Shown here: positions 1 to 64,000 of the stretch, piece after piece | Position numbering within the stretch: position 1 is the stretch's first letter | Layout of the letters: every line of letters starts with the position of its first letter | Origin: Acidobacteriota bacterium | GTDB taxonomy: Bacteria; Acidobacteriota; Thermoanaerobaculia; Multivoradales; JBCCEF01 | Assembly: GCA_039028635.1 (NCBI GenBank) | Contig: JBCCHV010000010.1 | Location: 62,001 to 126,000, forward strand | Length of the DNA: 64,000 bases | Direction of reading: 5' to 3' | The notes under the pieces: generated by a model | Databases searched by the model: none | Told to the model about the DNA's origin: nothing | The model's input: only the letters and a program-made list of their open reading frames with translations | Made by a program: the position numbers and the translations under genes

Positions 1-796
1 CGCGCCAGATGGTGAGCTTCATCTTGTAGGGGCCGTGGCCGAGGCCGTCGTCGTCGACCCAGTCCTCGAAGGACTGCGGCTCCTCCGGGATGTTCTGCAG
101 GATGAGCTGCTGCATGGCGCGGTAGGTGCGGTCGAGGAGCGCCTGGCAGGCGGCCAGGTAGACGTCCTTGCCGAAGCGCTCGCAGATCTCGACGACGCGC
201 TTCTCCGCCGTGCGGCAGCCGGCGACGATGCCCATCAGGTCGGCACGGTTCATCTCCGGCATGCGGACGTTGTTCAAGATCATCGCGATGACGTCCTGCA
301 CCGGCTCGCCGCGGCGGAAGATCTTGACCGGCGGAATCATCATCGCCTCGCCGTAGATCGACTTGGCGCCGGTGGGCAGGGAGCCCGGCAGCGGACCACC
401 CATGTCCATCATGTGGCCGAACATGCTCGACCAGCCGACCAGCTCGCCGTCGTGGAAGATCGGCACCAGCACCAGCCAATCGTTGACGTGGGAGATGGCG
501 CCACCGCACTTGTAGGGATCGTTGGTCAGAATGACGTCGCCGGGCTCGACGGTGTCCTGGTAGGACTCCATCATCTCGGCGATGTAGGAGCCGAACTGCC
601 CCACCACCATCCGCCCGAGGGGATCGGTGATCATCGGAAACTCGTCGTGCTGCTCGCGGATCACCGGGCTCATGGCGGTGCGGAAGAGCACCGCGTCCAT
701 CTCGTGGCGAGCGTTCTTGAGGGCGCCCTCGATGATGTCGAGGGTCACCGAATCGATCTCGAGATCGGGGATCTGGGCTACCTTGACGCCAATCAT
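1..796 (-). CDS. hyuB: Hydantoinase B/oxoprolinase family protein, 3' end outside the window
   Basis: The reverse strand is open from an ATG at 796 to the left edge, about 265 codons without a stop. It reads like the N-terminal half of the HyuB family (N-methylhydantoinase B, 5-oxoprolinase beta half, acetone/acetophenone carboxylase alpha relatives). Family hallmarks visible are LDIIEGALKNARHEM near the start, then ITDPLGRMVVG, PGDVILTNDPYKCGG and VNDWLVLVPIFHDGE. The start codon overlaps the hyuA stop as ATGA (793-796), so the two subunits are translationally coupled, as usual for this pair. HyuA and HyuB together carry out ATP-dependent opening of cyclic amides such as hydantoins or 5-oxoproline, or carboxylation of ketones. 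The substrate cannot be told from this fragment. The C-terminus lies beyond position 1. Confidence 0.9.
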   Translation of the reverse strand, partial: MIGVKVAQIPDLEIDSVTLDIIEGALKNARHEMDAVLFRTAMSPVIREQHDEFPMITDPLGRMVVGQFGSYIAEMMESYQDTVEPGDVILTNDPYKCGGAISHVNDWLVLVPIFHDGELVGWSSMFGHMMDMGGPLPGSLPTGAKSIYGEAMMIPPVKIFRRGEPVQDVIAMILNNVRMPEMNRADLMGIVAGCRTAEKRVVEICERFGKDVYLAACQALLDRTYRAMQQLILQNIPEEPQSFEDWVDDDGLGHGPYKMKLTIWR

Positions 797-2859
797 TGGC
801 CGGCCTCCTGGGGACGGATGAGTAGATTCAGGTGGAGATCGACCTCGGCGACATAGCCGGCGAGCACCACCGTGGTGGAGTCGAATTCGGTGACGATCGC
901 CGGGCCGGCGATGCGGTTGCCCGGCCGCAGCAGGGAGCGGTCGTAGATCAGGGTCGGCAACCACTCACCCTCGAAGTAGACCTTGTGCTCCTCGACCACC
1001 GCGGCGGCGGGATTGGGACCGGTGATGGTCTCGCCGGCGGTCGTCGGCGGCTCCGGCACCGAGCCGACGCCCACCGCCCGCAGGTTGACGATCTCGCACA
1101 CGGTGTCGTCCATGCGGTAGCCGTAGAACTGCTCGTGCAGGGCGTTGAAACGCTCCGCCAGCAGCTCGACACCCTGCACTTCGATCTCTCCCGGCTTGAC
1201 CGCGATGGGAATCTCGTAGCCCTGGCGGTAGTAGCGCATGTCGACGTTGTAGTCGACCCGCCGCTGCTCCACCAGGCCACCTTCGCGTTCGAGCCAGGCG
1301 TCGGCTTCGTCGCCCAGCTCGCGCAGCACCCCGGCGACCTCCGCCGGGGTCACCTGGTCGACGTTGCGGATGTAAGTGCGGGCGAACTCTTCGCGGAAAT
1401 CGGCCACCAGGTCACCGTTGGCACACAGCAGGCCCGGCCCCGGCGGCACCAACACCGGAAAGGCGCCCATCAGGGCGGCCACGGCATTGGCGTGCAGCGG
1501 ACCGGCGCCACCGAAGGCCACCAGCGCGAAGTCCCGCGGGTCATAGCCACGCTGCACCGACACCAGCCGCAGGGCACCGGCCATGTTCTCGTTGACGATG
1601 TCGAGAATGCCCTGGGCGGCGGCGTGGAGCTCCAGACCGAGAGCCTCGGCGATGGTGCCGACGGCGGTCTCGGCGGCGGCGACATCGAGCTGCATCTCGC
1701 CACCGATCAAGCGCGGCGGCAGGTGGCCGACCACGACGTTGGCGTCGGTCACCGCCGGTTCCGTGCCGCCGCGGCCGTAGCAGGCCGGCCCGGGATCGGC
1801 ACCGGCCGACTGCGGCCCGACGCGCAGCGCCTTGGTGAGCTCCGGAACGTGGGCGATGGAGCCGCCGCCGGCACCCACCGAGTGCACGTTGACGCTCGGC
1901 ACCTTGACCCGGAAATGGCCGAGCTCGGTCTCCCGCGCCAGCGTCGGCTGACCGTTCTCGCACAGGGCGACATCCGTCGAGGTGCCCCCCATGTCGAAGG
2001 TCAGGATGTTGTCGAAGCCGGCCCGCTGGGCCACCGCCAGGGCGCCGGCGACGCCGCCGGAGGGTCCCGAGAGAATGCCGTAGACGGGCTTTTCCTGGGT
2101 CACCTGGGTGCTCATCAGGCCGGCGTCCGAACGCAGGATGTTGACCGAGCCGGTGACCCCGCCGTCGCGCAGGGCGCTCTCGAGGTTGTGGATGTAGCTC
2201 GCCACCTTCGGCCGCACATAGGAGTTCATGCAGGCCGTCAAGGTGCGCTCGTACTCGCGGAACTCGGGCAGCACGTCCGAGGACAGGGTGACCGGAAAGT
2301 CCGGATAGAGCTCGGCGATGATCGCCCCGATGCGGCGCTCGTGGTCTGGATTGGCGTAGGAGTTGATCAGCGACACGGTGAGCGACTCGACGCCCGAGTC
2401 CACCAGGTCGCGCACCGTCGCCCGTACCTGCTCCTCGTCGAGGGCCACCACCACCTCGCCGCGAGCATCCATGCGCTCGACCGCCTCTCGGGTGTCCTCG
2501 AGAGCCGCCGGCGGCTCCGGCTTGATCATGATCATCCAACCGGCCAGCGGGCCGGGAGTCTGGGAGCGCGCCAGGTGCAGGATCTGGCCGAAGCCCCGGG
2601 TGGTGATCAAGCCGACCCGCGAGCCCTTGCCCTCGAGCACCGCGTTGGTCGCCACCGTCGTGCCGTGCATGACGTGGGAGAGCGCCCCGGGCTCGGCGCC
2701 GCTCTCGTCCAGAATCCGGCGCACGCCGGTCAACACACCCTGCGACGGATCGGCCGGCGTCGAGGGTGTCTTCACCCGAAACGTCGCGCCGCTCGCGTCG
2801 TCGATCAGGATCAGGTCAGTGAACGTGCCACCGACGTCCACCCCGAGGCGATACGCCAT
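793..2859 (-). CDS. hyuA: Hydantoinase A/oxoprolinase family protein
   Basis: 688 residues, the normal size for HyuA. The N-terminus MAYRLGVDVGGTFTDLILID is the ASKHA phosphate-binding motif of the Hydant_A_N domain (roughly residues 4-185). The central hydantoinase A domain (about 200-490) contains SGPSGGVAGALA, the metal/phosphate stretch TFDMGGTSTDVALC, and GAGGGSIA. A C-terminal domain follows (about 500-680). ATP-dependent ring opening of hydantoin or 5-oxoproline, or ketone carboxylation together with HyuB, is the family role; I cannot choose between them. A strong ribosome site (AGGAAGGAG) lies 6 bases before the ATG at 2859. It is the first gene of the leftward operon and faces the RRM operon across a divergent intergenic region with a large palindrome that could control it. 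Confidence 0.93.
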   Translation of the reverse strand: MAYRLGVDVGGTFTDLILIDDASGATFRVKTPSTPADPSQGVLTGVRRILDESGAEPGALSHVMHGTTVATNAVLEGKGSRVGLITTRGFGQILHLARSQTPGPLAGWMIMIKPEPPAALEDTREAVERMDARGEVVVALDEEQVRATVRDLVDSGVESLTVSLINSYANPDHERRIGAIIAELYPDFPVTLSSDVLPEFREYERTLTACMNSYVRPKVASYIHNLESALRDGGVTGSVNILRSDAGLMSTQVTQEKPVYGILSGPSGGVAGALAVAQRAGFDNILTFDMGGTSTDVALCENGQPTLARETELGHFRVKVPSVNVHSVGAGGGSIAHVPELTKALRVGPQSAGADPGPACYGRGGTEPAVTDANVVVGHLPPRLIGGEMQLDVAAAETAVGTIAEALGLELHAAAQGILDIVNENMAGALRLVSVQRGYDPRDFALVAFGGAGPLHANAVAALMGAFPVLVPPGPGLLCANGDLVADFREEFARTYIRNVDQVTPAEVAGVLRELGDEADAWLEREGGLVEQRRVDYNVDMRYYRQGYEIPIAVKPGEIEVQGVELLAERFNALHEQFYGYRMDDTVCEIVNLRAVGVGSVPEPPTTAGETITGPNPAAAVVEEHKVYFEGEWLPTLIYDRSLLRPGNRIAGPAIVTEFDSTTVVLAGYVAEVDLHLNLLIRPQEAGQ

Positions 2860-3183
2860 GTCATCTCCTTCCTAAGATTCTCGAAATGCCCAGCAAAACC
2901 GGGGCCTTCGCCCCGATATGTCCGATTGTAATACTAATAGTACCACTCGATGACGACAGGTGCTCAACACAACCGCAACCATGAAAATCCACCACTTGAT
3001 GGTCGATTTTCATGGTCCTGAGTCGGCCCAGCGCCAAACCTTGGAGTCGCGAATCGAGGCTTCCTCTGCGTTCTCCGCAACCTTGACTGCTATCCTTCAA
3101 GGTAGCTCAAATGAGTAGCTATTGAGGTTCGAAGCAGGTCGTCCAAGGACGAGGCCTGCGCTTGAGGGGAGGGCTTGTTGTCA
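2860..3183. other. Divergent intergenic region between hyuA and the RRM operon
   Basis: About 320 bases without a convincing gene; the small reverse ORF here has no family likeness or ribosome site. The region is visibly richer in A and T than its flanks. It holds an 11-base palindrome TACTAATAGTA (2932-2942) close to hyuA and the 39-base palindrome described separately (2978-3016). Both operons must start transcription here. Confidence 0.6.
2978..3016. promoter_or_regulatory. 39-bp imperfect palindrome, candidate operator or transcript hairpin
   Basis: The left arm 2978-2994 (ACCATGAAAATC plus CACCA) pairs with the right arm 3000-3016 (TGGTC plus GATTTTCATGGT). There are 16 matches in 17 pairs and a 5-base loop; the outer 12 bases match perfectly. 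It has no T-run on either side, so a simple terminator is unlikely. Its place between two divergent operons fits a binding site for a dimeric regulator, but a structured leader RNA is equally possible. Confidence 0.55.
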
Positions 3184-3705
3184 ATGCGAATCTTTGTGGG
3201 AAACCTGCCGTTCTCGGCGACGGAGGATGAGATTCGGGACCTCTTTGCCGAGTTCGGGAGGGTGGACTCGGTTCACCTGATCACGGATCGGGAAACGGGC
3301 CGACCGCGGGGTTTTGGCTTCGTCGAGATGGATGGCGAGGGCGGTGCTCAGGCCATCGAGGCTCTGCACCAAACCACCTTCGGTGGTCGTGCCCTGAATA
3401 TCAATGAAGCGCGGCCCCGCCCCCAGCGCTCGACGACACCTCAATCTAGCTCGGTCGGGGATTCCAAGCAGGCCGAGAGGTCGGATGACAAAGCACCGGC
3501 CCCCGCCGAGCCCATGGAAGAAGAGGCCTCAGCCTCAGCCGAACCCCCAGCTTCCCCCGTCGAGCTCCTGGTCGACCCGGGGAGCGCCCCGCCGGAGGTA
3601 GTGGCCGAGATCCTCGCCGAGTTCTCCGGGCTGTTTCGCTCGGTGAGCGGCAGCGGCGTCGAGTTCCGCTTCAGCGAATCCCACTCCCTGGCGATCCATG
3701 ATTGA
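3184..3705 (+). CDS. RRM RNA-binding protein with an acidic linker and extra C-terminal module
   Basis: 173 residues from the ATG at 3184, which has GAGGGGAGGG about 10 bases upstream; a TTG at 3175 is in frame but less likely. Residues 1-78 are a complete RNA-recognition motif: RNP2 IFVGNL (3-8), a helix SATEDEIRDLFAEFG, and RNP1 RGFGFVEM (42-49), with all three aromatic contact positions kept. Bacterial RRM proteins of this type bind single-stranded RNA and usually end soon after the RRM in a glycine-rich tail. Here a Pro/Glu/Ala-rich linker (about 80-124) leads to a compact predicted beta-alpha-beta piece (126-165) with DPGSAPPEVVAEILAEFSGL at its core. The stop overlaps the start of the next gene by 8 bases, so the two proteins are probably made together. 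Confidence 0.9.
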   Translation: MRIFVGNLPFSATEDEIRDLFAEFGRVDSVHLITDRETGRPRGFGFVEMDGEGGAQAIEALHQTTFGGRALNINEARPRPQRSTTPQSSSVGDSKQAERSDDKAPAPAEPMEEEASASAEPPASPVELLVDPGSAPPEVVAEILAEFSGLFRSVSGSGVEFRFSESHSLAIHD

Positions 3706-4162
3706 GGAGCCCCAGGAGGAGTCTCCACCGGCGGCCATCTACGAAGGACGGCCCAAGCTGCCGGAGGCCCCTGGCGAGAGCAAACGCTGGCGGCGCTTCG
3801 TCCGCTGGCTGCGCCGAGCGGCGCCTTGGTTGGGCAACAAGCGCGAGCTCGGCGAGGCTTACCTCAAAGCCCTTGTCGAGCAGGAGCTGGCCAAGGCCCG
3901 GCTGACCAACGCCCAAGCCACCAAGACCCTGGTGGAGGCGGAGTATGTCGCCCTGCAGACGGCAGAGAAGGCCGCCGACCTCGACGAGCGCTCGAGCCAG
4001 ACGAGGCAAGTGGTGGTCGACGCGCAGCAGGCGAGCTTCCGCGGCGACGAGCCGGAGCTGGTGGCCCAAGTCGAGGCGCTGCAGCGCAAGGTCGAGCTAC
4101 TGCGAGCCAAGTACGGCCTGGAGATCTTGCTCCTGGGCGATCCCTCCGATCAGCCGAAGTAG
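3698..4162 (+). CDS. Small coiled-coil protein coupled to the RRM gene
   Basis: 154 residues starting inside the last codons of the RRM gene (shared ATGATTGA, 3698-3705). There is no signal peptide or membrane segment. A proline-rich N-terminus is followed by a basic, tryptophan-rich stretch (KRWRRFVRWLRRAAPWLG, about 29-46). Then comes a long charged helix (about 50-100), a short break containing FRGDEPE, and a second helix (about 120-140). I recognise no named family. The tight coupling suggests the product binds the RRM protein, perhaps through its unusual C-terminal module, and the basic segment could touch RNA; both points are inference. Confidence 0.8.
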   Translation: MIEEPQEESPPAAIYEGRPKLPEAPGESKRWRRFVRWLRRAAPWLGNKRELGEAYLKALVEQELAKARLTNAQATKTLVEAEYVALQTAEKAADLDERSSQTRQVVVDAQQASFRGDEPELVAQVEALQRKVELLRAKYGLEILLLGDPSDQPK

Positions 4163-4253
4163 GCCATCCGGAAGTCCTTGGATCGCAACGACTCCGAACC
4201 CCTAAATCCTCCACAGCCGTTGGAGGCCCCATTTTCCAAAAGGAGAGTCCTCC

Positions 4254-4520
4254 GTGAAACTCAAGGTTACCGGTTATGAAAATTGGGTTGAGGACGAGCT
4301 CGACGCGCTGTTCGCCAATTACCCGACCTGGAGACCTATCGCAGAAAGTACCCGTCGAATCACGGGAAAGCCCTACACCATTGGTACGATTGACGATCAA
4401 GAGGGCGAAAGGGCCATCCAAGATCTGCACGACAAAGAGCTCGAGTTGGGAAACCTCCTCGAGGTGAGGCAGTACCTCGATCCCAACGAAGGGGGAGGAG
4501 GATATCGACGCCGCTACTAG
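4254..4520 (+). CDS. Degenerate RRM-like protein
   Basis: 88 residues from a GTG at 4254 with the ribosome site AAAAGGAGAG 8-9 bases upstream. The order of elements follows an RRM: an RNP2-like strand LKVTGY (3-8), a helix WVEDELDALFANY (11-23), an RNP1-like strand KPYTIGTI (39-46), a second helix with AIQDLHDKEL (54-63), a last strand NLLEVRQYL, and a GGGGYRRRY tail like those of bacterial RRM proteins. Most RNA-contacting aromatics are replaced (K4 in RNP2, I43 in RNP1), leaving only Y41. It could be a divergent RRM with altered specificity or a protein-interaction version of the fold. It lies 91 bases after the coiled-coil gene, probably in the same transcript. Confidence 0.72.
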   Translation: MKLKVTGYENWVEDELDALFANYPTWRPIAESTRRITGKPYTIGTIDDQEGERAIQDLHDKELELGNLLEVRQYLDPNEGGGGYRRRY

Positions 4521-4531
4521 GTCCCAACGAA

Positions 4532-4921
4532 GTGAACGGAACGATCGTTGTCGAGCTGGTCGGCGCAACCTGCCTCTGCGCCACCGGTATTTCCCACTGG
4601 CTGCACCCCGAGGCCTGGAGTGAGCACTTCGCCCGCCTGGCAGAAAAGGGCAACGCCGGCGCACTGAGCAACGGACTCATGCACGCCGGCGTCGGCGCCT
4701 TCTTCGTCGCCTCTCATCCGGTCTTCTTCGGCTGGCGCGCCCTGTTGACCTACTGGGCGCTGGCCGTCTTGGCGAAAGGCCTGTTCTACCTCGTCGCACC
4801 CGAGGTCGGTGTACGCAGCATGGCCGCCTGCACTCCCGAGCGGGCCAGGAGGCTGCGCTGGGCGGGCCTGCCGATGACGATTCTGGGGTTGGTCGTCGCC
4901 GGCATTGCGCTCATCCCGTAG
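4532..4921 (+). CDS. Small membrane protein A, unknown function
   Basis: 129 residues from a GTG at 4532, only 11 bases after the previous stop. Three or four hydrophobic segments are visible: about 4-20, 52-70, 75-92 and 110-127. Between the last two lies a conserved-looking soluble loop with LVAPEVGVRSMAACTPERAR. I do not recognise the family; size and layout suggest an integral inner-membrane protein. Its last ~53 codons are repeated as a gene fragment at 9296-9458. The gene converges on the cation pump, with 18 bases between the stops. Confidence 0.75.
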   Translation: MNGTIVVELVGATCLCATGISHWLHPEAWSEHFARLAEKGNAGALSNGLMHAGVGAFFVASHPVFFGWRALLTYWALAVLAKGLFYLVAPEVGVRSMAACTPERARRLRWAGLPMTILGLVVAGIALIP

Positions 4922-4939
4922 CCGCTTCCGGCGTAGTAC

Positions 4940-7621
4940 CTACCGTTCCTTCCTTGGCCGAAACCAGGCCAAGGCCTGCCCCACGAGCAGCGGCAGGATG
5001 GAAGCCACAGCCACCCGCAGCCAGTCGCCGGCTTCGAGGGCGACGGTTCCGAGAGGCCTCTGCAACCAAGGAAGGAAGAGTGCCGCGAGCTGGAGAGCCG
5101 CCACCAGCACGACGGCTCCCCATGCCCAGCGGTTGGTCAGAAGGCGCCGCAAGCCGAGCGGCCGGCCTCCGCTGCGGGCGTTGAAAAGGTGGAAGAGTTG
5201 GCCGAAGGCGAGGCTGGCGAAGGCGACGGTGACGGCGCGCTCGGTCGCCGCAGGTCCGCCGGCCTCGAGAGTAAGGACGAAGGCTCCGAGGGTGGCGATG
5301 GTGAGGACGACGGCGTAGCCGGCGATGCGAGCGGTGAAATCACGGGTCAGAATGCCTTCCCTGGGCGGCCGTGGCGGCTCGCTCATGATTCCCGCCGGCG
5401 CCGGCTCGACGGCGAGGGCGAGGGCCGGGAAGACGTCGGTGACCAGGTTGAGCCAGAGGAGCTGCAACGGCAGCAAGGGCAGCGGCAGGCCCAGCAAGCC
5501 GGAGACGAACAGCACCAAGATCTCGGCGAGATTGCAGGAGAAGAGGTAAAAGACGAAGCGCCGGATGTTGGTGAAGATGGTGCGCCCTTCGCGCAGGGCC
5601 ACGGCGATGGTCTCGAAGCGATCGTCGGCAAGCACGATATCTGCCGCCTGGCGCGCGACGTCGGTGCCGCGACCTCCCATCGCCACCCCGATGTCGGCCT
5701 GGCGCAGTGCCGGGGCATCGTTGACCCCGTCGCCGAGCATGGCGACCACGTCTCCCGCCTGTTGAAAGGCTCGCACCACCCGCAGCTTGTCTTTCGGCGT
5801 CACCCGGCTGAGTCCGCCGAGGGTAGCCAGGGTCGAGCTCAGCTCCTCGGTCTCGCGGGGCAGCTCCCGGCCATCGACGACATGTTGGCCCGGGCCCAGA
5901 ATCGACAGGCTGCGCCCGACCGCTTCCGCAGTTCGCGCCTGGTCGCCGGTCAGCATGATGGTGCGGACGCCGGCATCCCGCAGCGCCTCGATGGTCTCGG
6001 CGACGCCTTCCGAAGGTGGGTCGAAGAGACCGATGAGGCCGAGGAAGGTCAGGTTCGACAAGGCCTCTTCGTCGGCGGCGCAACCGGCGGCCAAGGTGCC
6101 GCGAGCCAAAGCCAGAACGCGCAGACCGCGGCCCGCCAGCTCGCCGTTGACTTCGAGCAAACGGTCCCGACCGGCGTCATCGAGGGGCTGCAACGTTGCG
6201 CCCGGCCCGAGCAGAGACGTCGCCCGAGAGATCAGAGCCCGGGCCGCGCCTTTGACGTAGATGACGTCGCCTTCCCGACCACCCTCGATCGGACGATGGA
6301 AGGTCGCCATCAACATGCGCCGACTCGAGAAGGGAACCTCGCCTGTCTCCGGCTCGGCCGCGAGCAGAGCGGAGCGTTCGAGGCCGGCGCGCCGCGCGGC
6401 CGCCAACAGGGCTACCTCCGTAGGATCGCCGACACCCTCTTCACCTTCGGGATCCAGGGCCGCACGGTTCGCCTGCGCCGCGCAGTGAAGTGCGGCCCGG
6501 GCAGTGGGCACGCTGCCGGCCGGCTGCGCCCCGAGATCGAGCTCCCGCTCAGAGGTCCACAAGGTAGTGGCCGACATGCGGCCCGAGGTCAATGTGCCGG
6601 TCTTGTCGCTGCAGACCACGGTGGCCGAGCCGAGGGTCTCGACGGCCGGCAACCGCCTCACCAACGCCTGGCGAGCGGCCATCCGCTGCAGACCGAGAGC
6701 CAAGGTGATGGTGGTCACCACCGGCAGGCCCTCGGGAACTGCCGCAATGGCAAGAGCGAGGCCGGTTTCGAGCATCAGCCACAGCTCGTTGCCACGCAGA
6801 ATCCCGACCGCGGCAACCACCGCCCCCAACCCCAAGGCGACCACCACCATGCGGCGCCCGAGCACCGTCAGCCGCTGCTCGAGGGGAGTCGGCTCGGAGC
6901 GTAGAGAAACCAACAGCTCGCGGATGCGACCCAGCTCCGACCGTCCTCCGGTGGCGACCACCAGGGCGCGACCGTCGCCGGCGGCGACCAGCGTTCCGCG
7001 ATAGACCATGGAGCAGCGTTCGGCGAGGACCGTGTCCTCGGGGACCGGGTCCACCGACTTGACCACCGGCAGCGATTCGCCGGTGAGAGCGGCTTCGATC
7101 GTGCTCAGCTCGGAGCCGACCAGCAAACGAGAATCGGCGGGAACCGCGTCGCCGGCAGCGAGCACCACGACATCACCGGGCACCAGCTCGCGGGCCGCGA
7201 GGGCCAGCTCGCGCCCATCGCGCAACACCAGCGCCTCGGGAACCTCCAAATCCTCCAGGGCTTCCATCGCCCCGCGAGCCCGCAGCTCGACGACGAAGCC
7301 GATAACCACGTTGATCAGCAGCACGACACCAACAGCCACCGCCTCGGCGGTTTCACCGAAGGCGGCGGCGACCAGCGCCGCCACCGCCAGCAGCAGCACC
7401 ACCACACTGCTGAGCTGGCGGCCGAGAATGCGGTACCAGGGATCGCGCTCCGGAGGAGCGCCCTCATTCGGCCCGAAACGCTCGAGTCGTCGTGCCGCCT
7501 CGGCTTGGCTAAGTCCGGTGGAAGACGTACCGAGGGCCTCGAGAAGATCCGCAGCGGGCAGGGCATGCCAGTTCCCGGCCTCCGGCTGGGGCATCGCCCC
7601 GGGCGCGGATTCTGTGGTCAC
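4940..7621 (-). CDS. P2-type cation-transporting ATPase, Ca2+-pump-like
   Basis: About 893 residues, full length for SERCA/PMR1-like pumps. Motifs in order: TGES in the actuator domain, AAVPEGLPV in M4, the phosphorylated aspartate in SDKTGTLT, MLTGDQ, and MLGDGVNDAPAL in the P domain. Ca2+-site residues match SERCA: Glu in M4 PEGL, Asn and Glu in M5 (SCNLAEI) and NLVTD in M6. Ca2+ (perhaps also Mn2+) export is therefore likelier than Na+/K+ exchange. Start choice: GTG at 7621 has AGGGG five bases upstream. An upstream in-frame GTG at 7636 and an ATG at 7594 are alternatives. It stands convergent to gene A and is followed on its upstream side by 200 bases with no clear feature. Confidence 0.93.
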   Translation of the reverse strand: MTTESAPGAMPQPEAGNWHALPAADLLEALGTSSTGLSQAEAARRLERFGPNEGAPPERDPWYRILGRQLSSVVVLLLAVAALVAAAFGETAEAVAVGVVLLINVVIGFVVELRARGAMEALEDLEVPEALVLRDGRELALAARELVPGDVVVLAAGDAVPADSRLLVGSELSTIEAALTGESLPVVKSVDPVPEDTVLAERCSMVYRGTLVAAGDGRALVVATGGRSELGRIRELLVSLRSEPTPLEQRLTVLGRRMVVVALGLGAVVAAVGILRGNELWLMLETGLALAIAAVPEGLPVVTTITLALGLQRMAARQALVRRLPAVETLGSATVVCSDKTGTLTSGRMSATTLWTSERELDLGAQPAGSVPTARAALHCAAQANRAALDPEGEEGVGDPTEVALLAAARRAGLERSALLAAEPETGEVPFSSRRMLMATFHRPIEGGREGDVIYVKGAARALISRATSLLGPGATLQPLDDAGRDRLLEVNGELAGRGLRVLALARGTLAAGCAADEEALSNLTFLGLIGLFDPPSEGVAETIEALRDAGVRTIMLTGDQARTAEAVGRSLSILGPGQHVVDGRELPRETEELSSTLATLGGLSRVTPKDKLRVVRAFQQAGDVVAMLGDGVNDAPALRQADIGVAMGGRGTDVARQAADIVLADDRFETIAVALREGRTIFTNIRRFVFYLFSCNLAEILVLFVSGLLGLPLPLLPLQLLWLNLVTDVFPALALAVEPAPAGIMSEPPRPPREGILTRDFTARIAGYAVVLTIATLGAFVLTLEAGGPAATERAVTVAFASLAFGQLFHLFNARSGGRPLGLRRLLTNRWAWGAVVLVAALQLAALFLPWLQRPLGTVALEAGDWLRVAVASILPLLVGQALAWFRPRKER

Positions 7622-7838
7622 TCGTTCCCCTGGCACGGCGACGAACAGGACGGCACCGATGAGTAGGCGCAGGCGCTCTCACCCAAGAGCATTCTTGCCT
7701 CCTGGCAAAGAGAAGCGGCGGGCGATGACCTGCCTGCGGGTGGCTCTGTCCACACGGGGAGTATCGAACGGAACCAGCAAGGCAGGCAAACCCTTGGCCC
7801 CTCGACCCGCGCTGCCGCGACCCTAAGCGGCCCGTCAG

Positions 7839-8918
7839 CTAAAGGTAGTGCTGCCTCAGACGGTCGAGCCAACCCTGTTGCCAGGTCCGCTCGCTCCTCA
7901 CCAGGTGGCGCGCTTCCCCAAGATCGAACGAAGTCTCGTGCTCGGTGCGAAAGTCGTCCCAGGCCGAGAGGGCGACATCGCCGGCCACCGGATCGAGGCA
8001 GTCGAAGGAGGCTCCGAGGCGTGCCATCACGACGCAGGCAAGGGAGGGCATGTCGGCCGTGGGGTCTTGGCCCGCTTCATCGAGGGCAAGGGCGATGGCG
8101 AGGGCGAAGCGATCGAGCTCCTCGCTGCGATGCTCACGGAGCAGGTGAAGCAGCGACGACAAGGAGTCGTCAGCCCGAGGGCGCGAGATCAAGGCCGACG
8201 CCAGATCAGCTCGTTGTGCCGATGAGAGCTCGTACGAGAGCTCTCGGCCGATGGCTCCGTCCGCTCTCTCCTGCCACGTCGAACTCGCGAGTTGACGAGC
8301 GACCAAAGGCCGGGCGAAGGGCAGCATCGCCGCTCGAACCAGCCACTCTCGCTTCCCGTTCTCCGCATTTCCAGACTCCCACAAAGCCCTGGCCGTCAGC
8401 ACCGCAGACCTGAGGTCGGCGGCCTCGAGATCATCACGCAGGGGCCAGGCCCCGATCGAGAATCCGGAAAGGAGACCAGCGGCGGGACGCTCCAAGAAGA
8501 TCACCATGCGTTCCCCCGGCAAGAACGGAATGCCGAGATTGAAGCCCACCTCCTCGCGTTCCCGAAGGCTTCCCACGAGGACCTCCTCGGCCACGACTTC
8601 GGCGCGGTAAGCCTGATCCACGGGGAAGTCGGTCTCGAGCTCCCTCGCCACGTCCTCCAAAAGGAGGGCCGCATCGAAAGAGACTTCCTTGATCCAGCCT
8701 GACAACCCAACGCCGGCCGCGGCGACGATTCTCTGAAGTCGGGCTACGTCGAATGAGGACTCCCGCTGCACTTCGGTCACGCGAACGATGGCCACGGCAT
8801 CAGAGCGCCGAACCAGCTCCCAAAGACCGAGATCGTCATGAGACGGACAGCCCGTCGCCATCGGAATCGTCAACAAACCGACCAAGACCGCGGAAACCAC
8901 CACCGTGGGAATCTTCAT
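7839..8918 (-). CDS. Secreted protein B, unknown function
   Basis: 359 residues from the ATG at 8918, which has AGGAGG 6 bases upstream; an in-frame GTG two codons earlier lies against the ribosome site. A signal peptide (about 1-20) ends near a cysteine (ATGC), so processing as a lipoprotein is possible. The mature start SHDDLGLWELVRRSDAVAIV and the later PFLPGERMVIFLERP recall the secreted companion of the matrixin at 13038. The second half (about 190-355) is alpha-helical and leucine-rich, perhaps HEAT-like. No catalytic motif is evident. Part of its C-terminal coding region is repeated as a fragment at 10652-10747. Confidence 0.75.
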   Translation of the reverse strand: MKIPTVVVSAVLVGLLTIPMATGCPSHDDLGLWELVRRSDAVAIVRVTEVQRESSFDVARLQRIVAAAGVGLSGWIKEVSFDAALLLEDVARELETDFPVDQAYRAEVVAEEVLVGSLREREEVGFNLGIPFLPGERMVIFLERPAAGLLSGFSIGAWPLRDDLEAADLRSAVLTARALWESGNAENGKREWLVRAAMLPFARPLVARQLASSTWQERADGAIGRELSYELSSAQRADLASALISRPRADDSLSSLLHLLREHRSEELDRFALAIALALDEAGQDPTADMPSLACVVMARLGASFDCLDPVAGDVALSAWDDFRTEHETSFDLGEARHLVRSERTWQQGWLDRLRQHYL

Positions 8919-9295
8919 GGGCACCCTCCTTTACCTCAGGAGACCCACGAACCGATTGGAAAGTTCCTTCGGCCTCCGCGAAGGATGCAGACTCTTCCTG
9001 TCTTCCGAGAAACCACACCCACCCTCGGTCTCGAAAAAGCGGTCCTCGATTTCGGAAACGAGAGGATTTCTTCGTTTTCGAGAAGACCTGCCACCAGGCT
9101 GTGGAACGGAGTGCTCCTCCGACGCCCGGCCATCGAGTCGGGATCTTCCTTCACAGGACAAGAGAGGTCCTTCGGCCTCCGAATCGCTTGGCTCGGGTCG
9201 AACCTCATCGCGCCAGGAGCTTCGATGGCTTCGAACGACTCCCTCGCCGATCTCGTCCATCCTGCCTGGCGTCTAAGCGCCCCTGAGAAGGTCCA
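8919..9295. other. Intergenic region upstream of gene B
   Basis: About 375 bases. Open frames exist on both strands but show no family likeness, no ribosome site and skewed composition, so I see no gene. It should contain the promoter of gene B. The region ends abruptly at the duplicated tail of gene A. Confidence 0.5.
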
Positions 9296-9458
9296 ACTGA
9301 CCGTCCTGGCGAAAGGCCAGCTCTACCTCGTCGCACCCGAGGCAGGTGTCCGCAGCATCGCCGCCTGCACTCCCGAGCGGGTCAGGGGGCTGCGCTGGGC
9401 GGGCTTGCCGACGACGCTCCTGGGGCTGGTCGTCGCCGGCATTGCCCTGTTCCGCTGA
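9296..9458 (+). pseudogene. Fragment duplicating the C-terminal end of membrane protein A
   Basis: This stretch matches 4759-4921 without gaps at roughly 85% by eye, including YLVAPEAGVRSIAACTPER and the terminal WAGLP...GLVVAGIAL segment and stop. The first ~75 codons of gene A are missing upstream, and no start with a ribosome site precedes it in frame. It is therefore a tail remnant. As in the intact copy, its stop is immediately followed by the stop of a convergent gene, here the carbonic anhydrase 1 base away. Confidence 0.85.
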
Positions 9459-9459
9459 G

Positions 9460-10251
9460 CTACTCGATCGCCGACAGCAAGCGCGTGTCGGTGACCAGGA
9501 CACGCACGCCGTGGGCGTGGTCTTCGTTGAAGACGTTGTCCTTGCACCAGGCGTGGACACTGTTGATGTCGAGCTCGGCGCAGCGCGGCCGCACGCTCCA
9601 GCTCACCTGCAGGGGCGAGCACTTCTTGCTGGCGTCGAAACTCGGGCCGGTGGTCGAGCCGAGGAACTGGACCGGGTCGCCGGTGTCGGCAGGAACCGCC
9701 TTCGGCTGGTGATAGCCATCGACGACGTTGCCGCCGTAGATGAAGTCGGCGAAGTCGGCGGCGTCGGAATCGTTGACCAGCAAGAAGACCTGGGCCTCGA
9801 CCCTCAGGTTGGGATTGGCGCAGGCGTCCGACAGGCAGGAGCCGAGACCCTCGCCGGGAGTGACGTCGCAGGACGAGAACACCCAGTGGACCTCGATGGT
9901 GTCGCCCGGCTTGATGCCCTTGCAGACCTTGTCGGACACCGGACGCAAGGCCTTGGCCGCCAGCTTCGGCGTGTCGTTGCACTGGAAGCCGCCGCCATAG
10001 CCACCGTCTCCGGGGCCGGCATCGATCGAGTAGTCGGCTGCCTTGTGCTCGGCGTGGTTGTGGAAGTGGATGTTGCAGAGGTTCATCTGCGAATGCGACG
10101 GCGCGAAGGAGAAGATCCGGGCGTTCTCGCCGGCCTTCTGGTCGATGTCGCGAGGCGTCTGCGGCCCGAAGCCCTGGCAGATCTCGGCTCCCGCGACCGC
10201 CGCGAGAAGGAGTCCGCACACCACCACTCCCAGTATCCTGAGTGTCTTCAT
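9460..10251 (-). CDS. Secreted delta-class carbonic anhydrase
   Basis: 263 residues from the ATG at 10251 (AGGAG 5 bases upstream; another ATG directly before it). A signal peptide MKTLRILGVVVCGLLLAAVAG is followed by CQGFGPQTPRDI and the signature MNLCNIHFHNHAEHKAADYS of the putative carbonic anhydrase family related to diatom delta-CAs. His62 and His64 (HFH) and Glu120/His122 (TIEVHWV) mirror the HxH and ExH zinc-site layout of alpha enzymes. Several cysteines in the mature part (for example C25, C59, C91, C110, C128) fit disulphides in the periplasm. The likely reaction is reversible hydration of CO2 outside the cytoplasm. It sits between fragments of genes A and B. Confidence 0.88.
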   Translation of the reverse strand: MKTLRILGVVVCGLLLAAVAGAEICQGFGPQTPRDIDQKAGENARIFSFAPSHSQMNLCNIHFHNHAEHKAADYSIDAGPGDGGYGGGFQCNDTPKLAAKALRPVSDKVCKGIKPGDTIEVHWVFSSCDVTPGEGLGSCLSDACANPNLRVEAQVFLLVNDSDAADFADFIYGGNVVDGYHQPKAVPADTGDPVQFLGSTTGPSFDASKKCSPLQVSWSVRPRCAELDINSVHAWCKDNVFNEDHAHGVRVLVTDTRLLSAIE

Positions 10252-10942
10252 CATGTCTCCTAAGCGAGTTTGAAACAGAGGTTCAGCATGGCAGCGCCGT
10301 GATGGCACCGCTGGAGCGAACTGCAAGCGCCATCGAGTATTGAATGGAAGCGTCGGCTCGATCAAGGGCCTGGCCCCGGCGAGCGGACCTTTTCGACTTC
10401 CGCCCCAAGGTCCGAGAGTGGTGAGGGCTAGCCCGGCCCTTCTCACCGGATCCTCAGGCGAAAGGTTCTATCTTGCTGAAGATGGTGGGCATCCACCCGT
10501 GCCGCAATACCGCCGTAGGCTGCGTCGCGACAATTGCAACGGATGATGTAGCAGAACTGTGACATACGACCTGGCAGCAGAGAACCGGTGAGAATCTCGG
10601 GCCAGTGCCAGCCTCGGCGATCAGACCAGTGCTACTGCCAGTTGAGCTCTGTCCTCACCAGGTGGCGAGCTTCCCCAAGATCGAACGCAGTCTCGTGCTC
10701 GGCGCGAAAGTCTTCCCATGCCGCGGGGGCGACATCGCCGGCCACCGCCCTCGGCGATAGAACGATTCGGGAGGGCGGAACGTACGTAAGGGATACAAGG
10801 AACGGCCCGACCGCGAATGGAAACTGCGCGGGCCCAACCTGAAGGAGGACTCGAGTGTAGGAAAACCGCCGGGGGAAGGAGCCGAGGCCGGGGGCGGTCG
10901 AGGTTCTAGGAACCTGGCACTACGACCGGAAGGAGGTTTCGA
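10252..10942. other. Long intergenic region between carbonic anhydrase and AAA+ gene
   Basis: Nearly 700 bases with no intact gene. It must hold the leftward promoter of the carbonic anhydrase and the rightward promoter of the AAA+ gene. Its only recognisable content is the fragment of gene B at 10652-10747. The AAA+ gene has a strong ribosome site GGAAGGAGG at about 10928-10936. Confidence 0.55.
10652..10747 (-). pseudogene. Fragment duplicating part of the C-terminal region of gene B
   Basis: This ~96-base stretch aligns without gaps to 7895-7990, with about ten mismatches by eye and in the same orientation. It corresponds to the helix around FDLGEARHLVRSER and the preceding SAWDDF segment of protein B. 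No start, stop or continuing match was found on either side, so it is a short remnant. Together with the gene A fragment it brackets the carbonic anhydrase. Confidence 0.8.
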
Positions 10943-12097
10943 ATGGCCGACAACCTCGCTCGCTCCGTCGCTCCCGCAGCACTCCCTCCCGCGCCACCGA
11001 TCGCGGCCCTGCCCGCCGCTCGCCGGCGCCTCGACTCCCACCGCTGTACCGACGATCTTCGCCCCCTCGCCGACACCCTGGAGCGTCGCATCAAGGGTCA
11101 GGACAGCGCCCTCGGAGCTCTCGTCAACGCGTTCTCCCGCCCCCTTTCGGGGCTGAAGGATCCCAACCGTCCGCACCTCAGCGCCCTGCTCCTCGGGCCG
11201 ACCGGCATCGGCAAGACGGAAACCGCCAAGGCGGTGGCCGAAGGCATCTTCGGCAACGAGGCCAGCCTGGTGCGGATCAACTGTGAAGAGTTCGCCCACA
11301 GCCACGAGGTCGCCAAGATCCTGGGTTCGCCACCGGGATACGTGGGCAATCATGTCGAGCCGCTACTGAGCCAGAACCGCCTCGATCAAGGCCATCGCCA
11401 GGCGGTGGAGAAGGCCGGTGAGCGCTTTCTCGCCGAGCGCATGCGGACCACCGAGGACGGCTTCGTCTCGGTGGTGCTCTTCGACGAGATCGAGAAGGCC
11501 CATCCGGTCCTCTGGTCGTCGCTCCTCGGGATTCTCGAGGACGGCATCCTGACCCTCGGCAACAACACCACCACCAGCTTCCACCAGTCGATCATCTTCG
11601 TCACATCGAACGTCGGTGGCCGGGAGATGGCCCAGCTCCTCGAAAAGCCGACCATGGGTTTCGGGGGCGAGGAAGTACCGGTGGAGCTCGACCTTTCGGA
11701 CGCTGCCGTCAAGGCCGCCGAGAACCAGTTTCCCCTCGAGCTCCTCAACCGCTTCGACGAGGTCCTGGTGTACTCGGCCCTCGGCCGCGACGAGCTCGAG
11801 GCGATCTTCGACAAGTTCCTGGCGGAGATCCACGAGCGCGCCCTCAAACAGGCCGACGTACCGCTGCTGCTGCGCCTCAGCCCGGCGGCGCGCGAGCTCC
11901 TGCTCAGCACCGGCAGCGATATGCGCTACGGCGCGAGGCCCCTGCGCCGGGCGGTCGAGCGGTTGCTGGTGGATCCGTTGTCGCGATTGATCGCCTCACG
12001 GCAGATCCAAGGCGGCGATGTGCTCGAAATTGAAGCAGAGGATGACGGCCTCGCCTTTTACCGCAGCGGGATGGCGGCGGACGAAGTCGTCGCCTGA
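10943..12097 (+). CDS. D2-only Clp/Hsp100-type AAA+ ATPase
   Basis: 384 residues with one AAA+ module of the ClpA/ClpB second-ring type. Visible are Walker A GPTGIGKT (85-92), pore-loop GYVG (132-135), Walker B VVLFDE (177-182), sensor-1 IIFVTSN (217-223), arginine finger NRFD (R270) and sensor-2 GARPLRR (330-336). The Clp N domain and first ATPase ring are absent; instead there is a Pro/Ala-rich ~40-residue head. Compared with ClpB, about 20 extra residues sit between the pore loop and Walker B (around 136-172). MGFGG (238-242) lies where ClpC/ClpX carry the ClpP-docking loop, so both an unfoldase for ClpP and a stand-alone remodeller are possible. The gene appears monocistronic. Confidence 0.88.
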   Translation: MADNLARSVAPAALPPAPPIAALPAARRRLDSHRCTDDLRPLADTLERRIKGQDSALGALVNAFSRPLSGLKDPNRPHLSALLLGPTGIGKTETAKAVAEGIFGNEASLVRINCEEFAHSHEVAKILGSPPGYVGNHVEPLLSQNRLDQGHRQAVEKAGERFLAERMRTTEDGFVSVVLFDEIEKAHPVLWSSLLGILEDGILTLGNNTTTSFHQSIIFVTSNVGGREMAQLLEKPTMGFGGEEVPVELDLSDAAVKAAENQFPLELLNRFDEVLVYSALGRDELEAIFDKFLAEIHERALKQADVPLLLRLSPAARELLLSTGSDMRYGARPLRRAVERLLVDPLSRLIASRQIQGGDVLEIEAEDDGLAFYRSGMAADEVVA

Positions 12098-12105
12098 GAC
12101 TCAGG

Positions 12106-12147
12106 TCGGGGGCTCGGACCATGCGGCATCCATGGCCGGGCCCCCGA
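12106..12147. terminator. GC-rich hairpin after the AAA+ gene
   Basis: Arms TCGGGGGCTCGG (12106-12117) and CCGGGCCCCCGA (12136-12147) pair at 11 of 12 positions around an 18-base loop. It starts 9 bases after the AAA+ stop. No T-run follows, so termination may be partial. Confidence 0.5.
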
Positions 12148-12199
12148 ACCTCCCTTCAGGGGGGCTCGAGGCACCCCAGCACACGCAGAAGCACCTCAA

Positions 12200-12769
12200 T
12201 CAACCTGCCGCACCAGGAAACTCTGGCAGGGCCGCGACTCGCGCCGCCTGTTGCAGGTGCCTTTGCTCGTGGAAGACGACGATCCGACAGGCGTCGAGAA
12301 CGCTGTAGACGATCGCCGGCACCGGTGGTGAATTCATGATGACGTCGCCGACTCCCGCCGCGGAGATCTTCGCCAGATAGTCGAGAACGCGACCCTGCTG
12401 GTCGTCAAACCGGTCCAGGATGCCGTCGTCGATGGCGCTGGTCGATGGCCGAAAGCCTTTGGGAGCCTTCATCTTTCGCGTCTGCGGGGAAACGGATCGA
12501 CTCAGGAGCTTGCCCCACATCGCCGGAACCCACGGCAGATAGCGCCACAGGGCACTGCCTTTGTCACCCGCCAGAACGCGATCGAAACCCGGAAAGTAGC
12601 TCGCGTTGGCGATGATCAAGTGGTCGAGACACTGCGCGATGCTCCAGCTCCCGACCTCGGGGCTCCAGTTGAGCTGGGCGGCCGACAGGTCGGCGAAACG
12701 GGCCTGAACCTCGCTTCTCACGGTCGTGGCTTGGGCGGACAACTGCTTGAAAACGTCGTCTCGAGTCAT
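12200..12769 (-). CDS. DinB/YfiT-like metal-binding four-helix protein
   Basis: 189 residues, typical of the DinB_2 superfamily. The fold pattern is visible: an N-terminal helix with a WSIAQCLDHLIIANASYF segment, whose histidine is the first metal ligand, and a C-terminal helix VVFHEQRHLQQAARV with two more histidines. Family members are putative thiol-dependent metalloenzymes; few have known substrates and I cannot assign one. There is no signal peptide. GGAGA lies about 10 bases before the ATG. It converges on the AAA+ gene and is divergent from the matrixin operon. Confidence 0.85.
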   Translation of the reverse strand: MTRDDVFKQLSAQATTVRSEVQARFADLSAAQLNWSPEVGSWSIAQCLDHLIIANASYFPGFDRVLAGDKGSALWRYLPWVPAMWGKLLSRSVSPQTRKMKAPKGFRPSTSAIDDGILDRFDDQQGRVLDYLAKISAAGVGDVIMNSPPVPAIVYSVLDACRIVVFHEQRHLQQAARVAALPEFPGAAG

Positions 12770-12905
12770 GTTCGCTGATCTCCGGGGGTTCGAGTCCAGC
12801 CCCGTAGCCGAGGGCGATTCTCAGCGCCCTGGCGGCCGTCAAGTCAGGTGAGCCGGAACCCCTCCAATCACAGGATCAATGGGTATATAAACCGCAAGTT
12901 CAAAT

Positions 12906-12934
12906 TTGCATTCATGCGCTTATCTCAATATAGT
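12906..12934 (+). promoter_or_regulatory. Sigma-70-like promoter of the matrixin operon
   Basis: TTGCAT (12906-12911) and TATAGT (12929-12934) are separated by exactly 17 bases, inside an AT-rich patch that stands out from its surroundings. Transcription would begin near 12941, giving a leader of about 95 bases before the first gene at 13038. Confidence 0.6.
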
Positions 12935-13037
12935 TCATTCAGCTAGGAGGCCTCCAAGCGCGTGATGTGTGCGGAAACGCCGAGCTCGCTCGACGATTTC
13001 GCAGATTCTCTACTCCTTTTTGCAACAAGGAGGTTGC

Positions 13038-13595
13038 ATGAAAAGGTATCTCTCGCTTGGTTTGGTTCTCGCTGTCACCCTCACCCTTTCGGCCTCCGCC
13101 TCGACCTTCGTGGCGATGTCCCAGGACGACCTGCTGAAGAGCTCCACAGCAGTGGTCCAGGGCAAGGTGTTGCAGGTCGACTCCTACTGGAATGACACCA
13201 ACCAGATCATCTTCTCGGACGTTCTTGTCGAGGTCGAAGACGAGGTGCTCGGCAAAGCCGATGCCCTCATTACAGTACGTACTGTCGGCGGTGAAGTTGA
13301 TGGATTTCACGTCGATGCCCACGGTTTTCCGACCTTCGACGTCGACGACCGGGTCCTGATGTTCTTGCAGCCCGACACCAAGGACAGTCTGAAGGTCGCC
13401 GGCTATCAGCAGGGCCTCTTCCGCATCGTCTCCGACGAGGCAGGCGTGGAGATGGCGATTCCCGCCACCGAGCTCGAAACCAACATCATCACCCTCGATG
13501 GGCAGAAGGCCTCGTTGCCGTCGGCCCAGACCCTCGACGAGCTGAAGTCCTCGATCGTCGACGACGCGGCCGCCCTCGGCCTCATCAACCGCTGA
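13038..13595 (+). CDS. Secreted companion of the matrixin protease
   Basis: 185 residues. The ATG at 13038 has AAGGAGG 4-5 bases upstream and begins an ideal signal peptide (MKRYLSLGLVLAVTLTLSAS); the longer open frame upstream is not used. The mature protein starts with SQDDLLKSSTAVVQGKVLQV and continues with a beta-rich core containing DDRVLMFLQPD and GYQQGLFRIV. I know no biochemical role for this family. Its place directly before a zinc protease, 18 bases apart, suggests a partner, substrate or inhibitor. Similar sequence features occur in protein B (7839-8918). Confidence 0.8.
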   Translation: MKRYLSLGLVLAVTLTLSASASTFVAMSQDDLLKSSTAVVQGKVLQVDSYWNDTNQIIFSDVLVEVEDEVLGKADALITVRTVGGEVDGFHVDAHGFPTFDVDDRVLMFLQPDTKDSLKVAGYQQGLFRIVSDEAGVEMAIPATELETNIITLDGQKASLPSAQTLDELKSSIVDDAAALGLINR

Positions 13596-13613
13596 GCGGA
13601 AGGAGACGAAGCT

Positions 13614-14240
13614 ATGAAGAACAAGCGTTTCATCACCCTCGTCACCTTCTCCGTTCTGGCTTTCCTGGTCGCCTCCAGCGTCTCGGCCTTCGTGCTGCTG
13701 AGCCCGCGCCGCACCTGGAACAGCCCGCCCACCATCGTGGTCGACAATCGCGGCCTGTCGAGCGTCGCCGACGGTGACGGTGGTCGGCGCCGCACCCGCA
13801 ACGCCATCCGTTCGAACGCCGGCTGGAACGGCTCCGGCGCCGGTCGAGTGGTCTGGGCGCGCACCGGCTCGGTGGCCAACTATCGCCTCGGCGACGGCAT
13901 CCCGATGCTGAACTTCCGCGATCCCATCGGGGTTTGCTCGGGCTCTTGCCTAGCCGCCACCTTTACCGGCTACTTCACCCGCCGGTCCAACGGCACCTAT
14001 CGCATCTTCGACGCCGACATGGTCACCAACACGGCCTACAACTGGGCTTCCCGCGGCGAGACCTGCAGCGGTAATGAGTTCTACGTCGAAGCGGTGATGG
14101 TGCACGAGGTAGGCCATCTCCTCGGACTGGCTCATACGCCGGTGGGCAACGCGACGATGTTCGCCTCCACCGGACCCTGCAACGACAGTCCGCGCACCAC
14201 CGCGTCGGACGACGAGGCGGCGATCCGGAACCTGTATTGA
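13614..14240 (+). CDS. Secreted matrixin-family metalloprotease
   Basis: 208 residues with a signal peptide (1-25, ending VSA). The zinc-binding motif HEVGHLLGLAH (164-174) and a methionine at 182 eight residues later (the Met-turn of metzincins) are intact, so it should be an active endopeptidase. Cysteine pairs near 108/112 and 151/189 could form disulphides. There is no long pro-region or cysteine switch; inhibition before secretion may depend on the companion gene upstream. AAGGAG lies about 8 bases before the ATG at 13614. Confidence 0.9.
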   Translation: MKNKRFITLVTFSVLAFLVASSVSAFVLLSPRRTWNSPPTIVVDNRGLSSVADGDGGRRRTRNAIRSNAGWNGSGAGRVVWARTGSVANYRLGDGIPMLNFRDPIGVCSGSCLAATFTGYFTRRSNGTYRIFDADMVTNTAYNWASRGETCSGNEFYVEAVMVHEVGHLLGLAHTPVGNATMFASTGPCNDSPRTTASDDEAAIRNLY

Positions 14241-14245
14241 TTCCG

Positions 14246-14322
14246 ATGGGGCTCTCGGCCCCATTCGGGCCTGCGCGGCCCGACTCGGAGGCAGGGTGCT
14301 GAGGAGCGCCCTGCCTCTTTCT
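14246..14322 (+). terminator. Three consecutive hairpins ending in an intrinsic terminator
   Basis: Hairpin 1 pairs ATGGGGC (14246-14252) with GCCCCAT (14258-14264). Hairpin 2 pairs TCGGGCC (14265-14271) with GGCCCGA (14277-14283). Hairpin 3 pairs GAGGCAGGG (14288-14296) with CCCTGCCTC (14309-14317) and is followed by TTTCT. All stems are perfect. The last is a good terminator for the matrixin operon; the first two may protect the 3' end. Confidence 0.8.
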
Positions 14323-14414
14323 GCATACAGCGACCCACTTGGCGTGAACCCGCAGGTTCGGCAGCCGAGATTCGCGGGTGCCCTGGACTCTCAACCCTGG
14401 CTTGGCGCGTTCGC

Positions 14415-15074
14415 CTACTCTTCCTGCCCGGGCCTCCGGAAGGGTTTTAGGTAGTCCGGCAAGGCGATGCCCTCGCGCAAAACCGGGTCCGGCTCCGGCT
14501 CCCCGAAACCTCTCGCCAACGGCACGACCCCAGCCCAATAGTCGAGGGCCATGTCGCCCTTGGGGTCGTCCGGCGGCCCACTGCGCACCTTGGCCGAGGC
14601 TTCGTCGATCGGCAAGGTGAGCACGTCGGTGGCCGCCAGCTCCTTGGGGCTCGGCAGACGGGCATCGCGCGAGCGACCCGGCACCAGGTGCTCGACCAGG
14701 GCATCGAGAGCGTCGAGCTTGGCCTGGTCTCCTTCGACCTTGTACATACGGCCGAGGATCACCACCGAGCGATAGTTCATCGAGTGGTGGAAGGTGGACC
14801 GGGCGAGCACCAGGCCATCGAGCAGAGTCACCGTCAAACAGGCGTCGACGCCCTCCTGGAGACGGCGCATCATGCGGCTGATGATCGAGCCGTGGATCAG
14901 GACCTCGTCGCCGCGGCGAGCATAGGCGGTGGGAATGACGTAGGGCTGGCCGTCGCTGACGAAGCCGACGTGGCAGACCATGCCCTCGTCGAGAATCGAG
15001 TGGACCGATTCGCGGTCGTAGGCACCGCGCTCACGGGCACGGCGTACTTTGGTGCGTTCTGTTTTCAAAGTCAT
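14415..15074 (-). CDS. Pyridoxamine 5'-phosphate oxidase-like flavin split-barrel protein
   Basis: 219 residues from the ATG at 15074. Sequence features of the Pyridox_oxase_2 branch are present: SILDEGMVCHVGFVSDGQPY, a strand VIPTAYARRGDEVLIHGS, and HSMNYRSVVILGRMYKVEG. These proteins bind FMN or a related cofactor; most are not true PdxH and their substrates are unknown. The longer in-frame extension upstream looks non-coding, with no ribosome site at its start. The gene is divergent from the MATE transporter. Confidence 0.85.
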   Translation of the reverse strand: MTLKTERTKVRRARERGAYDRESVHSILDEGMVCHVGFVSDGQPYVIPTAYARRGDEVLIHGSIISRMMRRLQEGVDACLTVTLLDGLVLARSTFHHSMNYRSVVILGRMYKVEGDQAKLDALDALVEHLVPGRSRDARLPSPKELAATDVLTLPIDEASAKVRSGPPDDPKGDMALDYWAGVVPLARGFGEPEPDPVLREGIALPDYLKPFRRPGQEE

Positions 15075-15364
15075 CGCGTCGCTGGTCTCCTCGCCGCCCT
15101 CGCGCTCGGATTCGGCCCCGGCACCCGATCTGAAAGCGGCACGACATCGCAGATGATTCGATCCGGTGGCCTTCACACCACGGACCGTCAAGGCCAAGGT
15201 GTCGGCCTGCCCGGTTTCCGAGACGCATGATGGCGCTCCGCCGCGACGCCGGTCAACGGTTTCGAGGATTTCTTCGCCTTGCGGGAAATAGTCCGGGCTT
15301 TCGTAGCGTAAGGGAAAGCCCACGACCTGGTTCCTTTCGACTATGCTGGCCGCCGGTACCCCTC

Positions 15365-16792
15365 ATGAATACGACTCCGAAGACTCCCCCTGTCCGCAGT
15401 TCGCGTCTCCGCCGCGCTTGGCTGTTCATGCGCCAGGCCATCGCCGGCACGCAAGAAGACTTCACCACCGGAAGTCTCGGCCGAGCCATCGGTTTGCTCG
15501 CCGTTCCGATGGTTCTCGAGATGTCGATGGAGTCGGTGTTCGCCGTCGTCGACATCTTTTTCGTCGCCCGCCTGGGAGCGGACGCCGTCGCCACCGTCGG
15601 CCTGACCGAATCGGTCCTGACCCTGGTGTTCGCCGTCGCCATCGGCCTCAGCATGTCGACCACCGCGGTGGTGGCGCGCCGCATCGGAGAAAAGGACCCC
15701 GAAAAGGCATCACTGACCGCGGTCCAGGCGATTCTGGTCGGAATCGCCGTCAGCTTCGTGGTGGGCGTGATCGGAATTCTGTTCGCGCCACGCATCCTCG
15801 GCGTCATGGGTGCCAGCGACTCGGTGATCGCGGGCGGCACCACCTACACCAGCATCATGACCGGCGGCTCCATCACCATCGTGCTGCTGTTCTTGATCAA
15901 CGCCATCTTTCGCGGCGCCGGCGATGCCGCCATCGCGATGCGATCCCTTTGGCTGGCGAACGGCATCAACCTGATCCTGGATCCTTGCCTGATCTTCGGC
16001 CTCGGGCCGTTTCCGGAGCTCGGGCTGGCCGGTGCGGCGATCGCCACCAACATCGGGCGCGGCGTCGGTGTGACCTACCAGCTCTACATGCTGTTTCGCC
16101 CCGGCGGACGGATCACCGTCTCCCGCCGCCACCTGCGTTTCGATCCCGAGGTCACCTGGCGTCTGCTCAAGGTCTCCTTCGGCGGCATCATGCAGTTCCT
16201 GATCGCCACCTCGAGCTGGATCGGCCTGGTGCGCATCCTGTCCCTCTTCGGCAGCTCGGCGCTGGCCGGCTACACCATCGCCATCCGAGTCGTCATCTTC
16301 GCCCTGTTGCCCTCCTGGGGTCTCGGCAATGCGGCGGCAACGCTGGTGGGACAGAACCTCGGGGCCGGCAAACCGGAGCGCGCCGAGCGCGCCGTCTGGT
16401 TGACGGGCTTCTACAACATGGCGTTCCTCGGCTCCCTGGGGCTGATCTTCATCTTCTTCGCCGAGGCCGTCGTGTCGCTGTTCACCAGCGAGGCGGCAGT
16501 GCTGCCGATCGCCGCCGACTGCTTGCGGGTGATGGCCTACGGCTACGCCTTCTACGCCTTCGGCATGGTCATCGTGCAGGCCTTCAACGGTGCCGGCGAC
16601 ACCAACACGCCGACGGTGATCAACTTCTTCTGCTATTGGATGCTGCAGATTCCCCTCGCCTACGTGCTGGCGCGAGTCGCGGGCTTCGAGGAGCGCGGCG
16701 TCTTCCTGGCAATTCTGATCGCCGAAGTGTTGTTGACCATCACGGGCCTGCTGGTGTTCCGCCTCGGACGCTGGAAAACGAGGCAGGTTTAG
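15365..16792 (+). CDS. MATE family efflux transporter
   Basis: 475 residues from the ATG at 15365, about 12 hydrophobic segments, the normal MATE size. The N-terminal half starts after a ~35-residue basic head with GSLGRAIGLLAVPMVLEMSM and VVDIFFVARLGADAVATVGL. The second half contains GYTIAIRVV and NLGAGKPERAERAVW, matching the inverted repeat of the family. It would export cationic organic compounds using Na+ or H+. The substrate cannot be predicted. No obvious ribosome site precedes this start, so the N-terminus is moderately certain. Confidence 0.9.
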   Translation: MNTTPKTPPVRSSRLRRAWLFMRQAIAGTQEDFTTGSLGRAIGLLAVPMVLEMSMESVFAVVDIFFVARLGADAVATVGLTESVLTLVFAVAIGLSMSTTAVVARRIGEKDPEKASLTAVQAILVGIAVSFVVGVIGILFAPRILGVMGASDSVIAGGTTYTSIMTGGSITIVLLFLINAIFRGAGDAAIAMRSLWLANGINLILDPCLIFGLGPFPELGLAGAAIATNIGRGVGVTYQLYMLFRPGGRITVSRRHLRFDPEVTWRLLKVSFGGIMQFLIATSSWIGLVRILSLFGSSALAGYTIAIRVVIFALLPSWGLGNAAATLVGQNLGAGKPERAERAVWLTGFYNMAFLGSLGLIFIFFAEAVVSLFTSEAAVLPIAADCLRVMAYGYAFYAFGMVIVQAFNGAGDTNTPTVINFFCYWMLQIPLAYVLARVAGFEERGVFLAILIAEVLLTITGLLVFRLGRWKTRQV

Positions 16793-16911
16793 GAACGCGG
16801 GAAGAAAAGACCGAGAACCGGTAGACTCCTGCGAATGGGGTCTGCCCGGCCCATCAGCGGCCGGCCCCGAGCCGGACGGGCAACTTCAACTCCCCAGGGG
16901 AGAAGAGCACG

Positions 16912-18195
16912 ATGGGATTCTTCGATCGCTGGTTCCGCCGCGACCCGGAAGCGACCCTCGCCACCGCCGAGGAGCTCCTGGAGCGTGGCAACCTGCTGCG
17001 CGCGCGCCAGCTCGCCGAGGGCTTGCAAGCGAGCCACGGGGGTTCGGTGCGGGAACGCGCCCAAACGATCACTCGCAAGGCGCGGCGAGCGATGCTCGAG
17101 TCCACCCTCGAGAACGCCACCCTGGCCGAAGAGCAGGGCCAGCTCGTCGAGGCCGGTGACTGGCTGCGATCGGCCCTCGAGCACGCCATCGGCACCGACC
17201 GGGAAGACGCCGTGAGGGAGCAGCTCGCGCGCGTCGCCCGCAAGCAGGCGGCGGCCCCGGAGTTCGTGCTCGAGCCGGAGATTCCGAGTGCCCACGATCC
17301 CGGCGATCCGCACGGCGATGGGTTCGACGCCGACACCCTCTTCGCCACCTGGGTCGACTCCCTGGCACCGCAAGCCGCCCAGCGCTACGCCCACCGCGAG
17401 AGCGCGTTTCGTGAAGCCGTCGTCGACGTCAACGAGGGCAACCCGGAAGCCGCCCTCGAGGCCTTCAACGCGCTGATCGAGGAAACCCCCGGCGACCCGA
17501 TCCTGCATTTCGAGCGCGGCCGAGCCCGGCTAGTGGCCGGTGAGCCGCTGGCCGCCCGCGAAGACTTCGAGATCGCCTGGGAAGGTCTCGGGTCAGAAAC
17601 CCTGGACCGCGCCGACGAGCTCTCCGTACCCCGCCTGTGGGCCGAGGCCAGCCTCGAAGCCGGGGAGCCGGAAGCCATGGTCGAGCGTTTCTCGGACCCC
17701 TTGCTCGAAGAACCCACCGCCGGCGGCGCGGTGATCGCGGAGCTCTTCGGATTCGCTCTCCTCAACACCGAGCGCTACGCCGACGCCCAGCGGGTGCTCA
17801 CCGCCGCAGCGCACCACTTCCCGAGGGTTCAGGCCTTTCCCTATCTTCTGGCGCGCGCCCACGAAGCCCTTGGACAGCCGGACGACGCCATCGACTGCCT
17901 GGAAGTGGCCATCGCTCCGAGCTGCGCCTCCGGCAATTGCTCCCGGCCGCCCCTTCACCTCCCTTCCCTGCGCGCTCTGGCGCGACTACAGCTTCAGCAA
18001 GAACCCCCCAATATCGAGCGCGCCGGCGAGCTCCTGACCTTCCTGTCGGCCGCAAAGCAGGGGCAGCTCGGCGAATCGGACCTACGGCTGGTGGCTCGCT
18101 ACGAAGAAGCCGCCGGCAATCCGGAAGCGGCCAAGAAGGCGATTTCGGCGGCCGAGTACGTCGCCGCCCAGACGGCGATCGACGACGAAATCTGA
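16912..18195 (+). CDS. TPR-repeat protein
   Basis: 427 residues, cytoplasmic by appearance (no signal peptide, no membrane segment). The start has AGGGGAGAAG upstream. Several helical repeat units of about 34 residues are visible, such as FREAVVDVNEGNPEAALEAF, LHFERGRARLVAGEPLAARE and FPYLLARAHEALGQPDDAID. A basic/aromatic N-terminus (MGFFDRWFRRDPE) could mediate membrane or partner contact. TPR proteins are scaffolds; no partner is evident. About 120 bases separate it from the lipoprotein gene that follows. Confidence 0.82.
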   Translation: MGFFDRWFRRDPEATLATAEELLERGNLLRARQLAEGLQASHGGSVRERAQTITRKARRAMLESTLENATLAEEQGQLVEAGDWLRSALEHAIGTDREDAVREQLARVARKQAAAPEFVLEPEIPSAHDPGDPHGDGFDADTLFATWVDSLAPQAAQRYAHRESAFREAVVDVNEGNPEAALEAFNALIEETPGDPILHFERGRARLVAGEPLAAREDFEIAWEGLGSETLDRADELSVPRLWAEASLEAGEPEAMVERFSDPLLEEPTAGGAVIAELFGFALLNTERYADAQRVLTAAAHHFPRVQAFPYLLARAHEALGQPDDAIDCLEVAIAPSCASGNCSRPPLHLPSLRALARLQLQQEPPNIERAGELLTFLSAAKQGQLGESDLRLVARYEEAAGNPEAAKKAISAAEYVAAQTAIDDEI

Positions 18196-18318
18196 GCCGC
18201 CGGCCAGCCCAGCCCGAATCACAGCCGGTCCTCCTCGAGCGTCCTTTCAGCGAGCCGAGCCTTCGCCTCGGCCGCACCAGGAACGCTCGTTTGGCCCTTG
18301 GGCCAGGGAGGACTGTCC

Positions 18319-19677
18319 ATGCTTTCGATTTTCCGATTTCGCTTCGCCGGACTGCTCGCCGGCGCCGCCCTCTTCGCCGCCTGTGGCTCGACCACCGCGC
18401 TGCGGGGAGAAGGCCTCAAGATTCTCTACCCGTCGGAGTTCGAAACCGTTTCGAACCACCAGATGGTGGAGTTCCGATTCCGCCTCGGGGACCGCTTCAC
18501 CCTCGGCGCGAAGGGTCTCCACGTCGAGGTGTCTCGCGGCAACTCCTACATCCCCCTCGTCCTCGAAGAGACCAAACCCTGGCGCGACGGCTATGCCCGC
18601 GCCCGCTGGCGGGTCGAGGGCGCCGAGCCCGGTGAATGGCGAGTCACCGTCACCGGTCGCCGCGGAGGCCACGAGGAGCGCGACTCGGTGCCCTTTTTCT
18701 TGCATGCGGCACCGGTGATCGAACGCATCTCGATCGTCTCCATCCAGCAGGTGGGTAGGTCTGTCGAGGTCGAGTTCCGGGCCCATGTCGACACTCCGTC
18801 GGGCCTGCCCGTCGAGCGCTACACCTGGCACTCCGGCGATGGTACTCCGGTGGTCGAGACGAAAGAGCCCCGCTGGCGCCACCGCTACGTCCGGCGAGCC
18901 GACTCCTACAACCTCGAGGTCGACGCTTTCGATGGCCTCGGCGGCACTGACAAGATCCTCCGTCCGATCAAATTCGCCGGCAAAGGCCCACAGCAGGGCA
19001 ACCTCGAAGAGGACGAGAAGTGCGGCTGCACCCGGCTCACCATCCGGGCCACCGCGGGCGAGTGGAGCGGCAACTACTGCGGCAACCCACCGGGCGTCCC
19101 CGGTTGTGAAGCGGTGATCGACGGAACGTGCCCGGGCAACGCGTTTCGCTGTCCCTTGGGGGTCATTTCTGAGAACGGCGAACTACGCTTTGGTTTCGAG
19201 CCAAGCGCTGCACTGTCGGCAGACACGGACGACCTCAGTGAGTGCTCGGCGGGCCAGTACGTCCAGTCCACCTACGTCGATGATGGAGTCACGGTAACCA
19301 ATCCGCTGACCAGCACCACACCCCCTGGCGGCAGTGACGTCACCATCGGATCGCTCACCATCGCGACCGTCGCCAACGGGGCCCGGGCACCAGCTTTCGG
19401 CGCCACTCAAAGCAGCAAACCACTCTTCGGAGCCGACAACTACACTTCGGCGAGCACGGTCTGGCGGGCCAGCCTTCAGACCCTTCGCTGGTACGACGCT
19501 CCCGGAGGCGCGACCGGCCAGGACTCCGGCACTATCGAGAACGACTTCATCAGTTTCGTCAACGGCAATGACGGCAGCTGCTGGTGCCGCTTCAAGGTCG
19601 AAGCCGCCTGGACCAAGGGCAACGCCGCCACCGGTGCCGCCACCCTCGAAGACGGTTCCAACTGCGTCGTGAACTGA
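18319..19677 (+). CDS. Lipoprotein with PKD-like domain, unknown function
   Basis: 452 residues from the ATG at 18319 (AGGGAGGA 6-7 bases upstream). The N-terminus ends in a lipobox (LFAAC followed by G), so the protein is probably lipid-anchored. Residues about 40-130 form a beta-rich domain. Residues about 140-215 resemble a PKD/Ig-like domain (ERYTWHSGDGTP, then DSYNLEVDAFDGLGG). The last ~230 residues are Cys-, Gly-, Ser- and Thr-rich, with CGCTRLTIRATAGEWSGNYC near their start and CWCRF near the end. I cannot assign a function. A textbook terminator follows. Confidence 0.75.
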   Translation: MLSIFRFRFAGLLAGAALFAACGSTTALRGEGLKILYPSEFETVSNHQMVEFRFRLGDRFTLGAKGLHVEVSRGNSYIPLVLEETKPWRDGYARARWRVEGAEPGEWRVTVTGRRGGHEERDSVPFFLHAAPVIERISIVSIQQVGRSVEVEFRAHVDTPSGLPVERYTWHSGDGTPVVETKEPRWRHRYVRRADSYNLEVDAFDGLGGTDKILRPIKFAGKGPQQGNLEEDEKCGCTRLTIRATAGEWSGNYCGNPPGVPGCEAVIDGTCPGNAFRCPLGVISENGELRFGFEPSAALSADTDDLSECSAGQYVQSTYVDDGVTVTNPLTSTTPPGGSDVTIGSLTIATVANGARAPAFGATQSSKPLFGADNYTSASTVWRASLQTLRWYDAPGGATGQDSGTIENDFISFVNGNDGSCWCRFKVEAAWTKGNAATGAATLEDGSNCVVN

Positions 19678-19726
19678 ATCGGCTCATCGTCCCGGTCGCC
19701 GCCGGGGGCGGCTCCAAGACTCCACC

Positions 19727-19752
19727 AGCCCCGCGATTCGCGGGGCTTTTTC
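19727..19752 (+). terminator. Intrinsic terminator
   Basis: AGCCCCGCG (19727-19735) and CGCGGGGCT (19739-19747) pair perfectly around a 3-base loop and are followed by a T-run to 19751. It ends the transcript of the PKD-like lipoprotein. Confidence 0.92.
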
Positions 19753-19904
19753 GTGCGCAAAAGAAATCGGAAGGTTTTTCGAAGCTTCCTCGCAGGGCGA
19801 GTGGGGGCGACCCAGGACACGGTGAGGAGCGCTGGAGCTACCCCTCCAGTTGCTGACCAACCGTGCGGCGTCCTCGCCGACGCCGGCAGAAAGGAGTGCC
19901 CTCG

Positions 19905-22900
19905 ATGCCGCGCAGTTTCGCCTCCATCCTCCTCGCAGGCCTATGCTTTCTCCTGACTCCCGCAGCCCGTGGACAGATCCCCGACGACGTCGATCCATGG
20001 CGCCGCTGGGAGACCGTGATCACCAGCTCCACCGACTTCACCCAAGGCGGTGGCAATCCGTACCGAGACCTCGTCCTTCAAATCGAGTTCCGACAGCGCC
20101 ACGGAACCCAGGCCTTCGTCCAAGACGCGTTCTGGACCGGCCCCTCGTCGCCTCGGGACTTCAAGGTTCGAACCATGTTGCCACCGGGCACTTGGGACTG
20201 GATGGTCGTCGGCTGTACCGGTACGACGGGAGGACAGAGCTGCGCCAGCGGAGTGTCGTGGACTCCCGCCTCGGGAACCATCCAGGTCGACCCGGACCCC
20301 ACACCACCTTCCACCACCGTTCGCCTCTACCAACGCGGCGCTCTCAAGCAGCTCGGCGTGATCGGCCCGGGGTCCCAGCGCTTCACGGATCTCTGGTACG
20401 ACGACGGCACCAATTTCTTCTGGGCTGGCGACACGGCCTGGACCGCTCCAGCCCGAACCATCGATGCCGGCCTGCCCTCGGGCCTGTGGAGCTCCTACCT
20501 CGCCACGCGCCGGCAACAGAGCTTCACCACCATCCTCATCGCTCCGTCGGTCGCCTGGCAGCCGCAGTCTCCCCAGACCTGGCCGGCTCTGCCGACCGCC
20601 GTCAGCTTTTCCTTCGATCAGATCCCTGGCTGTGCCGGCCAGCCGATACCCAACGCTTGCTCGACACCGGTCGAGGGCTACTGGCGGGATTTCGACGCCA
20701 TGATCCAGGAAGCCAATGACCAAGACCTCTTGGTGACGATTGTTGGATTGATCGATCCGGTGGGTTTGGGAGCGAACGGTACCTATCCGGAGATGGCCCA
20801 CGCCCGAGCCTTCGCCCGCTACCTCGCCGCTCGCCTGGCCGGAAACCACGTGGTCTTCTCTCCAGGGTTCGACACCAAGGTCGGAGACCTGGTCTTCAAC
20901 TCACCCAGCGGTTCGAGCGCGATCACCGCCGGTGACTCCATGGACGCTGTCGGCCAGGAGCTCCGACGGGCGACGCCACGGCACCTGGTGACCAACCACC
21001 TCGCGGGCCGCAGCCCCTGCGAGGACTATCTGGCATTCGAATCATCGAGCTGGATGACCTTCTATCTCTTCCAAAGTGGCCACGCCAAGGGCAACGGACC
21101 CTTGGGTGGACTCTGTCCGGGCCGCAGTGCCGGTGAAAGTGCCTACCGCGGCGCCATCCGCCGAGCTCGAACGATGCCCCTTGTGCTGGCCGCTGAAAGC
21201 GACCCCGAGATGCCGGTCATCAACGGTGAAGGGCCCTACGACGGCCTCGAGTCGAGCCACTCCAGTCCGCCCAACATCCTTCCCGACACCCGCTACGGCG
21301 TGCGCCAGGCCGCCCATCTCAGTCTCCTTTCCGGAGCCACCGGATTCACCTACGGGGTCGACCGCATCTGGGCTTGGCACGATCCCGGGGCCTACTTTCA
21401 ACTGCCCTCGGCAAACGACATGAAGCGACTGTTCGAGCGCTTCACATCCTTCGCCTCGAACGGCGAATTCATCCCCCTCCAGCCCAACCACCAGTGGATC
21501 GTCGGCCAGGGCTCCGGAACCCCTGACGAGCTCCGCAAAGTGCTCGCCACCTACGGCAGCGACCTGGTGGTCGCCTATCTGCCGAGCGATCCAGCCTCGT
21601 CCGAAATCACCATTTCGAACCAGGGAATCTCCGATCTCTCGTGCGACTCGGGCACGTGGACCATCACTTGGCTCGATCCGCGCAGCAATGCTCTCAACAT
21701 TCCCGTCCATTGCTCCTCGACACAAGGCGGCACCGCCGTCACCTTGACCAAGCCTGGAACGGCTTTCTGCAACCTTGCAAACGCCAATTGCGACTGGCTG
21801 TTGACGATCGAGCGCAACGACCCGGGCTCGGGCGGCGGAGGTCAGCAAGGCTCCCCGCTGGAGGCCCGGGACGACCACTGGACCGCGGTCGGCGGTCTTG
21901 TCGCGCGCCCCGGCGAGAACCTTCGCTTGCCGACCAGCATCCTCGACAACGACCAGCCGCCGGGCGGCGTCTGGACCCTGGGAATCGAGCCAACGGGAAG
22001 CACCGCAGGAACCGTCCAAGCCTGCGGCACCGGAACGTCCGGTGTCAGCCTCTGCTACACGCCACCGGCCGCCGGATTTTCGGGAGAGGACACCTTCCGC
22101 TACACCATCGGTCCGGACGGCGAGATCTCGCCGACCGCGAGCGCCCTGATCACGGTCCTGGTCGAAGCGACGCGGCCCCCGATCGCCGGCGACGATGAGA
22201 TCTCGATTCCGGCCGGAGCCACCTCTTGGGTCATCCCCGACTCGCTGTTGCTGACCAATGACTCGGATCCGGACGGCCAGCCTCTGGCCGTCTGCGGACA
22301 GAGCTACGAGTACGGCTTCGGAACTCTGGTCCGCGAAGCCGACTCCTTCGTCTACACCCCGGGTTCCCTCTTTCCTATCGCCGGAAGCGACGCCTTTCAG
22401 TACACGATTTGTGACGAATCCGACATGACCGCCGAAGCCTGGGTCCGTCTCTCCACCCCAGCTTCCCAACCGGTGGTCTTCGAAGACGCCCTCGAGAGCG
22501 GAGATCTGGGCTCCTGGACCTCGACCTACGTTCCACAGGGCGGCTCGGTGGAGGCCAATGCCGAAGGAGCTCTCAACGGCGCCTTCGGACTCTCCGTAGA
22601 GAGCGAGCCCGGGACGACCTTCGCCTTCGCCCAGTCTTCAGCCCCCGAGGCCGAAGACCATCTACACCTCTTTCTTCAACTCGATGCCGTGGGCCTCGAC
22701 ATGGCCGAGGGCGACAGCTTCATCGTCGCCTCCGCTCTCGGACGGAACGGCAACGTCTTCGACCTGAGGATCTCCAGGCATCCCGGCGGCTTTCGACTCC
22801 GAACCTTCGCCTTCGGAGAAACCACTTCGAGCACCCCGTGGCACTTCATTCCCGACGGACCAGTGCCGCTGCGTCTCGAGTGGTGGGCAGCGAGCCATCC

Positions 22901-23714
22901 CGACGCCGAAGACGGCGGTCTCCGACTGTGGCTGGGGCACCAGCCGATCGGCCTGATGCTCGACCTCGACAACGCCGGCAAAGTCGTCGACACCCTGCGC
23001 GCCGGCATCGCCGGGGGTCTCGACTCCGGCACCAGCGGCCGGTTCGCTCTCGACACTTTTCGCTTGTGGAGAGGGAGCTGCAGCCGCACGCCGGTGTTCT
23101 TCGATGATCTCGAGTCGCAGAGCCTGAACGCCTGGAGCAGCACTCAGGTATCGAACGGTGGCCAGCTGCTGGTCAGCGCCCAAGCTGCCCTCGAGGGCGA
23201 CGCGGGCCTGGCGGTCGAAGCGGTCGCGGGATCGACCTTCGTGTTCGCCGCCAGCTCGGCACCGAGCGGCGAGAATCCCCTCGAGGTCTTCTTTCGAATC
23301 GATCCCAACAGCCTCGCCATGAACACTGGCAGCACCCACGGCGTCGCCGCCGCCATGACCGCGACCGGCGCCACCGCCTTCGACGTTCGACTCGGCCGAT
23401 CCGCCAGCGGCTATCGACTGCGCGCGATGGCGCGCGACGACAACGGAGGCGTCTTCTTGACTCCTTGGACTGCCATCGCCGACGCCGCCGTGACGGTGAG
23501 GATCGAGCACCAGACCGGCAGCACGCCAGGATCGTCCGACGGCTCACTGCGTTGGTGGATCGATGGCGTAGCCGCCGGAGTGATCCCCGATCTCGACAAC
23601 TCGCAGCGCTCGGTCGAAACCTTTCGGGTAGGTGTCGTCAGTGGCCTCGATCCCAGAAGCGTCGGAACCACCCACTTCGATGACGTTCGGATCTGGTCGC
23701 CAAGCTGTCCGTGA
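19905..23714 (+). CDS. Secreted multi-domain apiosidase-like (DUF5060/DUF4038) protein
   Basis: 1269 residues from the ATG at 19905 (AAGGAG 8 bases upstream), with a signal peptide (1-23). Domains by eye: a DUF5060-like beta sandwich (about 35-130, with FWTGPSSPRDFKVRTMLPPG), then a DUF4038/apiosidase-like (alpha/beta)8 domain (about 155-510) opening with RFTDLWYDDGTNFFWAGDTA. Next is a collagen-binding-like beta domain of the type that follows DUF4038 (about 535-610). Two cadherin/Ig-like repeats follow (about 665-860, with DNDQPPGGVW and TNDSDPDGQPL). At the end are two copies of a ~195-residue beta-sandwich beginning VVFEDALESGDLGSWTS and VFFDDLESQSLNAWSS. Relatives are glycosidases of plant or microbial polysaccharides, but the substrate and catalytic acids are unknown here. 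Confidence 0.82.
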   Translation: MPRSFASILLAGLCFLLTPAARGQIPDDVDPWRRWETVITSSTDFTQGGGNPYRDLVLQIEFRQRHGTQAFVQDAFWTGPSSPRDFKVRTMLPPGTWDWMVVGCTGTTGGQSCASGVSWTPASGTIQVDPDPTPPSTTVRLYQRGALKQLGVIGPGSQRFTDLWYDDGTNFFWAGDTAWTAPARTIDAGLPSGLWSSYLATRRQQSFTTILIAPSVAWQPQSPQTWPALPTAVSFSFDQIPGCAGQPIPNACSTPVEGYWRDFDAMIQEANDQDLLVTIVGLIDPVGLGANGTYPEMAHARAFARYLAARLAGNHVVFSPGFDTKVGDLVFNSPSGSSAITAGDSMDAVGQELRRATPRHLVTNHLAGRSPCEDYLAFESSSWMTFYLFQSGHAKGNGPLGGLCPGRSAGESAYRGAIRRARTMPLVLAAESDPEMPVINGEGPYDGLESSHSSPPNILPDTRYGVRQAAHLSLLSGATGFTYGVDRIWAWHDPGAYFQLPSANDMKRLFERFTSFASNGEFIPLQPNHQWIVGQGSGTPDELRKVLATYGSDLVVAYLPSDPASSEITISNQGISDLSCDSGTWTITWLDPRSNALNIPVHCSSTQGGTAVTLTKPGTAFCNLANANCDWLLTIERNDPGSGGGGQQGSPLEARDDHWTAVGGLVARPGENLRLPTSILDNDQPPGGVWTLGIEPTGSTAGTVQACGTGTSGVSLCYTPPAAGFSGEDTFRYTIGPDGEISPTASALITVLVEATRPPIAGDDEISIPAGATSWVIPDSLLLTNDSDPDGQPLAVCGQSYEYGFGTLVREADSFVYTPGSLFPIAGSDAFQYTICDESDMTAEAWVRLSTPASQPVVFEDALESGDLGSWTSTYVPQGGSVEANAEGALNGAFGLSVESEPGTTFAFAQSSAPEAEDHLHLFLQLDAVGLDMAEGDSFIVASALGRNGNVFDLRISRHPGGFRLRTFAFGETTSSTPWHFIPDGPVPLRLEWWAASHPDAEDGGLRLWLGHQPIGLMLDLDNAGKVVDTLRAGIAGGLDSGTSGRFALDTFRLWRGSCSRTPVFFDDLESQSLNAWSSTQVSNGGQLLVSAQAALEGDAGLAVEAVAGSTFVFAASSAPSGENPLEVFFRIDPNSLAMNTGSTHGVAAAMTATGATAFDVRLGRSASGYRLRAMARDDNGGVFLTPWTAIADAAVTVRIEHQTGSTPGSSDGSLRWWIDGVAAGVIPDLDNSQRSVETFRVGVVSGLDPRSVGTTHFDDVRIWSPSCP

Positions 23715-23821
23715 GCGCTTCGCCTGGAGGGCCGCCATTTTCCGCGGATCTCCCGTCGTCGCCAGAATTCGTTCAGGAAACCATGGCGGGATTCCGTTCC
23801 CCCCGACGTAAACCTCCATGA

Positions 23822-23876
23822 GCCCTCCCGGCCACCCGCGTCCTGCTCCCACGCGGGTGGGGGGCCCCGGGAGGGC
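23822..23876. terminator. Bidirectional two-tier hairpin between convergent genes
   Basis: Outer arms GCCCTCCCGG (23822-23831) and CCGGGAGGGC (23867-23876) pair perfectly. Inner arms ACCCGCGT (23834-23841) and ACGCGGGT (23851-23858) also pair. It lies between the apiosidase-like gene and the converging regulator gene and probably separates their transcripts; there is no T-run. Confidence 0.7.
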
Positions 23877-23881
23877 CGCCC

Positions 23882-26731
23882 TCAATCAAGCTCCTCCGCA
23901 GCGAAACCGGGAGCTCGTCCCGGCGGCAGGCGCCGCAGCTCGCCCTCGAGCCAGGAGGCTGACATCTCGTAAGAACGCGAGCGCAGCTCTTCCAGCAAGG
24001 TGATGAGGCGCTCGGCGGCGGCCGGATCTTCGCGTTCCTGAAGGTCGAGAAGGAGGAGTCTCCCCTCGGTCTGGACGACCAACCACCACAGGCCGCCCTC
24101 CTTCGCCAGCGGCAAAGCCCGGAGCAAAAGGTCGCGGGCTGCCGAGGGCTGTCCGTTGGCGCGTCGGACATCGGCGATGATCAAGCTGTTTTCGATCAGG
24201 TCGACCGGACCTCCGGCGATCTCCCCGCCCGGCAAGGCCCTCGAGGCTGCGACCGGCCGACCGGCAGCCAAGAGCGCCCGGGCGAGAAAGTAGGGATCGC
24301 GGTAGGAGTCCTCGTGCAACGCCATGGCGCGGCGAATCGCCACCGCTGCCGCTTCGCCTTCCCCGGCGGCGAAGCGCACGCGATACATCGCACGTTGGCC
24401 CTCGGCTTCGAAGCCCGGCTCATCGAGATCACCGAGGATCTTGCCGAGCTCGTCGGCGGCCGCCAGGGCCTCGCCATGATGACCACGGAGCGAGAAGACC
24501 CGAGACCGCTGGATCAAACACTGGGCCAAGAGGCGCGGATTCTGAATCTCGCGCGCCAGGGCGACACTTTCGACGGCGGCCTGCTCCGCGGCCTCAAGAT
24601 TCCCCAGGTACATTCCCGACAGGGACACCGAGAACAGGACGTTAGCCAAGGCATACCTGTTGCCAAGGTCGCGAAAGCTGACTTCCGTTTGGCGGAAGCG
24701 CTCGGCGGCATCGCGCCAACGCCCCTGACTCATCTGAACCGTGGCCAGGTTGTAAAGGGTGGAAGCCTCCATCTCCTGATTTCCGGTTCGGCGGTAGAGG
24801 GCGTGGGCCTGGGTGTAGGCCTCGACCGCCTCGGCGCGGCGACCGAGTTGATTGAAGGCAATGCCGAGGGAGTTGTAGGTCTGAGCCTGCTCAAAGTCGT
24901 CATTCAGCGCCTGGAAAGTGGCGAGGGCCGACTCCAGCGCCTCGAGGGCCGGCTGATTGCGCTGGCGGACGAGGTCGACCTCGGCCCGCTGGCGGCTGAC
25001 CACCGCTGCGGCTTTCTCATCTCCCGATCCTTGGAAAGTGGCGAGGGCATCGGCAAAGTGCTCGTCGGCGGCCGTGAGCTTGCCCTCGTGATAGCTCCAC
25101 CGGCCCAGCATGGTCTGGCACCAGGCAATGCCGCGCTGATCGCCAACGGCGCGGAAGCTCTCCAGTGAGCGGAGTTGCTTCGCCATCGCTTCGTCGGGGA
25201 GATCGAGGGCGTAGAGGCTGGCTCCGAGCAGGTGCAAGGCCCGCGCTTCGAGGTGGACGTCGGAACGCTGGCGAGCGCCGGCAGCGGCTCGCTCCGCGGC
25301 TCCGCGCGCCCGCTCTTGCCGCCCCATCAATCGAGCCGTCAAGGCCTCGTGATAGTCGATCCGCGGATCGAGATCCCCCGGCCCGAGGCGCCCCCTGAGC
25401 TCCGCCAGGGCCTCCAGGGCGCCATGGAAGTCGCGGGCTTGGGTCAGGCTGTTGGTGTAGCCGAGGCCGTACTCGAGGTTCTCAGGGAAGGCATCCCACA
25501 GGCGTCGAAAGACCACCGACGCCTCTTTCCAACGCGCCGCGACGCCCAGGGACCGGGCCTCGATCCAAAGCCGCTGATTGACCGGCAGCCGGGCCGAAGC
25601 AGCCCGCGCCGAGGTCGCCACTTCGCTGGCCTCCCGGGCCCGCCCCAGGGACTGCAGCGCGTCGGCCAGAGCCAGTTGAGTGAAGGGCTGGTCCGGTTGA
25701 ATGGCGAGCGCCCTCTCGAAGGACTCGCGCGCCGCCCGTGGCCGAAAGTGGCCGAGCTGGAGCAGCCCGTCGGTGTAAAGGCGAATCGCCTCGGGATCGT
25801 CCGGCAGGGCCGCCCGTTCCTCGCCGCCATCGTCGGCGGCGCCCGGCAATCGCTGGCGCAGGGAGCTCCCGGCCTGGCGCACCAAGCCAGCGAGATCGGA
25901 AAGCTCTCCGCCCTCGACCACGCCGGCGACGACGCGGCCGCCTTCGACTTCGCGGAGCTGTAGATCCAGTCGGATGCCGTTCCCTTCGACCAGAAACGAC
26001 CCCCGCACCTCGAGGGCTGCTCCGAGCTCCGCCGGCGGGGTCCCGGGTTCCGAGCCACGACCTTCGACGAGCTCGCGGGGCAAGAGCTGTGCTCGCGGCG
26101 ACAGGGCGAGCTCGGTGGCCACCATCTCGGCCAGTCCGCGGGACAGCCAGGCGAGCTCCTCACGGCCCGACAGGTCCTCGAAGCTCCGCACGGCAACGGT
26201 CGGAGCTTCGGCCTCGAGGACCGGCGCCACGCCGGCCTGCGGCGAATCCCGCCAAGACTGCCAGCCGAGCCAACCGACCGCCCCCACCACCAGCAGGCTC
26301 AGGGTCAGCCAGCGCCAGCGCCCGTCGGCCGGCGACAGCGGCTGGTGGCGCGGTGGAGCTACGGCCGGCTCCCTACCGCTCGCGCGCAGCGAGTCTGGCG
26401 ACCAACGCACGTCGGCGATCAAGCGGTAACCGCGCTTCGGAACGGTTTCGATGAAGCGCGGCTGCCGGGCCTGGTCGCCCAAGGCCTTGCGGATCAGGGA
26501 GACACAGCGCGCCAGGGCACCTTCCTCGACCACCGCACCGCGCCAGATGGTGGTCATCAGCTCTTCGTGGGGCACCACCCGACCGCGGCGCTCGGCCAAA
26601 GCCACCAGCAGGTCCATCTCCTGAGGCCGGAGGCGACGCAGAGTCCCTCCGCGCCGCAGGGTGCCGGCGGTCGGCTCGACGGTCCAATCGCCGAGGAGAA
26701 AGGGCTCGTTCGGGGAATGAGATGTGCTCAT
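23882..26731 (-). CDS. Membrane-anchored winged-helix/TPR regulator
   Basis: 949 residues. Residues about 10-110 are a trans_reg_C (OmpR/CadC-type) DNA-binding domain: LRRLRPQEMDLLVALAERRG, then FIETVPKRGYRLIADV at its end. A single membrane segment (LTLSLLVVGAVGWLGW, near 145-165) separates it from a TolB/FlgO-like segment (VAVRSFEDLSGREELAWLSR). About ten TPR-like repeats fill the remaining ~600 residues. This cadC-type layout is very common in Acidobacteria and links an outside signal to direct promoter binding. The ABC genes start divergently 264 bases away and are natural candidates for its targets, which is inference. Confidence 0.88.
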   Translation of the reverse strand: MSTSHSPNEPFLLGDWTVEPTAGTLRRGGTLRRLRPQEMDLLVALAERRGRVVPHEELMTTIWRGAVVEEGALARCVSLIRKALGDQARQPRFIETVPKRGYRLIADVRWSPDSLRASGREPAVAPPRHQPLSPADGRWRWLTLSLLVVGAVGWLGWQSWRDSPQAGVAPVLEAEAPTVAVRSFEDLSGREELAWLSRGLAEMVATELALSPRAQLLPRELVEGRGSEPGTPPAELGAALEVRGSFLVEGNGIRLDLQLREVEGGRVVAGVVEGGELSDLAGLVRQAGSSLRQRLPGAADDGGEERAALPDDPEAIRLYTDGLLQLGHFRPRAARESFERALAIQPDQPFTQLALADALQSLGRAREASEVATSARAASARLPVNQRLWIEARSLGVAARWKEASVVFRRLWDAFPENLEYGLGYTNSLTQARDFHGALEALAELRGRLGPGDLDPRIDYHEALTARLMGRQERARGAAERAAAGARQRSDVHLEARALHLLGASLYALDLPDEAMAKQLRSLESFRAVGDQRGIAWCQTMLGRWSYHEGKLTAADEHFADALATFQGSGDEKAAAVVSRQRAEVDLVRQRNQPALEALESALATFQALNDDFEQAQTYNSLGIAFNQLGRRAEAVEAYTQAHALYRRTGNQEMEASTLYNLATVQMSQGRWRDAAERFRQTEVSFRDLGNRYALANVLFSVSLSGMYLGNLEAAEQAAVESVALAREIQNPRLLAQCLIQRSRVFSLRGHHGEALAAADELGKILGDLDEPGFEAEGQRAMYRVRFAAGEGEAAAVAIRRAMALHEDSYRDPYFLARALLAAGRPVAASRALPGGEIAGGPVDLIENSLIIADVRRANGQPSAARDLLLRALPLAKEGGLWWLVVQTEGRLLLLDLQEREDPAAAERLITLLEELRSRSYEMSASWLEGELRRLPPGRAPGFAAEELD

Positions 26732-26995
26732 GGCGAAGCTCGCTCCTGCGCGGGCCTCGCCCGGTGGGCCAGCTCGCGCTGCTTTCGAGAACCGCCGGGT
26801 TCCCGAAGTGCTGGGATTCCTCGCCTCGGCTTAGGGTGTCGCAACGATTTCCGTGCCGTCAAGAGATGGAAAGAGGCCCGCTGGCGAGCTTCTGGAATGT
26901 CTCGCCTGCCCGGACGGTTGCTTCGGGACTCCGGAGGAGGCGAATCGCCTTTGTCCTGAACCCTTCCTCTGGGAGAATCCCCGCGGGAGGATTCG

Positions 26996-27664
26996 ATGCT
27001 CGAAGTCGACAACATTCACAAGAGCTTTACCCTCGGTGGCGAGACCGTCGAAGTGCTGCGCGGCGTCACCTTTCAACTGCAGGCCGGCGAAGCCCTGGCG
27101 GTGATCGGTCCGTCCGGCTCCGGCAAGAGCACGCTGCTGCATCTGCTCGGCACCCTCGACCAGCCGACCGCCGGCAGCTTCCGCCTCGACGGTGACGATC
27201 CGTCGAAGCTCAGCGAGCCACAGCTGGCGCGCTTCCGCAATCAGCGCATCGGCTTCATCTTTCAAGAGCACCGGCTGTTGCCCCAGTACTCGGTGCTCGA
27301 GAACGTCTTGCTGCCGACCTTCGCCTTTCCGGGGGACCGCGAAGGCCAACTGGCGCGAGCGCGACAGCTCCTCGACCGGGTCGGCCTGAGCCCGCGCTTG
27401 AACCACCGGCCGGCGGAGCTCTCGGGTGGCGAGCGCCAGCGGGTGGCGGTGGCCCGGGCGCTGATCCAGAAGCCGCGCCTGCTGCTCTGTGACGAGCCCA
27501 CCGGCAGCCTCGACGGCGCCACCGCCACCGCCGTCGCCGATCTCCTCTTCGAGCTCCACCGCGAAGAAGACAACGTGCTGGTGGTGGTCACTCACAGCCG
27601 CGAGCTGGCGGAGCGCTGCGAGCGCACCTGCCGGTTGACGGAAGGCCGATGCTCCGCGGCCTGA
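26996..27664 (+). CDS. ABC transporter ATP-binding protein, LolD/MacB type
   Basis: 222 residues. Walker A GPSGSGKST (38-46), Q-loop IFQEHRLLPQ, signature LSGGERQRVAVARAL, Walker B LLLCDEPTGSLD and the H-loop THS are all intact. The family (LolD, MacB, FtsE relatives) powers mechanotransmission transporters that extract lipoproteins or push substrates across the envelope. GGGAGGA lies just before the ATG. Its last 16 bases overlap the start of the permease gene, so both are made from one transcript and surely form one transporter. Confidence 0.93.
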   Translation: MLEVDNIHKSFTLGGETVEVLRGVTFQLQAGEALAVIGPSGSGKSTLLHLLGTLDQPTAGSFRLDGDDPSKLSEPQLARFRNQRIGFIFQEHRLLPQYSVLENVLLPTFAFPGDREGQLARARQLLDRVGLSPRLNHRPAELSGGERQRVAVARALIQKPRLLLCDEPTGSLDGATATAVADLLFELHREEDNVLVVVTHSRELAERCERTCRLTEGRCSAA

Positions 27665-30600
27665 AGCATTTCTGGCGTTCGCAGCTCGCCGTGGTGGCCG
27701 GTACCGCGGTGGCGACGGCGGTGCTCACCGGCGCCCTGGTGGTCGGCGACTCGATGCGCCAGAGCCTGCGGCAGCTGACCGAAGACCGCCTCGGGGCGAT
27801 CGAGCAGGCGCTGATCGTGCCGACGCAGCTCCGGCGAGAGGTCGCCCAAGAGCTCGAGACCGCCATCGCCGACGAGACCGCCGAGGTGGTGCCGGCGGTC
27901 GTCCTGCGAGGTACGGCCGAAGACCCGGAGTCTCAGCGGCGCGCCTCCCGCGTCGGCATTTACGGCATCGACGAGAACTTCGGAGATCTGTTCGCGGACA
28001 GCGCTGCCCTGCTCGCCGGCATCGCGCGCCAGAGCGGCCAGATCTTCGCTCCGGCGGTGCTCAACCGCGCCCTGGCGGACGAGCTCGGAGTCGCCGTCGG
28101 CGAAGCCCTGCTGCTGTCCTTCGAGGGCCGCCAGGAGATTCCCCAAGAGACGCTGGTCGGCGGCGCCGACTCCGACGAAACGCTCGAAGCGGTGCGGGTG
28201 ACGGTGGCCGCCATCCTGCCGAATCGCGGCCCGGGCCGCTTCGGTCTGACTCCATCCCAGGAGCTACCGCGCTCCGCCTTCGTCCCCCTGCGCACCCTGC
28301 AGCGGGCCGCCAATCGCAATCCGCGCGACGACCGGGACGATTGGATCAACGCCTTGTTCGTGACCGGTGCCGTTTCCCCGCAGGCGCTCGACAGCGCCGT
28401 GCGCCAGGCCTTCTCCCTCGAGGATCTCGGCCTTTCGGTGAGCCGCGACGGCGAACGCCTGATCGTCGAGAGTCGCGACTTCGTGCTGCGGCCCGCCATC
28501 GCCGAAGAAGTGGTCGCAGTCGCCGCCGCCGACAGCCAGCCGCTGCTGAGCTATCTCGCCAACGAGCTGGTGATCGGCGACCGCTCGGCCTCCTACGCCA
28601 CGGTGGCAGCGCTCCAGACCCCGGTGGCGCCGTCCTTTGGCGAGCTCACCCTGGTCGGCGGCGCCGCCGCGCCAGCCCTCACCGGCAACCAGATCCTGCT
28701 CGACGCCTGGCTCGCCGAGGACCTGGCGGCCGAGGCCGGCGACGCCCTGACCCTGAGCTACTACGCCGTCGGCCCGCGGGACGAGCTGATCACCCGCCAG
28801 GCCGACTTCGAGGTCGCCGGCGTGGTGCAGCTCGACGGCTTGGCGGTGGACCAGCGGCTGACACCGGAGTTTCCGGGCATCGCCGAGGCCGGCGACATCG
28901 CCTCTTGGGACCCACCCTTTCCGGTGGATCTCGACGCCGTCACCGCCCGCGACGAGGACTACTGGGATCTCCATCGAGCCGCCCCCAAAGCCTTCGTCTC
29001 ACTGGCCACCGGCCAGCGCCTGTGGAGCAATCGCTTCGGCCAACTGACGGCGTTGCGCCTCGCCGCGGGCGAAGGCGCCGGCGGGGCAGCGGCCATCGAG
29101 GCAAGACTGCGGGACGAGCTGCCGGCGCGCTTCCCCCTCGAGCCCGCCGGCCTGGTCTTCCGCTCGCTGAAGCAGGAAGGTCTCGAGGGCTCTGCCGGAG
29201 CGACCGATTTCACCGGCCTGTTCCTCGGCTTCAGCATGTTCCTGATCGCCTCCGCGGCCTTGCTGGTAGCCTTGCTCTTCCGCCTGGCGGTCGAGAACCG
29301 AGCCCCCGAGTGGGGTCTTCGTTTGGCCGTCGGCTTTCCCCTCAAGACAGTGCGTCGGCAGGTGCTCACCGAGGGTCTCGGCCTGGCTCTGCTGGGCGTC
29401 CTCCTCGGTACCGGCCTCGCCATCGCCTACGCGGCGGCGCTGCTGCGCGCGTTGGCGAGCTGGTGGTCACCGATCGTCGATTCGCCGTTTCTTACCCTCG
29501 CCGTCAACCCGCTGACTCTGATCGCCGGAGCCCTGGCTTCGCTGCTGTTGGTGGCTCTGGTGCTCTTCGGCACCGTACGGCGCATGGGCCGTCAGCGCAC
29601 CCTCGCCCTCCTCGCCGGACGCTGGGGGCGAGAAGGAGCCTCGCCGCGCCGATCTTCCCGCGCCCGCCGCGGCGCCCTGGTCGGCCTGGTGCTCGCAATT
29701 CTGATGATCGCCCTGGGACTGGCCCAGGACGAGCCTTCGCCGGCCCTCTTCTTCGGCGTTGGAGCCGCCCTCTGCGGCGCCGGCTTCGCCGCCTTCGCCG
29801 CCTGGAGCCGCGATCGCCGCCGACCGCTGACCGCCGGCCACCTCGCCAATCTGGCGGCGCGCAACAGCGCCGCCAACCCCGGCCGCAGCTTGCTGAGCGT
29901 CATCCTGGTGGGCTGCGCCTGTTTCGTGTTGGTGAGCGTCACGGCCAATCGCAAGGCGACGCCGGAAGAAGGCGCCGAGGGTACCGGCGGTTACGGCCTG
30001 GTCGCCGAGACGGACGTTCCGATCCGGCGCGATCCCACCCGCTTCGAGAGTCTCGAGGCGATGGGCTGGGGCCCCGAAGAGGCGGCCCGCGTCGCCGAGG
30101 CGGGACTCTTCCCGTTCCGCTTGCTGCCCGGCGAGGACGCCAGCTGTCTCAACCTCTACAAGCCCGAGAGCCCGCGAGTGCTGGGCGCGCCGGCGGCCTT
30201 CCGGGAGCGCGGCGGGTTCCACTTCCGCAGCGCCCTCGAGGAAGTCGAGAATCCCTGGTCCTTGCTCGCCAAAGACTACGGACCGGGGGTGGTGCCGGCG
30301 ATCGGCGACTACGCCTCGGTGCGCTGGATTCTCCAGCTCGCCCAGGGCGACGACCTGGTGATGGAGGACGAGCACGGCGAGGAGGTGCGGCTGCGCATCG
30401 TGGCGCAGCTCGAGGGCAGCTTCTTCCAGAGCGAGCTGATCGTCGCCGAGGAGCGCCTCCTCGAGCACTTCCCGAGCCGCGGCGGCTTTTCCTACTTCGT
30501 CATCGAAGACGGCTCGCCGGAGCTGCTGGCGCAGCTCGAAGGGGGCTTTTCCGACTACGGCTTCGACGGCCAGGCGACGCGCGACAAGATCGCCACCTAC

Positions 30601-30996
30601 CAGGCGGTCGAAAACATGTACCTGACCACCTTCCAGGCCCTCGGCGGCCTCGGCCTGTTGCTCGGCACTCTGGGTCTGGCGATCGTCATGGTGCGCAACG
30701 TCCTCGAGCGGCGCGGCGAGTTGGCGGCGCTGCGCGCCTTCGGTTTCCGGCGCTCTCGGCTCGCCCGCCTGGTGGCGACGGAGAATGCCCTGCTGCTCGC
30801 CATCGGCATGGTGATCGGCAGCGTCGCCGGCCTGGCCGCGGTCGCTCCGCACCTGTTGGCAGGCCACGGCAGTACCCCCTGGAGCTCGCTGGCCGGACTG
30901 CTGGCGGGCATCTTCTCGGTCGGCATGGTGGCCGGTCTGGTGGCTGCCTTCGGCAGCCTGAGGATTCCCTTGCTGGAGACCTTGAAACGGGAGTGA
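27649..30996 (+). CDS. Large FtsX-like ABC permease (duplicated type)
   Basis: 1115 residues, long for LolC/E (about 400) and typical of the fused, duplicated FtsX permeases. One membrane helix (about 12-32) is followed by a large periplasmic MacB_PCD-like domain to about residue 525. Then come a helix block (LGFSMFLIASAALLVALLFR; also 570-650, 680-725), a second periplasmic domain (about 765-980) and a final helix block (about 985-1110) with LGLLLGTLGLAIVMVRNVLE. It overlaps the ATPase gene by 16 bases. No membrane-fusion partner is nearby. Lipoprotein release or envelope export is likely; the exact cargo is unknown. Confidence 0.9.
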   Translation: MLRGLKHFWRSQLAVVAGTAVATAVLTGALVVGDSMRQSLRQLTEDRLGAIEQALIVPTQLRREVAQELETAIADETAEVVPAVVLRGTAEDPESQRRASRVGIYGIDENFGDLFADSAALLAGIARQSGQIFAPAVLNRALADELGVAVGEALLLSFEGRQEIPQETLVGGADSDETLEAVRVTVAAILPNRGPGRFGLTPSQELPRSAFVPLRTLQRAANRNPRDDRDDWINALFVTGAVSPQALDSAVRQAFSLEDLGLSVSRDGERLIVESRDFVLRPAIAEEVVAVAAADSQPLLSYLANELVIGDRSASYATVAALQTPVAPSFGELTLVGGAAAPALTGNQILLDAWLAEDLAAEAGDALTLSYYAVGPRDELITRQADFEVAGVVQLDGLAVDQRLTPEFPGIAEAGDIASWDPPFPVDLDAVTARDEDYWDLHRAAPKAFVSLATGQRLWSNRFGQLTALRLAAGEGAGGAAAIEARLRDELPARFPLEPAGLVFRSLKQEGLEGSAGATDFTGLFLGFSMFLIASAALLVALLFRLAVENRAPEWGLRLAVGFPLKTVRRQVLTEGLGLALLGVLLGTGLAIAYAAALLRALASWWSPIVDSPFLTLAVNPLTLIAGALASLLLVALVLFGTVRRMGRQRTLALLAGRWGREGASPRRSSRARRGALVGLVLAILMIALGLAQDEPSPALFFGVGAALCGAGFAAFAAWSRDRRRPLTAGHLANLAARNSAANPGRSLLSVILVGCACFVLVSVTANRKATPEEGAEGTGGYGLVAETDVPIRRDPTRFESLEAMGWGPEEAARVAEAGLFPFRLLPGEDASCLNLYKPESPRVLGAPAAFRERGGFHFRSALEEVENPWSLLAKDYGPGVVPAIGDYASVRWILQLAQGDDLVMEDEHGEEVRLRIVAQLEGSFFQSELIVAEERLLEHFPSRGGFSYFVIEDGSPELLAQLEGGFSDYGFDGQATRDKIATYQAVENMYLTTFQALGGLGLLLGTLGLAIVMVRNVLERRGELAALRAFGFRRSRLARLVATENALLLAIGMVIGSVAGLAAVAPHLLAGHGSTPWSSLAGLLAGIFSVGMVAGLVAAFGSLRIPLLETLKRE

Positions 30997-31053
30997 CGGT
31001 AGGGCCGGAGTGATGGCCGGGGCCACCTCGCTGTCGGCAACGAAAAGAAAAGA

Positions 31054-31087
31054 GGCTCGACCCGGGCACCGTTTTCCGGGTCGAGCC
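31054..31087 (-). terminator. Intrinsic terminator, reverse strand
   Basis: GGCTCGACCCGG (31054-31065) and CCGGGTCGAGCC (31076-31087) pair perfectly over 12 bases. On the reverse strand the stem is followed by CTCTTTTCTTTT, so it should stop leftward transcription. The stem may also slow rightward transcription from the permease. Confidence 0.85.
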
Positions 31088-31269
31088 AAGCCTCGCGCCC
31101 GAGGAGGATTCGGGAAGCGAAGACTCACGGCGAGGTGACGCAGGCCGGCTGGCCCCTCGGAGCTTCGATGCCGCGAGACTCCGCACGGCCCTGCCACCTC
31201 GGAGCCGAGGCTCCAGCCCGTTAGTGCCGAGCCACCGCCACAGGGTTTAGCCCGACCTCGAGAAACAAA

Positions 31270-31301
31270 GCGGGCTCCCAACCCAAAGGTCGGGAGCCCG
31301 C
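31270..31301 (-). terminator. Intrinsic terminator of the first giant ASH-domain gene
   Basis: GCGGGCTCCC-A-ACC (31270-31283) pairs with GGT-C-GGGAGCCCGC (31288-31301) with one mismatch and a 4-base loop. The reverse strand continues with TTTGTTTC. It starts 47 bases past the stop codon at 31348. The second paralogue is followed by a related hairpin at 36462. Confidence 0.85.
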
Positions 31302-31347
31302 GATCGAACGGAGCGTCGCTATCGGCGTTTCCGCCGATGGTCGACGC

Positions 31348-34300
31348 TCACTCCATCAATTCACTCAACCGCTTCAGTTCGAGATCGCTGGCGGCGGCCA
31401 GCCGCGGAGCGAGGGCGTCGGCGACGTCCGCCGAGTCCGGCATGCGACGCAGCGCCTTGGTCAACATCGACCATTCGGCTTCGTCGGCGACGGCGGCACG
31501 ATCGAGGATTGCTCCGATGGCGGGCTGGCCGATCTGAGCCAGGGCCACCGCCGCCGGAGTGATGTCCTCGAAAGCGTCGACATCGGGTCGCACGAACTCG
31601 TCGCCGATGTGCGAGATCAACAGCGCCGTCGACCCCGAATCACGCAGCGTTCCGAGCAGGCGAATGGCCTGCAGCGGAGTCGCGAACTCCTCGCCCGCCT
31701 GGGCCGGGCGACCGACCATGCGGCGCAGCATCTTGGCCAGGTCGTCGCGGCTGCCGCCGTTGAGGGTTCCGCTCGCATCCCAGTCGACCACTTCGGCGGC
31801 GGCGGCCATACGCTCCGCCGCCGTCCCCGAGAACAGGCGCTTGAGGATCGAGTCGACGTCGTAGGCGACCTCGATCCGGTTGGGGGCCGGACCGCCGGTG
31901 GGAATGGCCGCCTGCCGACTGCAGTCGAGGGTGCCGACACCCATCCGGTTGCCTTGACCCAGGCCGTTGAGCTGCCAGCTATTGCCGTCGCAGAAGACGC
32001 GCGTGCTGGCATTCCAGCGCTGAATGTCGGAACCGCGCACGCCATCGACGTTGAGCCACTCTTCGAAGGTCAGGCAGTTGATGATGAAGAGCCCATTGTT
32101 GCTGGTCGGCGTGCAGGCGCTGCCCACCGAAAGACCCGGCACATCGAGAACGAAAACCCCGCACCCCGGAGGCCCATCGAGATCGTGATCCTCGTCGAGC
32201 TCGTTGGGGTCGTCGTCGCAGCCACCCTGGGGACAATCCAGATTCGGTTCCGGTTGGAACTGCGCCTGACCCGGACCGGTGAGCTGCAGGAAGCCAACGG
32301 TGCCCTGGCGATCGCGCTTGAAGTCGAAGTCGCACCTCAGGTTCGGATCGCAGGGCGTCACCTTGCCCTTGATCTCCATGTTCTTGAACCATCCGACCGT
32401 GCCCGGTGGATTGTTCGGCGACACCGGTCCCAGCGTCGGGAGTCCGAAGTTGCCGTCGGTGACCGCCGGGGCGTTGAACATGGGATCGAGGGTGCCGGAA
32501 TTGCGCCAGATGAGATCCACCTCGATCACCGACAGATCCGTCGTCTGCGAGCAGCTATTGCCCTGCGGATCGGTGTAGGTCACCTTGAGCTCGACGTCAT
32601 CCGCCTGCTGGCTGGTGGCCGTGCCCTTGACCGACACGCTCGACTGATTGTTCGCCCCTTCGATCGAGGCCCGGTTGCCGCCCTGGGGAATGCTCCACTG
32701 GAAGCTTCCACCGGACGGGTTGCCGGAGGCGTTGAAGGTGCGCATACGGTTGCGCGCCACGCAGGCCGGCGGTTGCGAAATCGACACCGAGCAGCCGCCG
32801 GGGCCGCAGTCCGATGTCGAGGTGCCGGCTTCTGGGTTGTTGACATTGAAGTTTGTGCCGAACCCCAATCCTGTGAAGGTCGAACCGGAGCCGGCCACCG
32901 AGATCGGCTGATCGCAGCAGTCGGTTTGCTCGACCGAGGCGAAGAGCAGGCCTTCCGACGGCGGCCCCTGCGGCGTGACCTCGGCACACGGTCCACCGGT
33001 CACCACCAGGGTGTCGGTGCTACCGGAGGTGAAGTTGTCACCACCGCCGCCGAAGCAGAAGTCGATGACGAAGGCGAACCCGCTGCGCCCCGGGATCTCG
33101 AGCCCCGAGGTGATTCGCAGGCAGAAGAGCGGGAAGCTCCAGCCCTGGAGATCACAGCGGAAGTAGATGAAGAGATCGACATCGAGATAGAAGGACAGCA
33201 CGAAGGCCCCGATATCGGCCCGCTGCCCCAGGTTCAAGCCCTGCAGCACGGCATCGCCGATCTCTCCCGTATCGGGATCGAAGATCAGCGCCACCTGCCA
33301 GTGGAAGCGCACCAGGTCGAGCTTGATACGGCAGTAGATGGCGATGTTGAGATTGGCCTCCACCGGCTCCACCAATCGGCCACCGGCCATCGCCTTGTCG
33401 AGCACCACGACGTTCTCTCCGGACACCACCGTCAGCGGTCCTTCGCGCAGGGTGAAGTCCTGGAAGAAGACCGCCGGCTGGGGAGCGCTCGGAGCGCCCC
33501 GCGGTCCGAGCTGATCGGTGGGCTGCTGCTCGGCCATCAGGTTACGAGTCAGCAAGCTGGCCGAGCCTGGGGCCCGGATGTTGATCGGCAAGCTGACGCT
33601 GCGACCGGACGGATCCCTCACCACCAGGTTGATCGGCCCGAGGGGCGCATTGTCGAACACCTGGAGAATGGCGTTGGTGCGATTGGCGCGACTGTTGTCG
33701 AGACCGAAGATGCGCACCCGGCCGGACTGCGAGGGCGACACCGTGACGTTGCGCAGGTTGTGGCCCACCAACGACAGCACGTAGGCATTGCCACGCTCCG
33801 GCTCTGCCGGGGTCCAGGTGTCGACCAGGGGACCCGCCGGCAGCACCCGGAAAGGCACCCCTTCCTCGCCGGCGCTGTTGGTCACCAGCAGGTTGTAGAA
33901 GTCGAGGACCCGCGTATCGCTGGCGTCGACCCGCACCGTCATCTGGGTGCCGTTGCCGTTGATGCTCTCCACCGACACCGGCGGGAAGATGCGCGTCATC
34001 GGGTCCGACGGATCCGGCGCCTCGTCCGGCACCGACACCGTCGCGCCCTGGAAGTTGGCACCGCTCAAGGTCAGGAAATGGACCCCGCCGTGGACGATGG
34101 TGTCCGGCGACACGCTGTCGATGACGGGCTCGCCCACCGGTGGCTGGTCGGTCACCGTGAGCTGTGCCGTATCCGAGCGACTGATACCTCCGCCGCTGCC
34201 GGTGATGGTCAGGGTGCGAGTCACCAGCGGCGTCGAGCTGCTGGTCGTGACCTCGAGCGTCGAGCTGTTCCCCGGCGTCACCGTCGCCGGCGTGAAGGTG

Positions 34301-36198
34301 TGGCTGGTGCCCGTCGGCAAACCGCTGATCGAGAGACTCACCCCGGTGCTGAACCCGTTGACCGGATTCACCGACACCGTGTAGATGGCCGACTGACCGC
34401 GCTGGACACTGCGCGCCGAAGGCGAAACGTCGACGGTGAAGTCCTGATTTCCGATCACCACCAGGCGAGTGGTGTCGGTGCGGGTCAAACCACCCCCGGT
34501 TCCGGTGACGGTCAGGGTTCGCGTCACCAGCGGTGTCGACGCCGTGGTCGTCACGCGCAGCGTCGAGGTGCTGCCCGGCGACACGTTGACCGGCGTGAAG
34601 GTGTGGCTGGTCCCTCCGGGCAGGCCGCTCAGTGAGAGCGCGACGCTCGAGCTGAAGCCGAACTGGCCGGAAACCGCCACGGTATAGGTGGTCGCCTGAC
34701 CACGCTGCACGGTGCGCGTCCCCGGCGACACATTGACCACGAAGCTCGGCGCTTTGGTCTCCGCCGTGGCGAAGAAGGAGTAGCGCGACACCCCGTTGAC
34801 GAACAGCCGAATCTCGCTGGTGACGGTGCCGAGCCCGGCAGCGTCGAAGCGCAGCTGGAAGGTTCTCGAGGCACCCGGCGCGACGTTGGTCACCTGGTTG
34901 TTCTGGGCGTGGAAGGCGGCCGGATCGCTGCCGTTGCTGGAGATCGAGATCGGCGCGATGGTGAGCGGCTGATCGCCGCCGTTGGTGGCCGTGAAGGTGC
35001 GCACGATCTGCTGGCCGACACCGGTGTCCCCGAAGTCGAAGGTCGAGCCCTGGGCCACCGTCGTGCCGCCCTGGCGCAGCTGGATGATCGGGCCGATGGC
35101 GTCGTTGACGGTCCAGTTCGCCGTGAAGCGATAAGGGTTCGGGCTGGGATCGTCGGAGGTCACCGAGATGACGCTCGCGCGACCGCCCTCGTTGTCGCCG
35201 GAGAAGCGCAGAGTGAAGTTGCGGCTGCCTCCGGCCGGCACCGTCGACGGCGGACTGGTGGCGATGCTCACCTCGTTGCCGGTCCAGGTCACCCCGCCGA
35301 CGTTGAGGGTGGCGTTGCCGGTGTTGGTGATGGTGAAGGTCGCCAACAGGTCGTCGCCGAAGTCCGTCGCTCCGAGACTGACGCTGCCGTCGGGGGAAAT
35401 GGTCGCGCTGTTGCGCTTCAGCACCATGTTGGGCGCTGGCGCAGGATTGGCGGTGCCGCGGACGTCGAACTCGAAGTCCGAAACGCCGCCGACGAACAGC
35501 CGCACCCGGTTGGTCCGCGTGCCGACACTGTCGGCCTCGAAGCGCAGCGTGAAGGTGGCGCTGTTGCCGGGAGCGACGTTGTTGACGTTGTTGCTGTCGA
35601 CGGAGAAGGAGATTGGATTGCCAGTGCCACCGGCAAAGCCGATCGGCGCAATCGTCAGGTTCTGATCACCGCCATTGGTCACCGTGAAGGTGCGCACCAG
35701 ATCGCTGCCGACGGTGGTGGTGCCGAAGTTGACCAGGTCATTGCGTTGGATCGTCGTGCCACCCTGGCGCAGCTCGATCACCGGACCGATCGGCGCCGTC
35801 GCCGTTGCCCGCGCGAAGAAGCTGTAGGTCGGCACCCCGTTGACCAGAAGGCGGATCTCGTTGGTCACGGTGCCGGCACCGGTCGAGGTGTAGGTGGCGT
35901 CGAAGCCGCCCGTTCCGCCCGGCGGGATCACCCCGATGTCGGCGTTCGAGGTGGTGAATCGGCCGGGATCGAAGGCGTTGCTCGAAACCGACAAGTGGGA
36001 GACGTTGATCGCCGTCGAGCCGACATTGACCAACGTGATGGGGCGCGTCAGGTCGACCCCGACCGGCGTGCTGCCGAAGTCGTAGGTGGAGCCGTCGGGA
36101 ATGACCGTGCTGCCCTGTCGGAACTGGATCTGGGCATTCGCCGAACCGGCGAGCGCCACGCTGGCGACAAGAAGAACCCAAGCCAAACGATGTTTCAT
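31348..36198 (-). CDS. Giant secreted ASH/Ig/IPT-domain protein, copy 2
   Basis: 1616 residues with a signal peptide (MKHRLAWVLLVASVALAGSA). By eye there are four choice-of-anchor D/ASH repeats of about 110 residues (24-480; for example FDFGDTGVGQQIVRTFTATN). Next are two Ig-like repeats (about 485-670; VNVSPGTRTVQRGQ and VDVSPSARSVQRGQ) and two IPT/TIG domains (about 690-880). A Cys-rich unique core follows (about 900-1110, with RCDLQGWSFPLFCLRITSGL), then another Ig-like domain opening SISQPPACVARNRMRTFNAS. A helical HEAT-like tail ends in SDLELKRLSELME. It is a tandem paralogue of the next upstream gene. A structural or adhesive role at the cell surface is likely; no enzyme motif is seen. 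Confidence 0.85.
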   Translation of the reverse strand: MKHRLAWVLLVASVALAGSANAQIQFRQGSTVIPDGSTYDFGSTPVGVDLTRPITLVNVGSTAINVSHLSVSSNAFDPGRFTTSNADIGVIPPGGTGGFDATYTSTGAGTVTNEIRLLVNGVPTYSFFARATATAPIGPVIELRQGGTTIQRNDLVNFGTTTVGSDLVRTFTVTNGGDQNLTIAPIGFAGGTGNPISFSVDSNNVNNVAPGNSATFTLRFEADSVGTRTNRVRLFVGGVSDFEFDVRGTANPAPAPNMVLKRNSATISPDGSVSLGATDFGDDLLATFTITNTGNATLNVGGVTWTGNEVSIATSPPSTVPAGGSRNFTLRFSGDNEGGRASVISVTSDDPSPNPYRFTANWTVNDAIGPIIQLRQGGTTVAQGSTFDFGDTGVGQQIVRTFTATNGGDQPLTIAPISISSNGSDPAAFHAQNNQVTNVAPGASRTFQLRFDAAGLGTVTSEIRLFVNGVSRYSFFATAETKAPSFVVNVSPGTRTVQRGQATTYTVAVSGQFGFSSSVALSLSGLPGGTSHTFTPVNVSPGSTSTLRVTTTASTPLVTRTLTVTGTGGGLTRTDTTRLVVIGNQDFTVDVSPSARSVQRGQSAIYTVSVNPVNGFSTGVSLSISGLPTGTSHTFTPATVTPGNSSTLEVTTSSSTPLVTRTLTITGSGGGISRSDTAQLTVTDQPPVGEPVIDSVSPDTIVHGGVHFLTLSGANFQGATVSVPDEAPDPSDPMTRIFPPVSVESINGNGTQMTVRVDASDTRVLDFYNLLVTNSAGEEGVPFRVLPAGPLVDTWTPAEPERGNAYVLSLVGHNLRNVTVSPSQSGRVRIFGLDNSRANRTNAILQVFDNAPLGPINLVVRDPSGRSVSLPINIRAPGSASLLTRNLMAEQQPTDQLGPRGAPSAPQPAVFFQDFTLREGPLTVVSGENVVVLDKAMAGGRLVEPVEANLNIAIYCRIKLDLVRFHWQVALIFDPDTGEIGDAVLQGLNLGQRADIGAFVLSFYLDVDLFIYFRCDLQGWSFPLFCLRITSGLEIPGRSGFAFVIDFCFGGGGDNFTSGSTDTLVVTGGPCAEVTPQGPPSEGLLFASVEQTDCCDQPISVAGSGSTFTGLGFGTNFNVNNPEAGTSTSDCGPGGCSVSISQPPACVARNRMRTFNASGNPSGGSFQWSIPQGGNRASIEGANNQSSVSVKGTATSQQADDVELKVTYTDPQGNSCSQTTDLSVIEVDLIWRNSGTLDPMFNAPAVTDGNFGLPTLGPVSPNNPPGTVGWFKNMEIKGKVTPCDPNLRCDFDFKRDRQGTVGFLQLTGPGQAQFQPEPNLDCPQGGCDDDPNELDEDHDLDGPPGCGVFVLDVPGLSVGSACTPTSNNGLFIINCLTFEEWLNVDGVRGSDIQRWNASTRVFCDGNSWQLNGLGQGNRMGVGTLDCSRQAAIPTGGPAPNRIEVAYDVDSILKRLFSGTAAERMAAAAEVVDWDASGTLNGGSRDDLAKMLRRMVGRPAQAGEEFATPLQAIRLLGTLRDSGSTALLISHIGDEFVRPDVDAFEDITPAAVALAQIGQPAIGAILDRAAVADEAEWSMLTKALRRMPDSADVADALAPRLAAASDLELKRLSELME

Positions 36199-36539
36199 CC
36201 TGGTGCTACCTCCAGTCTGGCCCCTCGGTGAAGTGGACCGTCCTCCGAGAGGTCCCGGAAGGCGATCCCGATGACACGGATGCTCAATTCAAATACCGAG
36301 ATTGAACCGAAAAGGTTTATCGGCACAAAGACGTATATTCAGAATTCTTCGATGAAAATAAGTCGACGACGCCAATAAGCAGGCCAGATTCGATGATTTG
36401 TGGCTCGCGATGCGGCGCGTCAGATTCAATTCCGAACGGAGTGCCGACCATCCAGAAGCAGGGCGGGCTCCCATCCGTAAGGGACGGAAGCCCGCCGTTG
36501 AACGGGGTCCTCGCGAGAGGGTCCCGGACTACCGGAAGA
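36199..36539. other. Intergenic region between the two giant paralogues
   Basis: About 340 bases. The left part is AT-rich (36285-36375) and should hold the promoter of the downstream copy; no -10/-35 pair is convincing. The right part carries the terminator of the upstream copy. No gene is visible. Confidence 0.55.
36462..36496 (-). terminator. Hairpin after giant gene copy 1
   Basis: GGCGGGCT (36462-36469) and CCGT (36475-36478) pair with ACGG (36484-36487) and GCCCGCC (36490-36496) with small bulges. It lies 44 bases beyond the stop of the upstream copy and resembles the hairpin at 31270 in position and sequence. Confidence 0.65.
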
Positions 36540-39500
36540 TCACTCCATCAGCTCGCTCAAGCGCTTCTCCTCGAGGTCGCTGGCGTGGAGCATGCGCATT
36601 TCCACCGCGTCGGCGACATCGGCCGGATCCGGCATGCGGCGCAGCGCCTTGGTCAGCTCCGCCCATTCGGGCTCACTGGCCACTGCCGCCTGATCGAGGA
36701 TCGGCTCGATGGCGGGAACCCCGATCTGGGCCAGGGACGAGGCCGCCGGCGTGATCGGTGCGAGTCCCGAGAACTCCGAGCGGGTGAACTCGTCGAGGAC
36801 ACGGTCGATCAGCAGGGGCACCGCTTCCTCGGCCTTCAGGGTGCCGAGGAGGCGGACCGCCAGGAAAGGCTTCGAGAAGGGCACGTTGCCGCCCCAGCGC
36901 TTCTTGGCGAAGTTGATCAGGTTGCCGATCAGCTTGGTGCGCGGGTTGCCGGTCAGCTTGCCCGAGGCGTCCCAGGCCTGGACCATCGCCGCCCCCTCCA
37001 TCCGCTGGTATTGCTCGGCCGAGCGCAGCAGCGTCAGGATTCCGGCCCGGCTATAGCTCTCGTCGGCCTGCACCGGCGACGGCGCGGTGGGGAACACCGC
37101 CTGGCGGCTGCAGTCGAGAACCCCCTGTCCCATCTGGTTGCCCTGACCGCCAGGATGGGCCTGCCAGCTGACGCCGTCACAGGCCACTCGCGTGCTGGCG
37201 AACCAAGGCAGATTCGGGGTGACCCGCACTCCGTCGACGTTGAGCCACTCGTCGAAGCTCATGCAGTTGAGCAACAACCCCTGGGGCAGGGTGGGCCCAC
37301 CACAGGTGAATCCGGGACGTCCGCCGGCCGAGTCCAAGACGAAGACCGCGCAGCTCGGACCCGGATCCATGTCGAGATCCTCGTCGTTGTTCGTCAGGTC
37401 GTCGTCGCAGCCACCCTGGGGGCAATCGATGCCCTGCTCGGCGAAGAAGATGGGCGGACGGTCGGGATAGACCGCCAGGTGACCGGCGGTACCCTGCCGA
37501 TCGCGCTTGAAGTCGAAGTCGCAACGCAGCTCTGGATCACACGGTGTGATCCGCCCCTTGACCTGCATGTTCTTGTACCAGCCGGTGGTCCCCGGGGGGA
37601 GTCCAGGAGAGACCGGTCCGAGCTTCGGGAGTCCCTGGGTCGGGTCGAGCCAAATATCGGCCGCCGGATCGAGGACGCCGAAGTCCTTATAGGTCAGCTC
37701 GATGTCGATGACCGACAGCTCCGTCGTCTTGGCGCAGAGGTTGCCCGAGGGATCCGTGTAGGTGACCCGCAGCCGAACATCGTCCGCCGACTGACTGGCG
37801 GCGTTGCCCTTCACCGAGACACTCGACTGGTCGTTCGCCCCCTGAATCGAGGCGCTGCTTCCGCCCGCCTCGATGCTCCATTGGTAGTTGCCGCCGGAAG
37901 GTGTTCCGGAGGCGTTGTAGGTGCGCATGCGGTTGCGTGCGATACAGGCTGGCGGCTGACTGATACTGACCGAACAGGGGCCACCACACAGGGGCGACGT
38001 TCGCCCCGCCTCCGGGTTGAAAGTATTGAAGTTGGGTAACCCGAAACTGAATCCTGTGAAGGTCGACCCGGAGCCGCTCACGGCGATCGGCTGCTCGCAG
38101 CAATCGGTCTGCTCGACCTCGGCGAAGACCAAGCCCTCCGAGGGCGGCCCCTGCTGCGTGACCTCGGCGCAGGGTCCGCCGGTGACCACCAGGGTGTCTG
38201 TGCTGCCGGAGGTGAAGTCATCCCCACCGCCGCCGAAGCAGAAGTCGATCACGAAAGCGAAACCGCCCCGGCCCGGTATCTCCAACCCCGAGGTGATCCG
38301 CAGGCAGAAGAGCGGGAAGCTCCAGCCTTGGAAGTCACATCGGAAGTAGATGGTCAGATCGACGTCGAGGTAGAAGGACAAGACGAAGGCACCGATCGAG
38401 ACCCGGCTGCCGAGGCCCAGCCCCTGGAGCACCGCATCGCCGATCCTCCCGGTGTCGGGATCGAAGATCAACGCCACCTGACAGTGGAAGCGCACCAGGT
38501 TGAGGGTCAAGCGACAGTAGATGGCGATTCCGAGCGATTCTTCGCCTCCCTCCATCAGCCCCGCCCGGGCCGGCGCGAGGGCCGGATCGAGCACCACCAC
38601 GTTCTCTCCGTCGACCACCGTCAAGGGAGCCGCCCGCTGGGTGAAGTCCTGGAAGTAGACGGCCGGTTGGGGGGATCCGTCCCGCGGTTGGGTCGGCCCC
38701 GGGTTGAGGGTCGTCGGTGGCGACTGCTCGGCCATCAGGTTGCGAGTCAACAGCCTGGCCGCTCCCGGAGCCCGAACGGTGATCGGCAGGGTCACGGTGC
38801 GACCGGACGGATCCCGCACGATCAGATTCAAGGGCCCGAGAGGTGCATTCGGGAAGACCTCGAGAATCGCGTTGAGGCGGTTGGACCGACTGTTGTCCAT
38901 GCCGAAGATGCGCACCCGGCCACCCTGCGAAGGCGACACCGTGGCGTTTCTCAGGTTGTGTCCCACCAGCGAGAGAACGTAGGCGTCACCGCGCTCCGGC
39001 TCACCCGGAGTCCAGGTGTCGACCAGCGGTCCCGGCGGCAGAACCCGGAAGGGGATCCCATCCTCGCCGGAGGAGTTGGTCACCAACAGGTTGTAGAAGT
39101 CGATGATGCGCGTATCGGTCGCGTCGACCCGCACCACCATCGAGGTGCCGGCGCCGTTGATGCTCTGCACCGACACCGTCGGGAACCAGCGCTGCACCGG
39201 ATCGTTGGGATCCGGAGCCTGGCTCGGAATCGACACCGAGGAGCCTTGGAAGTTGGCACCCTGGAGGGTCAAGAAGCTCACCCCTCCGTGGATGATGGTC
39301 TCCGGTGAGACATTGTTGATCACCGGCACACCGGCGGGCGGTGTGTCCGTCACCGTCAGCTCGGCGGTGTCGCTGCGACTCACTCCTCCAGCACTGCCGG
39401 TGATGGTGAGCGTCCGGCTGCCCAGGGGAGTCGACGAGCTGGTCGTGACCTCGAGCGTCGAGGTGTTGCCCGGGGTCACCGTCACCGGCGTGAAGGTGTG

Positions 39501-41399
39501 GCTGGCCCCGGCCGGAAGCCCGGAGAGGGACAGAGTGACTCCGGTGCTGAAGCCGTTGATCGGATTCACCGCGACCGTGTAAGTGGTCGAGCTCCCGCGC
39601 TGCACCGAACGGGCCGAGGGATTCACGTCCACCGTGAAGTCCTGGTCGCCGACCACCGTGAGCTGGGCCGTGTCGGTGCGGGTCAAGCCACCGCCGGTGC
39701 CGGTCACGGTCAGGGTTCGCGTCACCAGAGGTGTCGACGAGGTGGTCGTCACCCGCAGCGTCGAGCTCGATCCCGGCGACACGTTCACCGGCGTGAAGGT
39801 GTGGCTGGTCGATCCCGGCAGACCACTCAACGACAGCGCCACGTTCGAGCTAAAGCCGAACTGACCGTTGACCGTCACCGTGTAGGTCGTGGCCTGACCA
39901 CGCTCGACCGTCCGGGAGCCCGGCGAAACGTTGACCGTGAAGGAAGGCGGTCGCGTCTCCGCCAGAGCGAAGAACGAGAAGCGTGAGACCCCGCCCACGA
40001 ACAGGCGAATCTCGCTCGTCACCTCGCCCAGACCGGCCGCATCGAAGACCAGTTGGAAGGTCGCCGAAGCTCCAGGCTGGATGTTCTGGACATTGTTGTT
40101 CTGAGAGCCGAAGGAAGCCGGATCGGACGTATGGCTCGAGATCGAGATCCAAGAGATGGTCAGCGGCTGGTCGCCGGCATTGGTCGCCGTGAAGGTGCGC
40201 GTAAGCTGCTGTCCCAAGCCGGTGTCACCGAAGTCGAAGGTCGATCCGCCATTGATCGTCGTGCCTCCCTGGCGCAACTGGATGATCGGTCCGATGGCAT
40301 CGTCGACCGTCCAGTTGGCGGTGAACTGGTAGGGGTTCGGGTTGGGATCGTCGGACGCCACCGAGATCACACTCGAGCGCGGTCCTTCCGTCGACGCCGC
40401 GAAGCGCAGCGTGAAGTTGCGGCTCTGCCCCTGAGGCACCGTCGCCGGCGGGCTGGTGGCGATGCTGACCTCGTCGCCGGTCCAGGTCACCGCCCCCATA
40501 TGGAGGGTGGCATCGCCGTTGTTGGTGATGGTGAAGGTCTCCAGGATCTCGTCGCCGAACTCCGTCGAGCCCAGGCTCACGCTCCCGGTGTGGCTGATGG
40601 TGGTGCCGTTGCGCTTCAGCACCATGTTCGGTGCCGGCGCCGGGTTGACCGTGCCGGTGACGTCGAACTCGAAGTTCGAGGTGCCGTTGACGAACAGGCG
40701 CACGAGGTTGGTGACGCTGGCCACGGTGTCCGCTTCGAGGCGCAGATCGAAGGTCGCGCTGTTGCCCGGCGTCACGTTCTGGACGTTGTTGTTCTCGGGC
40801 GAGAAGATGATCGGGTTGCTGCCGTCACCGCCCATTCCGATGTGGCTGATGGTCAGGTTCTGGTCACCGCTGTTGGTCACCGTGAAGGTGCGAACCACGT
40901 CCGTTCCGAGGACCGTCGAGCCGAAGGCGTAGGTGTCGTTCCGATGGATGACCGTGCCGCCTTGACGCAGCTCGATCACCGGGCCGATCGGCTCCGTCGC
41001 CGTCGCCTGGGCGAAGAAGCTGTAGGTCGGCACCCCACCGACCAGCAGGCGGATCTCGTTGCTCACGGTCCCCGCACCGGTCGACGTGTAGGTGGCGTCG
41101 AAGCCACCGCTGTCGCCGGGGTTGAGCAGCCCGATATCGATGTTCGAGAGGACGAACCTCCCCGGGTCGTTGGCGTTGTACGACACCGACGTGTGGGAGA
41201 CGTTGATCGGCGACGAGCCGACGTTGACGATCGTGATCGGCTTGGTCAGATCGACCCCGATCGGCGTGCTACCGAAGTTGTAGGTGGAGCCGTTGGGAAT
41301 GACGGTTCCCCCTTGTCGGAACTGGATCTGGGCGGCCGCGGGTACGGCCGTCAGCAGTGCGGCGGCGAACAATGGAATCCAAGGCAAGCGAACTCTCAT
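36540..41399 (-). CDS. Giant secreted ASH/Ig/IPT-domain protein, copy 1
   Basis: 1619 residues from the ATG at 41399, which begins a signal peptide (MRVRLPWIPLFAAALLTAVP); the open frame upstream of it is not used. The domain order is the same as in copy 2 along the whole length: four ASH repeats, two Ig-like repeats, two IPT domains, a Cys-rich core, a further Ig-like domain and the HEAT-like tail ending SDLEEKRLSELME. Long stretches are nearly identical (such as GWSFPLFCLRITSGLEIPGR). Both copies share the leader GGAGGTAGCACCAGG directly before ATG, so the ribosome site spacing is an unusual 10 bases. Each copy has its own terminator, so they may be expressed separately. Confidence 0.85.
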   Translation of the reverse strand: MRVRLPWIPLFAAALLTAVPAAAQIQFRQGGTVIPNGSTYNFGSTPIGVDLTKPITIVNVGSSPINVSHTSVSYNANDPGRFVLSNIDIGLLNPGDSGGFDATYTSTGAGTVSNEIRLLVGGVPTYSFFAQATATEPIGPVIELRQGGTVIHRNDTYAFGSTVLGTDVVRTFTVTNSGDQNLTISHIGMGGDGSNPIIFSPENNNVQNVTPGNSATFDLRLEADTVASVTNLVRLFVNGTSNFEFDVTGTVNPAPAPNMVLKRNGTTISHTGSVSLGSTEFGDEILETFTITNNGDATLHMGAVTWTGDEVSIATSPPATVPQGQSRNFTLRFAASTEGPRSSVISVASDDPNPNPYQFTANWTVDDAIGPIIQLRQGGTTINGGSTFDFGDTGLGQQLTRTFTATNAGDQPLTISWISISSHTSDPASFGSQNNNVQNIQPGASATFQLVFDAAGLGEVTSEIRLFVGGVSRFSFFALAETRPPSFTVNVSPGSRTVERGQATTYTVTVNGQFGFSSNVALSLSGLPGSTSHTFTPVNVSPGSSSTLRVTTTSSTPLVTRTLTVTGTGGGLTRTDTAQLTVVGDQDFTVDVNPSARSVQRGSSTTYTVAVNPINGFSTGVTLSLSGLPAGASHTFTPVTVTPGNTSTLEVTTSSSTPLGSRTLTITGSAGGVSRSDTAELTVTDTPPAGVPVINNVSPETIIHGGVSFLTLQGANFQGSSVSIPSQAPDPNDPVQRWFPTVSVQSINGAGTSMVVRVDATDTRIIDFYNLLVTNSSGEDGIPFRVLPPGPLVDTWTPGEPERGDAYVLSLVGHNLRNATVSPSQGGRVRIFGMDNSRSNRLNAILEVFPNAPLGPLNLIVRDPSGRTVTLPITVRAPGAARLLTRNLMAEQSPPTTLNPGPTQPRDGSPQPAVYFQDFTQRAAPLTVVDGENVVVLDPALAPARAGLMEGGEESLGIAIYCRLTLNLVRFHCQVALIFDPDTGRIGDAVLQGLGLGSRVSIGAFVLSFYLDVDLTIYFRCDFQGWSFPLFCLRITSGLEIPGRGGFAFVIDFCFGGGGDDFTSGSTDTLVVTGGPCAEVTQQGPPSEGLVFAEVEQTDCCEQPIAVSGSGSTFTGFSFGLPNFNTFNPEAGRTSPLCGGPCSVSISQPPACIARNRMRTYNASGTPSGGNYQWSIEAGGSSASIQGANDQSSVSVKGNAASQSADDVRLRVTYTDPSGNLCAKTTELSVIDIELTYKDFGVLDPAADIWLDPTQGLPKLGPVSPGLPPGTTGWYKNMQVKGRITPCDPELRCDFDFKRDRQGTAGHLAVYPDRPPIFFAEQGIDCPQGGCDDDLTNNDEDLDMDPGPSCAVFVLDSAGGRPGFTCGGPTLPQGLLLNCMSFDEWLNVDGVRVTPNLPWFASTRVACDGVSWQAHPGGQGNQMGQGVLDCSRQAVFPTAPSPVQADESYSRAGILTLLRSAEQYQRMEGAAMVQAWDASGKLTGNPRTKLIGNLINFAKKRWGGNVPFSKPFLAVRLLGTLKAEEAVPLLIDRVLDEFTRSEFSGLAPITPAASSLAQIGVPAIEPILDQAAVASEPEWAELTKALRRMPDPADVADAVEMRMLHASDLEEKRLSELME

Positions 41400-41805
41400 C
41401 CTGGTGCTACCTCCGGGTTGGGCCCCATGCATGAAAAGCGGGCCGGCCCCGAAGAGCCCTCCGGTCGCCGACCCGACGACACAACTGGTTGTATGCATAG
41501 AGGTACTGCGGGCTCACCGGAAGGTTTAGTGACGCATGAGATTATTTGCACAAAACAGTTTTACTGCAAACAAAGAGATCCCTTAAGGGCGCTCAAGACC
41601 GATCCGGGAGCCGCAGAAAAGTGAGGTTGGGGGTGGGGAGAGGGCTCGGACCGGAAAGACGAGAGCCCCGACTCCGCCGATGCCGTCACGGCTCGACGCA
41701 AACCTCCCAGGATCGGCGACTCCGAGGAGCAGTACCGGCCTCACTCCCGGGTTGCGCCGGGCTCTTGCACCGCTGAGGCGATTTTGCTAAGTTCTCGATC
41801 CCTGT
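41400..41805. other. Intergenic region between giant gene copy 1 and tRNA-Glu
   Basis: About 405 bases with no gene. An AT-rich patch at 41530-41590 (including TTTTACTGCAAACAAAG) probably holds the promoter for the leftward giant gene. The right end carries the tRNA promoter. Confidence 0.55.
41765..41793 (+). promoter_or_regulatory. Promoter of tRNA-Glu
   Basis: TTGCAC (41765-41770) and TAAGTT (41788-41793) with a 17-base spacer place the start about 6-8 bases before the mature tRNA at 41806. Confidence 0.6.
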
Positions 41806-41881
41806 GGCGCGTTCGTCTAGGGGTCTAGGACGCCGGCCTCTCACGCCGGTAACACGGGTTCGAATCCCGTACGCGCTACCA
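41806..41881 (+). tRNA. tRNA-Glu (anticodon CTC)
   Basis: 76 bases including an encoded CCA (41879-41881). The acceptor stem GGCGCGT pairs with ACGCGCT, with one G-T pair at the end. The anticodon arm is CCGGC-CTCTCAC-GCCGG, with CTC reading the glutamate codon GAG. The T arm is CGGGTTCGAATCCCG. Overall similarity to bacterial tRNA-Glu is high. Confidence 0.96.
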
Positions 41882-41932
41882 CTCCTCGCTCCCTTTCAGT
41901 CGCTCTGAGTAGTACCCCGTACGGGCTTCGGT

Positions 41933-41969
41933 GTGCCCAATCGTCGAGCTACGCTCGACTCTTGGGCAC
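41933..41969. repeat. Long palindromic repeat unit, first copy
   Basis: GTGCCCAA (41933-41940) pairs with TTGGGCAC (41962-41969) and GTCGAGC (41943-41949) with GCTCGAC (41953-41959). The result is a stem of two perfect blocks separated by a 2-base internal mismatch, with the loop TAC. It is the most complete member of the repeat family that follows and resembles bacterial REP elements. Confidence 0.85.
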
Positions 41970-42093
41970 GGCGAATCCTGGGGTGGGGCCGCATTCTTGA
42001 TTGTCGAGCTACGCTCGACTCTTGGGCACGGCGAATCCTTGGGCGACGCGAACGGTTGCTCGCCAGACTACGCTCGACTCTTGGGCTCGGCGA
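41941..42093. repeat. Three direct repeats with a ~60-bp period
   Basis: The block TCGAGCTACGCTCGACTC followed by TTGGGCACGGCGAATCC occurs at 41944 and again exactly 60 bases later at 42004. A shorter copy (CTACGCTCGACTC, then TTGGGCTCGGCGAA) begins at 42068, 59 bases on. The first two are virtually identical over 35 bases; the intervening sequence is unrelated. There are too few units and too imperfect a structure for CRISPR. Confidence 0.85.
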
Positions 42094-42168
42094 ACTTTGC
42101 CGTCCCCAACGACCGTTTGCCCTGCACCTCTGAAGTAAGCCTTGAACAACTAGATGGAGGTGTCTGTG

Positions 42169-42558
42169 ATGCGAGCTCTCGCCGTGGTTTGTGTCTTGGT
42201 TCTACTGGGGACTGCTACTCCAATCGGGGCGGTGGGCCCTGGGGCGACTTCGGAATCGGATGCCGAGATTTCTCGTGTCGGCTCGATTGCCGACCTGTTC
42301 GACTCTTGGAGAAGGGACTTTGTTTCTCGCTTGCGGGCCATAGCCGATCATCTCCCGACAGACGTCGGGCCGAATGTCATCTCTCAGTCCCCGTTCTCGC
42401 ATCTTCGCGACGCCGAAGCTGAAGATCCTTCTTCCGATGGACTGGCCGTCGGCTCGATGAGCGGTTTCGGTTCCGATCCGCTCTACACACCGCGATCGAA
42501 CGACCTCCATGGCTGGCCGTACGCATTGCCGACGACCGGGGAATCTCCTTCGCCTTAG
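42169..42558 (+). CDS. Small secreted protein, unknown
   Basis: 129 residues from the ATG at 42169, with GGAGGT 8 bases upstream; an ATG at 42154 overlaps that ribosome site. A clear signal peptide (MRALAVVCVLVLLGTATPIG) leads to a short hydrophilic protein with one amphipathic helix (SIADLFDSWRRDFVSRLRAI) and a Ser/Pro-rich tail ending TGESPSP. No family is recognised. Base composition looks lower in GC than in the flanking genes, and it lies beside tRNA-Glu and the repeats, so acquisition by transfer is possible. Confidence 0.62.
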   Translation: MRALAVVCVLVLLGTATPIGAVGPGATSESDAEISRVGSIADLFDSWRRDFVSRLRAIADHLPTDVGPNVISQSPFSHLRDAEAEDPSSDGLAVGSMSGFGSDPLYTPRSNDLHGWPYALPTTGESPSP

Positions 42559-42693
42559 CAGGGCAGGGATAGAAAGGCGCTCAACCGTGGGCCCCGATGC
42601 TCAGGGTGTTGACTCGGCAGCGGGCACGGTCGAGGGCGGCGAACCTCCGTCGAGGAGCACGATGTCGACCTCTTGGGGCAGCACCTGCGGTTT

Positions 42694-42745
42694 CAAGAAC
42701 GGCTACGCTCGCCTCTTGTGCATGGCGTTTGGGCACGGCGATTTC
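42694..42745. repeat. Diverged copy of the palindromic repeat
   Basis: CGGCTACGCTCGCCTCTTGTGC followed by TTTGGGCACGGCGA echoes the units at 41944 and 42004, with substitutions and a ~15-base insertion. It lies in the non-coding stretch 42559-42778 between the small secreted gene and the LysR gene, where I see no other feature. Confidence 0.6.
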
Positions 42746-42778
42746 GGCCAAGGGTCGGGGACGTCCTCGATGGCAAGC

Positions 42779-43723
42779 CTAGGACGGAGGTTGGTGGCTC
42801 TCTTGTTCGATCTCCGTGTCAACGAGCTGATGGCTGGCGTGGTGGCGTAGGGCGTCGACTAGGGCGGTGATGGCGGGTCTCCGGCCGGCGTCTTTTCTCC
42901 AGACGGCGAAGACCTGGCGCTCGAGGGCTGGGACTACCGGAACGATGCGAACGCCCTCTGGCAGGGGACCGCGACCGAGGCGGGGGAGGACGGCGGCGCC
43001 CAGGCCGGCTTCTACGAGGGCGACTTGGGTGGCGTGCTCTAGGGCGGTGTGGACGATCTGGGGCTCAGTTCCGAGACCGCGCAGGGTGAGCACCAGCCAA
43101 TGGTGGCAGATGGAGCCCTGCGGCCAGCTGATCCAGGCTTGGTCTTGGAACTCTTCGAGGCTCACCGATTCCCGCTCGGCCAAGGGGTGATCCAGAGGTA
43201 GAGCCAAGTCCGCGCAATCCGTGAAGAGGACTTCCCGAGTGAGGTCGTCCGAGATCTCCATGGGTGCGTTGGCCCAGGCGACGACGACGGAGAGGTCCAG
43301 CGTGCCCCGAATGACGCCGGTCAAGGCGTGCTCGGGCTCCAACTCCTGCAAGCTGACGGCAAGGCCGGGATGCCGATCCTGAAGATCGCGCAGAACCCTC
43401 GGGAGCAGGCTGCGGGCGGCGGTGGCGAAGGCCCCGAGGGTCAAGCTCCCGATGACGGCGCCTTTCTTCTCTTCCAGATCCGCCTCGGCCTGTTCCACCA
43501 GGGACAGGATGCGGTCGGCGTGGCTCACCAACAGACTGGCAGCATCGGTGAGGCGAACGCCACGGCCTTGCCGTTCCAGGAGCTTCTGGCCGGCTTCCGT
43601 TTCCAGCTTGCTCAGCTGCTGGGACACCGCCGAAGCGGTGAGGTAAAGGGCTTCGGCGGCTCCGCTGAGGGAGCCGTAGCGGGAGACGGCTTGCAGGATT
43701 CGGAGGCGATGGAGATCGAACAC
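42779..43723 (-). CDS. LysR family transcriptional regulator
   Basis: 314 residues. The N-terminal winged helix-turn-helix (1-60) reads FDLHRLRILQAVSRYGSLSG then TASAVSQQLSKLE, typical of LysR. The substrate-binding domain (about 90-295) begins with GSLTLGAFATAARSLLPRVL. It is divergent from an EamA transporter gene, a frequent arrangement in which the regulator controls both genes. The inducer is unknown. Confidence 0.93.
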   Translation of the reverse strand: MFDLHRLRILQAVSRYGSLSGAAEALYLTASAVSQQLSKLETEAGQKLLERQGRGVRLTDAASLLVSHADRILSLVEQAEADLEEKKGAVIGSLTLGAFATAARSLLPRVLRDLQDRHPGLAVSLQELEPEHALTGVIRGTLDLSVVVAWANAPMEISDDLTREVLFTDCADLALPLDHPLAERESVSLEEFQDQAWISWPQGSICHHWLVLTLRGLGTEPQIVHTALEHATQVALVEAGLGAAVLPRLGRGPLPEGVRIVPVVPALERQVFAVWRKDAGRRPAITALVDALRHHASHQLVDTEIEQESHQPPS

Positions 43724-43731
43724 ATTAGAAA

Positions 43732-43753
43732 TTCTACATGAATATCGTAAGAA
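43732..43753. promoter_or_regulatory. Candidate LysR operator
   Basis: TTCTAC (43732-43737) and GTAAGAA (43747-43753) form an imperfect inverted repeat in the short AT-rich gap between the divergent regulator and transporter genes, where LysR proteins usually bind. Confidence 0.35.
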
Positions 43754-43832
43754 TGTTTCGCTTGTCTTAATCTCGATCTGGCCTCATTCTGCTTGGGAAC
43801 CGACGAGCGCCAAGAGAAGGCCGGAGAGCGAA

Positions 43833-44828
43833 ATGCGAGCGGAAGAGAGCCGGAGAACCGAAAACGACCCATCGGAGCCTACGGCGCCCAACCGGCCCCG
43901 CCTTCTGGCAACTGCCGAAGGGACGTCCTCGAGGGCCTTTGGCCCAGGAGAATGGGCACGCCTGGTGGCCGTCGCGCTGATCTGGGGCTCTTCCTTTCTT
44001 TGGATCGATATCGGCCTCGAGAGCCTTCGCCCAGGGGTTATCGCCGCCAGCCGGCTGCTCCTCGGTGCTGCCGTGATCGCGTGCTTTCCCAGTGCTTGGA
44101 AGCCCGTCCGGCGCTCGGACCTGGGCTCCATCGCGTTGATGGGGATTCTCTGGATGGGCCTGCCTCTGGTTCTTTTTCCGATCGCTCAACAGTGGATCGA
44201 CTCGGCCGTCGCGGGGATGGTCAATGGAGCAGTGCCCCTGGCCACCGCTGCCTGGGCCACCTTCTTGCTCAGGCGTCTTCCGGGGCCGAGTCAAGGGACC
44301 GGCCTCCTGGTGGGTTTCGGTGGAGTGGTCGCCATCGCCTGGCCGCAGCTCATGGCTTCGAGATCTACGGCCCTGGGAGTCGGCATGCTCGCATTCTCGG
44401 TCGTCCTCTACGGTCTGGCGGCCAACCTTGCCGTGCCGCTCCAGCAGCGCTACGGAGCCTTGCCCGTGCTCCTTCGGGCTCAGCTCATCTCCTTGGTGTT
44501 CGTCGTGCCCTTCGGCCTCGCTGATCTGGCGGGCTCGAGGTGGAACACCAAGTCCGTCCTGGCGATGTTTCCCTTGGGAGCCCTCAGCACGGGCCTCGCC
44601 TTCGTGATGATGATCGCCCTGGTCGGACGGGTGGGGAGCGCTCGCGGGTCCGTGCCCATCTACCTGGGAGCCCCTGTCGCGATGGTCCTCGGAGTCGTGT
44701 TCCTTGGAGAGTCGGTGCATCCCTCGGCGATTGCGGGTACGGCGCTGGTCATCCTGGGGGCCTGGTTGACCTCGCGCCGGGAGGAAAGGGGCACTCGGTC
44801 ACAACAAGTCTTAAGAAGAACCTCGTGA
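43833..44828 (+). CDS. EamA/DMT family transporter
   Basis: 331 residues with ten hydrophobic segments after a ~38-residue polar head. The two EamA halves are visible: VAVALIWGSSFLWIDIGLES at the first, and later LGAPVAMVLGVVFLGESVHP in the second. DMT members export amino acids or other metabolites. GGAGAGCG lies just before the ATG at 43833. It is transcribed away from the LysR gene, probably under its control. Confidence 0.9.
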   Translation: MRAEESRRTENDPSEPTAPNRPRLLATAEGTSSRAFGPGEWARLVAVALIWGSSFLWIDIGLESLRPGVIAASRLLLGAAVIACFPSAWKPVRRSDLGSIALMGILWMGLPLVLFPIAQQWIDSAVAGMVNGAVPLATAAWATFLLRRLPGPSQGTGLLVGFGGVVAIAWPQLMASRSTALGVGMLAFSVVLYGLAANLAVPLQQRYGALPVLLRAQLISLVFVVPFGLADLAGSRWNTKSVLAMFPLGALSTGLAFVMMIALVGRVGSARGSVPIYLGAPVAMVLGVVFLGESVHPSAIAGTALVILGAWLTSRREERGTRSQQVLRRTS

Positions 44829-44902
44829 CCAGACCGGTCGAGCAACGCCAAGGATCTGGTCCCTCAGGGGAGATCAGGAACGGTTGAAAGGAAGGTCTGA
44901 CC

Positions 44903-45874
44903 ATGCAACGGAGATTTAACGAAAGAGCCCTATCTGCGGCCTTGAGGTGCTTGGCGCTGCTCGGCAGCCTCGGTTTGGCGGGATGTCTCGGCCTTTCGGG
45001 GAATCCGGAAGCGGCCCCCGAATCGCGTCTTTACTTCCACCAGACTCCGCCTCGACAAGTTCCCGAGATCTTTGCCCCGGGGGAGATCTCGCTTCCGGAC
45101 CGTGGCGAGTTCGCTTCGGTGTTCTCGGCGGACGGAACGGAGCTCATCTTCGGCGTGAGTAACGGAAGGAGCGCCGAGATCCGCTCCACTCGATTGATCG
45201 GCGAGACCTGGACCGAGCCTCGGACGATCGTCTCTCACGAGCGCTACAGCTTCATGGACGCCGCCTTGTCTCCGGACGAAAAACGCCTCTACTACATCTC
45301 GAATCAGCCCCTCCGTGGCGAGGGCGAACCGAAGGACGTTGATCTCTGGTTCTCGGTTCGGACGGAAGACGGCTGGGGTCCGCCCCAAAACGCCGGCTCG
45401 CCGCTCAACTCCGATCAAAACGAGTACTACGTCTCGTTCACCGCCGAGGGAACCCTCTACTTCACGACCAATCGCGCCGCAGCCGAGGGGCAAGAATTCG
45501 ATTTCGACATTCATGCAGCCCCCATGGTCGACGGAGAATTTCAACAACCGGTTCGACTCGGGGACAAGGTGAACTCCGAGGGCTATGACGGCGACGTCTT
45601 CGTGGCACCGGACGAGTCCTATCTCATCTTCTCCTCCAGTCGACCCGACGGCCTGGGCAACGGCGATCTCTACGTGAGCTTCCGAAAGGCAGACGGAGAA
45701 TGGACGGAGGCGAAGAACATGGGACCCGGAATCAACACCGAAGGTCAGGACTACTGTCCTTTCGTCACCCGCGACGGTCGCTACCTCTTCTACACCAGCA
45801 ACCGGGACATCTACTGGGTCGACGCGTCGATCCTCGACACCTACCGGACCCTTGAGCTCAACGGGATCCCCTAA
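44903..45874 (+). CDS. PD40/TolB-like beta-propeller lipoprotein
   Basis: 323 residues with a lipobox (LGLAGC) in the signal peptide; GGAAGG lies upstream of the start. The mature protein is made of WD40-like PD40 strands: SVFSADGTELIFGVS, AALSPDEKRLYYISN, SFTAEGTLYFTTNR, FVAPDESYLIFSSSRPDG and FVTRDGRYLFYTSNRD. Such propellers bind peptides, glycans or partner proteins in the periplasm; a specific role is unknown. It follows the EamA gene by 74 bases and may share its transcript. Confidence 0.85.
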   Translation: MQRRFNERALSAALRCLALLGSLGLAGCLGLSGNPEAAPESRLYFHQTPPRQVPEIFAPGEISLPDRGEFASVFSADGTELIFGVSNGRSAEIRSTRLIGETWTEPRTIVSHERYSFMDAALSPDEKRLYYISNQPLRGEGEPKDVDLWFSVRTEDGWGPPQNAGSPLNSDQNEYYVSFTAEGTLYFTTNRAAAEGQEFDFDIHAAPMVDGEFQQPVRLGDKVNSEGYDGDVFVAPDESYLIFSSSRPDGLGNGDLYVSFRKADGEWTEAKNMGPGINTEGQDYCPFVTRDGRYLFYTSNRDIYWVDASILDTYRTLELNGIP

Positions 45875-45887
45875 CAGAGGACCCTGC

Positions 45888-46334
45888 TCACCGAGGATCC
45901 TCACCAGCGCTCTGAAGGCAGTCTGGGCACTCGCCGCTCAACTGGACCATCGCCTTTCGGATCGACGCAGCCCACGGTCCGTCCATCGACATCGACGCGA
46001 TGAGCTGCGCCGGCAGGCACGCGACGCGGCCGCAGTCCTCGCAGAAGAAGTGCGGGTGACGATGGCCGTCACCTTCTGCCCCGATGAGCGCGTAGCGATC
46101 GATACCGTCCGCGCGGCTCACCACGGGGGCGACGCTGGCGTCGCGAAGCTTCACGAGGTTCCGATAGATCGTCGCGGGATCCCAGTCCGTCTCGCCGAGT
46201 CGCTCGAGCACTTCGGTGTGGGAAAGCGGTCCCTGGGCTTCCGCAAGCACCCGGAGCACTGCCAGCCGCGGAGCCGTGGCCCGTAGAGCACTTCCGTGGA
46301 GCAGCTTTCGTGCCTCGTCTTTGGTGATGCTCAT
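45888..46334 (-). CDS. Fur family regulator, probably zinc-responsive (Zur)
   Basis: 148 residues. The N-terminal winged helix includes LRATAPRLAVLRVLAEAQGP and the recognition region WDPATIYRNLVKL. The metal sites are visible: HRHPH (91-95), the CxxC of FFCEDC (98/101) and a second CPDC (136/139), which form the structural zinc site. Fur, Zur and PerR cannot be separated by motif alone. The divergent COG0523 gene, a classic Zur target, makes Zur the best call. A palindrome lies in the intergenic gap. Confidence 0.85.
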   Translation of the reverse strand: MSITKDEARKLLHGSALRATAPRLAVLRVLAEAQGPLSHTEVLERLGETDWDPATIYRNLVKLRDASVAPVVSRADGIDRYALIGAEGDGHRHPHFFCEDCGRVACLPAQLIASMSMDGPWAASIRKAMVQLSGECPDCLQSAGEDPR

Positions 46335-46383
46335 GGTCGATATGAGGTGCTCGGTCAGTCGATACGAGAATCATAGGCAAAGC

Positions 46384-46401
46384 GACTTGCATCTACAAGT
46401 C
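46384..46401. promoter_or_regulatory. Candidate Zur/Fur-family operator
   Basis: GACTTG (46384-46389) and CAAGTC (46396-46401) form a perfect inverted repeat with a 6-base spacer in the gap between the divergent regulator and COG0523 genes. Related half-site-like pieces (CACTTGAA, CGACTTGCAG) occur at 46401 and 46426. It differs from the E. coli Zur box, so the assignment rests on position and symmetry. Confidence 0.55.
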
Positions 46402-46486
46402 ACTTGAATCTATGCTTAATGCAACCGACTTGCAGGAGCATCCTGCGTGCGAGACAGACGAAGAACTACATGAAAGTGGACCCTCG

Positions 46487-47731
<1,245 letters not shown>

Positions 47732-47804
47732 ACCCCAGGAAACCGAATCACTTCGACGGCAAAGTCGTCGTAGCTTTGCTGCAGGCCGAAGCGAATCCCC
47801 TCGA

Positions 47805-50240
47805 TCACTCGGCCTGCAGCACCTCCGCCGGGTCGGCACCGATGGCGCGGAGGGCCGGTCCGAGGGCGGCCAGGAGCCCGACGATGGCCAATGTGACGGC
47901 GCCGGCGGCGAAGGCTCCGGGGTCCCAAGGGGCGACACCGAAGAGGACTCCTCGCAGTCCTTGCACCGCGACCAGGGCGGCCAGGGCCCCGGCCGCCACA
48001 CCGACCGCCACCAAAATCAGGGCTTCCCGCAGGACCGCGGTGAGAACGTCGCGGCGGCGGGCGCCGAGGGCCATGCGCACACCGGTTTCGCGCCGCCGCT
48101 GCCGAACCAGGTAGGACATCACGCCAAAGACTCCGGTGGCGGCGAGCACCAGCGCCAGGGCCGAGAAGATGCCGAAGATGGTGCCCGTCAAGCGTTCCCG
48201 CCAAACGCTGTCGAGCACCCGCTGCTCGAGGGTGCGGAAATCCAACACCGGCTGGCCGGAGTCGACGCCGGCGACGACCTCGCGGACCGGTCCGTACAGC
48301 GCCTCGGCGGAGGCCGTGGTGCGAGCGAAGAAGTGTCCCCAGGCTTCGGGACGCTGGCGCAGCGGCCAATAGAGGTCGAAGCCCGGCTCTCCACTGGGGC
48401 CCTCGCGGCGCACGTCCCCGGCCACGCCGACCACCTCTTGCCAAGGCACCTCCTCCGGACTATCGCCCATCACCCGAATCCGCTTGCCCAGTGCCGAATC
48501 CCCCGGCCAAAGGCGCTCCGCCAGGCGTTGACTCACGATCGCCACCGAGGGCGCGTCGGCGTGGTCGCGCCGGTCGAAGGCTCGGCCGGTGACCAGTCGC
48601 ACCCCCGCGACCTCGAAGTATTGATCACTGATCACTTGGTTGAAGGCATAGGGGTTGCTCTGAACCTCGACATCGTCTTGTCCCTCGGCCCGCACCAAGG
48701 AGCGGTCGACCCGTTCGATCCCGGTCAACGGAGGATTCGAGTTGAAGGCCGAACCCTGGACGCCGGGCAAGCCGAGCAATCCCTCGAGCACCTCGCGCTG
48801 AAACCTCTCGGCATCCTCGTCCGCGTAGGTCCAGGGAAGGGCGACTTTGAAGCTCGCCACGCCTTCCGTGCGGACACCGGAATCGACCGCCATCAGAGCG
48901 CGGAAGGTTCTCACCACCAGCCCCGCGGCGACCAGGAGCACGAGACAGAGAGCGACTTCCGAGACCACCAGAGCGCGGCGCGCCAACGTTTGACGACGGC
49001 CGGCGCTGCCGCCGCGACCGCCCTCCTTGAGAGCGTCGTGGAGGCGAGCCGAGGACACCCTCAGGGCCGGTACCAGCGACGCACCGAGACCCGCCACGAG
49101 GCTCAGCACGGCCGCCGCGATCAGCGCTCGCCCGTCGAGGGAGAGGTTCATCCACAAAGGCAAACGGTCGGCCAGAGCCAACCGCAGCAGGTTCAAGGCG
49201 GGCACGGCGGCGGCGAGCCCGACGACTCCGCCCACCGCCGCCAGCACCAGCCCCTCGCCGAGCACTTGAGCGGCCAGGCGCCGGCGGCCGGCACCCAAGG
49301 CCGCGCGCACCGCCATCTCACGATCGCGCGAGAGGGCCACGCCGAGGAGCAGGTTGGCGACGTTCACGCAGGCGATCAAGAGCACCGCCACAGTGGCGCC
49401 GAAGAGCAGAAACAGATAGGGCCGCACCGGACCCAGGAAGCGCTCCCGCAGCGGGCTGAGCTGCAACCCGACGCCGCGGTTGGTGTCGGGGTACTCCTGG
49501 GTCAGCCTTTGCCCCAAAGCGACGATCCCCTGGCGCGCCTCTTCGACCCCGACTCCGGAGGCCAAGCGGGCGACCGCCACCACCTGACGGGCATTGCGGT
49601 CTTCGATGTTCGGGAAGAAGCGACTGATGAAGATCGACCGGTAGATGGCGGTGTCTTCCGGAAACTCGAAGCCTTCGGGCAGGACCCCGTAGATCGTGTA
49701 TGACGGCGTGTAGGTCGGCGAGGCGTCGAGGGCGACGGTGGTGCCGACGACATCCGGGCGACCCCCGAACTTGCGCTTCCAGACGCGATGGCCGAGGAGG
49801 ATTCCGAAGTTGCGCTCACGGTCGAAGCTCTCCGGCCAGGGTTCGCCGTAGAGGAGATCGATCCCCAGCACCGAAATCAGATCGTGGGTCATCAGGATCG
49901 CCGGTAGCTTCTCTGCCTCGCCTTGCCCCGAGAGCGTGTAGGAGCTGTCCGGCAGGAAGGCCGCCACCTGTTGGAAAAGATCCCGCCGCTCCTCGAGGTC
50001 GGCGACCTCGCGCATCGCCAGCGGCCCCGCCTCGCCACCGCGGACCGCCTCCACCACCACCAGTCGATCGGGTTCGGCAAAGGGTAGAGGACGAAGGAGG
50101 ATCGCGTCGATGGCGCTGAACACCGCTGCGTTGGCGCCGATGCCGAGAGCGAGGGTGAACACGATCAGAAGCGCCGCCCCAGGGCGCCGCCGGTATGGCC
50201 TTACCAAGGCTCCGAGCCAGGTGAAGAATCGTACGATCAT
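47805..50240 (-). CDS. ADOP-type MacB/FtsX permease
   Basis: 811 residues, the typical length of acidobacterial duplicated orphan permeases. Membrane helix 1 (AALLIVFTLALGIGANAAVF) and LRPLPFAEPDRLVVV are signature features. The first periplasmic domain is followed by the helix block with ACVNVANLLLGVALSRDREM. A second periplasmic domain containing GRAFDRRDHADAPSVAIV leads to the last block, GVFGVMSYLVRQRRRETGVR. No ATPase gene is adjacent, which is normal for ADOPs. The start lies 4 bases inside a 16-codon upstream reading frame. Confidence 0.92.
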   Translation of the reverse strand: MIVRFFTWLGALVRPYRRRPGAALLIVFTLALGIGANAAVFSAIDAILLRPLPFAEPDRLVVVEAVRGGEAGPLAMREVADLEERRDLFQQVAAFLPDSSYTLSGQGEAEKLPAILMTHDLISVLGIDLLYGEPWPESFDRERNFGILLGHRVWKRKFGGRPDVVGTTVALDASPTYTPSYTIYGVLPEGFEFPEDTAIYRSIFISRFFPNIEDRNARQVVAVARLASGVGVEEARQGIVALGQRLTQEYPDTNRGVGLQLSPLRERFLGPVRPYLFLLFGATVAVLLIACVNVANLLLGVALSRDREMAVRAALGAGRRRLAAQVLGEGLVLAAVGGVVGLAAAVPALNLLRLALADRLPLWMNLSLDGRALIAAAVLSLVAGLGASLVPALRVSSARLHDALKEGGRGGSAGRRQTLARRALVVSEVALCLVLLVAAGLVVRTFRALMAVDSGVRTEGVASFKVALPWTYADEDAERFQREVLEGLLGLPGVQGSAFNSNPPLTGIERVDRSLVRAEGQDDVEVQSNPYAFNQVISDQYFEVAGVRLVTGRAFDRRDHADAPSVAIVSQRLAERLWPGDSALGKRIRVMGDSPEEVPWQEVVGVAGDVRREGPSGEPGFDLYWPLRQRPEAWGHFFARTTASAEALYGPVREVVAGVDSGQPVLDFRTLEQRVLDSVWRERLTGTIFGIFSALALVLAATGVFGVMSYLVRQRRRETGVRMALGARRRDVLTAVLREALILVAVGVAAGALAALVAVQGLRGVLFGVAPWDPGAFAAGAVTLAIVGLLAALGPALRAIGADPAEVLQAE

Positions 50241-50287
50241 CGGTCGACCTCGACTCCTTCGAATTGATAAACTTGCATATCAGTCAT
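50237..50287 (-). CDS. Possible 16-residue leader peptide before the ADOP gene
   Basis: An ATG at 50287 opens MTDMQVYQFEGVEVDR and stops in TGA overlapping the ADOP start as ATGA. The ribosome-site-like GAAGGAG and GAGG of the ADOP gene lie inside it. It could couple translation, or be chance. There is no clear ribosome site of its own. Confidence 0.3.
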   Translation of the reverse strand: MTDMQVYQFEGVEVDR

Positions 50288-50350
50288 GGAACGATTGTCG
50301 ATCCCCAATTCCGCCGCGGCAGAGGTTCTGCGCGCCCGCGAGACCACCCG

Positions 50351-51157
50351 GTGAGCACCCTGCCCGCTGCCGGATTCGAACAGGTCGACGCCGCGGCGCG
50401 ACCGCACGGTCTCGCCGCCTATCTCGAGCTGGTCAATGAGCTGCCCGCCGTGCGCGCCTACCGCGAGCGGATGCAGCAGCAGCTCGATTTGCCCACCGGC
50501 GCTCGTGTGCTCGACGTCGGCTGCGGTACAGGCGCAGAAAGTGCCCGCCTCGCGACCCACGGATTGCGGACGATCGGAATGGACCTCAGCATCGGCCTGC
50601 TCGCGGCCGCGCGGAGCCGTGGCGGCGCGAAGCCCGACGGTCCCGCTCTGTCGGCAGGAGATGCCTTGGAGCTGCCGTTCTCTGACGCGTCCTTCGACGG
50701 CTGCCGAACGGAACGAGTGCTGCAGCACGTCGCCGACCCGGCCCGAGCCGTCGCCGAGCTGGTCCGCGTCTGCCGCCGCGGCGGCCGGGTGGCGATCAGC
50801 GAACCGGACTGGGGCACGCTGGCCATCGACCTCGACGACCAGGGGCTGACGAGGAAAGTGCTGGCGGCGGCCTGCGACCTGGTGCCTCAAGGCTGGATCG
50901 GTCGCCGATTGCCGGCGCTCATGCGCTCGGCCGGACTGGCGGAGGTGACCACCGAGGCTCATACCCTGGTGGTCGAGGGCTACGCCAGCGCCGATGCCCT
51001 GTTCGGCATCGCCAGCGCGCCGCTGCGAGCCCTCGAGGCGGACCACCTGACGCCGGAGGAGGTGGCGCGCTGGCTGACCGCTCTCGAGCGCCGGGAACAG
51101 CGCGGCCCCTTGGTCGCGTCGCTGACCGGCTTCACGGTCACCGGGCGGGTTCTCTAG
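50351..51157 (+). CDS. SAM-dependent class I methyltransferase
   Basis: 268 residues if started at the GTG at 50351; an upstream in-frame ATG at 50264 would add 29 residues that look unstructured. Motif I VLDVGCGTGAES, motif II GMDLSIGLLAAAR, DALELPFSDASFDGC and RVLQHVADPARAVAELVRV are typical of UbiE/Methyltransf_11 enzymes. The substrate is unknown. It converges on the siderophore-uptake operon, 53 bases away, and is divergent from the ADOP gene; no functional link is evident. Confidence 0.88.
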   Translation: MSTLPAAGFEQVDAAARPHGLAAYLELVNELPAVRAYRERMQQQLDLPTGARVLDVGCGTGAESARLATHGLRTIGMDLSIGLLAAARSRGGAKPDGPALSAGDALELPFSDASFDGCRTERVLQHVADPARAVAELVRVCRRGGRVAISEPDWGTLAIDLDDQGLTRKVLAAACDLVPQGWIGRRLPALMRSAGLAEVTTEAHTLVVEGYASADALFGIASAPLRALEADHLTPEEVARWLTALERREQRGPLVASLTGFTVTGRVL

Positions 51158-51210
51158 CCCGACCTTCTCACCCGCCTTCGGCAGCGCCGGCCTGTGCGAC
51201 CGCCTGGCCT

Positions 51211-52254
51211 TCATCGCTCGCGATCTCCTTCCGCAGCCAACGCCGCGAGCACGACCACCAGCTCGGAAAGGGTCGAGCCCTCGCGCTCCTCGCCAACGCC
51301 GTGGAGCTTCCAGCGGCGGACCTCGTCGTCGCCCTCGACCTCGACCCGCCGGTCGGCCTCGGCACCATCCAACCTCGCCTGATAGCCGAGGCGCTCGACG
51401 GCCCGCGCCGTCCAGGTGGCCAGGACACCCTCGCCGGCGACGGCGATCGAGTCGCGTTGCTCGGCGTCGAGGCGAAAGTTGCCGCTGGCGCGATCGAAGG
51501 TCAAGCCCTCGCTGGCGAAGGTGGACGCGAAGGCACCCTGCAGCACCAGCTCCTCCGGCACGCCGGAGGCGAAGGCGCCGCCCTTGGCGAGCAGCCAAAC
51601 CCGATCGGCAGTGCGCAGAGAGAGCTCCAGGTCATGGCTGGAGACCAGAACTGCGGTGCCTTCTCGGCGCGCCAGCTCGCGCAGCAAGCGCATGGCTTCG
51701 ACCCGCCGTGGCAGATCGAGGAAGGCGGTGATCTCGTCGAGCACGAGCACTGCCGGCTCCTGCGCCAAGGCACGGGCGATCATCACCTTCTGGCGCTCAC
51801 CGTCGGAGAGCTCGGCAACACTGCGCTCCGCGAGCTCTTCGGCACCCGCCGAACGCAGGGCGCGATCGACCGCCGCGTGATCGCGCGCCGAGAGGCGGCC
51901 GTGCCAGGGCGTGAAGGGATAGCGCCCGAGCTCGACCACCGCCCGCGCCGTGAGCACTCCGACGGCCACCCGGTCGGTGAGGACGACGGCGAGCCGGCGA
52001 GCCCGGACGGAAGGAGGGAGATCGGCGAGGGCTTTGCCCTCCAGCTCCACCCTTCCGGCGAGAGGAGCCTGCATGCCGGTCAGCGAGCGCATCAGGGTCG
52101 ACTTGCCCGCGCCATTGGGACCGAGCAGACAGACCAGCTCGCCGCGCCGCAGCTCGAGATCGAGCGGGCCGGCGATGACCGCCGATTCGCGTCCACGACT
52201 GCGATAGCCGACCGCCAGCTCTCGGGCGACGAGGGTCACGTCCGACCCGCTCAT
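51211..52254 (-). CDS. FecE-like iron-siderophore ABC ATPase with C-terminal extension
   Basis: 347 residues from the ATG at 52254. The first ~250 residues are a standard FecE/BtuD-type ATPase: Walker A GPNGAGKST, LSDGERQKVMIARAL, Walker B VLVLDEITAFLD, and SSHD at the H-loop. About 95 extra residues follow (from EGLTFDRASGNFRLDAEQ on). They form a beta-alpha piece with GVLATWTARAVERLGYQARL that is not part of ordinary FecE and may be a regulatory domain. The start overlaps the permease stop as ATGA. It is the last gene of the metallophore operon. Confidence 0.9.
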   Translation of the reverse strand: MSGSDVTLVARELAVGYRSRGRESAVIAGPLDLELRRGELVCLLGPNGAGKSTLMRSLTGMQAPLAGRVELEGKALADLPPSVRARRLAVVLTDRVAVGVLTARAVVELGRYPFTPWHGRLSARDHAAVDRALRSAGAEELAERSVAELSDGERQKVMIARALAQEPAVLVLDEITAFLDLPRRVEAMRLLRELARREGTAVLVSSHDLELSLRTADRVWLLAKGGAFASGVPEELVLQGAFASTFASEGLTFDRASGNFRLDAEQRDSIAVAGEGVLATWTARAVERLGYQARLDGAEADRRVEVEGDDEVRRWKLHGVGEEREGSTLSELVVVLAALAAEGDRER

Positions 52255-53339
52255 AGCTCGAGGCTCCTGAGATGGCGCCGCCGAAGAACCAGCCACAGAA
52301 CGACCGGCGCACCGATCATCGAGGTCACCGTGTTGAGGTGCAGGAACTGCCGCGCCCACGGCAGGTGAGTGACCAGATCGGCGCCGAGGGCGAGGGTCGC
52401 CCCGACGAGCACCACCGCCGGCATCAGCACCCGGTGGTCGGAGGTGTTGAACAGCCCGCGGCAGAGATGCGGCACCGCCAGGCCGAGGAAGGCGATCGGG
52501 CCGCAAAACGCCGTCACCGAGCCGGTGAGCACCGCCGTCATGGCGAGGCAGAGCAGGCGCGCCCGCCCCACCCCGACGCCCAGACTGGTGGCGTAGCGCT
52601 CGCCGAGCAACAGCGCATTGAGCGGCTTGACCATGGCGAGCGCCCCCACCAGGCCGACCGCGGAAACCGGCATCAGCACTCCGATCTGATCCCAGGTCAC
52701 CGACGCGAAGCTACCGTCGAGCCAGTTGAGCATCACCCGCACGTCGGTCTCGTCGATGAAGTGAAACAGCAGGCTGAGCAAGCTCTTGGCGATCGCCGCC
52801 ATCATGATGCCGGCGACCAGCAGCGTCACCGTGCTCACCCGCCGCGCCACCACCGCCACCAGGGCGAGCATCAAGCATGCTCCCACCGTCGCGCCGAAGG
52901 CCAGGGACAGGTCGCCCAGGATGTGGAACGGGCCGAGACTCGCCAGCCCGGCGGACGACGCCGCCCACACGATCAATCCCACCCCGACCGAGGCGCCGTC
53001 GAGCACGCCGAGGACCCAGGGGCCGGCGAGCGGGTTGCGGAACAGGGTCTGGAGCAGCAGTCCGCAGACCGCCAGGGAGGCACCGCCGAAGATCGCCGTG
53101 ACCGCCCGCGGAAGTCGAAATTCCCACACGATCTGCGCCCAGCTGGCGCGCTCCGGCGTCTCGCCGGCGAGAATGCTCACCACGTCGCCCAGGGGAATCC
53201 GCACCGAGCCGATGGTGACCTCCAACAGGAAGAGCGCCACCAGTCCGACGACCAGACCGAGGAAGATGACCGCGTTCAAGCCGATGCGGCGGCTGGCCGG
53301 GCGCGCCGGAGCGCGGTCCGCAGTCAGCGTCTCGCTCAC
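52251..53339 (-). CDS. FecCD-type siderophore ABC permease
   Basis: 362 residues with about ten membrane segments. Family marks are FRLPRAVTAIFGGASLAVCG, LFRNPLAGPWVLGV with the following GASVG, and VTAFCGPIAFLGLAVPHLCR. It probably acts as a homodimer, as there is no second permease. The GTG start overlaps the stop of the binding-protein gene (GTGA), and its stop overlaps the ATPase start, showing strict coupling. Confidence 0.92.
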   Translation of the reverse strand: MSETLTADRAPARPASRRIGLNAVIFLGLVVGLVALFLLEVTIGSVRIPLGDVVSILAGETPERASWAQIVWEFRLPRAVTAIFGGASLAVCGLLLQTLFRNPLAGPWVLGVLDGASVGVGLIVWAASSAGLASLGPFHILGDLSLAFGATVGACLMLALVAVVARRVSTVTLLVAGIMMAAIAKSLLSLLFHFIDETDVRVMLNWLDGSFASVTWDQIGVLMPVSAVGLVGALAMVKPLNALLLGERYATSLGVGVGRARLLCLAMTAVLTGSVTAFCGPIAFLGLAVPHLCRGLFNTSDHRVLMPAVVLVGATLALGADLVTHLPWARQFLHLNTVTSMIGAPVVLWLVLRRRHLRSLEL

Positions 53340-54601
53340 GCCTCACCTCCCCTGGGCTCGAGCTGCGAGGGCGCATCGCCAAGCCGCCGGAAGAACACCA
53401 GCCGGTGATCGGGCAGGAGCTCGGGATGGAAGATACGGATCATGTCGGCGAGAACGAGATCGGGCTCGATCAGCATCCGATCATAGAACGGCGCCCGTCC
53501 CGGCTCCGGAGCATCGGCGTCGAAGCTGTAAAGCTCGCCCTGCTGGACGACCGGTAGGGCGGCGAGTCGCTGCTCCTGCGCCAACGCGTCGGAGAGGTTG
53601 CGGATGTTGGGCGGAACCCAGATCCAATGGTCGGCCTCGGCAGCGCGCTCGAAGGCCGAGATCAGCGGCACCTCGAACCAGTTGAGCGGCGTGTCTTCCT
53701 GCCAGAAGTACTCGCCGCCGGCGTCCGCGATCTGGCGCGCGAAAACATTGTCGGCACCGAAGACGTTCCAGGCGTCCTTGTCGAACCAATCGGTGACCAC
53801 CACCGGCCGATGCCGGATGTCTTCAACTTCGGCAGCGAGTCGCTGATAGCGTTCTTCGATCCCGGCCAGGAGCTCGTTCGCGGCGCGCTCCCGATTGAAG
53901 AAGAGCGCCAGCCAGGCGACCCACTCGCTGGCGGCGAGGGGCGTCGCCTCGAGGTGCTGGGCGTCGAGCACCACCGGTGCCCCGACCGCTTCGAGCAAAT
54001 GCTCGACCTCGTAATCGGCATAGGCGGTGAAGTTATCGACCACCAGACCGGCTTCGAGATCCAACAGACGCTCGACGTCGGTGTGGTGGAAGCGGCCGAT
54101 CTCGACCAGCTCCCCGGACTCGACGCGGGCGAGCAGCGACGGAGTGGTCAAACGCTGGATGGTCCCGAGGCCCGTCAGATGGTCCGCTAGACCGAGCGCA
54201 TCGACCGCTCCAGCCCACCCCGGGGGGGTGACCGCGAAGCGGGCGACGGGCACCTCGATCACCGTCCCCTGCGATGCCTCCGGTGCTGGCGTGCCGCACT
54301 GCACCAACACCCACCGGCGGACGCGCTCGGGATCGATCCGCGGCCGCAGCGTCACCACCTTGTAGTGGCCCCGGTACTCGACCTCGAGCTGCTCGGTGTG
54401 CCGGAACCGGACCTTTTCGGGGAAGTAGTCGGCAGCCGGATCGAAGTCCTCCACACAGCCATCGGCCAGGTTGGTGGTGCCATCGAAGGGTACCGCCGGC
54501 CAGACCGAGTGGGAGGGTATGGGAACAGCAGGGGCACAGCCGCCGGCCACCGCCATCACGACGGCAGCCAGCGACAGGGCCCGAACTAAAGACCCTTCCA
54601 C
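53336..54601 (-). CDS. Siderophore-binding lipoprotein (FecB/BtuF-like)
   Basis: 421 residues, longer than usual (about 320). The signal peptide ends in the lipobox VAGGC. About 90 residues before the binding fold (with DYFPEKVRFRHTEQLEVEYR) are a beta-rich head rarely seen in FecB. The Peripla_BP_2 domain follows from about 105 to 400 (GLADHLTGLGTIQRL, DLEAGLVVDNFTAYADYEVE, FGADNVFARQIADAGGEYFW). It receives the ferric chelate from the TonB receptor and passes it to the permease. The start is a GTG at 54601, 5 bases after the receptor stop. Confidence 0.9.
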   Translation of the reverse strand: MEGSLVRALSLAAVVMAVAGGCAPAVPIPSHSVWPAVPFDGTTNLADGCVEDFDPAADYFPEKVRFRHTEQLEVEYRGHYKVVTLRPRIDPERVRRWVLVQCGTPAPEASQGTVIEVPVARFAVTPPGWAGAVDALGLADHLTGLGTIQRLTTPSLLARVESGELVEIGRFHHTDVERLLDLEAGLVVDNFTAYADYEVEHLLEAVGAPVVLDAQHLEATPLAASEWVAWLALFFNRERAANELLAGIEERYQRLAAEVEDIRHRPVVVTDWFDKDAWNVFGADNVFARQIADAGGEYFWQEDTPLNWFEVPLISAFERAAEADHWIWVPPNIRNLSDALAQEQRLAALPVVQQGELYSFDADAPEPGRAPFYDRMLIEPDLVLADMIRIFHPELLPDHRLVFFRRLGDAPSQLEPRGGEA

Positions 54602-54606
54602 GACAA

Positions 54607-56952
54607 CTAGAAGCGGCCGCGCAGCGTCAGCATCACCGTTCGCGGCGCTCCGTAGTAGTTCGCGAGCGGCCCCTGACCGGCCTCGACATAGCGCTCATCG
54701 GTGAGATTTCGGCCGTTGAGCGCCAGCCCGTAGGAGCGGCCGCCAATCTCGGTCCGCAGCTCGACCGCGGCATGCACCAGCAGATAGTCGTCGAGGGTGA
54801 AGGGATCGAGGGCCAGCTCTCCGGCGCGGTCCCCGACGTAGAAGGCGCCGGCGCCCAGGCTCACACCGCCCCACCCGGTTTGCGGCAGATCGTAGTTCAG
54901 CCACAGGCTCGCCGTCTCTTCCGGCACGTTGACGAAGCGCGAGCCGACCGGACGCGAAGCGTCCTCGGTGATCTCCGACTCCCACAAGTAGCTGGCGCTG
55001 GCCACTGCGCGCAACCGGTCGCTCAGCCGGCCGGTGACGTCGATCTCGACGCCCTGGCTGCTCTGCTCGCCGATCGCCACCAGCAGCCGCGGATCGAAGG
55101 GATCACGGGTCGCGACATCGCTGCGCACCAGATCGAAAACGGCGCCGTTGACCGACAGGCGACCGTCCTTGGGCAGCCACTTGAAGCCCGCCTCGATCTG
55201 CTCGCCGCGTTCCGGGTCGAGGTAGTTGCCGAGCAGATCGGTGCGGCCGTTGGGCTCGAAGGACCGGGCGTAGCCGGCGAAGAGCGACAGCTCCGGCCGC
55301 GCCATCACGACCAGACCGAAGCGGGGGCTCACCGCCTCGTCCTCCATGGCGGGATCGAAGTCGGCGCCGCGCTCGAAGCGGAAGCTGGTGTCCAGGGTGT
55401 CCCAGCGCACGCCGGCGAGCGCCTTGACCCGCGGGCCGAAGTCGATCTGATCCTGCACGTAGACGCCGGTGAAGTCCTGCTCCTGTTCGAAGAAGAAGGG
55501 GCCGTCTTGATCCGGCGGCGCCGCCGGGAACGTCGGGTCGAGGACGTCGAGGGCCACGGAGCCACTGCTGAAGAAGCTGTCACCGCCGAAGTTGTCCCGC
55601 GCCACCTCGACCCCGAACAGCAGCGTATGGCGAACCGAGCCGGTGGCGGTATCCGCCAGCAACTCGAGCCGGCCGGTGTCCGTGCCGACGACATCGAAGT
55701 CATTCAAGTAGACCGCCCGCTGCGCGCTGCGGCCGTCCGGCGCGATATCGGTGAGGTAGTCGGCGAGGGTGAACTCTTCGTACTCCACCGTCTGAAGGTC
55801 GGCGCGCAGCTCGAAGGTGTCGCCGAGCAGGCGTTCGAAGCGGACGCCCAGAGTGCGGTTGCGGCGGTCGAACTCGGTCCAAGGCGCCGCCAGGTTGCGC
55901 TCCACCGGCAGCTCGAGCAGGCCGTCACCGGTGAGCAGCACACCGGTGGCGAAGACCGGCAGCGACTGCTCGTACTGCTCACCTTCGATGATCAAGCGCG
56001 TCGAGCCGTCCGGCTCCCACGACACCACCGGCGCGATCAGGGTTCGCTCGCCCTCGACCCGGTCGCGCCAGCTCTCGAAGTCTTGATGGGAGGCATTGAG
56101 CCGGTAGCGCCATGCGGACCCCTCGCCGAAGGGCCCACTGAGATCCACTCGTGCGCCGTAGTGGTCGTAGCTGCCGAGCTCGAGAGCGGCACTGCGGGCG
56201 ACCTGCGGCAGCGGCTTGGCGGTGACCACATTGATCACTCCGCCCAGGGAGCCGGAGCCGTAGAGCACCGCCGCCGGTCCCTTCAACACCTCCAGCCGAT
56301 CGACGTTGGCGAGGGGGGTCAGCCCGACGTTGCTGGCTCGGCGGTAGCCGTTGCGCAGCACCGGCTGCACCGAGAAACCGCGCAGGTAGAAACCGTCCTG
56401 GGTTCCCTGGAAACCGGTGTCCGGCACCGCGCCGCTGACGTTGCGCAGCATGTCGCCGACGGTCAGGGCACCCTGGCTCTCGCCGATCTCGATCGGCAGC
56501 ACCTCGATCGACTGGGGGACCTCGAGAAGGGGAGTTTCGGTGCGGGTTGCGGTGACCGCTTGCAGAGAGCGATAGGGAACCGCGTCGCGGACGGTGATCT
56601 GCTCGGCCACCGCCACCGACAGCTCGACCTCGAGCTCGCTGGCCTGCGCTCCGTGACTCAGCTTCTGCCCAGTCGGCGAGAAGCCGCTGAGCTCGAACTC
56701 GAGGCGATGGTCGCCTTTCGGAACGGCGTCGAACCGGAAGGCGCCCCGCCGATCGGTGCTCGCCGTGCGCTCGCCGCCGTCGGCGAGCCGTAGGGTCACC
56801 CAAACTCCGGGGAGGGCGCCACCGGTGGCGTCGACGACGTTACCGGCAACGGGCATGGGCTCCTCGGCGACGACCGATAGCCCGAGACCAGCGATCAGGG
56901 TGAAGAACAATAGGAAGGTCATCAGACGGGAAGGGTTACTTCTAGACATCAT
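54607..56952 (-). CDS. TonB-dependent siderophore receptor
   Basis: About 781 residues; of several ATGs, the one at 56952 has GGAG 6 bases upstream. After the signal peptide comes a carboxypeptidase-regulatory-like domain (about 36-115). The plug (about 140-250) contains DRLEVLKGPAAVLYGSGSLG and GVINVVTAKP. The 22-strand barrel ends with TLRGRF and a terminal phenylalanine. The sequence type is that of TIGR01783-like siderophore receptors. It is encoded directly between the acylase and the binding lipoprotein, so it most likely imports the product of this operon. Confidence 0.93.
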   Translation of the reverse strand: MMSRSNPSRLMTFLLFFTLIAGLGLSVVAEEPMPVAGNVVDATGGALPGVWVTLRLADGGERTASTDRRGAFRFDAVPKGDHRLEFELSGFSPTGQKLSHGAQASELEVELSVAVAEQITVRDAVPYRSLQAVTATRTETPLLEVPQSIEVLPIEIGESQGALTVGDMLRNVSGAVPDTGFQGTQDGFYLRGFSVQPVLRNGYRRASNVGLTPLANVDRLEVLKGPAAVLYGSGSLGGVINVVTAKPLPQVARSAALELGSYDHYGARVDLSGPFGEGSAWRYRLNASHQDFESWRDRVEGERTLIAPVVSWEPDGSTRLIIEGEQYEQSLPVFATGVLLTGDGLLELPVERNLAAPWTEFDRRNRTLGVRFERLLGDTFELRADLQTVEYEEFTLADYLTDIAPDGRSAQRAVYLNDFDVVGTDTGRLELLADTATGSVRHTLLFGVEVARDNFGGDSFFSSGSVALDVLDPTFPAAPPDQDGPFFFEQEQDFTGVYVQDQIDFGPRVKALAGVRWDTLDTSFRFERGADFDPAMEDEAVSPRFGLVVMARPELSLFAGYARSFEPNGRTDLLGNYLDPERGEQIEAGFKWLPKDGRLSVNGAVFDLVRSDVATRDPFDPRLLVAIGEQSSQGVEIDVTGRLSDRLRAVASASYLWESEITEDASRPVGSRFVNVPEETASLWLNYDLPQTGWGGVSLGAGAFYVGDRAGELALDPFTLDDYLLVHAAVELRTEIGGRSYGLALNGRNLTDERYVEAGQGPLANYYGAPRTVMLTLRGRF

Positions 56953-56964
56953 GGACATCTCCGC

Positions 56965-59460
56965 TCAGTTGATGGAAACAGCACCGGCGGACGCCGGCGT
57001 ATTGGAATCGGAGCCGGACGCGGCGCCAGGCCGCGGGGACTCCGCAGGATCAGGGATCAGCTCGATTCGGTGGACCGCCGGCCCCGGCAGCAGGGGCGTT
57101 GGCAGGCCCAGCTCCCAGGTCTCGTGGCCGGCGCCGTAGGACGCCGTTGCCGGGTGGCCGCCGGCGCCGCCGGGCATGTGGAAGAGGCCACGCTCCTCGC
57201 GCCCGGGCGCCACCACGATCCGCAGGGAGGAGCCGAAGGTCGGGTGCTGCACGCGCGGCACGAAGCTGTCGCCGGGCAACTGCCGCGGCGGCAAGTCCAG
57301 CCAGCGCCGCGCCGGCGGCAAGAACTGGCTCAAGGGATGACGCAGCTGGACCGTGTTGCGCCGACCCCAGGTGGCCCCGTCGAGGCCCTGCGGTCCGCGC
57401 GACAGCTCGTCGACGGCCGCTCTCGCGGTGCCCTCGAACAGCGCCTCCCAGCTCTCCCGGCCGGCGGGCACCAGGTGCTCAGGACGCTCGGAAATGACCC
57501 GCCAGAGCGGCAGCTCGTGGCGGGGAATGACCCCGCCGCTGGGAAAGCCCGGGTCCTCGGCGACAACCGGTCCGAGCAGCGAGTCGAGCACCTCGATGGC
57601 GATGCGGCGCCGGAAGTTCCGCACCAGCCGATAGCCGACCGAGTCGATCGCGGCGCGACCTCCCCAGTCGACGACGTGGCGGTGGGCGGCGGCGAGGGCC
57701 GGGTCGTCGGAGGCGGCCAGCGTGTCCGCCAGCAGGGCCTGCCAGCGGTCCAGTCGCCAGGCCCGGTCGTCGAGCATGAGCGCGAGGAGATCTTGCTCCC
57801 CGGCCGGCGACGGGAGGGCTCGCAGGCCGTCGCGGAGCTGGGCGGCTCGGGTGCCCGAGGAGTACCCGCCGTCGCCCAGGCTCGCGAGCCCTTCACCGCT
57901 CAGGTGGCGGTGGTTGGCGCTCCACAAGCGTCCGTCCGGGCCGGGTGCGAGACGCGGCTTGCGGAGCGGCGGCAGAAAGTTCCAAGCGGCCGGCGCCAGC
58001 TGCGCTCCGTCGACCGGAACTTCCGCCGAGGCACGGCTCTCCAGTCGGCCCGCAACGGTCCAGCCGACGGCGCCCGCGGCATCGGCCAGCAGCATGTTGA
58101 GCGCCGGTCCCGCGGCGGCGGCGGCGACGGCGAGACCGGCAGAGACATCATCAGCCTCCTCCAGCCGTCGCCAGTCCAGGCCGGCGGCGCCCGGCGCATG
58201 AGCATCCCAGCGCAGCGCCAGCAGATCGCCCTCGGGACCGGCGTCGAGCAACGGTCCCCAAGAAGTTTCGATCACCTCGACCTCACGGTCGCGGCCACCG
58301 CGCACACGCACCGTCTCGACCACCCTCCGCCAGCGCTGAGGACCGCGGGAGGTGAGATAGCTGTCGGGCTCGTTCCCCGGCTCGAGGCGAACCACATCGG
58401 TGGTGTCGGCGTAGGCGTTGGTCACCCCCCAGGCGAGGCGGCCGTTGCTCCCCACCACCACCAGCGGCAGGCCGGGCAGCGTGGCACCAACGAGCCGCCG
58501 TTCTCCATCGGGTCCATCGGGCCAGTGCAGCGCCAGGCGGTACCAGATGTTGGGCAAGCCGAGGGCGAGATGGACGTCAGCGGCGAGGAGAGCGCGACCG
58601 TCGGCGGTGTGGGAGCCGCCCAGGGCCAGCGCATTGCTGGCCGCGCGCTGGGCGACCTCGAGATCTCTCATGCCGGCATCGGCCGCCTCCGACTCCGCTT
58701 CCGGGCGGACTCCCGGGGGCGCGGTACCGGGTAGCGGCGGCTCCGGAAATCGGCTGCCGTCGAGGGCCGCCGAATCGACCTCGCCGGCGGCGAGCAGGAA
58801 GTCGGCGAGGGGCTCGGCGAGCAAGCTGCGGATACGGCCGCGGCCGCGGTCGAGCCAGCCCTCGGCGTCGTCCAGGTCGAGGTACATCGCGAACACCACC
58901 AGGTAGCTATCCGCCGGCCGCCAGGGCCGCGGCTCGACCCCGAGCAGGGCGTGCTCGAAGGGCGGGGTACCGAGATCGTCGAGACCGGCGGCGACACCGG
59001 CGGCGTACGCTTCGAGCAGCCGTCGCTCCTCGACCGGCGCCCGCTCCCACTGCCGCTCTGCCCGGGCGGCGAAGCGGTGCCGACGGACCGCGACATCGAC
59101 CCATGCCACCGGCGGCCCGAGCACCTCGGCGATCTCTCCGGCGGCCCGCCGGCGCAGGAGGTCCATCTGGAAGAAGCGGTCCTGGGCATGTACGAAACCG
59201 GTGGCGTAGGCGGCGTCCAGGCGGCTCGCGGCTCGGATCGCCGGCACCCCGATGGCGTCCCGATCGATCGTGGCGGGCGCCTTCAGCCCGGGCGCCGACA
59301 CCGCCCCTTCGAGCCGAGGAAGGCCGGAGCGCCAGGCACGAGAACCCCAGATCACGGCAACCGCCGAAACCAGTAGCAAGAGGACGAGGGCCGCCGCCGC
59401 GGCGCGACCGAGAAGGCGCCACCAGCGGCGGCGAGGGCGTTTGGAGGGCGCCGCGTTCAT
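56965..59460 (-). CDS. Penicillin acylase-family hydrolase (PvdQ-like role proposed)
   Basis: 831 residues, with an N-terminal membrane/signal segment (about 18-40) and the Ntn-hydrolase organisation. The alpha-chain part contains RDAIGVPAIRAASRLDAAYA and GFVHAQDRFFQMDLLRRRAA. The autocatalytic site is AASNALALGGSHTADGRA, with Ser275 as the nucleophile starting the beta chain, followed by LLAADVHLALGLPNIWY. Related PvdQ removes the fatty acid from a pyoverdine precursor in the periplasm. Its place between an NRPS module and a siderophore receptor suggests the same step here. The start overlaps the NRPS stop (ATGA). Confidence 0.9.
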   Translation of the reverse strand: MNAAPSKRPRRRWWRLLGRAAAAALVLLLLVSAVAVIWGSRAWRSGLPRLEGAVSAPGLKAPATIDRDAIGVPAIRAASRLDAAYATGFVHAQDRFFQMDLLRRRAAGEIAEVLGPPVAWVDVAVRRHRFAARAERQWERAPVEERRLLEAYAAGVAAGLDDLGTPPFEHALLGVEPRPWRPADSYLVVFAMYLDLDDAEGWLDRGRGRIRSLLAEPLADFLLAAGEVDSAALDGSRFPEPPLPGTAPPGVRPEAESEAADAGMRDLEVAQRAASNALALGGSHTADGRALLAADVHLALGLPNIWYRLALHWPDGPDGERRLVGATLPGLPLVVVGSNGRLAWGVTNAYADTTDVVRLEPGNEPDSYLTSRGPQRWRRVVETVRVRGGRDREVEVIETSWGPLLDAGPEGDLLALRWDAHAPGAAGLDWRRLEEADDVSAGLAVAAAAAGPALNMLLADAAGAVGWTVAGRLESRASAEVPVDGAQLAPAAWNFLPPLRKPRLAPGPDGRLWSANHRHLSGEGLASLGDGGYSSGTRAAQLRDGLRALPSPAGEQDLLALMLDDRAWRLDRWQALLADTLAASDDPALAAAHRHVVDWGGRAAIDSVGYRLVRNFRRRIAIEVLDSLLGPVVAEDPGFPSGGVIPRHELPLWRVISERPEHLVPAGRESWEALFEGTARAAVDELSRGPQGLDGATWGRRNTVQLRHPLSQFLPPARRWLDLPPRQLPGDSFVPRVQHPTFGSSLRIVVAPGREERGLFHMPGGAGGHPATASYGAGHETWELGLPTPLLPGPAVHRIELIPDPAESPRPGAASGSDSNTPASAGAVSIN

Positions 59461-62400
59461 GCTGTCTCCCTTTCTTCCTGCCGCTCGGGAACGATCCGGC
59501 CGAGGGCGGCCAAGAGGCCGTCGAGGGCCGGACCACGGGTGACCTCGTGGTGATCGGCGTCGACAGCGAGAACTTCGAGGGCGTCGAGCGAACGGCGCCA
59601 GGCGTCGACCCCACCGCGAGCCACCATCGGGCCTCGGCGAGCCGCGACCAGCACCGCCGGCGGTCCGGGCGGATCCGCTTTGACGGCCGCCGCCGCTGCC
59701 ACCGACGAGGTGAAGTCGTCACACCAACGTCGGAGCTGTGCCTCTCCACCGACCCCGATCAGATCGGCCGACGACGCCCAGGCGATCAACTCGTCCCAGG
59801 AGCTGAGCCGACTCTCTGGCGGCGGTGCTCCGGCGCTCTCGATCAGGAACTCGACGAACGCCGTGAGGGCGCCCCGCGGCGAAGGCGGGCGGAGCATTCC
59901 CGGCGGCGGCGCATCGAGCAGCACCAGGGCCCGCACCGGCGATCCGGCCGCGATCCGCCGGCGCGCCGTTTCGAAGGCGAGCAGGCCGCCGGCGGACCAG
60001 CCACCGAGCAAACAGGGCCCGCCGCCGGCCGCCGCCCGAGCCGCGGCCTCGAGGGCGGTGGCGACCTCCTCGGGACCCGCCGGCGCCGGCCGCAGGGCCC
60101 GCACCGGATGGCGTCCCCGGAGACCCTCGGCGAGGTCGAGATAGCTGGCGGCGCTGCCGCCGGGCGGTGGCACCAGGAGGAGCGGCAGGCCCTCGCCGGG
60201 AGCCAGCTCCACCCAGGGATCGGAGGTTTCTCCGGTGAGCCCGAGCTCGGCAGCCACCGCCGCCGGAGTGGGCGCCGCCAGGACCGTTTCCACGGCTACC
60301 AGCCGACCCTGCAGGGCGCCGATGCGCGCCGCCAGCCGGAATGCCGCGAGAGAGCTGCCGCCGGCCGCGAAGAAGTCGGTGTCGCGCCCGGCAGGCACTC
60401 CGAGGACGTCGCTCCACAGCGCCACCAGCTCCTGCTCGGCGAGGTCGCGCGCCGGTCGAGCGGAGATCTCCGGGGCGGGCAATCGGCCGCGATCGAGCTT
60501 GCCGTTGGCACTCAGGGGCAGCGCTTCGAGGGCGACCCATGCCGCCGGTACGAAAGCCGGCGGCAGGCGCTCACGGAGCCAGGCGCGGAGCACTTCCGGC
60601 TCGGCGCCGGCGCTGACGTAGGCGGTGAGCACGGGCTCGCCACCGACCTCTGGCGCGGCAACGGCGGCCTGCTGCACGCTCGGGTGAGCGAGGAGCGCCG
60701 CCTCCACCTCGCCAGGCTCGATGCGATGGCCTCGCACCTCGAGCTGATGATCGAAGCGGCCGAGAAAGTGAAGTCGGCCGTCGGCGAGATGTCGCACCCG
60801 ATCGCCGGTCCGGTAGAGCCGCGCACCGGGCTCACCGCTCACCGCGTCCGGCATGAACGCCGCGGCCGTCAACCCGGGGCGCCCGAGGTAGCCGCGCGCC
60901 AGCGCCGCCCCGCCGAGGCACAGCTCACCAACGAATCCCGGCGGCACCGGAGCCAACCGGCGATCGAGGACGAAGGTCCGCACGTTCGCGATCGGCCGGC
61001 CCAGCGAGGGTGCCAACCGCCCGGCCGACGGTGCCGCCTCGACGACGCCGGCAGTCGCCGTCACCGTCGCCTCCGTCGGTCCATAGGAGTTGACCAGCAG
61101 CGGGGAAGGCGACGCCGGCCGCAGGCGCAGTCGATCGCCACCGGTCCAGAGACCGGTGGCGGGTAGACGGCGATCGCGCACCAGCTCCTCGGCGACGGCC
61201 GTCGGTACCCAGCACCAGGCCGGCTCCTCGGCGGCCAGGAACTCCGCCAGTCGACGCGGGTCGGTGCGGGCCTCCTCGGCCGGCAGGACCAAAGTGGCGC
61301 CGGCGGCGATGGCGGTCCAGATCTCCCAGGCGGTGACGTCGAAGGTGGTGCCGGCGACGTGAGTCAGCCGATCGCCGGGGGCGATGCGCCGGTGCGAGAT
61401 CTGCCAGTCGACCAGCTCGGCGAGGCCGCCGTGGGTCACCATCACCCCTTTCGGCCGGCCGGTCGAGCCCGAGGTGTAGAAGAGGGCGGCGGCCTGTCCC
61501 GGGGGCGGCTGGGAGAACGACGCGGGAAGCGGCAAATCTGGGAGCCGATCCGGCAGGGGCTCGGCGTCCCGGCGCCGGGGCGGATCGAGGCGATGGGGCG
61601 GATCGAAGCGATGGGCTGCTTCCGCCGGTACCGTGCTGCCGGCGGCGGCGATCCACGCCACGGCGCCGGCGTCGGCCAGCAGGGCGACGATCCGCCGCCG
61701 CGGGTGCGCCGGGTCGAGGGGCAGGCAGACGCCGCCGGCGAGGAGGACGCCGAGCCATGACGCCACCAGAGGAGCGCCGCGCTCCAGGTACAGACCGACA
61801 CAGGCCTCGGGTCCGACGCCGGCGCCTCGCAGGCGACGCGCCAGGTCGGCGGCCGCGGCGGTGAGCTCGCCGTAGGTCCAAACCTCCCCGCCGGCCTCGA
61901 TCACCGCCGGCCGCTGAGGATCGCGCCGGGCCGCGGCCACCGCGCGCCGATGGACCGCTGCGATAGTGGTGGAAGGACGGAAGCCGCCGCTCCACTCGTG
62001 GAGGACGGCGTGGCGCTCCGCGGGCGCCAGCAGCGCCAGCTCCGTCCACCGCCGCCCGGGCTCGGTGAGTGCGCTCTGGATCAGGGTGCGCAGAGCGCGC
62101 AGCAACCGCTCGACGGTGGTCGTCTCGAAGCACGCCCGGTCGAAATCGACGGAGAGCTCCGGGCGCGCCCCCTCGAGGGCCACTCCCAGGGCCAGATCGA
62201 AGCGCGCCCGACGCTCGGCGGCGATCGGCTCGACCACCAGACGGCGCGCCGAGGCAGCGGGCTCGGGGCCGCCGCCGGTCAAGGTCACGTCCATCAGCGG
62301 CGGAGCACCGGAGCCTCCGAGCCCCTCGATCAAGAGATCCGCCGGCAGGTCGGCGCGGCCTTCGGCGGCCACCACCACCCGGCCGGCCGCGGCGATCACG

Positions 62401-63506
62401 CCGGCGGCGTCGAGATTGAAAGGTAGCGCCACCCGCAGCGGCACGAGGTCCGCCAGCATGCCGACGACGCCCGCGAGCCCGGGAAAGGGACGCCCGGCGA
62501 CGGCCGTGCCGATCACCGCCTCGCTGACACCCCCCATCCGCGCCAGCCAGGCCGCCACGAATCCCAACGCCGCCGCAAAGGGGGTCGCCCCCGAGCGCCG
62601 CGCCAAGGCGGCCAAGGCCGGTCCTTCCGGCAGCGGCACGATCAGCTCTTCGGCGAGTCCTCGATCCCCGACCGGCGGCCGGTCGAAGGGGAGCTCCGGA
62701 GGCCGCGCGCCTTCGAAATCCCGGACCCAGGCCCGCACCCGGTCGGCGACCTGCCGGCTGCCCGCGTGGCGCTCCTGCCAGTACGCGAAGTCGGCGTACT
62801 GGAGGGCCACCGCGGGGAGCTCCGCCGGCTGTCCCCGCTCGCCCGCCGTCAATGCCTCCTCGAGCTCCCTCAGCAAGAGGTCGAGGGAGAGGCCGTCTCC
62901 GGAGATATGGTGCAGGGTCCAAACCAGAACCGGATCCCTGCCGCGGCGCTGGAAGAGCACCTCCCGCCGCGGTGGACGCGATTCGAGATCGAAAGGCCGG
63001 GTCGCCACCGCCGCCGCCGCCCGCCGCAACTCACCGTCCACGGCGTCCGGCGGCAAGGCCGAGAGATCGCAGCACGGCAACCGACGACGGCGGGCCGAGA
63101 GCACGACCTGCCGCGGTCCGTCGGCCGCTTCGCGGTAGACGGTGCGCAAGGCTTCATGGCGCTCGAGCACCAGCTCGACGGCCGCCTCCACCGTCGCCGG
63201 CGACGGCGCCCCGCGCAGCCGCAGGGCGGTGGCCAGGTGGTAAGCGGCCGAGTCGGGATGGCGTCGGTGGTGGAGCCAGAGGCGGCGCTGTGCGGCGGTC
63301 AACGGCGCCTCCGGGCCGCGCGCTGTCGGAGCCGGACCGGCGGGCGGAGCGAGCAGAGCCAGCAGGTCCGCCCGGGCGTCGCGCAGGCGCTCCTGCAGCT
63401 CGGCGCTCACCGCACCCCGCGGCGCGCGCAGGCGCAGGCGACCGTCCTCGGCGATGAGGTGGGCATCGAGGCGATTCAGCTCGGCGAGGAGCTCGACGGC
63501 GGTCAA
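59457..63506 (-). CDS. Non-ribosomal peptide synthetase, terminal module (docking-C-A-PCP-TE)
   Basis: 1349 residues from a TTG at 63506 that has GAGGTGG four bases upstream and overlaps the preceding stop (TTGA). Domains: TubC-type docking helices (1-52), condensation (about 65-500, active HHISGDG at 199-205), and adenylation (about 515-990, with LFYTSGSTGRPKG and NSYGPTEA). Then come the peptidyl carrier (about 1000-1065, Ser in GGSSLAAF) and thioesterase (about 1080-1345, GWSAGG with a late His in DADHHEV). By eye the substrate-pocket residues read D-V-W-C-W-G-S-V-T; I cannot name the amino acid. As the last module it adds one residue and releases the product. Confidence 0.93.
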   Translation of the reverse strand: MTAVELLAELNRLDAHLIAEDGRLRLRAPRGAVSAELQERLRDARADLLALLAPPAGPAPTARGPEAPLTAAQRRLWLHHRRHPDSAAYHLATALRLRGAPSPATVEAAVELVLERHEALRTVYREAADGPRQVVLSARRRRLPCCDLSALPPDAVDGELRRAAAAVATRPFDLESRPPRREVLFQRRGRDPVLVWTLHHISGDGLSLDLLLRELEEALTAGERGQPAELPAVALQYADFAYWQERHAGSRQVADRVRAWVRDFEGARPPELPFDRPPVGDRGLAEELIVPLPEGPALAALARRSGATPFAAALGFVAAWLARMGGVSEAVIGTAVAGRPFPGLAGVVGMLADLVPLRVALPFNLDAAGVIAAAGRVVVAAEGRADLPADLLIEGLGGSGAPPLMDVTLTGGGPEPAASARRLVVEPIAAERRARFDLALGVALEGARPELSVDFDRACFETTTVERLLRALRTLIQSALTEPGRRWTELALLAPAERHAVLHEWSGGFRPSTTIAAVHRRAVAAARRDPQRPAVIEAGGEVWTYGELTAAAADLARRLRGAGVGPEACVGLYLERGAPLVASWLGVLLAGGVCLPLDPAHPRRRIVALLADAGAVAWIAAAGSTVPAEAAHRFDPPHRLDPPRRRDAEPLPDRLPDLPLPASFSQPPPGQAAALFYTSGSTGRPKGVMVTHGGLAELVDWQISHRRIAPGDRLTHVAGTTFDVTAWEIWTAIAAGATLVLPAEEARTDPRRLAEFLAAEEPAWCWVPTAVAEELVRDRRLPATGLWTGGDRLRLRPASPSPLLVNSYGPTEATVTATAGVVEAAPSAGRLAPSLGRPIANVRTFVLDRRLAPVPPGFVGELCLGGAALARGYLGRPGLTAAAFMPDAVSGEPGARLYRTGDRVRHLADGRLHFLGRFDHQLEVRGHRIEPGEVEAALLAHPSVQQAAVAAPEVGGEPVLTAYVSAGAEPEVLRAWLRERLPPAFVPAAWVALEALPLSANGKLDRGRLPAPEISARPARDLAEQELVALWSDVLGVPAGRDTDFFAAGGSSLAAFRLAARIGALQGRLVAVETVLAAPTPAAVAAELGLTGETSDPWVELAPGEGLPLLLVPPPGGSAASYLDLAEGLRGRHPVRALRPAPAGPEEVATALEAAARAAAGGGPCLLGGWSAGGLLAFETARRRIAAGSPVRALVLLDAPPPGMLRPPSPRGALTAFVEFLIESAGAPPPESRLSSWDELIAWASSADLIGVGGEAQLRRWCDDFTSSVAAAAAVKADPPGPPAVLVAARRGPMVARGGVDAWRRSLDALEVLAVDADHHEVTRGPALDGLLAALGRIVPERQEERETA

Positions 63507-64000
63507 ATTTCCACCTCTTCCCAGTCCTCTTCTTGGGCGCCGGCGGGCACTGATTCCTCGCGGCGGCGGTCAGCGGCGCGGGCGATGGCGCGGACCGTGG
63601 GGCTCGCGAGCAGCTCACCCAGAGTCAAGTCCACGCCCATCCGCTCGCGCAGCAAAGCCGCCGCCCGGCCGGCGAGCAGAGAATGGCCGCCGAGCCGGAA
63701 GAAGTCGTCCTCGGCGGCAACCTCGGCCACCCCCAACAGCTCCGAGAACACCTCCGCTACCTGTCGCTCGCTGTCGTTCGCCGGAGGGGTCCGCCGCGGC
63801 GCCACCGCCGGCTCCTCGGGTCGCTCGTCGGCGGGCGCGTCAAGCCGGGCGCGCCAGGGAACGACCGAGTCATCGCCAACCGAGAAGAGCTGTGCGGTAC
63901 CGCTCTCGAAGCGGTCGTGACGCCCGGCGGGGTCGTCGGTCATCGCCGCCAGCACTCGCGGGTAGAGAGCCGCCAGCGCCTCGGCCTGCAGGGAATCGAG
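63503..64000 (-). CDS. NRPS-like protein ending in a carrier domain, 5' end outside the window
   Basis: 166 codons are visible, open to the right edge. The last ~90 residues are a peptidyl carrier domain (QVAEVFSELLGVAEVAAEDD, then FFRLGGHSLLAGR with the phosphopantetheine serine). The ~75 residues before it (with FESGTAQLFSVGDDSVVPW) do not show a domain I recognise. A short acidic tail (GAQEEDWEEVEI) may dock to the TubC-type domain of the next synthetase. The stop overlaps the start of that gene by four bases, fixing the order of the assembly line. Confidence 0.88.
   Translation of the reverse strand, partial: LDSLQAEALAALYPRVLAAMTDDPAGRHDRFESGTAQLFSVGDDSVVPWRARLDAPADERPEEPAVAPRRTPPANDSERQVAEVFSELLGVAEVAAEDDFFRLGGHSLLAGRAAALLRERMGVDLTLGELLASPTVRAIARAADRRREESVPAGAQEEDWEEVEI

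Follow-up and report, generated by a model that had tools for sequence, protein, structure and literature searches.

An Acidobacteriota NRPS operon with an embedded Ntn acylase as a candidate for pyoverdine-like siderophore maturation

Introduction

Does an NRPS operon of an Acidobacteriota bacterium that carries its own Ntn acylase, followed by uptake genes, make a siderophore that is matured as pyoverdine is? In the pyoverdine pathway PvdL provides the FAAL starter, PvdQ acts as periplasmic acylase, FpvA serves uptake and PvdRT-OpmQ efflux, and the purpose of acylating and then deacylating the precursors is an open question (PMC6206403). The locus lies in a stretch of 64,000 nucleotides, here called the window, which corresponds to C10:62001-126000 of a 6.28 Mb draft genome in 117 contigs (G000; GCA_039028635.1). 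A sequence-only reading of the window had proposed a siderophore operon with a built-in PvdQ-like acylase acting on an acylated precursor. Here we put the probability at roughly 60% that the locus is the 3′ half of a nonribosomal β-hydroxy-amino-acid siderophore operon whose product matures like pyoverdine; the siderophore part of this reading is very likely.

Results

A compact operon at a contig end

Six gene types follow one another on the minus strand of window 51211-64000 in the order NRPS, acylase, TonB receptor, binding lipoprotein, permease and ATPase (Table 1), as the sequence-only reading had described. Their junctions are tight: from the NRPS genes to the ATPase they measure −4 bases (NRPS/NRPS), −4 (NRPS/acylase), then +6, +5, −4 and −7, so that overlaps are of 4 or 7 bases and gaps of 5-6. 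The ATPase most likely starts at the ATG at 52257, not at the TTG at 52506. The window holds just the last NRPS module and the carrier protein of the preceding one, and its contig ends at 127002, ~1 kb past the right edge.

The siderophore assignment held up. The receptor scores above the curated siderophore-receptor cut-off (TIGR01783, 223.5 bits), and C and AMP-binding domains, one of the NRP-metallophore criteria, lie within the single CDS of the terminal NRPS. Additionally, PF00593, PF01032 and PF01497 are all present in the cluster, and transporter families of these types serve as siderophore markers (PMC12971057). The terminal A domain has the code ~DV(W)CWGSVTK, with position 278 hand-read from the PT motif.

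Table 1. Features of the operon and its conserved left flank (window coordinates).
Feature	Position	Strand	Basis
Penultimate NRPS gene, 3′ end (carrier protein)	63503..64000	-	PF00550; runs on to contig end C10:127002; sister homologue P0001
Terminal NRPS, TubC docking-C-A-T-thioesterase	59457..63506	-	Pfam domains, A code
Ntn acylase, penicillin amidase family, N-terminal hydrophobic anchor, Ser275 nucleophile	56965..59460	-	PF01804 430.8 bits
TonB-dependent siderophore receptor	54607..56958	-	TIGR01783 279.3 bits; PF00593, PF07715
Periplasmic binding lipoprotein (Peripla_BP_2), lipobox AGGC	53336..54601	-	PF01497; sequence
FecCD-type permease	52251..53339	-	PF01032 241.8 bits
FecE/FhuC-type ABC ATPase, start corrected	51211..52257	-	PF00005; Met = residue 84 of TTG ORF
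SAM methyltransferase within conserved block, opposite strand	50264..51157	+	PF08241 78.7 bits; 72% aa identity to sister in frame
MacB/FtsX-type permease, left end of conserved block	47805..50240	-	PF12704, PF02687; 84% aa identity to sister

The same operon was found in a same-genus genome (G001, contig C16) with 84% DNA identity over 17 kb. Gene order is kept there, the junctions are near-identical and the biosynthetic genes retain their −4 overlaps. In each of the six genes measured, the differences between window and sister cluster at the third codon position, indicating that the operon consists of working genes and not of chance ORFs. To the left, the conserved block continues past the methyltransferase through the MacB/FtsX gene to ~47805, where DNA synteny stops. 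The next best receptor within the class is 34% identical.

Two neighbouring frames were rejected as operon members. The minus-strand ORF at 50237-51598 is an antisense artefact, a GC-rich spurious frame over the plus-strand methyltransferase, and a CobW/G3E metal-chaperone GTPase gene at 46412-47731 (+) lies outside the block conserved in the sister; this gene adjoins the siderophore block and could hint at zinc or cobalt handling. Farther left, a 1652-aa protein with HYDIN/DUF1573-type Ig domains is encoded at 36540-41498 (−).

Predicted chelating chemistry upstream, read in the sister genome

The sequence-only reading had suggested following the assembly line to the right. The contig stops 1 kb on, but in the sister the line could be read 6.9 kb further upstream than the window's contig reaches; a search of the G000 assembly for this stretch found nothing. 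When 396 genomes drawn from the phylum were searched for a more contiguous homologue, the sister alone gave a TauD match better than 1e-100.

In the sister the order is A-T-C, TauD, C*-A-T-C-T and TubC-C-A-T-TE, followed by the acylase, with 4-base overlaps throughout. The A domain behind C* (protein P0001) has the code DSALIAEVWK, in which position 278 was set by aligning the PS motif, automatic alignments having given L once and A once. This code is a His signature that accepts β-hydroxylation (PMC12283262), and β-OH-His is among the chelators that define NRP metallophores, occurring in <2% of regions (PMC12971057). The DSALIAEVWK module next to TauD suggests that the operon's line has chelating chemistry of the His/β-OH-His kind. 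Marks of such chemistry (TauD, C*, DSALIAEVWK), whose absence upstream the sequence-only reading had named as counting against it, are present in the sister.

The C* domain lacks HHxxxDG and reads LASAAGDAA instead. A TauD gene directly followed by a C*-like domain recurs eight times on other contigs from the order, and the module after TauD in Leptolyngbya (see below) likewise lacks HHxxxDG; a search of the plasmids for the C* domain itself gave no match. An interface domain was reportedly described by Reitz et al. 2019, and from its position and lost motif we infer that C* is such a domain. In P0001 (L121:3505-8388) a C-T unit that lacks an adenylation domain follows His, and in P0008 (L126:14794-19995) another such unit follows Thr; going by this domain order, the carriers of these units must receive their residue either in trans or from the A domain before them.

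An acylase outside the PvdQ family

Ser275 of the acylase aligns with the first β-chain residue of solved acylases, PvdQ among them, and S275, N276, H297 (β-chain position 23) and N516 are invariant across nine relatives. We take β-chain positions 1 and 23 to be catalytic, as known from PvdQ and penicillin acylase. A hydrophobic stretch at the N-terminus (residues 18-38) suggests a membrane-anchored periplasmic enzyme.

The term 'PvdQ-like' applies to the proposed role but not to the family. Against the PvdQ model (NF051460) the acylase scores 49.8 bits where the cut-off is 950, the match covering residues 245-406 only, and a quick tree groups it with the sister's enzyme as a long branch within the general family of penicillin acylases. 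By sequence and by an AlphaFold model, the latter modest (pLDDT 65.8) with fold matches of modest quality, the solved structures nearest to it are those of D-succinylase and cephalosporin acylases (glutaryl-7-ACA acylase), ahead of PvdQ. With these neighbours, acyl preference cannot be read from kinship. Grouping with penicillin acylases had been set as a point against the sequence-only reading, and this grouping was indeed found; close relatives located within NRPS operons of the same class (below) indicate that family does not argue against the proposed role. The enzyme probably does the same job as PvdQ and was probably recruited independently of it.

A candidate lipid-starter line on another contig

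A fatty-acid-loading starter, as an acylated precursor would need, was found in both genomes, though on a contig separate from the operon (C23 in G000, C12 in G001). This FAAL line has the order FAAL-ACP-C-A(Ser)-T-C-A(Ser), T-C, TauD, C*-A(Asp)-T-C-A(Asp)-T-C-A(Asp)-T, TubC-C-A(Thr)-T-C-T and runs off its contig end without a thioesterase; the motifs were partly hand-read, and the Asp code DLTKVGEVGK could also stand for Asn. The 3′ end of the FAAL line and the 5′ end of the operon's line are the only unpaired NRPS ends in both genomes, besides C45, an orphan fragment of 4.3 kb in G001. The other NRPS lines examined in G001 are internal to their contigs, with C18 and C19 finishing in TE, and contigs C95 and C101 of G000 jointly match the C19 line. 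The GC contents of the FAAL line and the operon's line agree (0.728 and 0.717), against 0.682 in another FAAL line.

Since its loose end is the sole other unpaired one (C45 aside), we infer, from elimination combined with analogy to contiguous clusters on plasmids, that the FAAL line is the 5′ half of the operon's assembly line, short of proof. The two can be joined only if about one module or more of sequence is missing, and no overlap between the contig ends was found. A direct C12-C16 join in G001 was rejected, as C23 of G000 runs 2.7 kb beyond the C12 break into sequence absent from the start of C16. The acylated precursor of the sequence-only reading is thus likely without being proven, its sole plausible lipid-starter line being on another contig, and that the lipid is supplied by this line appears a reasonably good bet.

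The analogy comes from complete plasmids of Leptolyngbya boryana, Methylomagnum and Methylocystis, each carrying FAAL, TauD, NRPS and acylase genes. The cyanochelin-like cluster of L. boryana pLBX (NZ_AP014640) has the gene order FAAL-NRPS, PKS, NRPS, TauD, C*-A(Asp), TE, TEII, acylase (Penicil_amidase) and TonB, with a TauD 57-59% identical to that of the sister; it differs in its PKS modules and in having Asp where the Acidobacteriota line has His. L. boryana NIES-2135 has been listed as a possible cyanochelin-like producer, with no mention of the acylase (PMC12628792). With 252.7 bits on the PvdQ model, the Leptolyngbya acylase (WP_017291705.1) belongs to the PvdQ type, and it aligns to the window's over 231 residues only, at 25.5% identity, a distance indicating that one layout is served by separate branches of the family. 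Methylomagnum ishizawai pRS11DPr1 carries acylase, SidA, GNAT, MbtH, hydrolase, TauD and FAAL-NRPS genes, the SidA/PvdA hydroxylase being additional, and Methylocystis bryophila pDSM21852-1 carries FAAL-NRPS, TauD and NRPS genes with, ~11 kb on, a cyclic-peptide exporter gene overlapping that of the acylase. No TonB match was seen in the stretches read of these last two plasmids. The pathway had been called unfamiliar in this lineage; NRP-metallophore regions are indeed few in Acidobacteriota (9 of 836 genomes; PMC12971057), and the same layout recurs in cyanobacteria and methanotrophs.

The strongest alternative is that the operon makes a siderophore while the FAAL line makes a separate lipopeptide, the operon's own line starting without a fatty acid and the acylase removing another N-acyl cap (e.g. 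a dicarboxylic acyl) or cutting an internal amide. Consistent with this, the two lines are not physically joined, lines with FAAL and TauD but no uptake genes nearby occur commonly in the order (four other contigs, with no acylase nearby either), and the nearest solved acylase relatives act as D-succinylase and glutaryl-7-ACA acylase. However, fragment C45 aside, neither genome has any loose NRPS end besides these two, and a FAAL is present in each of the three contiguous plasmid clusters that combine TauD with an acylase, so that we regard this alternative as unlikely, if still worth serious weight.

On G006:C24, one of the four contigs just mentioned, a TauD gene lies directly upstream of a FAAL line ending in DSALIAEVWK-T-TE, which reads as a lipid-started β-OH-His peptide, and no uptake genes were matched within the 60 kb read. 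G000 itself has a second giant NRPS that starts with a FAAL, at C18:9485-84200 (open frame ~17,400 aa), with a Lys/Orn N-hydroxylase gene just upstream; the best-matching Lys/Orn N-hydroxylase in G001 stands alone on C5.

NRPS-linked acylases in relatives

Acylases 38-45% identical to that of the window lie inside NRPS operons on six further contigs of the same order: G020:C404, where the gene shares a 4-base overlap with the NRPS, G021:C10, G044:C233, G033:C148, G013:C31 and G044:C562. These Thermoanaerobaculia operons share with the window an acylase inside an NRPS operon, in several of them beside NRPS-TE and MacB genes (all together on G021:C10 and G044:C233), whereas the adenylation codes at the first five of these loci suggest other peptides (Ser, Pro, Cys, Thr). 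No siderophore uptake genes were matched at these five. Judged from gene content, periplasmic deacylation may be a common last step for non-siderophore NRPS peptides in Thermoanaerobaculia.

It could be argued that the acylase is a self-protection enzyme, or one that detoxifies lipopeptides or degrades foreign acyl compounds, and is merely located in the operon. The penicillin-acylase family is broad and mostly not NRPS-linked, and the PvdQ-like GdnD, encoded far from its cluster, deacylates glidonins in what has been discussed as detoxification, like Tem25 (PMC10587159). In the window and the sister, however, the acylase gene is translationally coupled, through a 4-base overlap, to the NRPS-TE gene, with the receptor gene next, and this explanation is improbable; that the acylase acts on the operon's own product is likely.

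That the metallophore serves zinc, a lanthanide or another metal instead of iron is more doubtful still: the CobW/G3E family is often zinc- or cobalt-linked and a lanthanide role has been proposed for Acidobacteriota metallophores (PMC10875860), but the CobW gene is just outside the sister-conserved block, the receptor passes the siderophore model, and β-OH-Asp and β-OH-His are hard donors of the type usual in Fe(III) siderophores (PMC12971057).

Discussion

In the pathway that we propose, the NRPS line, probably FAAL-ACP-primed with a fatty acid, would build an acyl-peptide whose iron ligands include β-hydroxy-histidine and probably also β-hydroxy-aspartate. The thioesterase encoded in the window would release this acyl-peptide, which would pass across the inner membrane, and the membrane-anchored Ntn acylase would cut off the N-terminal acyl chain in the periplasm. 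The free siderophore would then leave the cell, possibly via the linked MacB-type permease, and the metal complex would re-enter through the TonB receptor, the binding lipoprotein and the FecCD/ATPase importer. The genes and their domain order, the sister's TauD, C* and His-code module, the acylase nucleophile and the uptake genes can be read directly from sequence, while the fatty-acid start, the acylase's substrate and location, the export route and iron as the metal are predictions.

Acylation followed by deacylation may even be a general, repeatedly evolved strategy for β-hydroxy-amino-acid siderophores, shared by Acidobacteriota, cyanobacteria, methanotrophs and pseudomonads. Each of these groups would then combine a line begun by a FAAL with an Ntn acylase, the acylases together representing two or more distant branches of their family; we advance this tentatively, at somewhat less than even odds. 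If unrelated phyla do combine lipid-primed siderophore assembly with acylases that were recruited separately, the lipid step would have a selectable purpose, possibly membrane tethering or keeping free chelator out of the cytoplasm, and this purpose could be tested in Leptolyngbya boryana or other cultured hosts. A linear prediction that retains the lipid on such a product would then probably be wrong.

The pyoverdine-type trick itself is already known; what differs here is an acylase from outside the PvdQ family in a pyoverdine-like layout. No chromophore enzymes (PvdP/PvdO) were seen in the 13 kb read. Like the pyoverdine system, the locus combines an NRPS siderophore line, probably lipid-started, with an Ntn acylase, TonB uptake and a MacB-type permease. 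Unlike it, the acylase is not of the PvdQ family and sits within the NRPS operon, the predicted ligands are β-OH-His and β-OH-Asp, and the importer is of the FecCD type.
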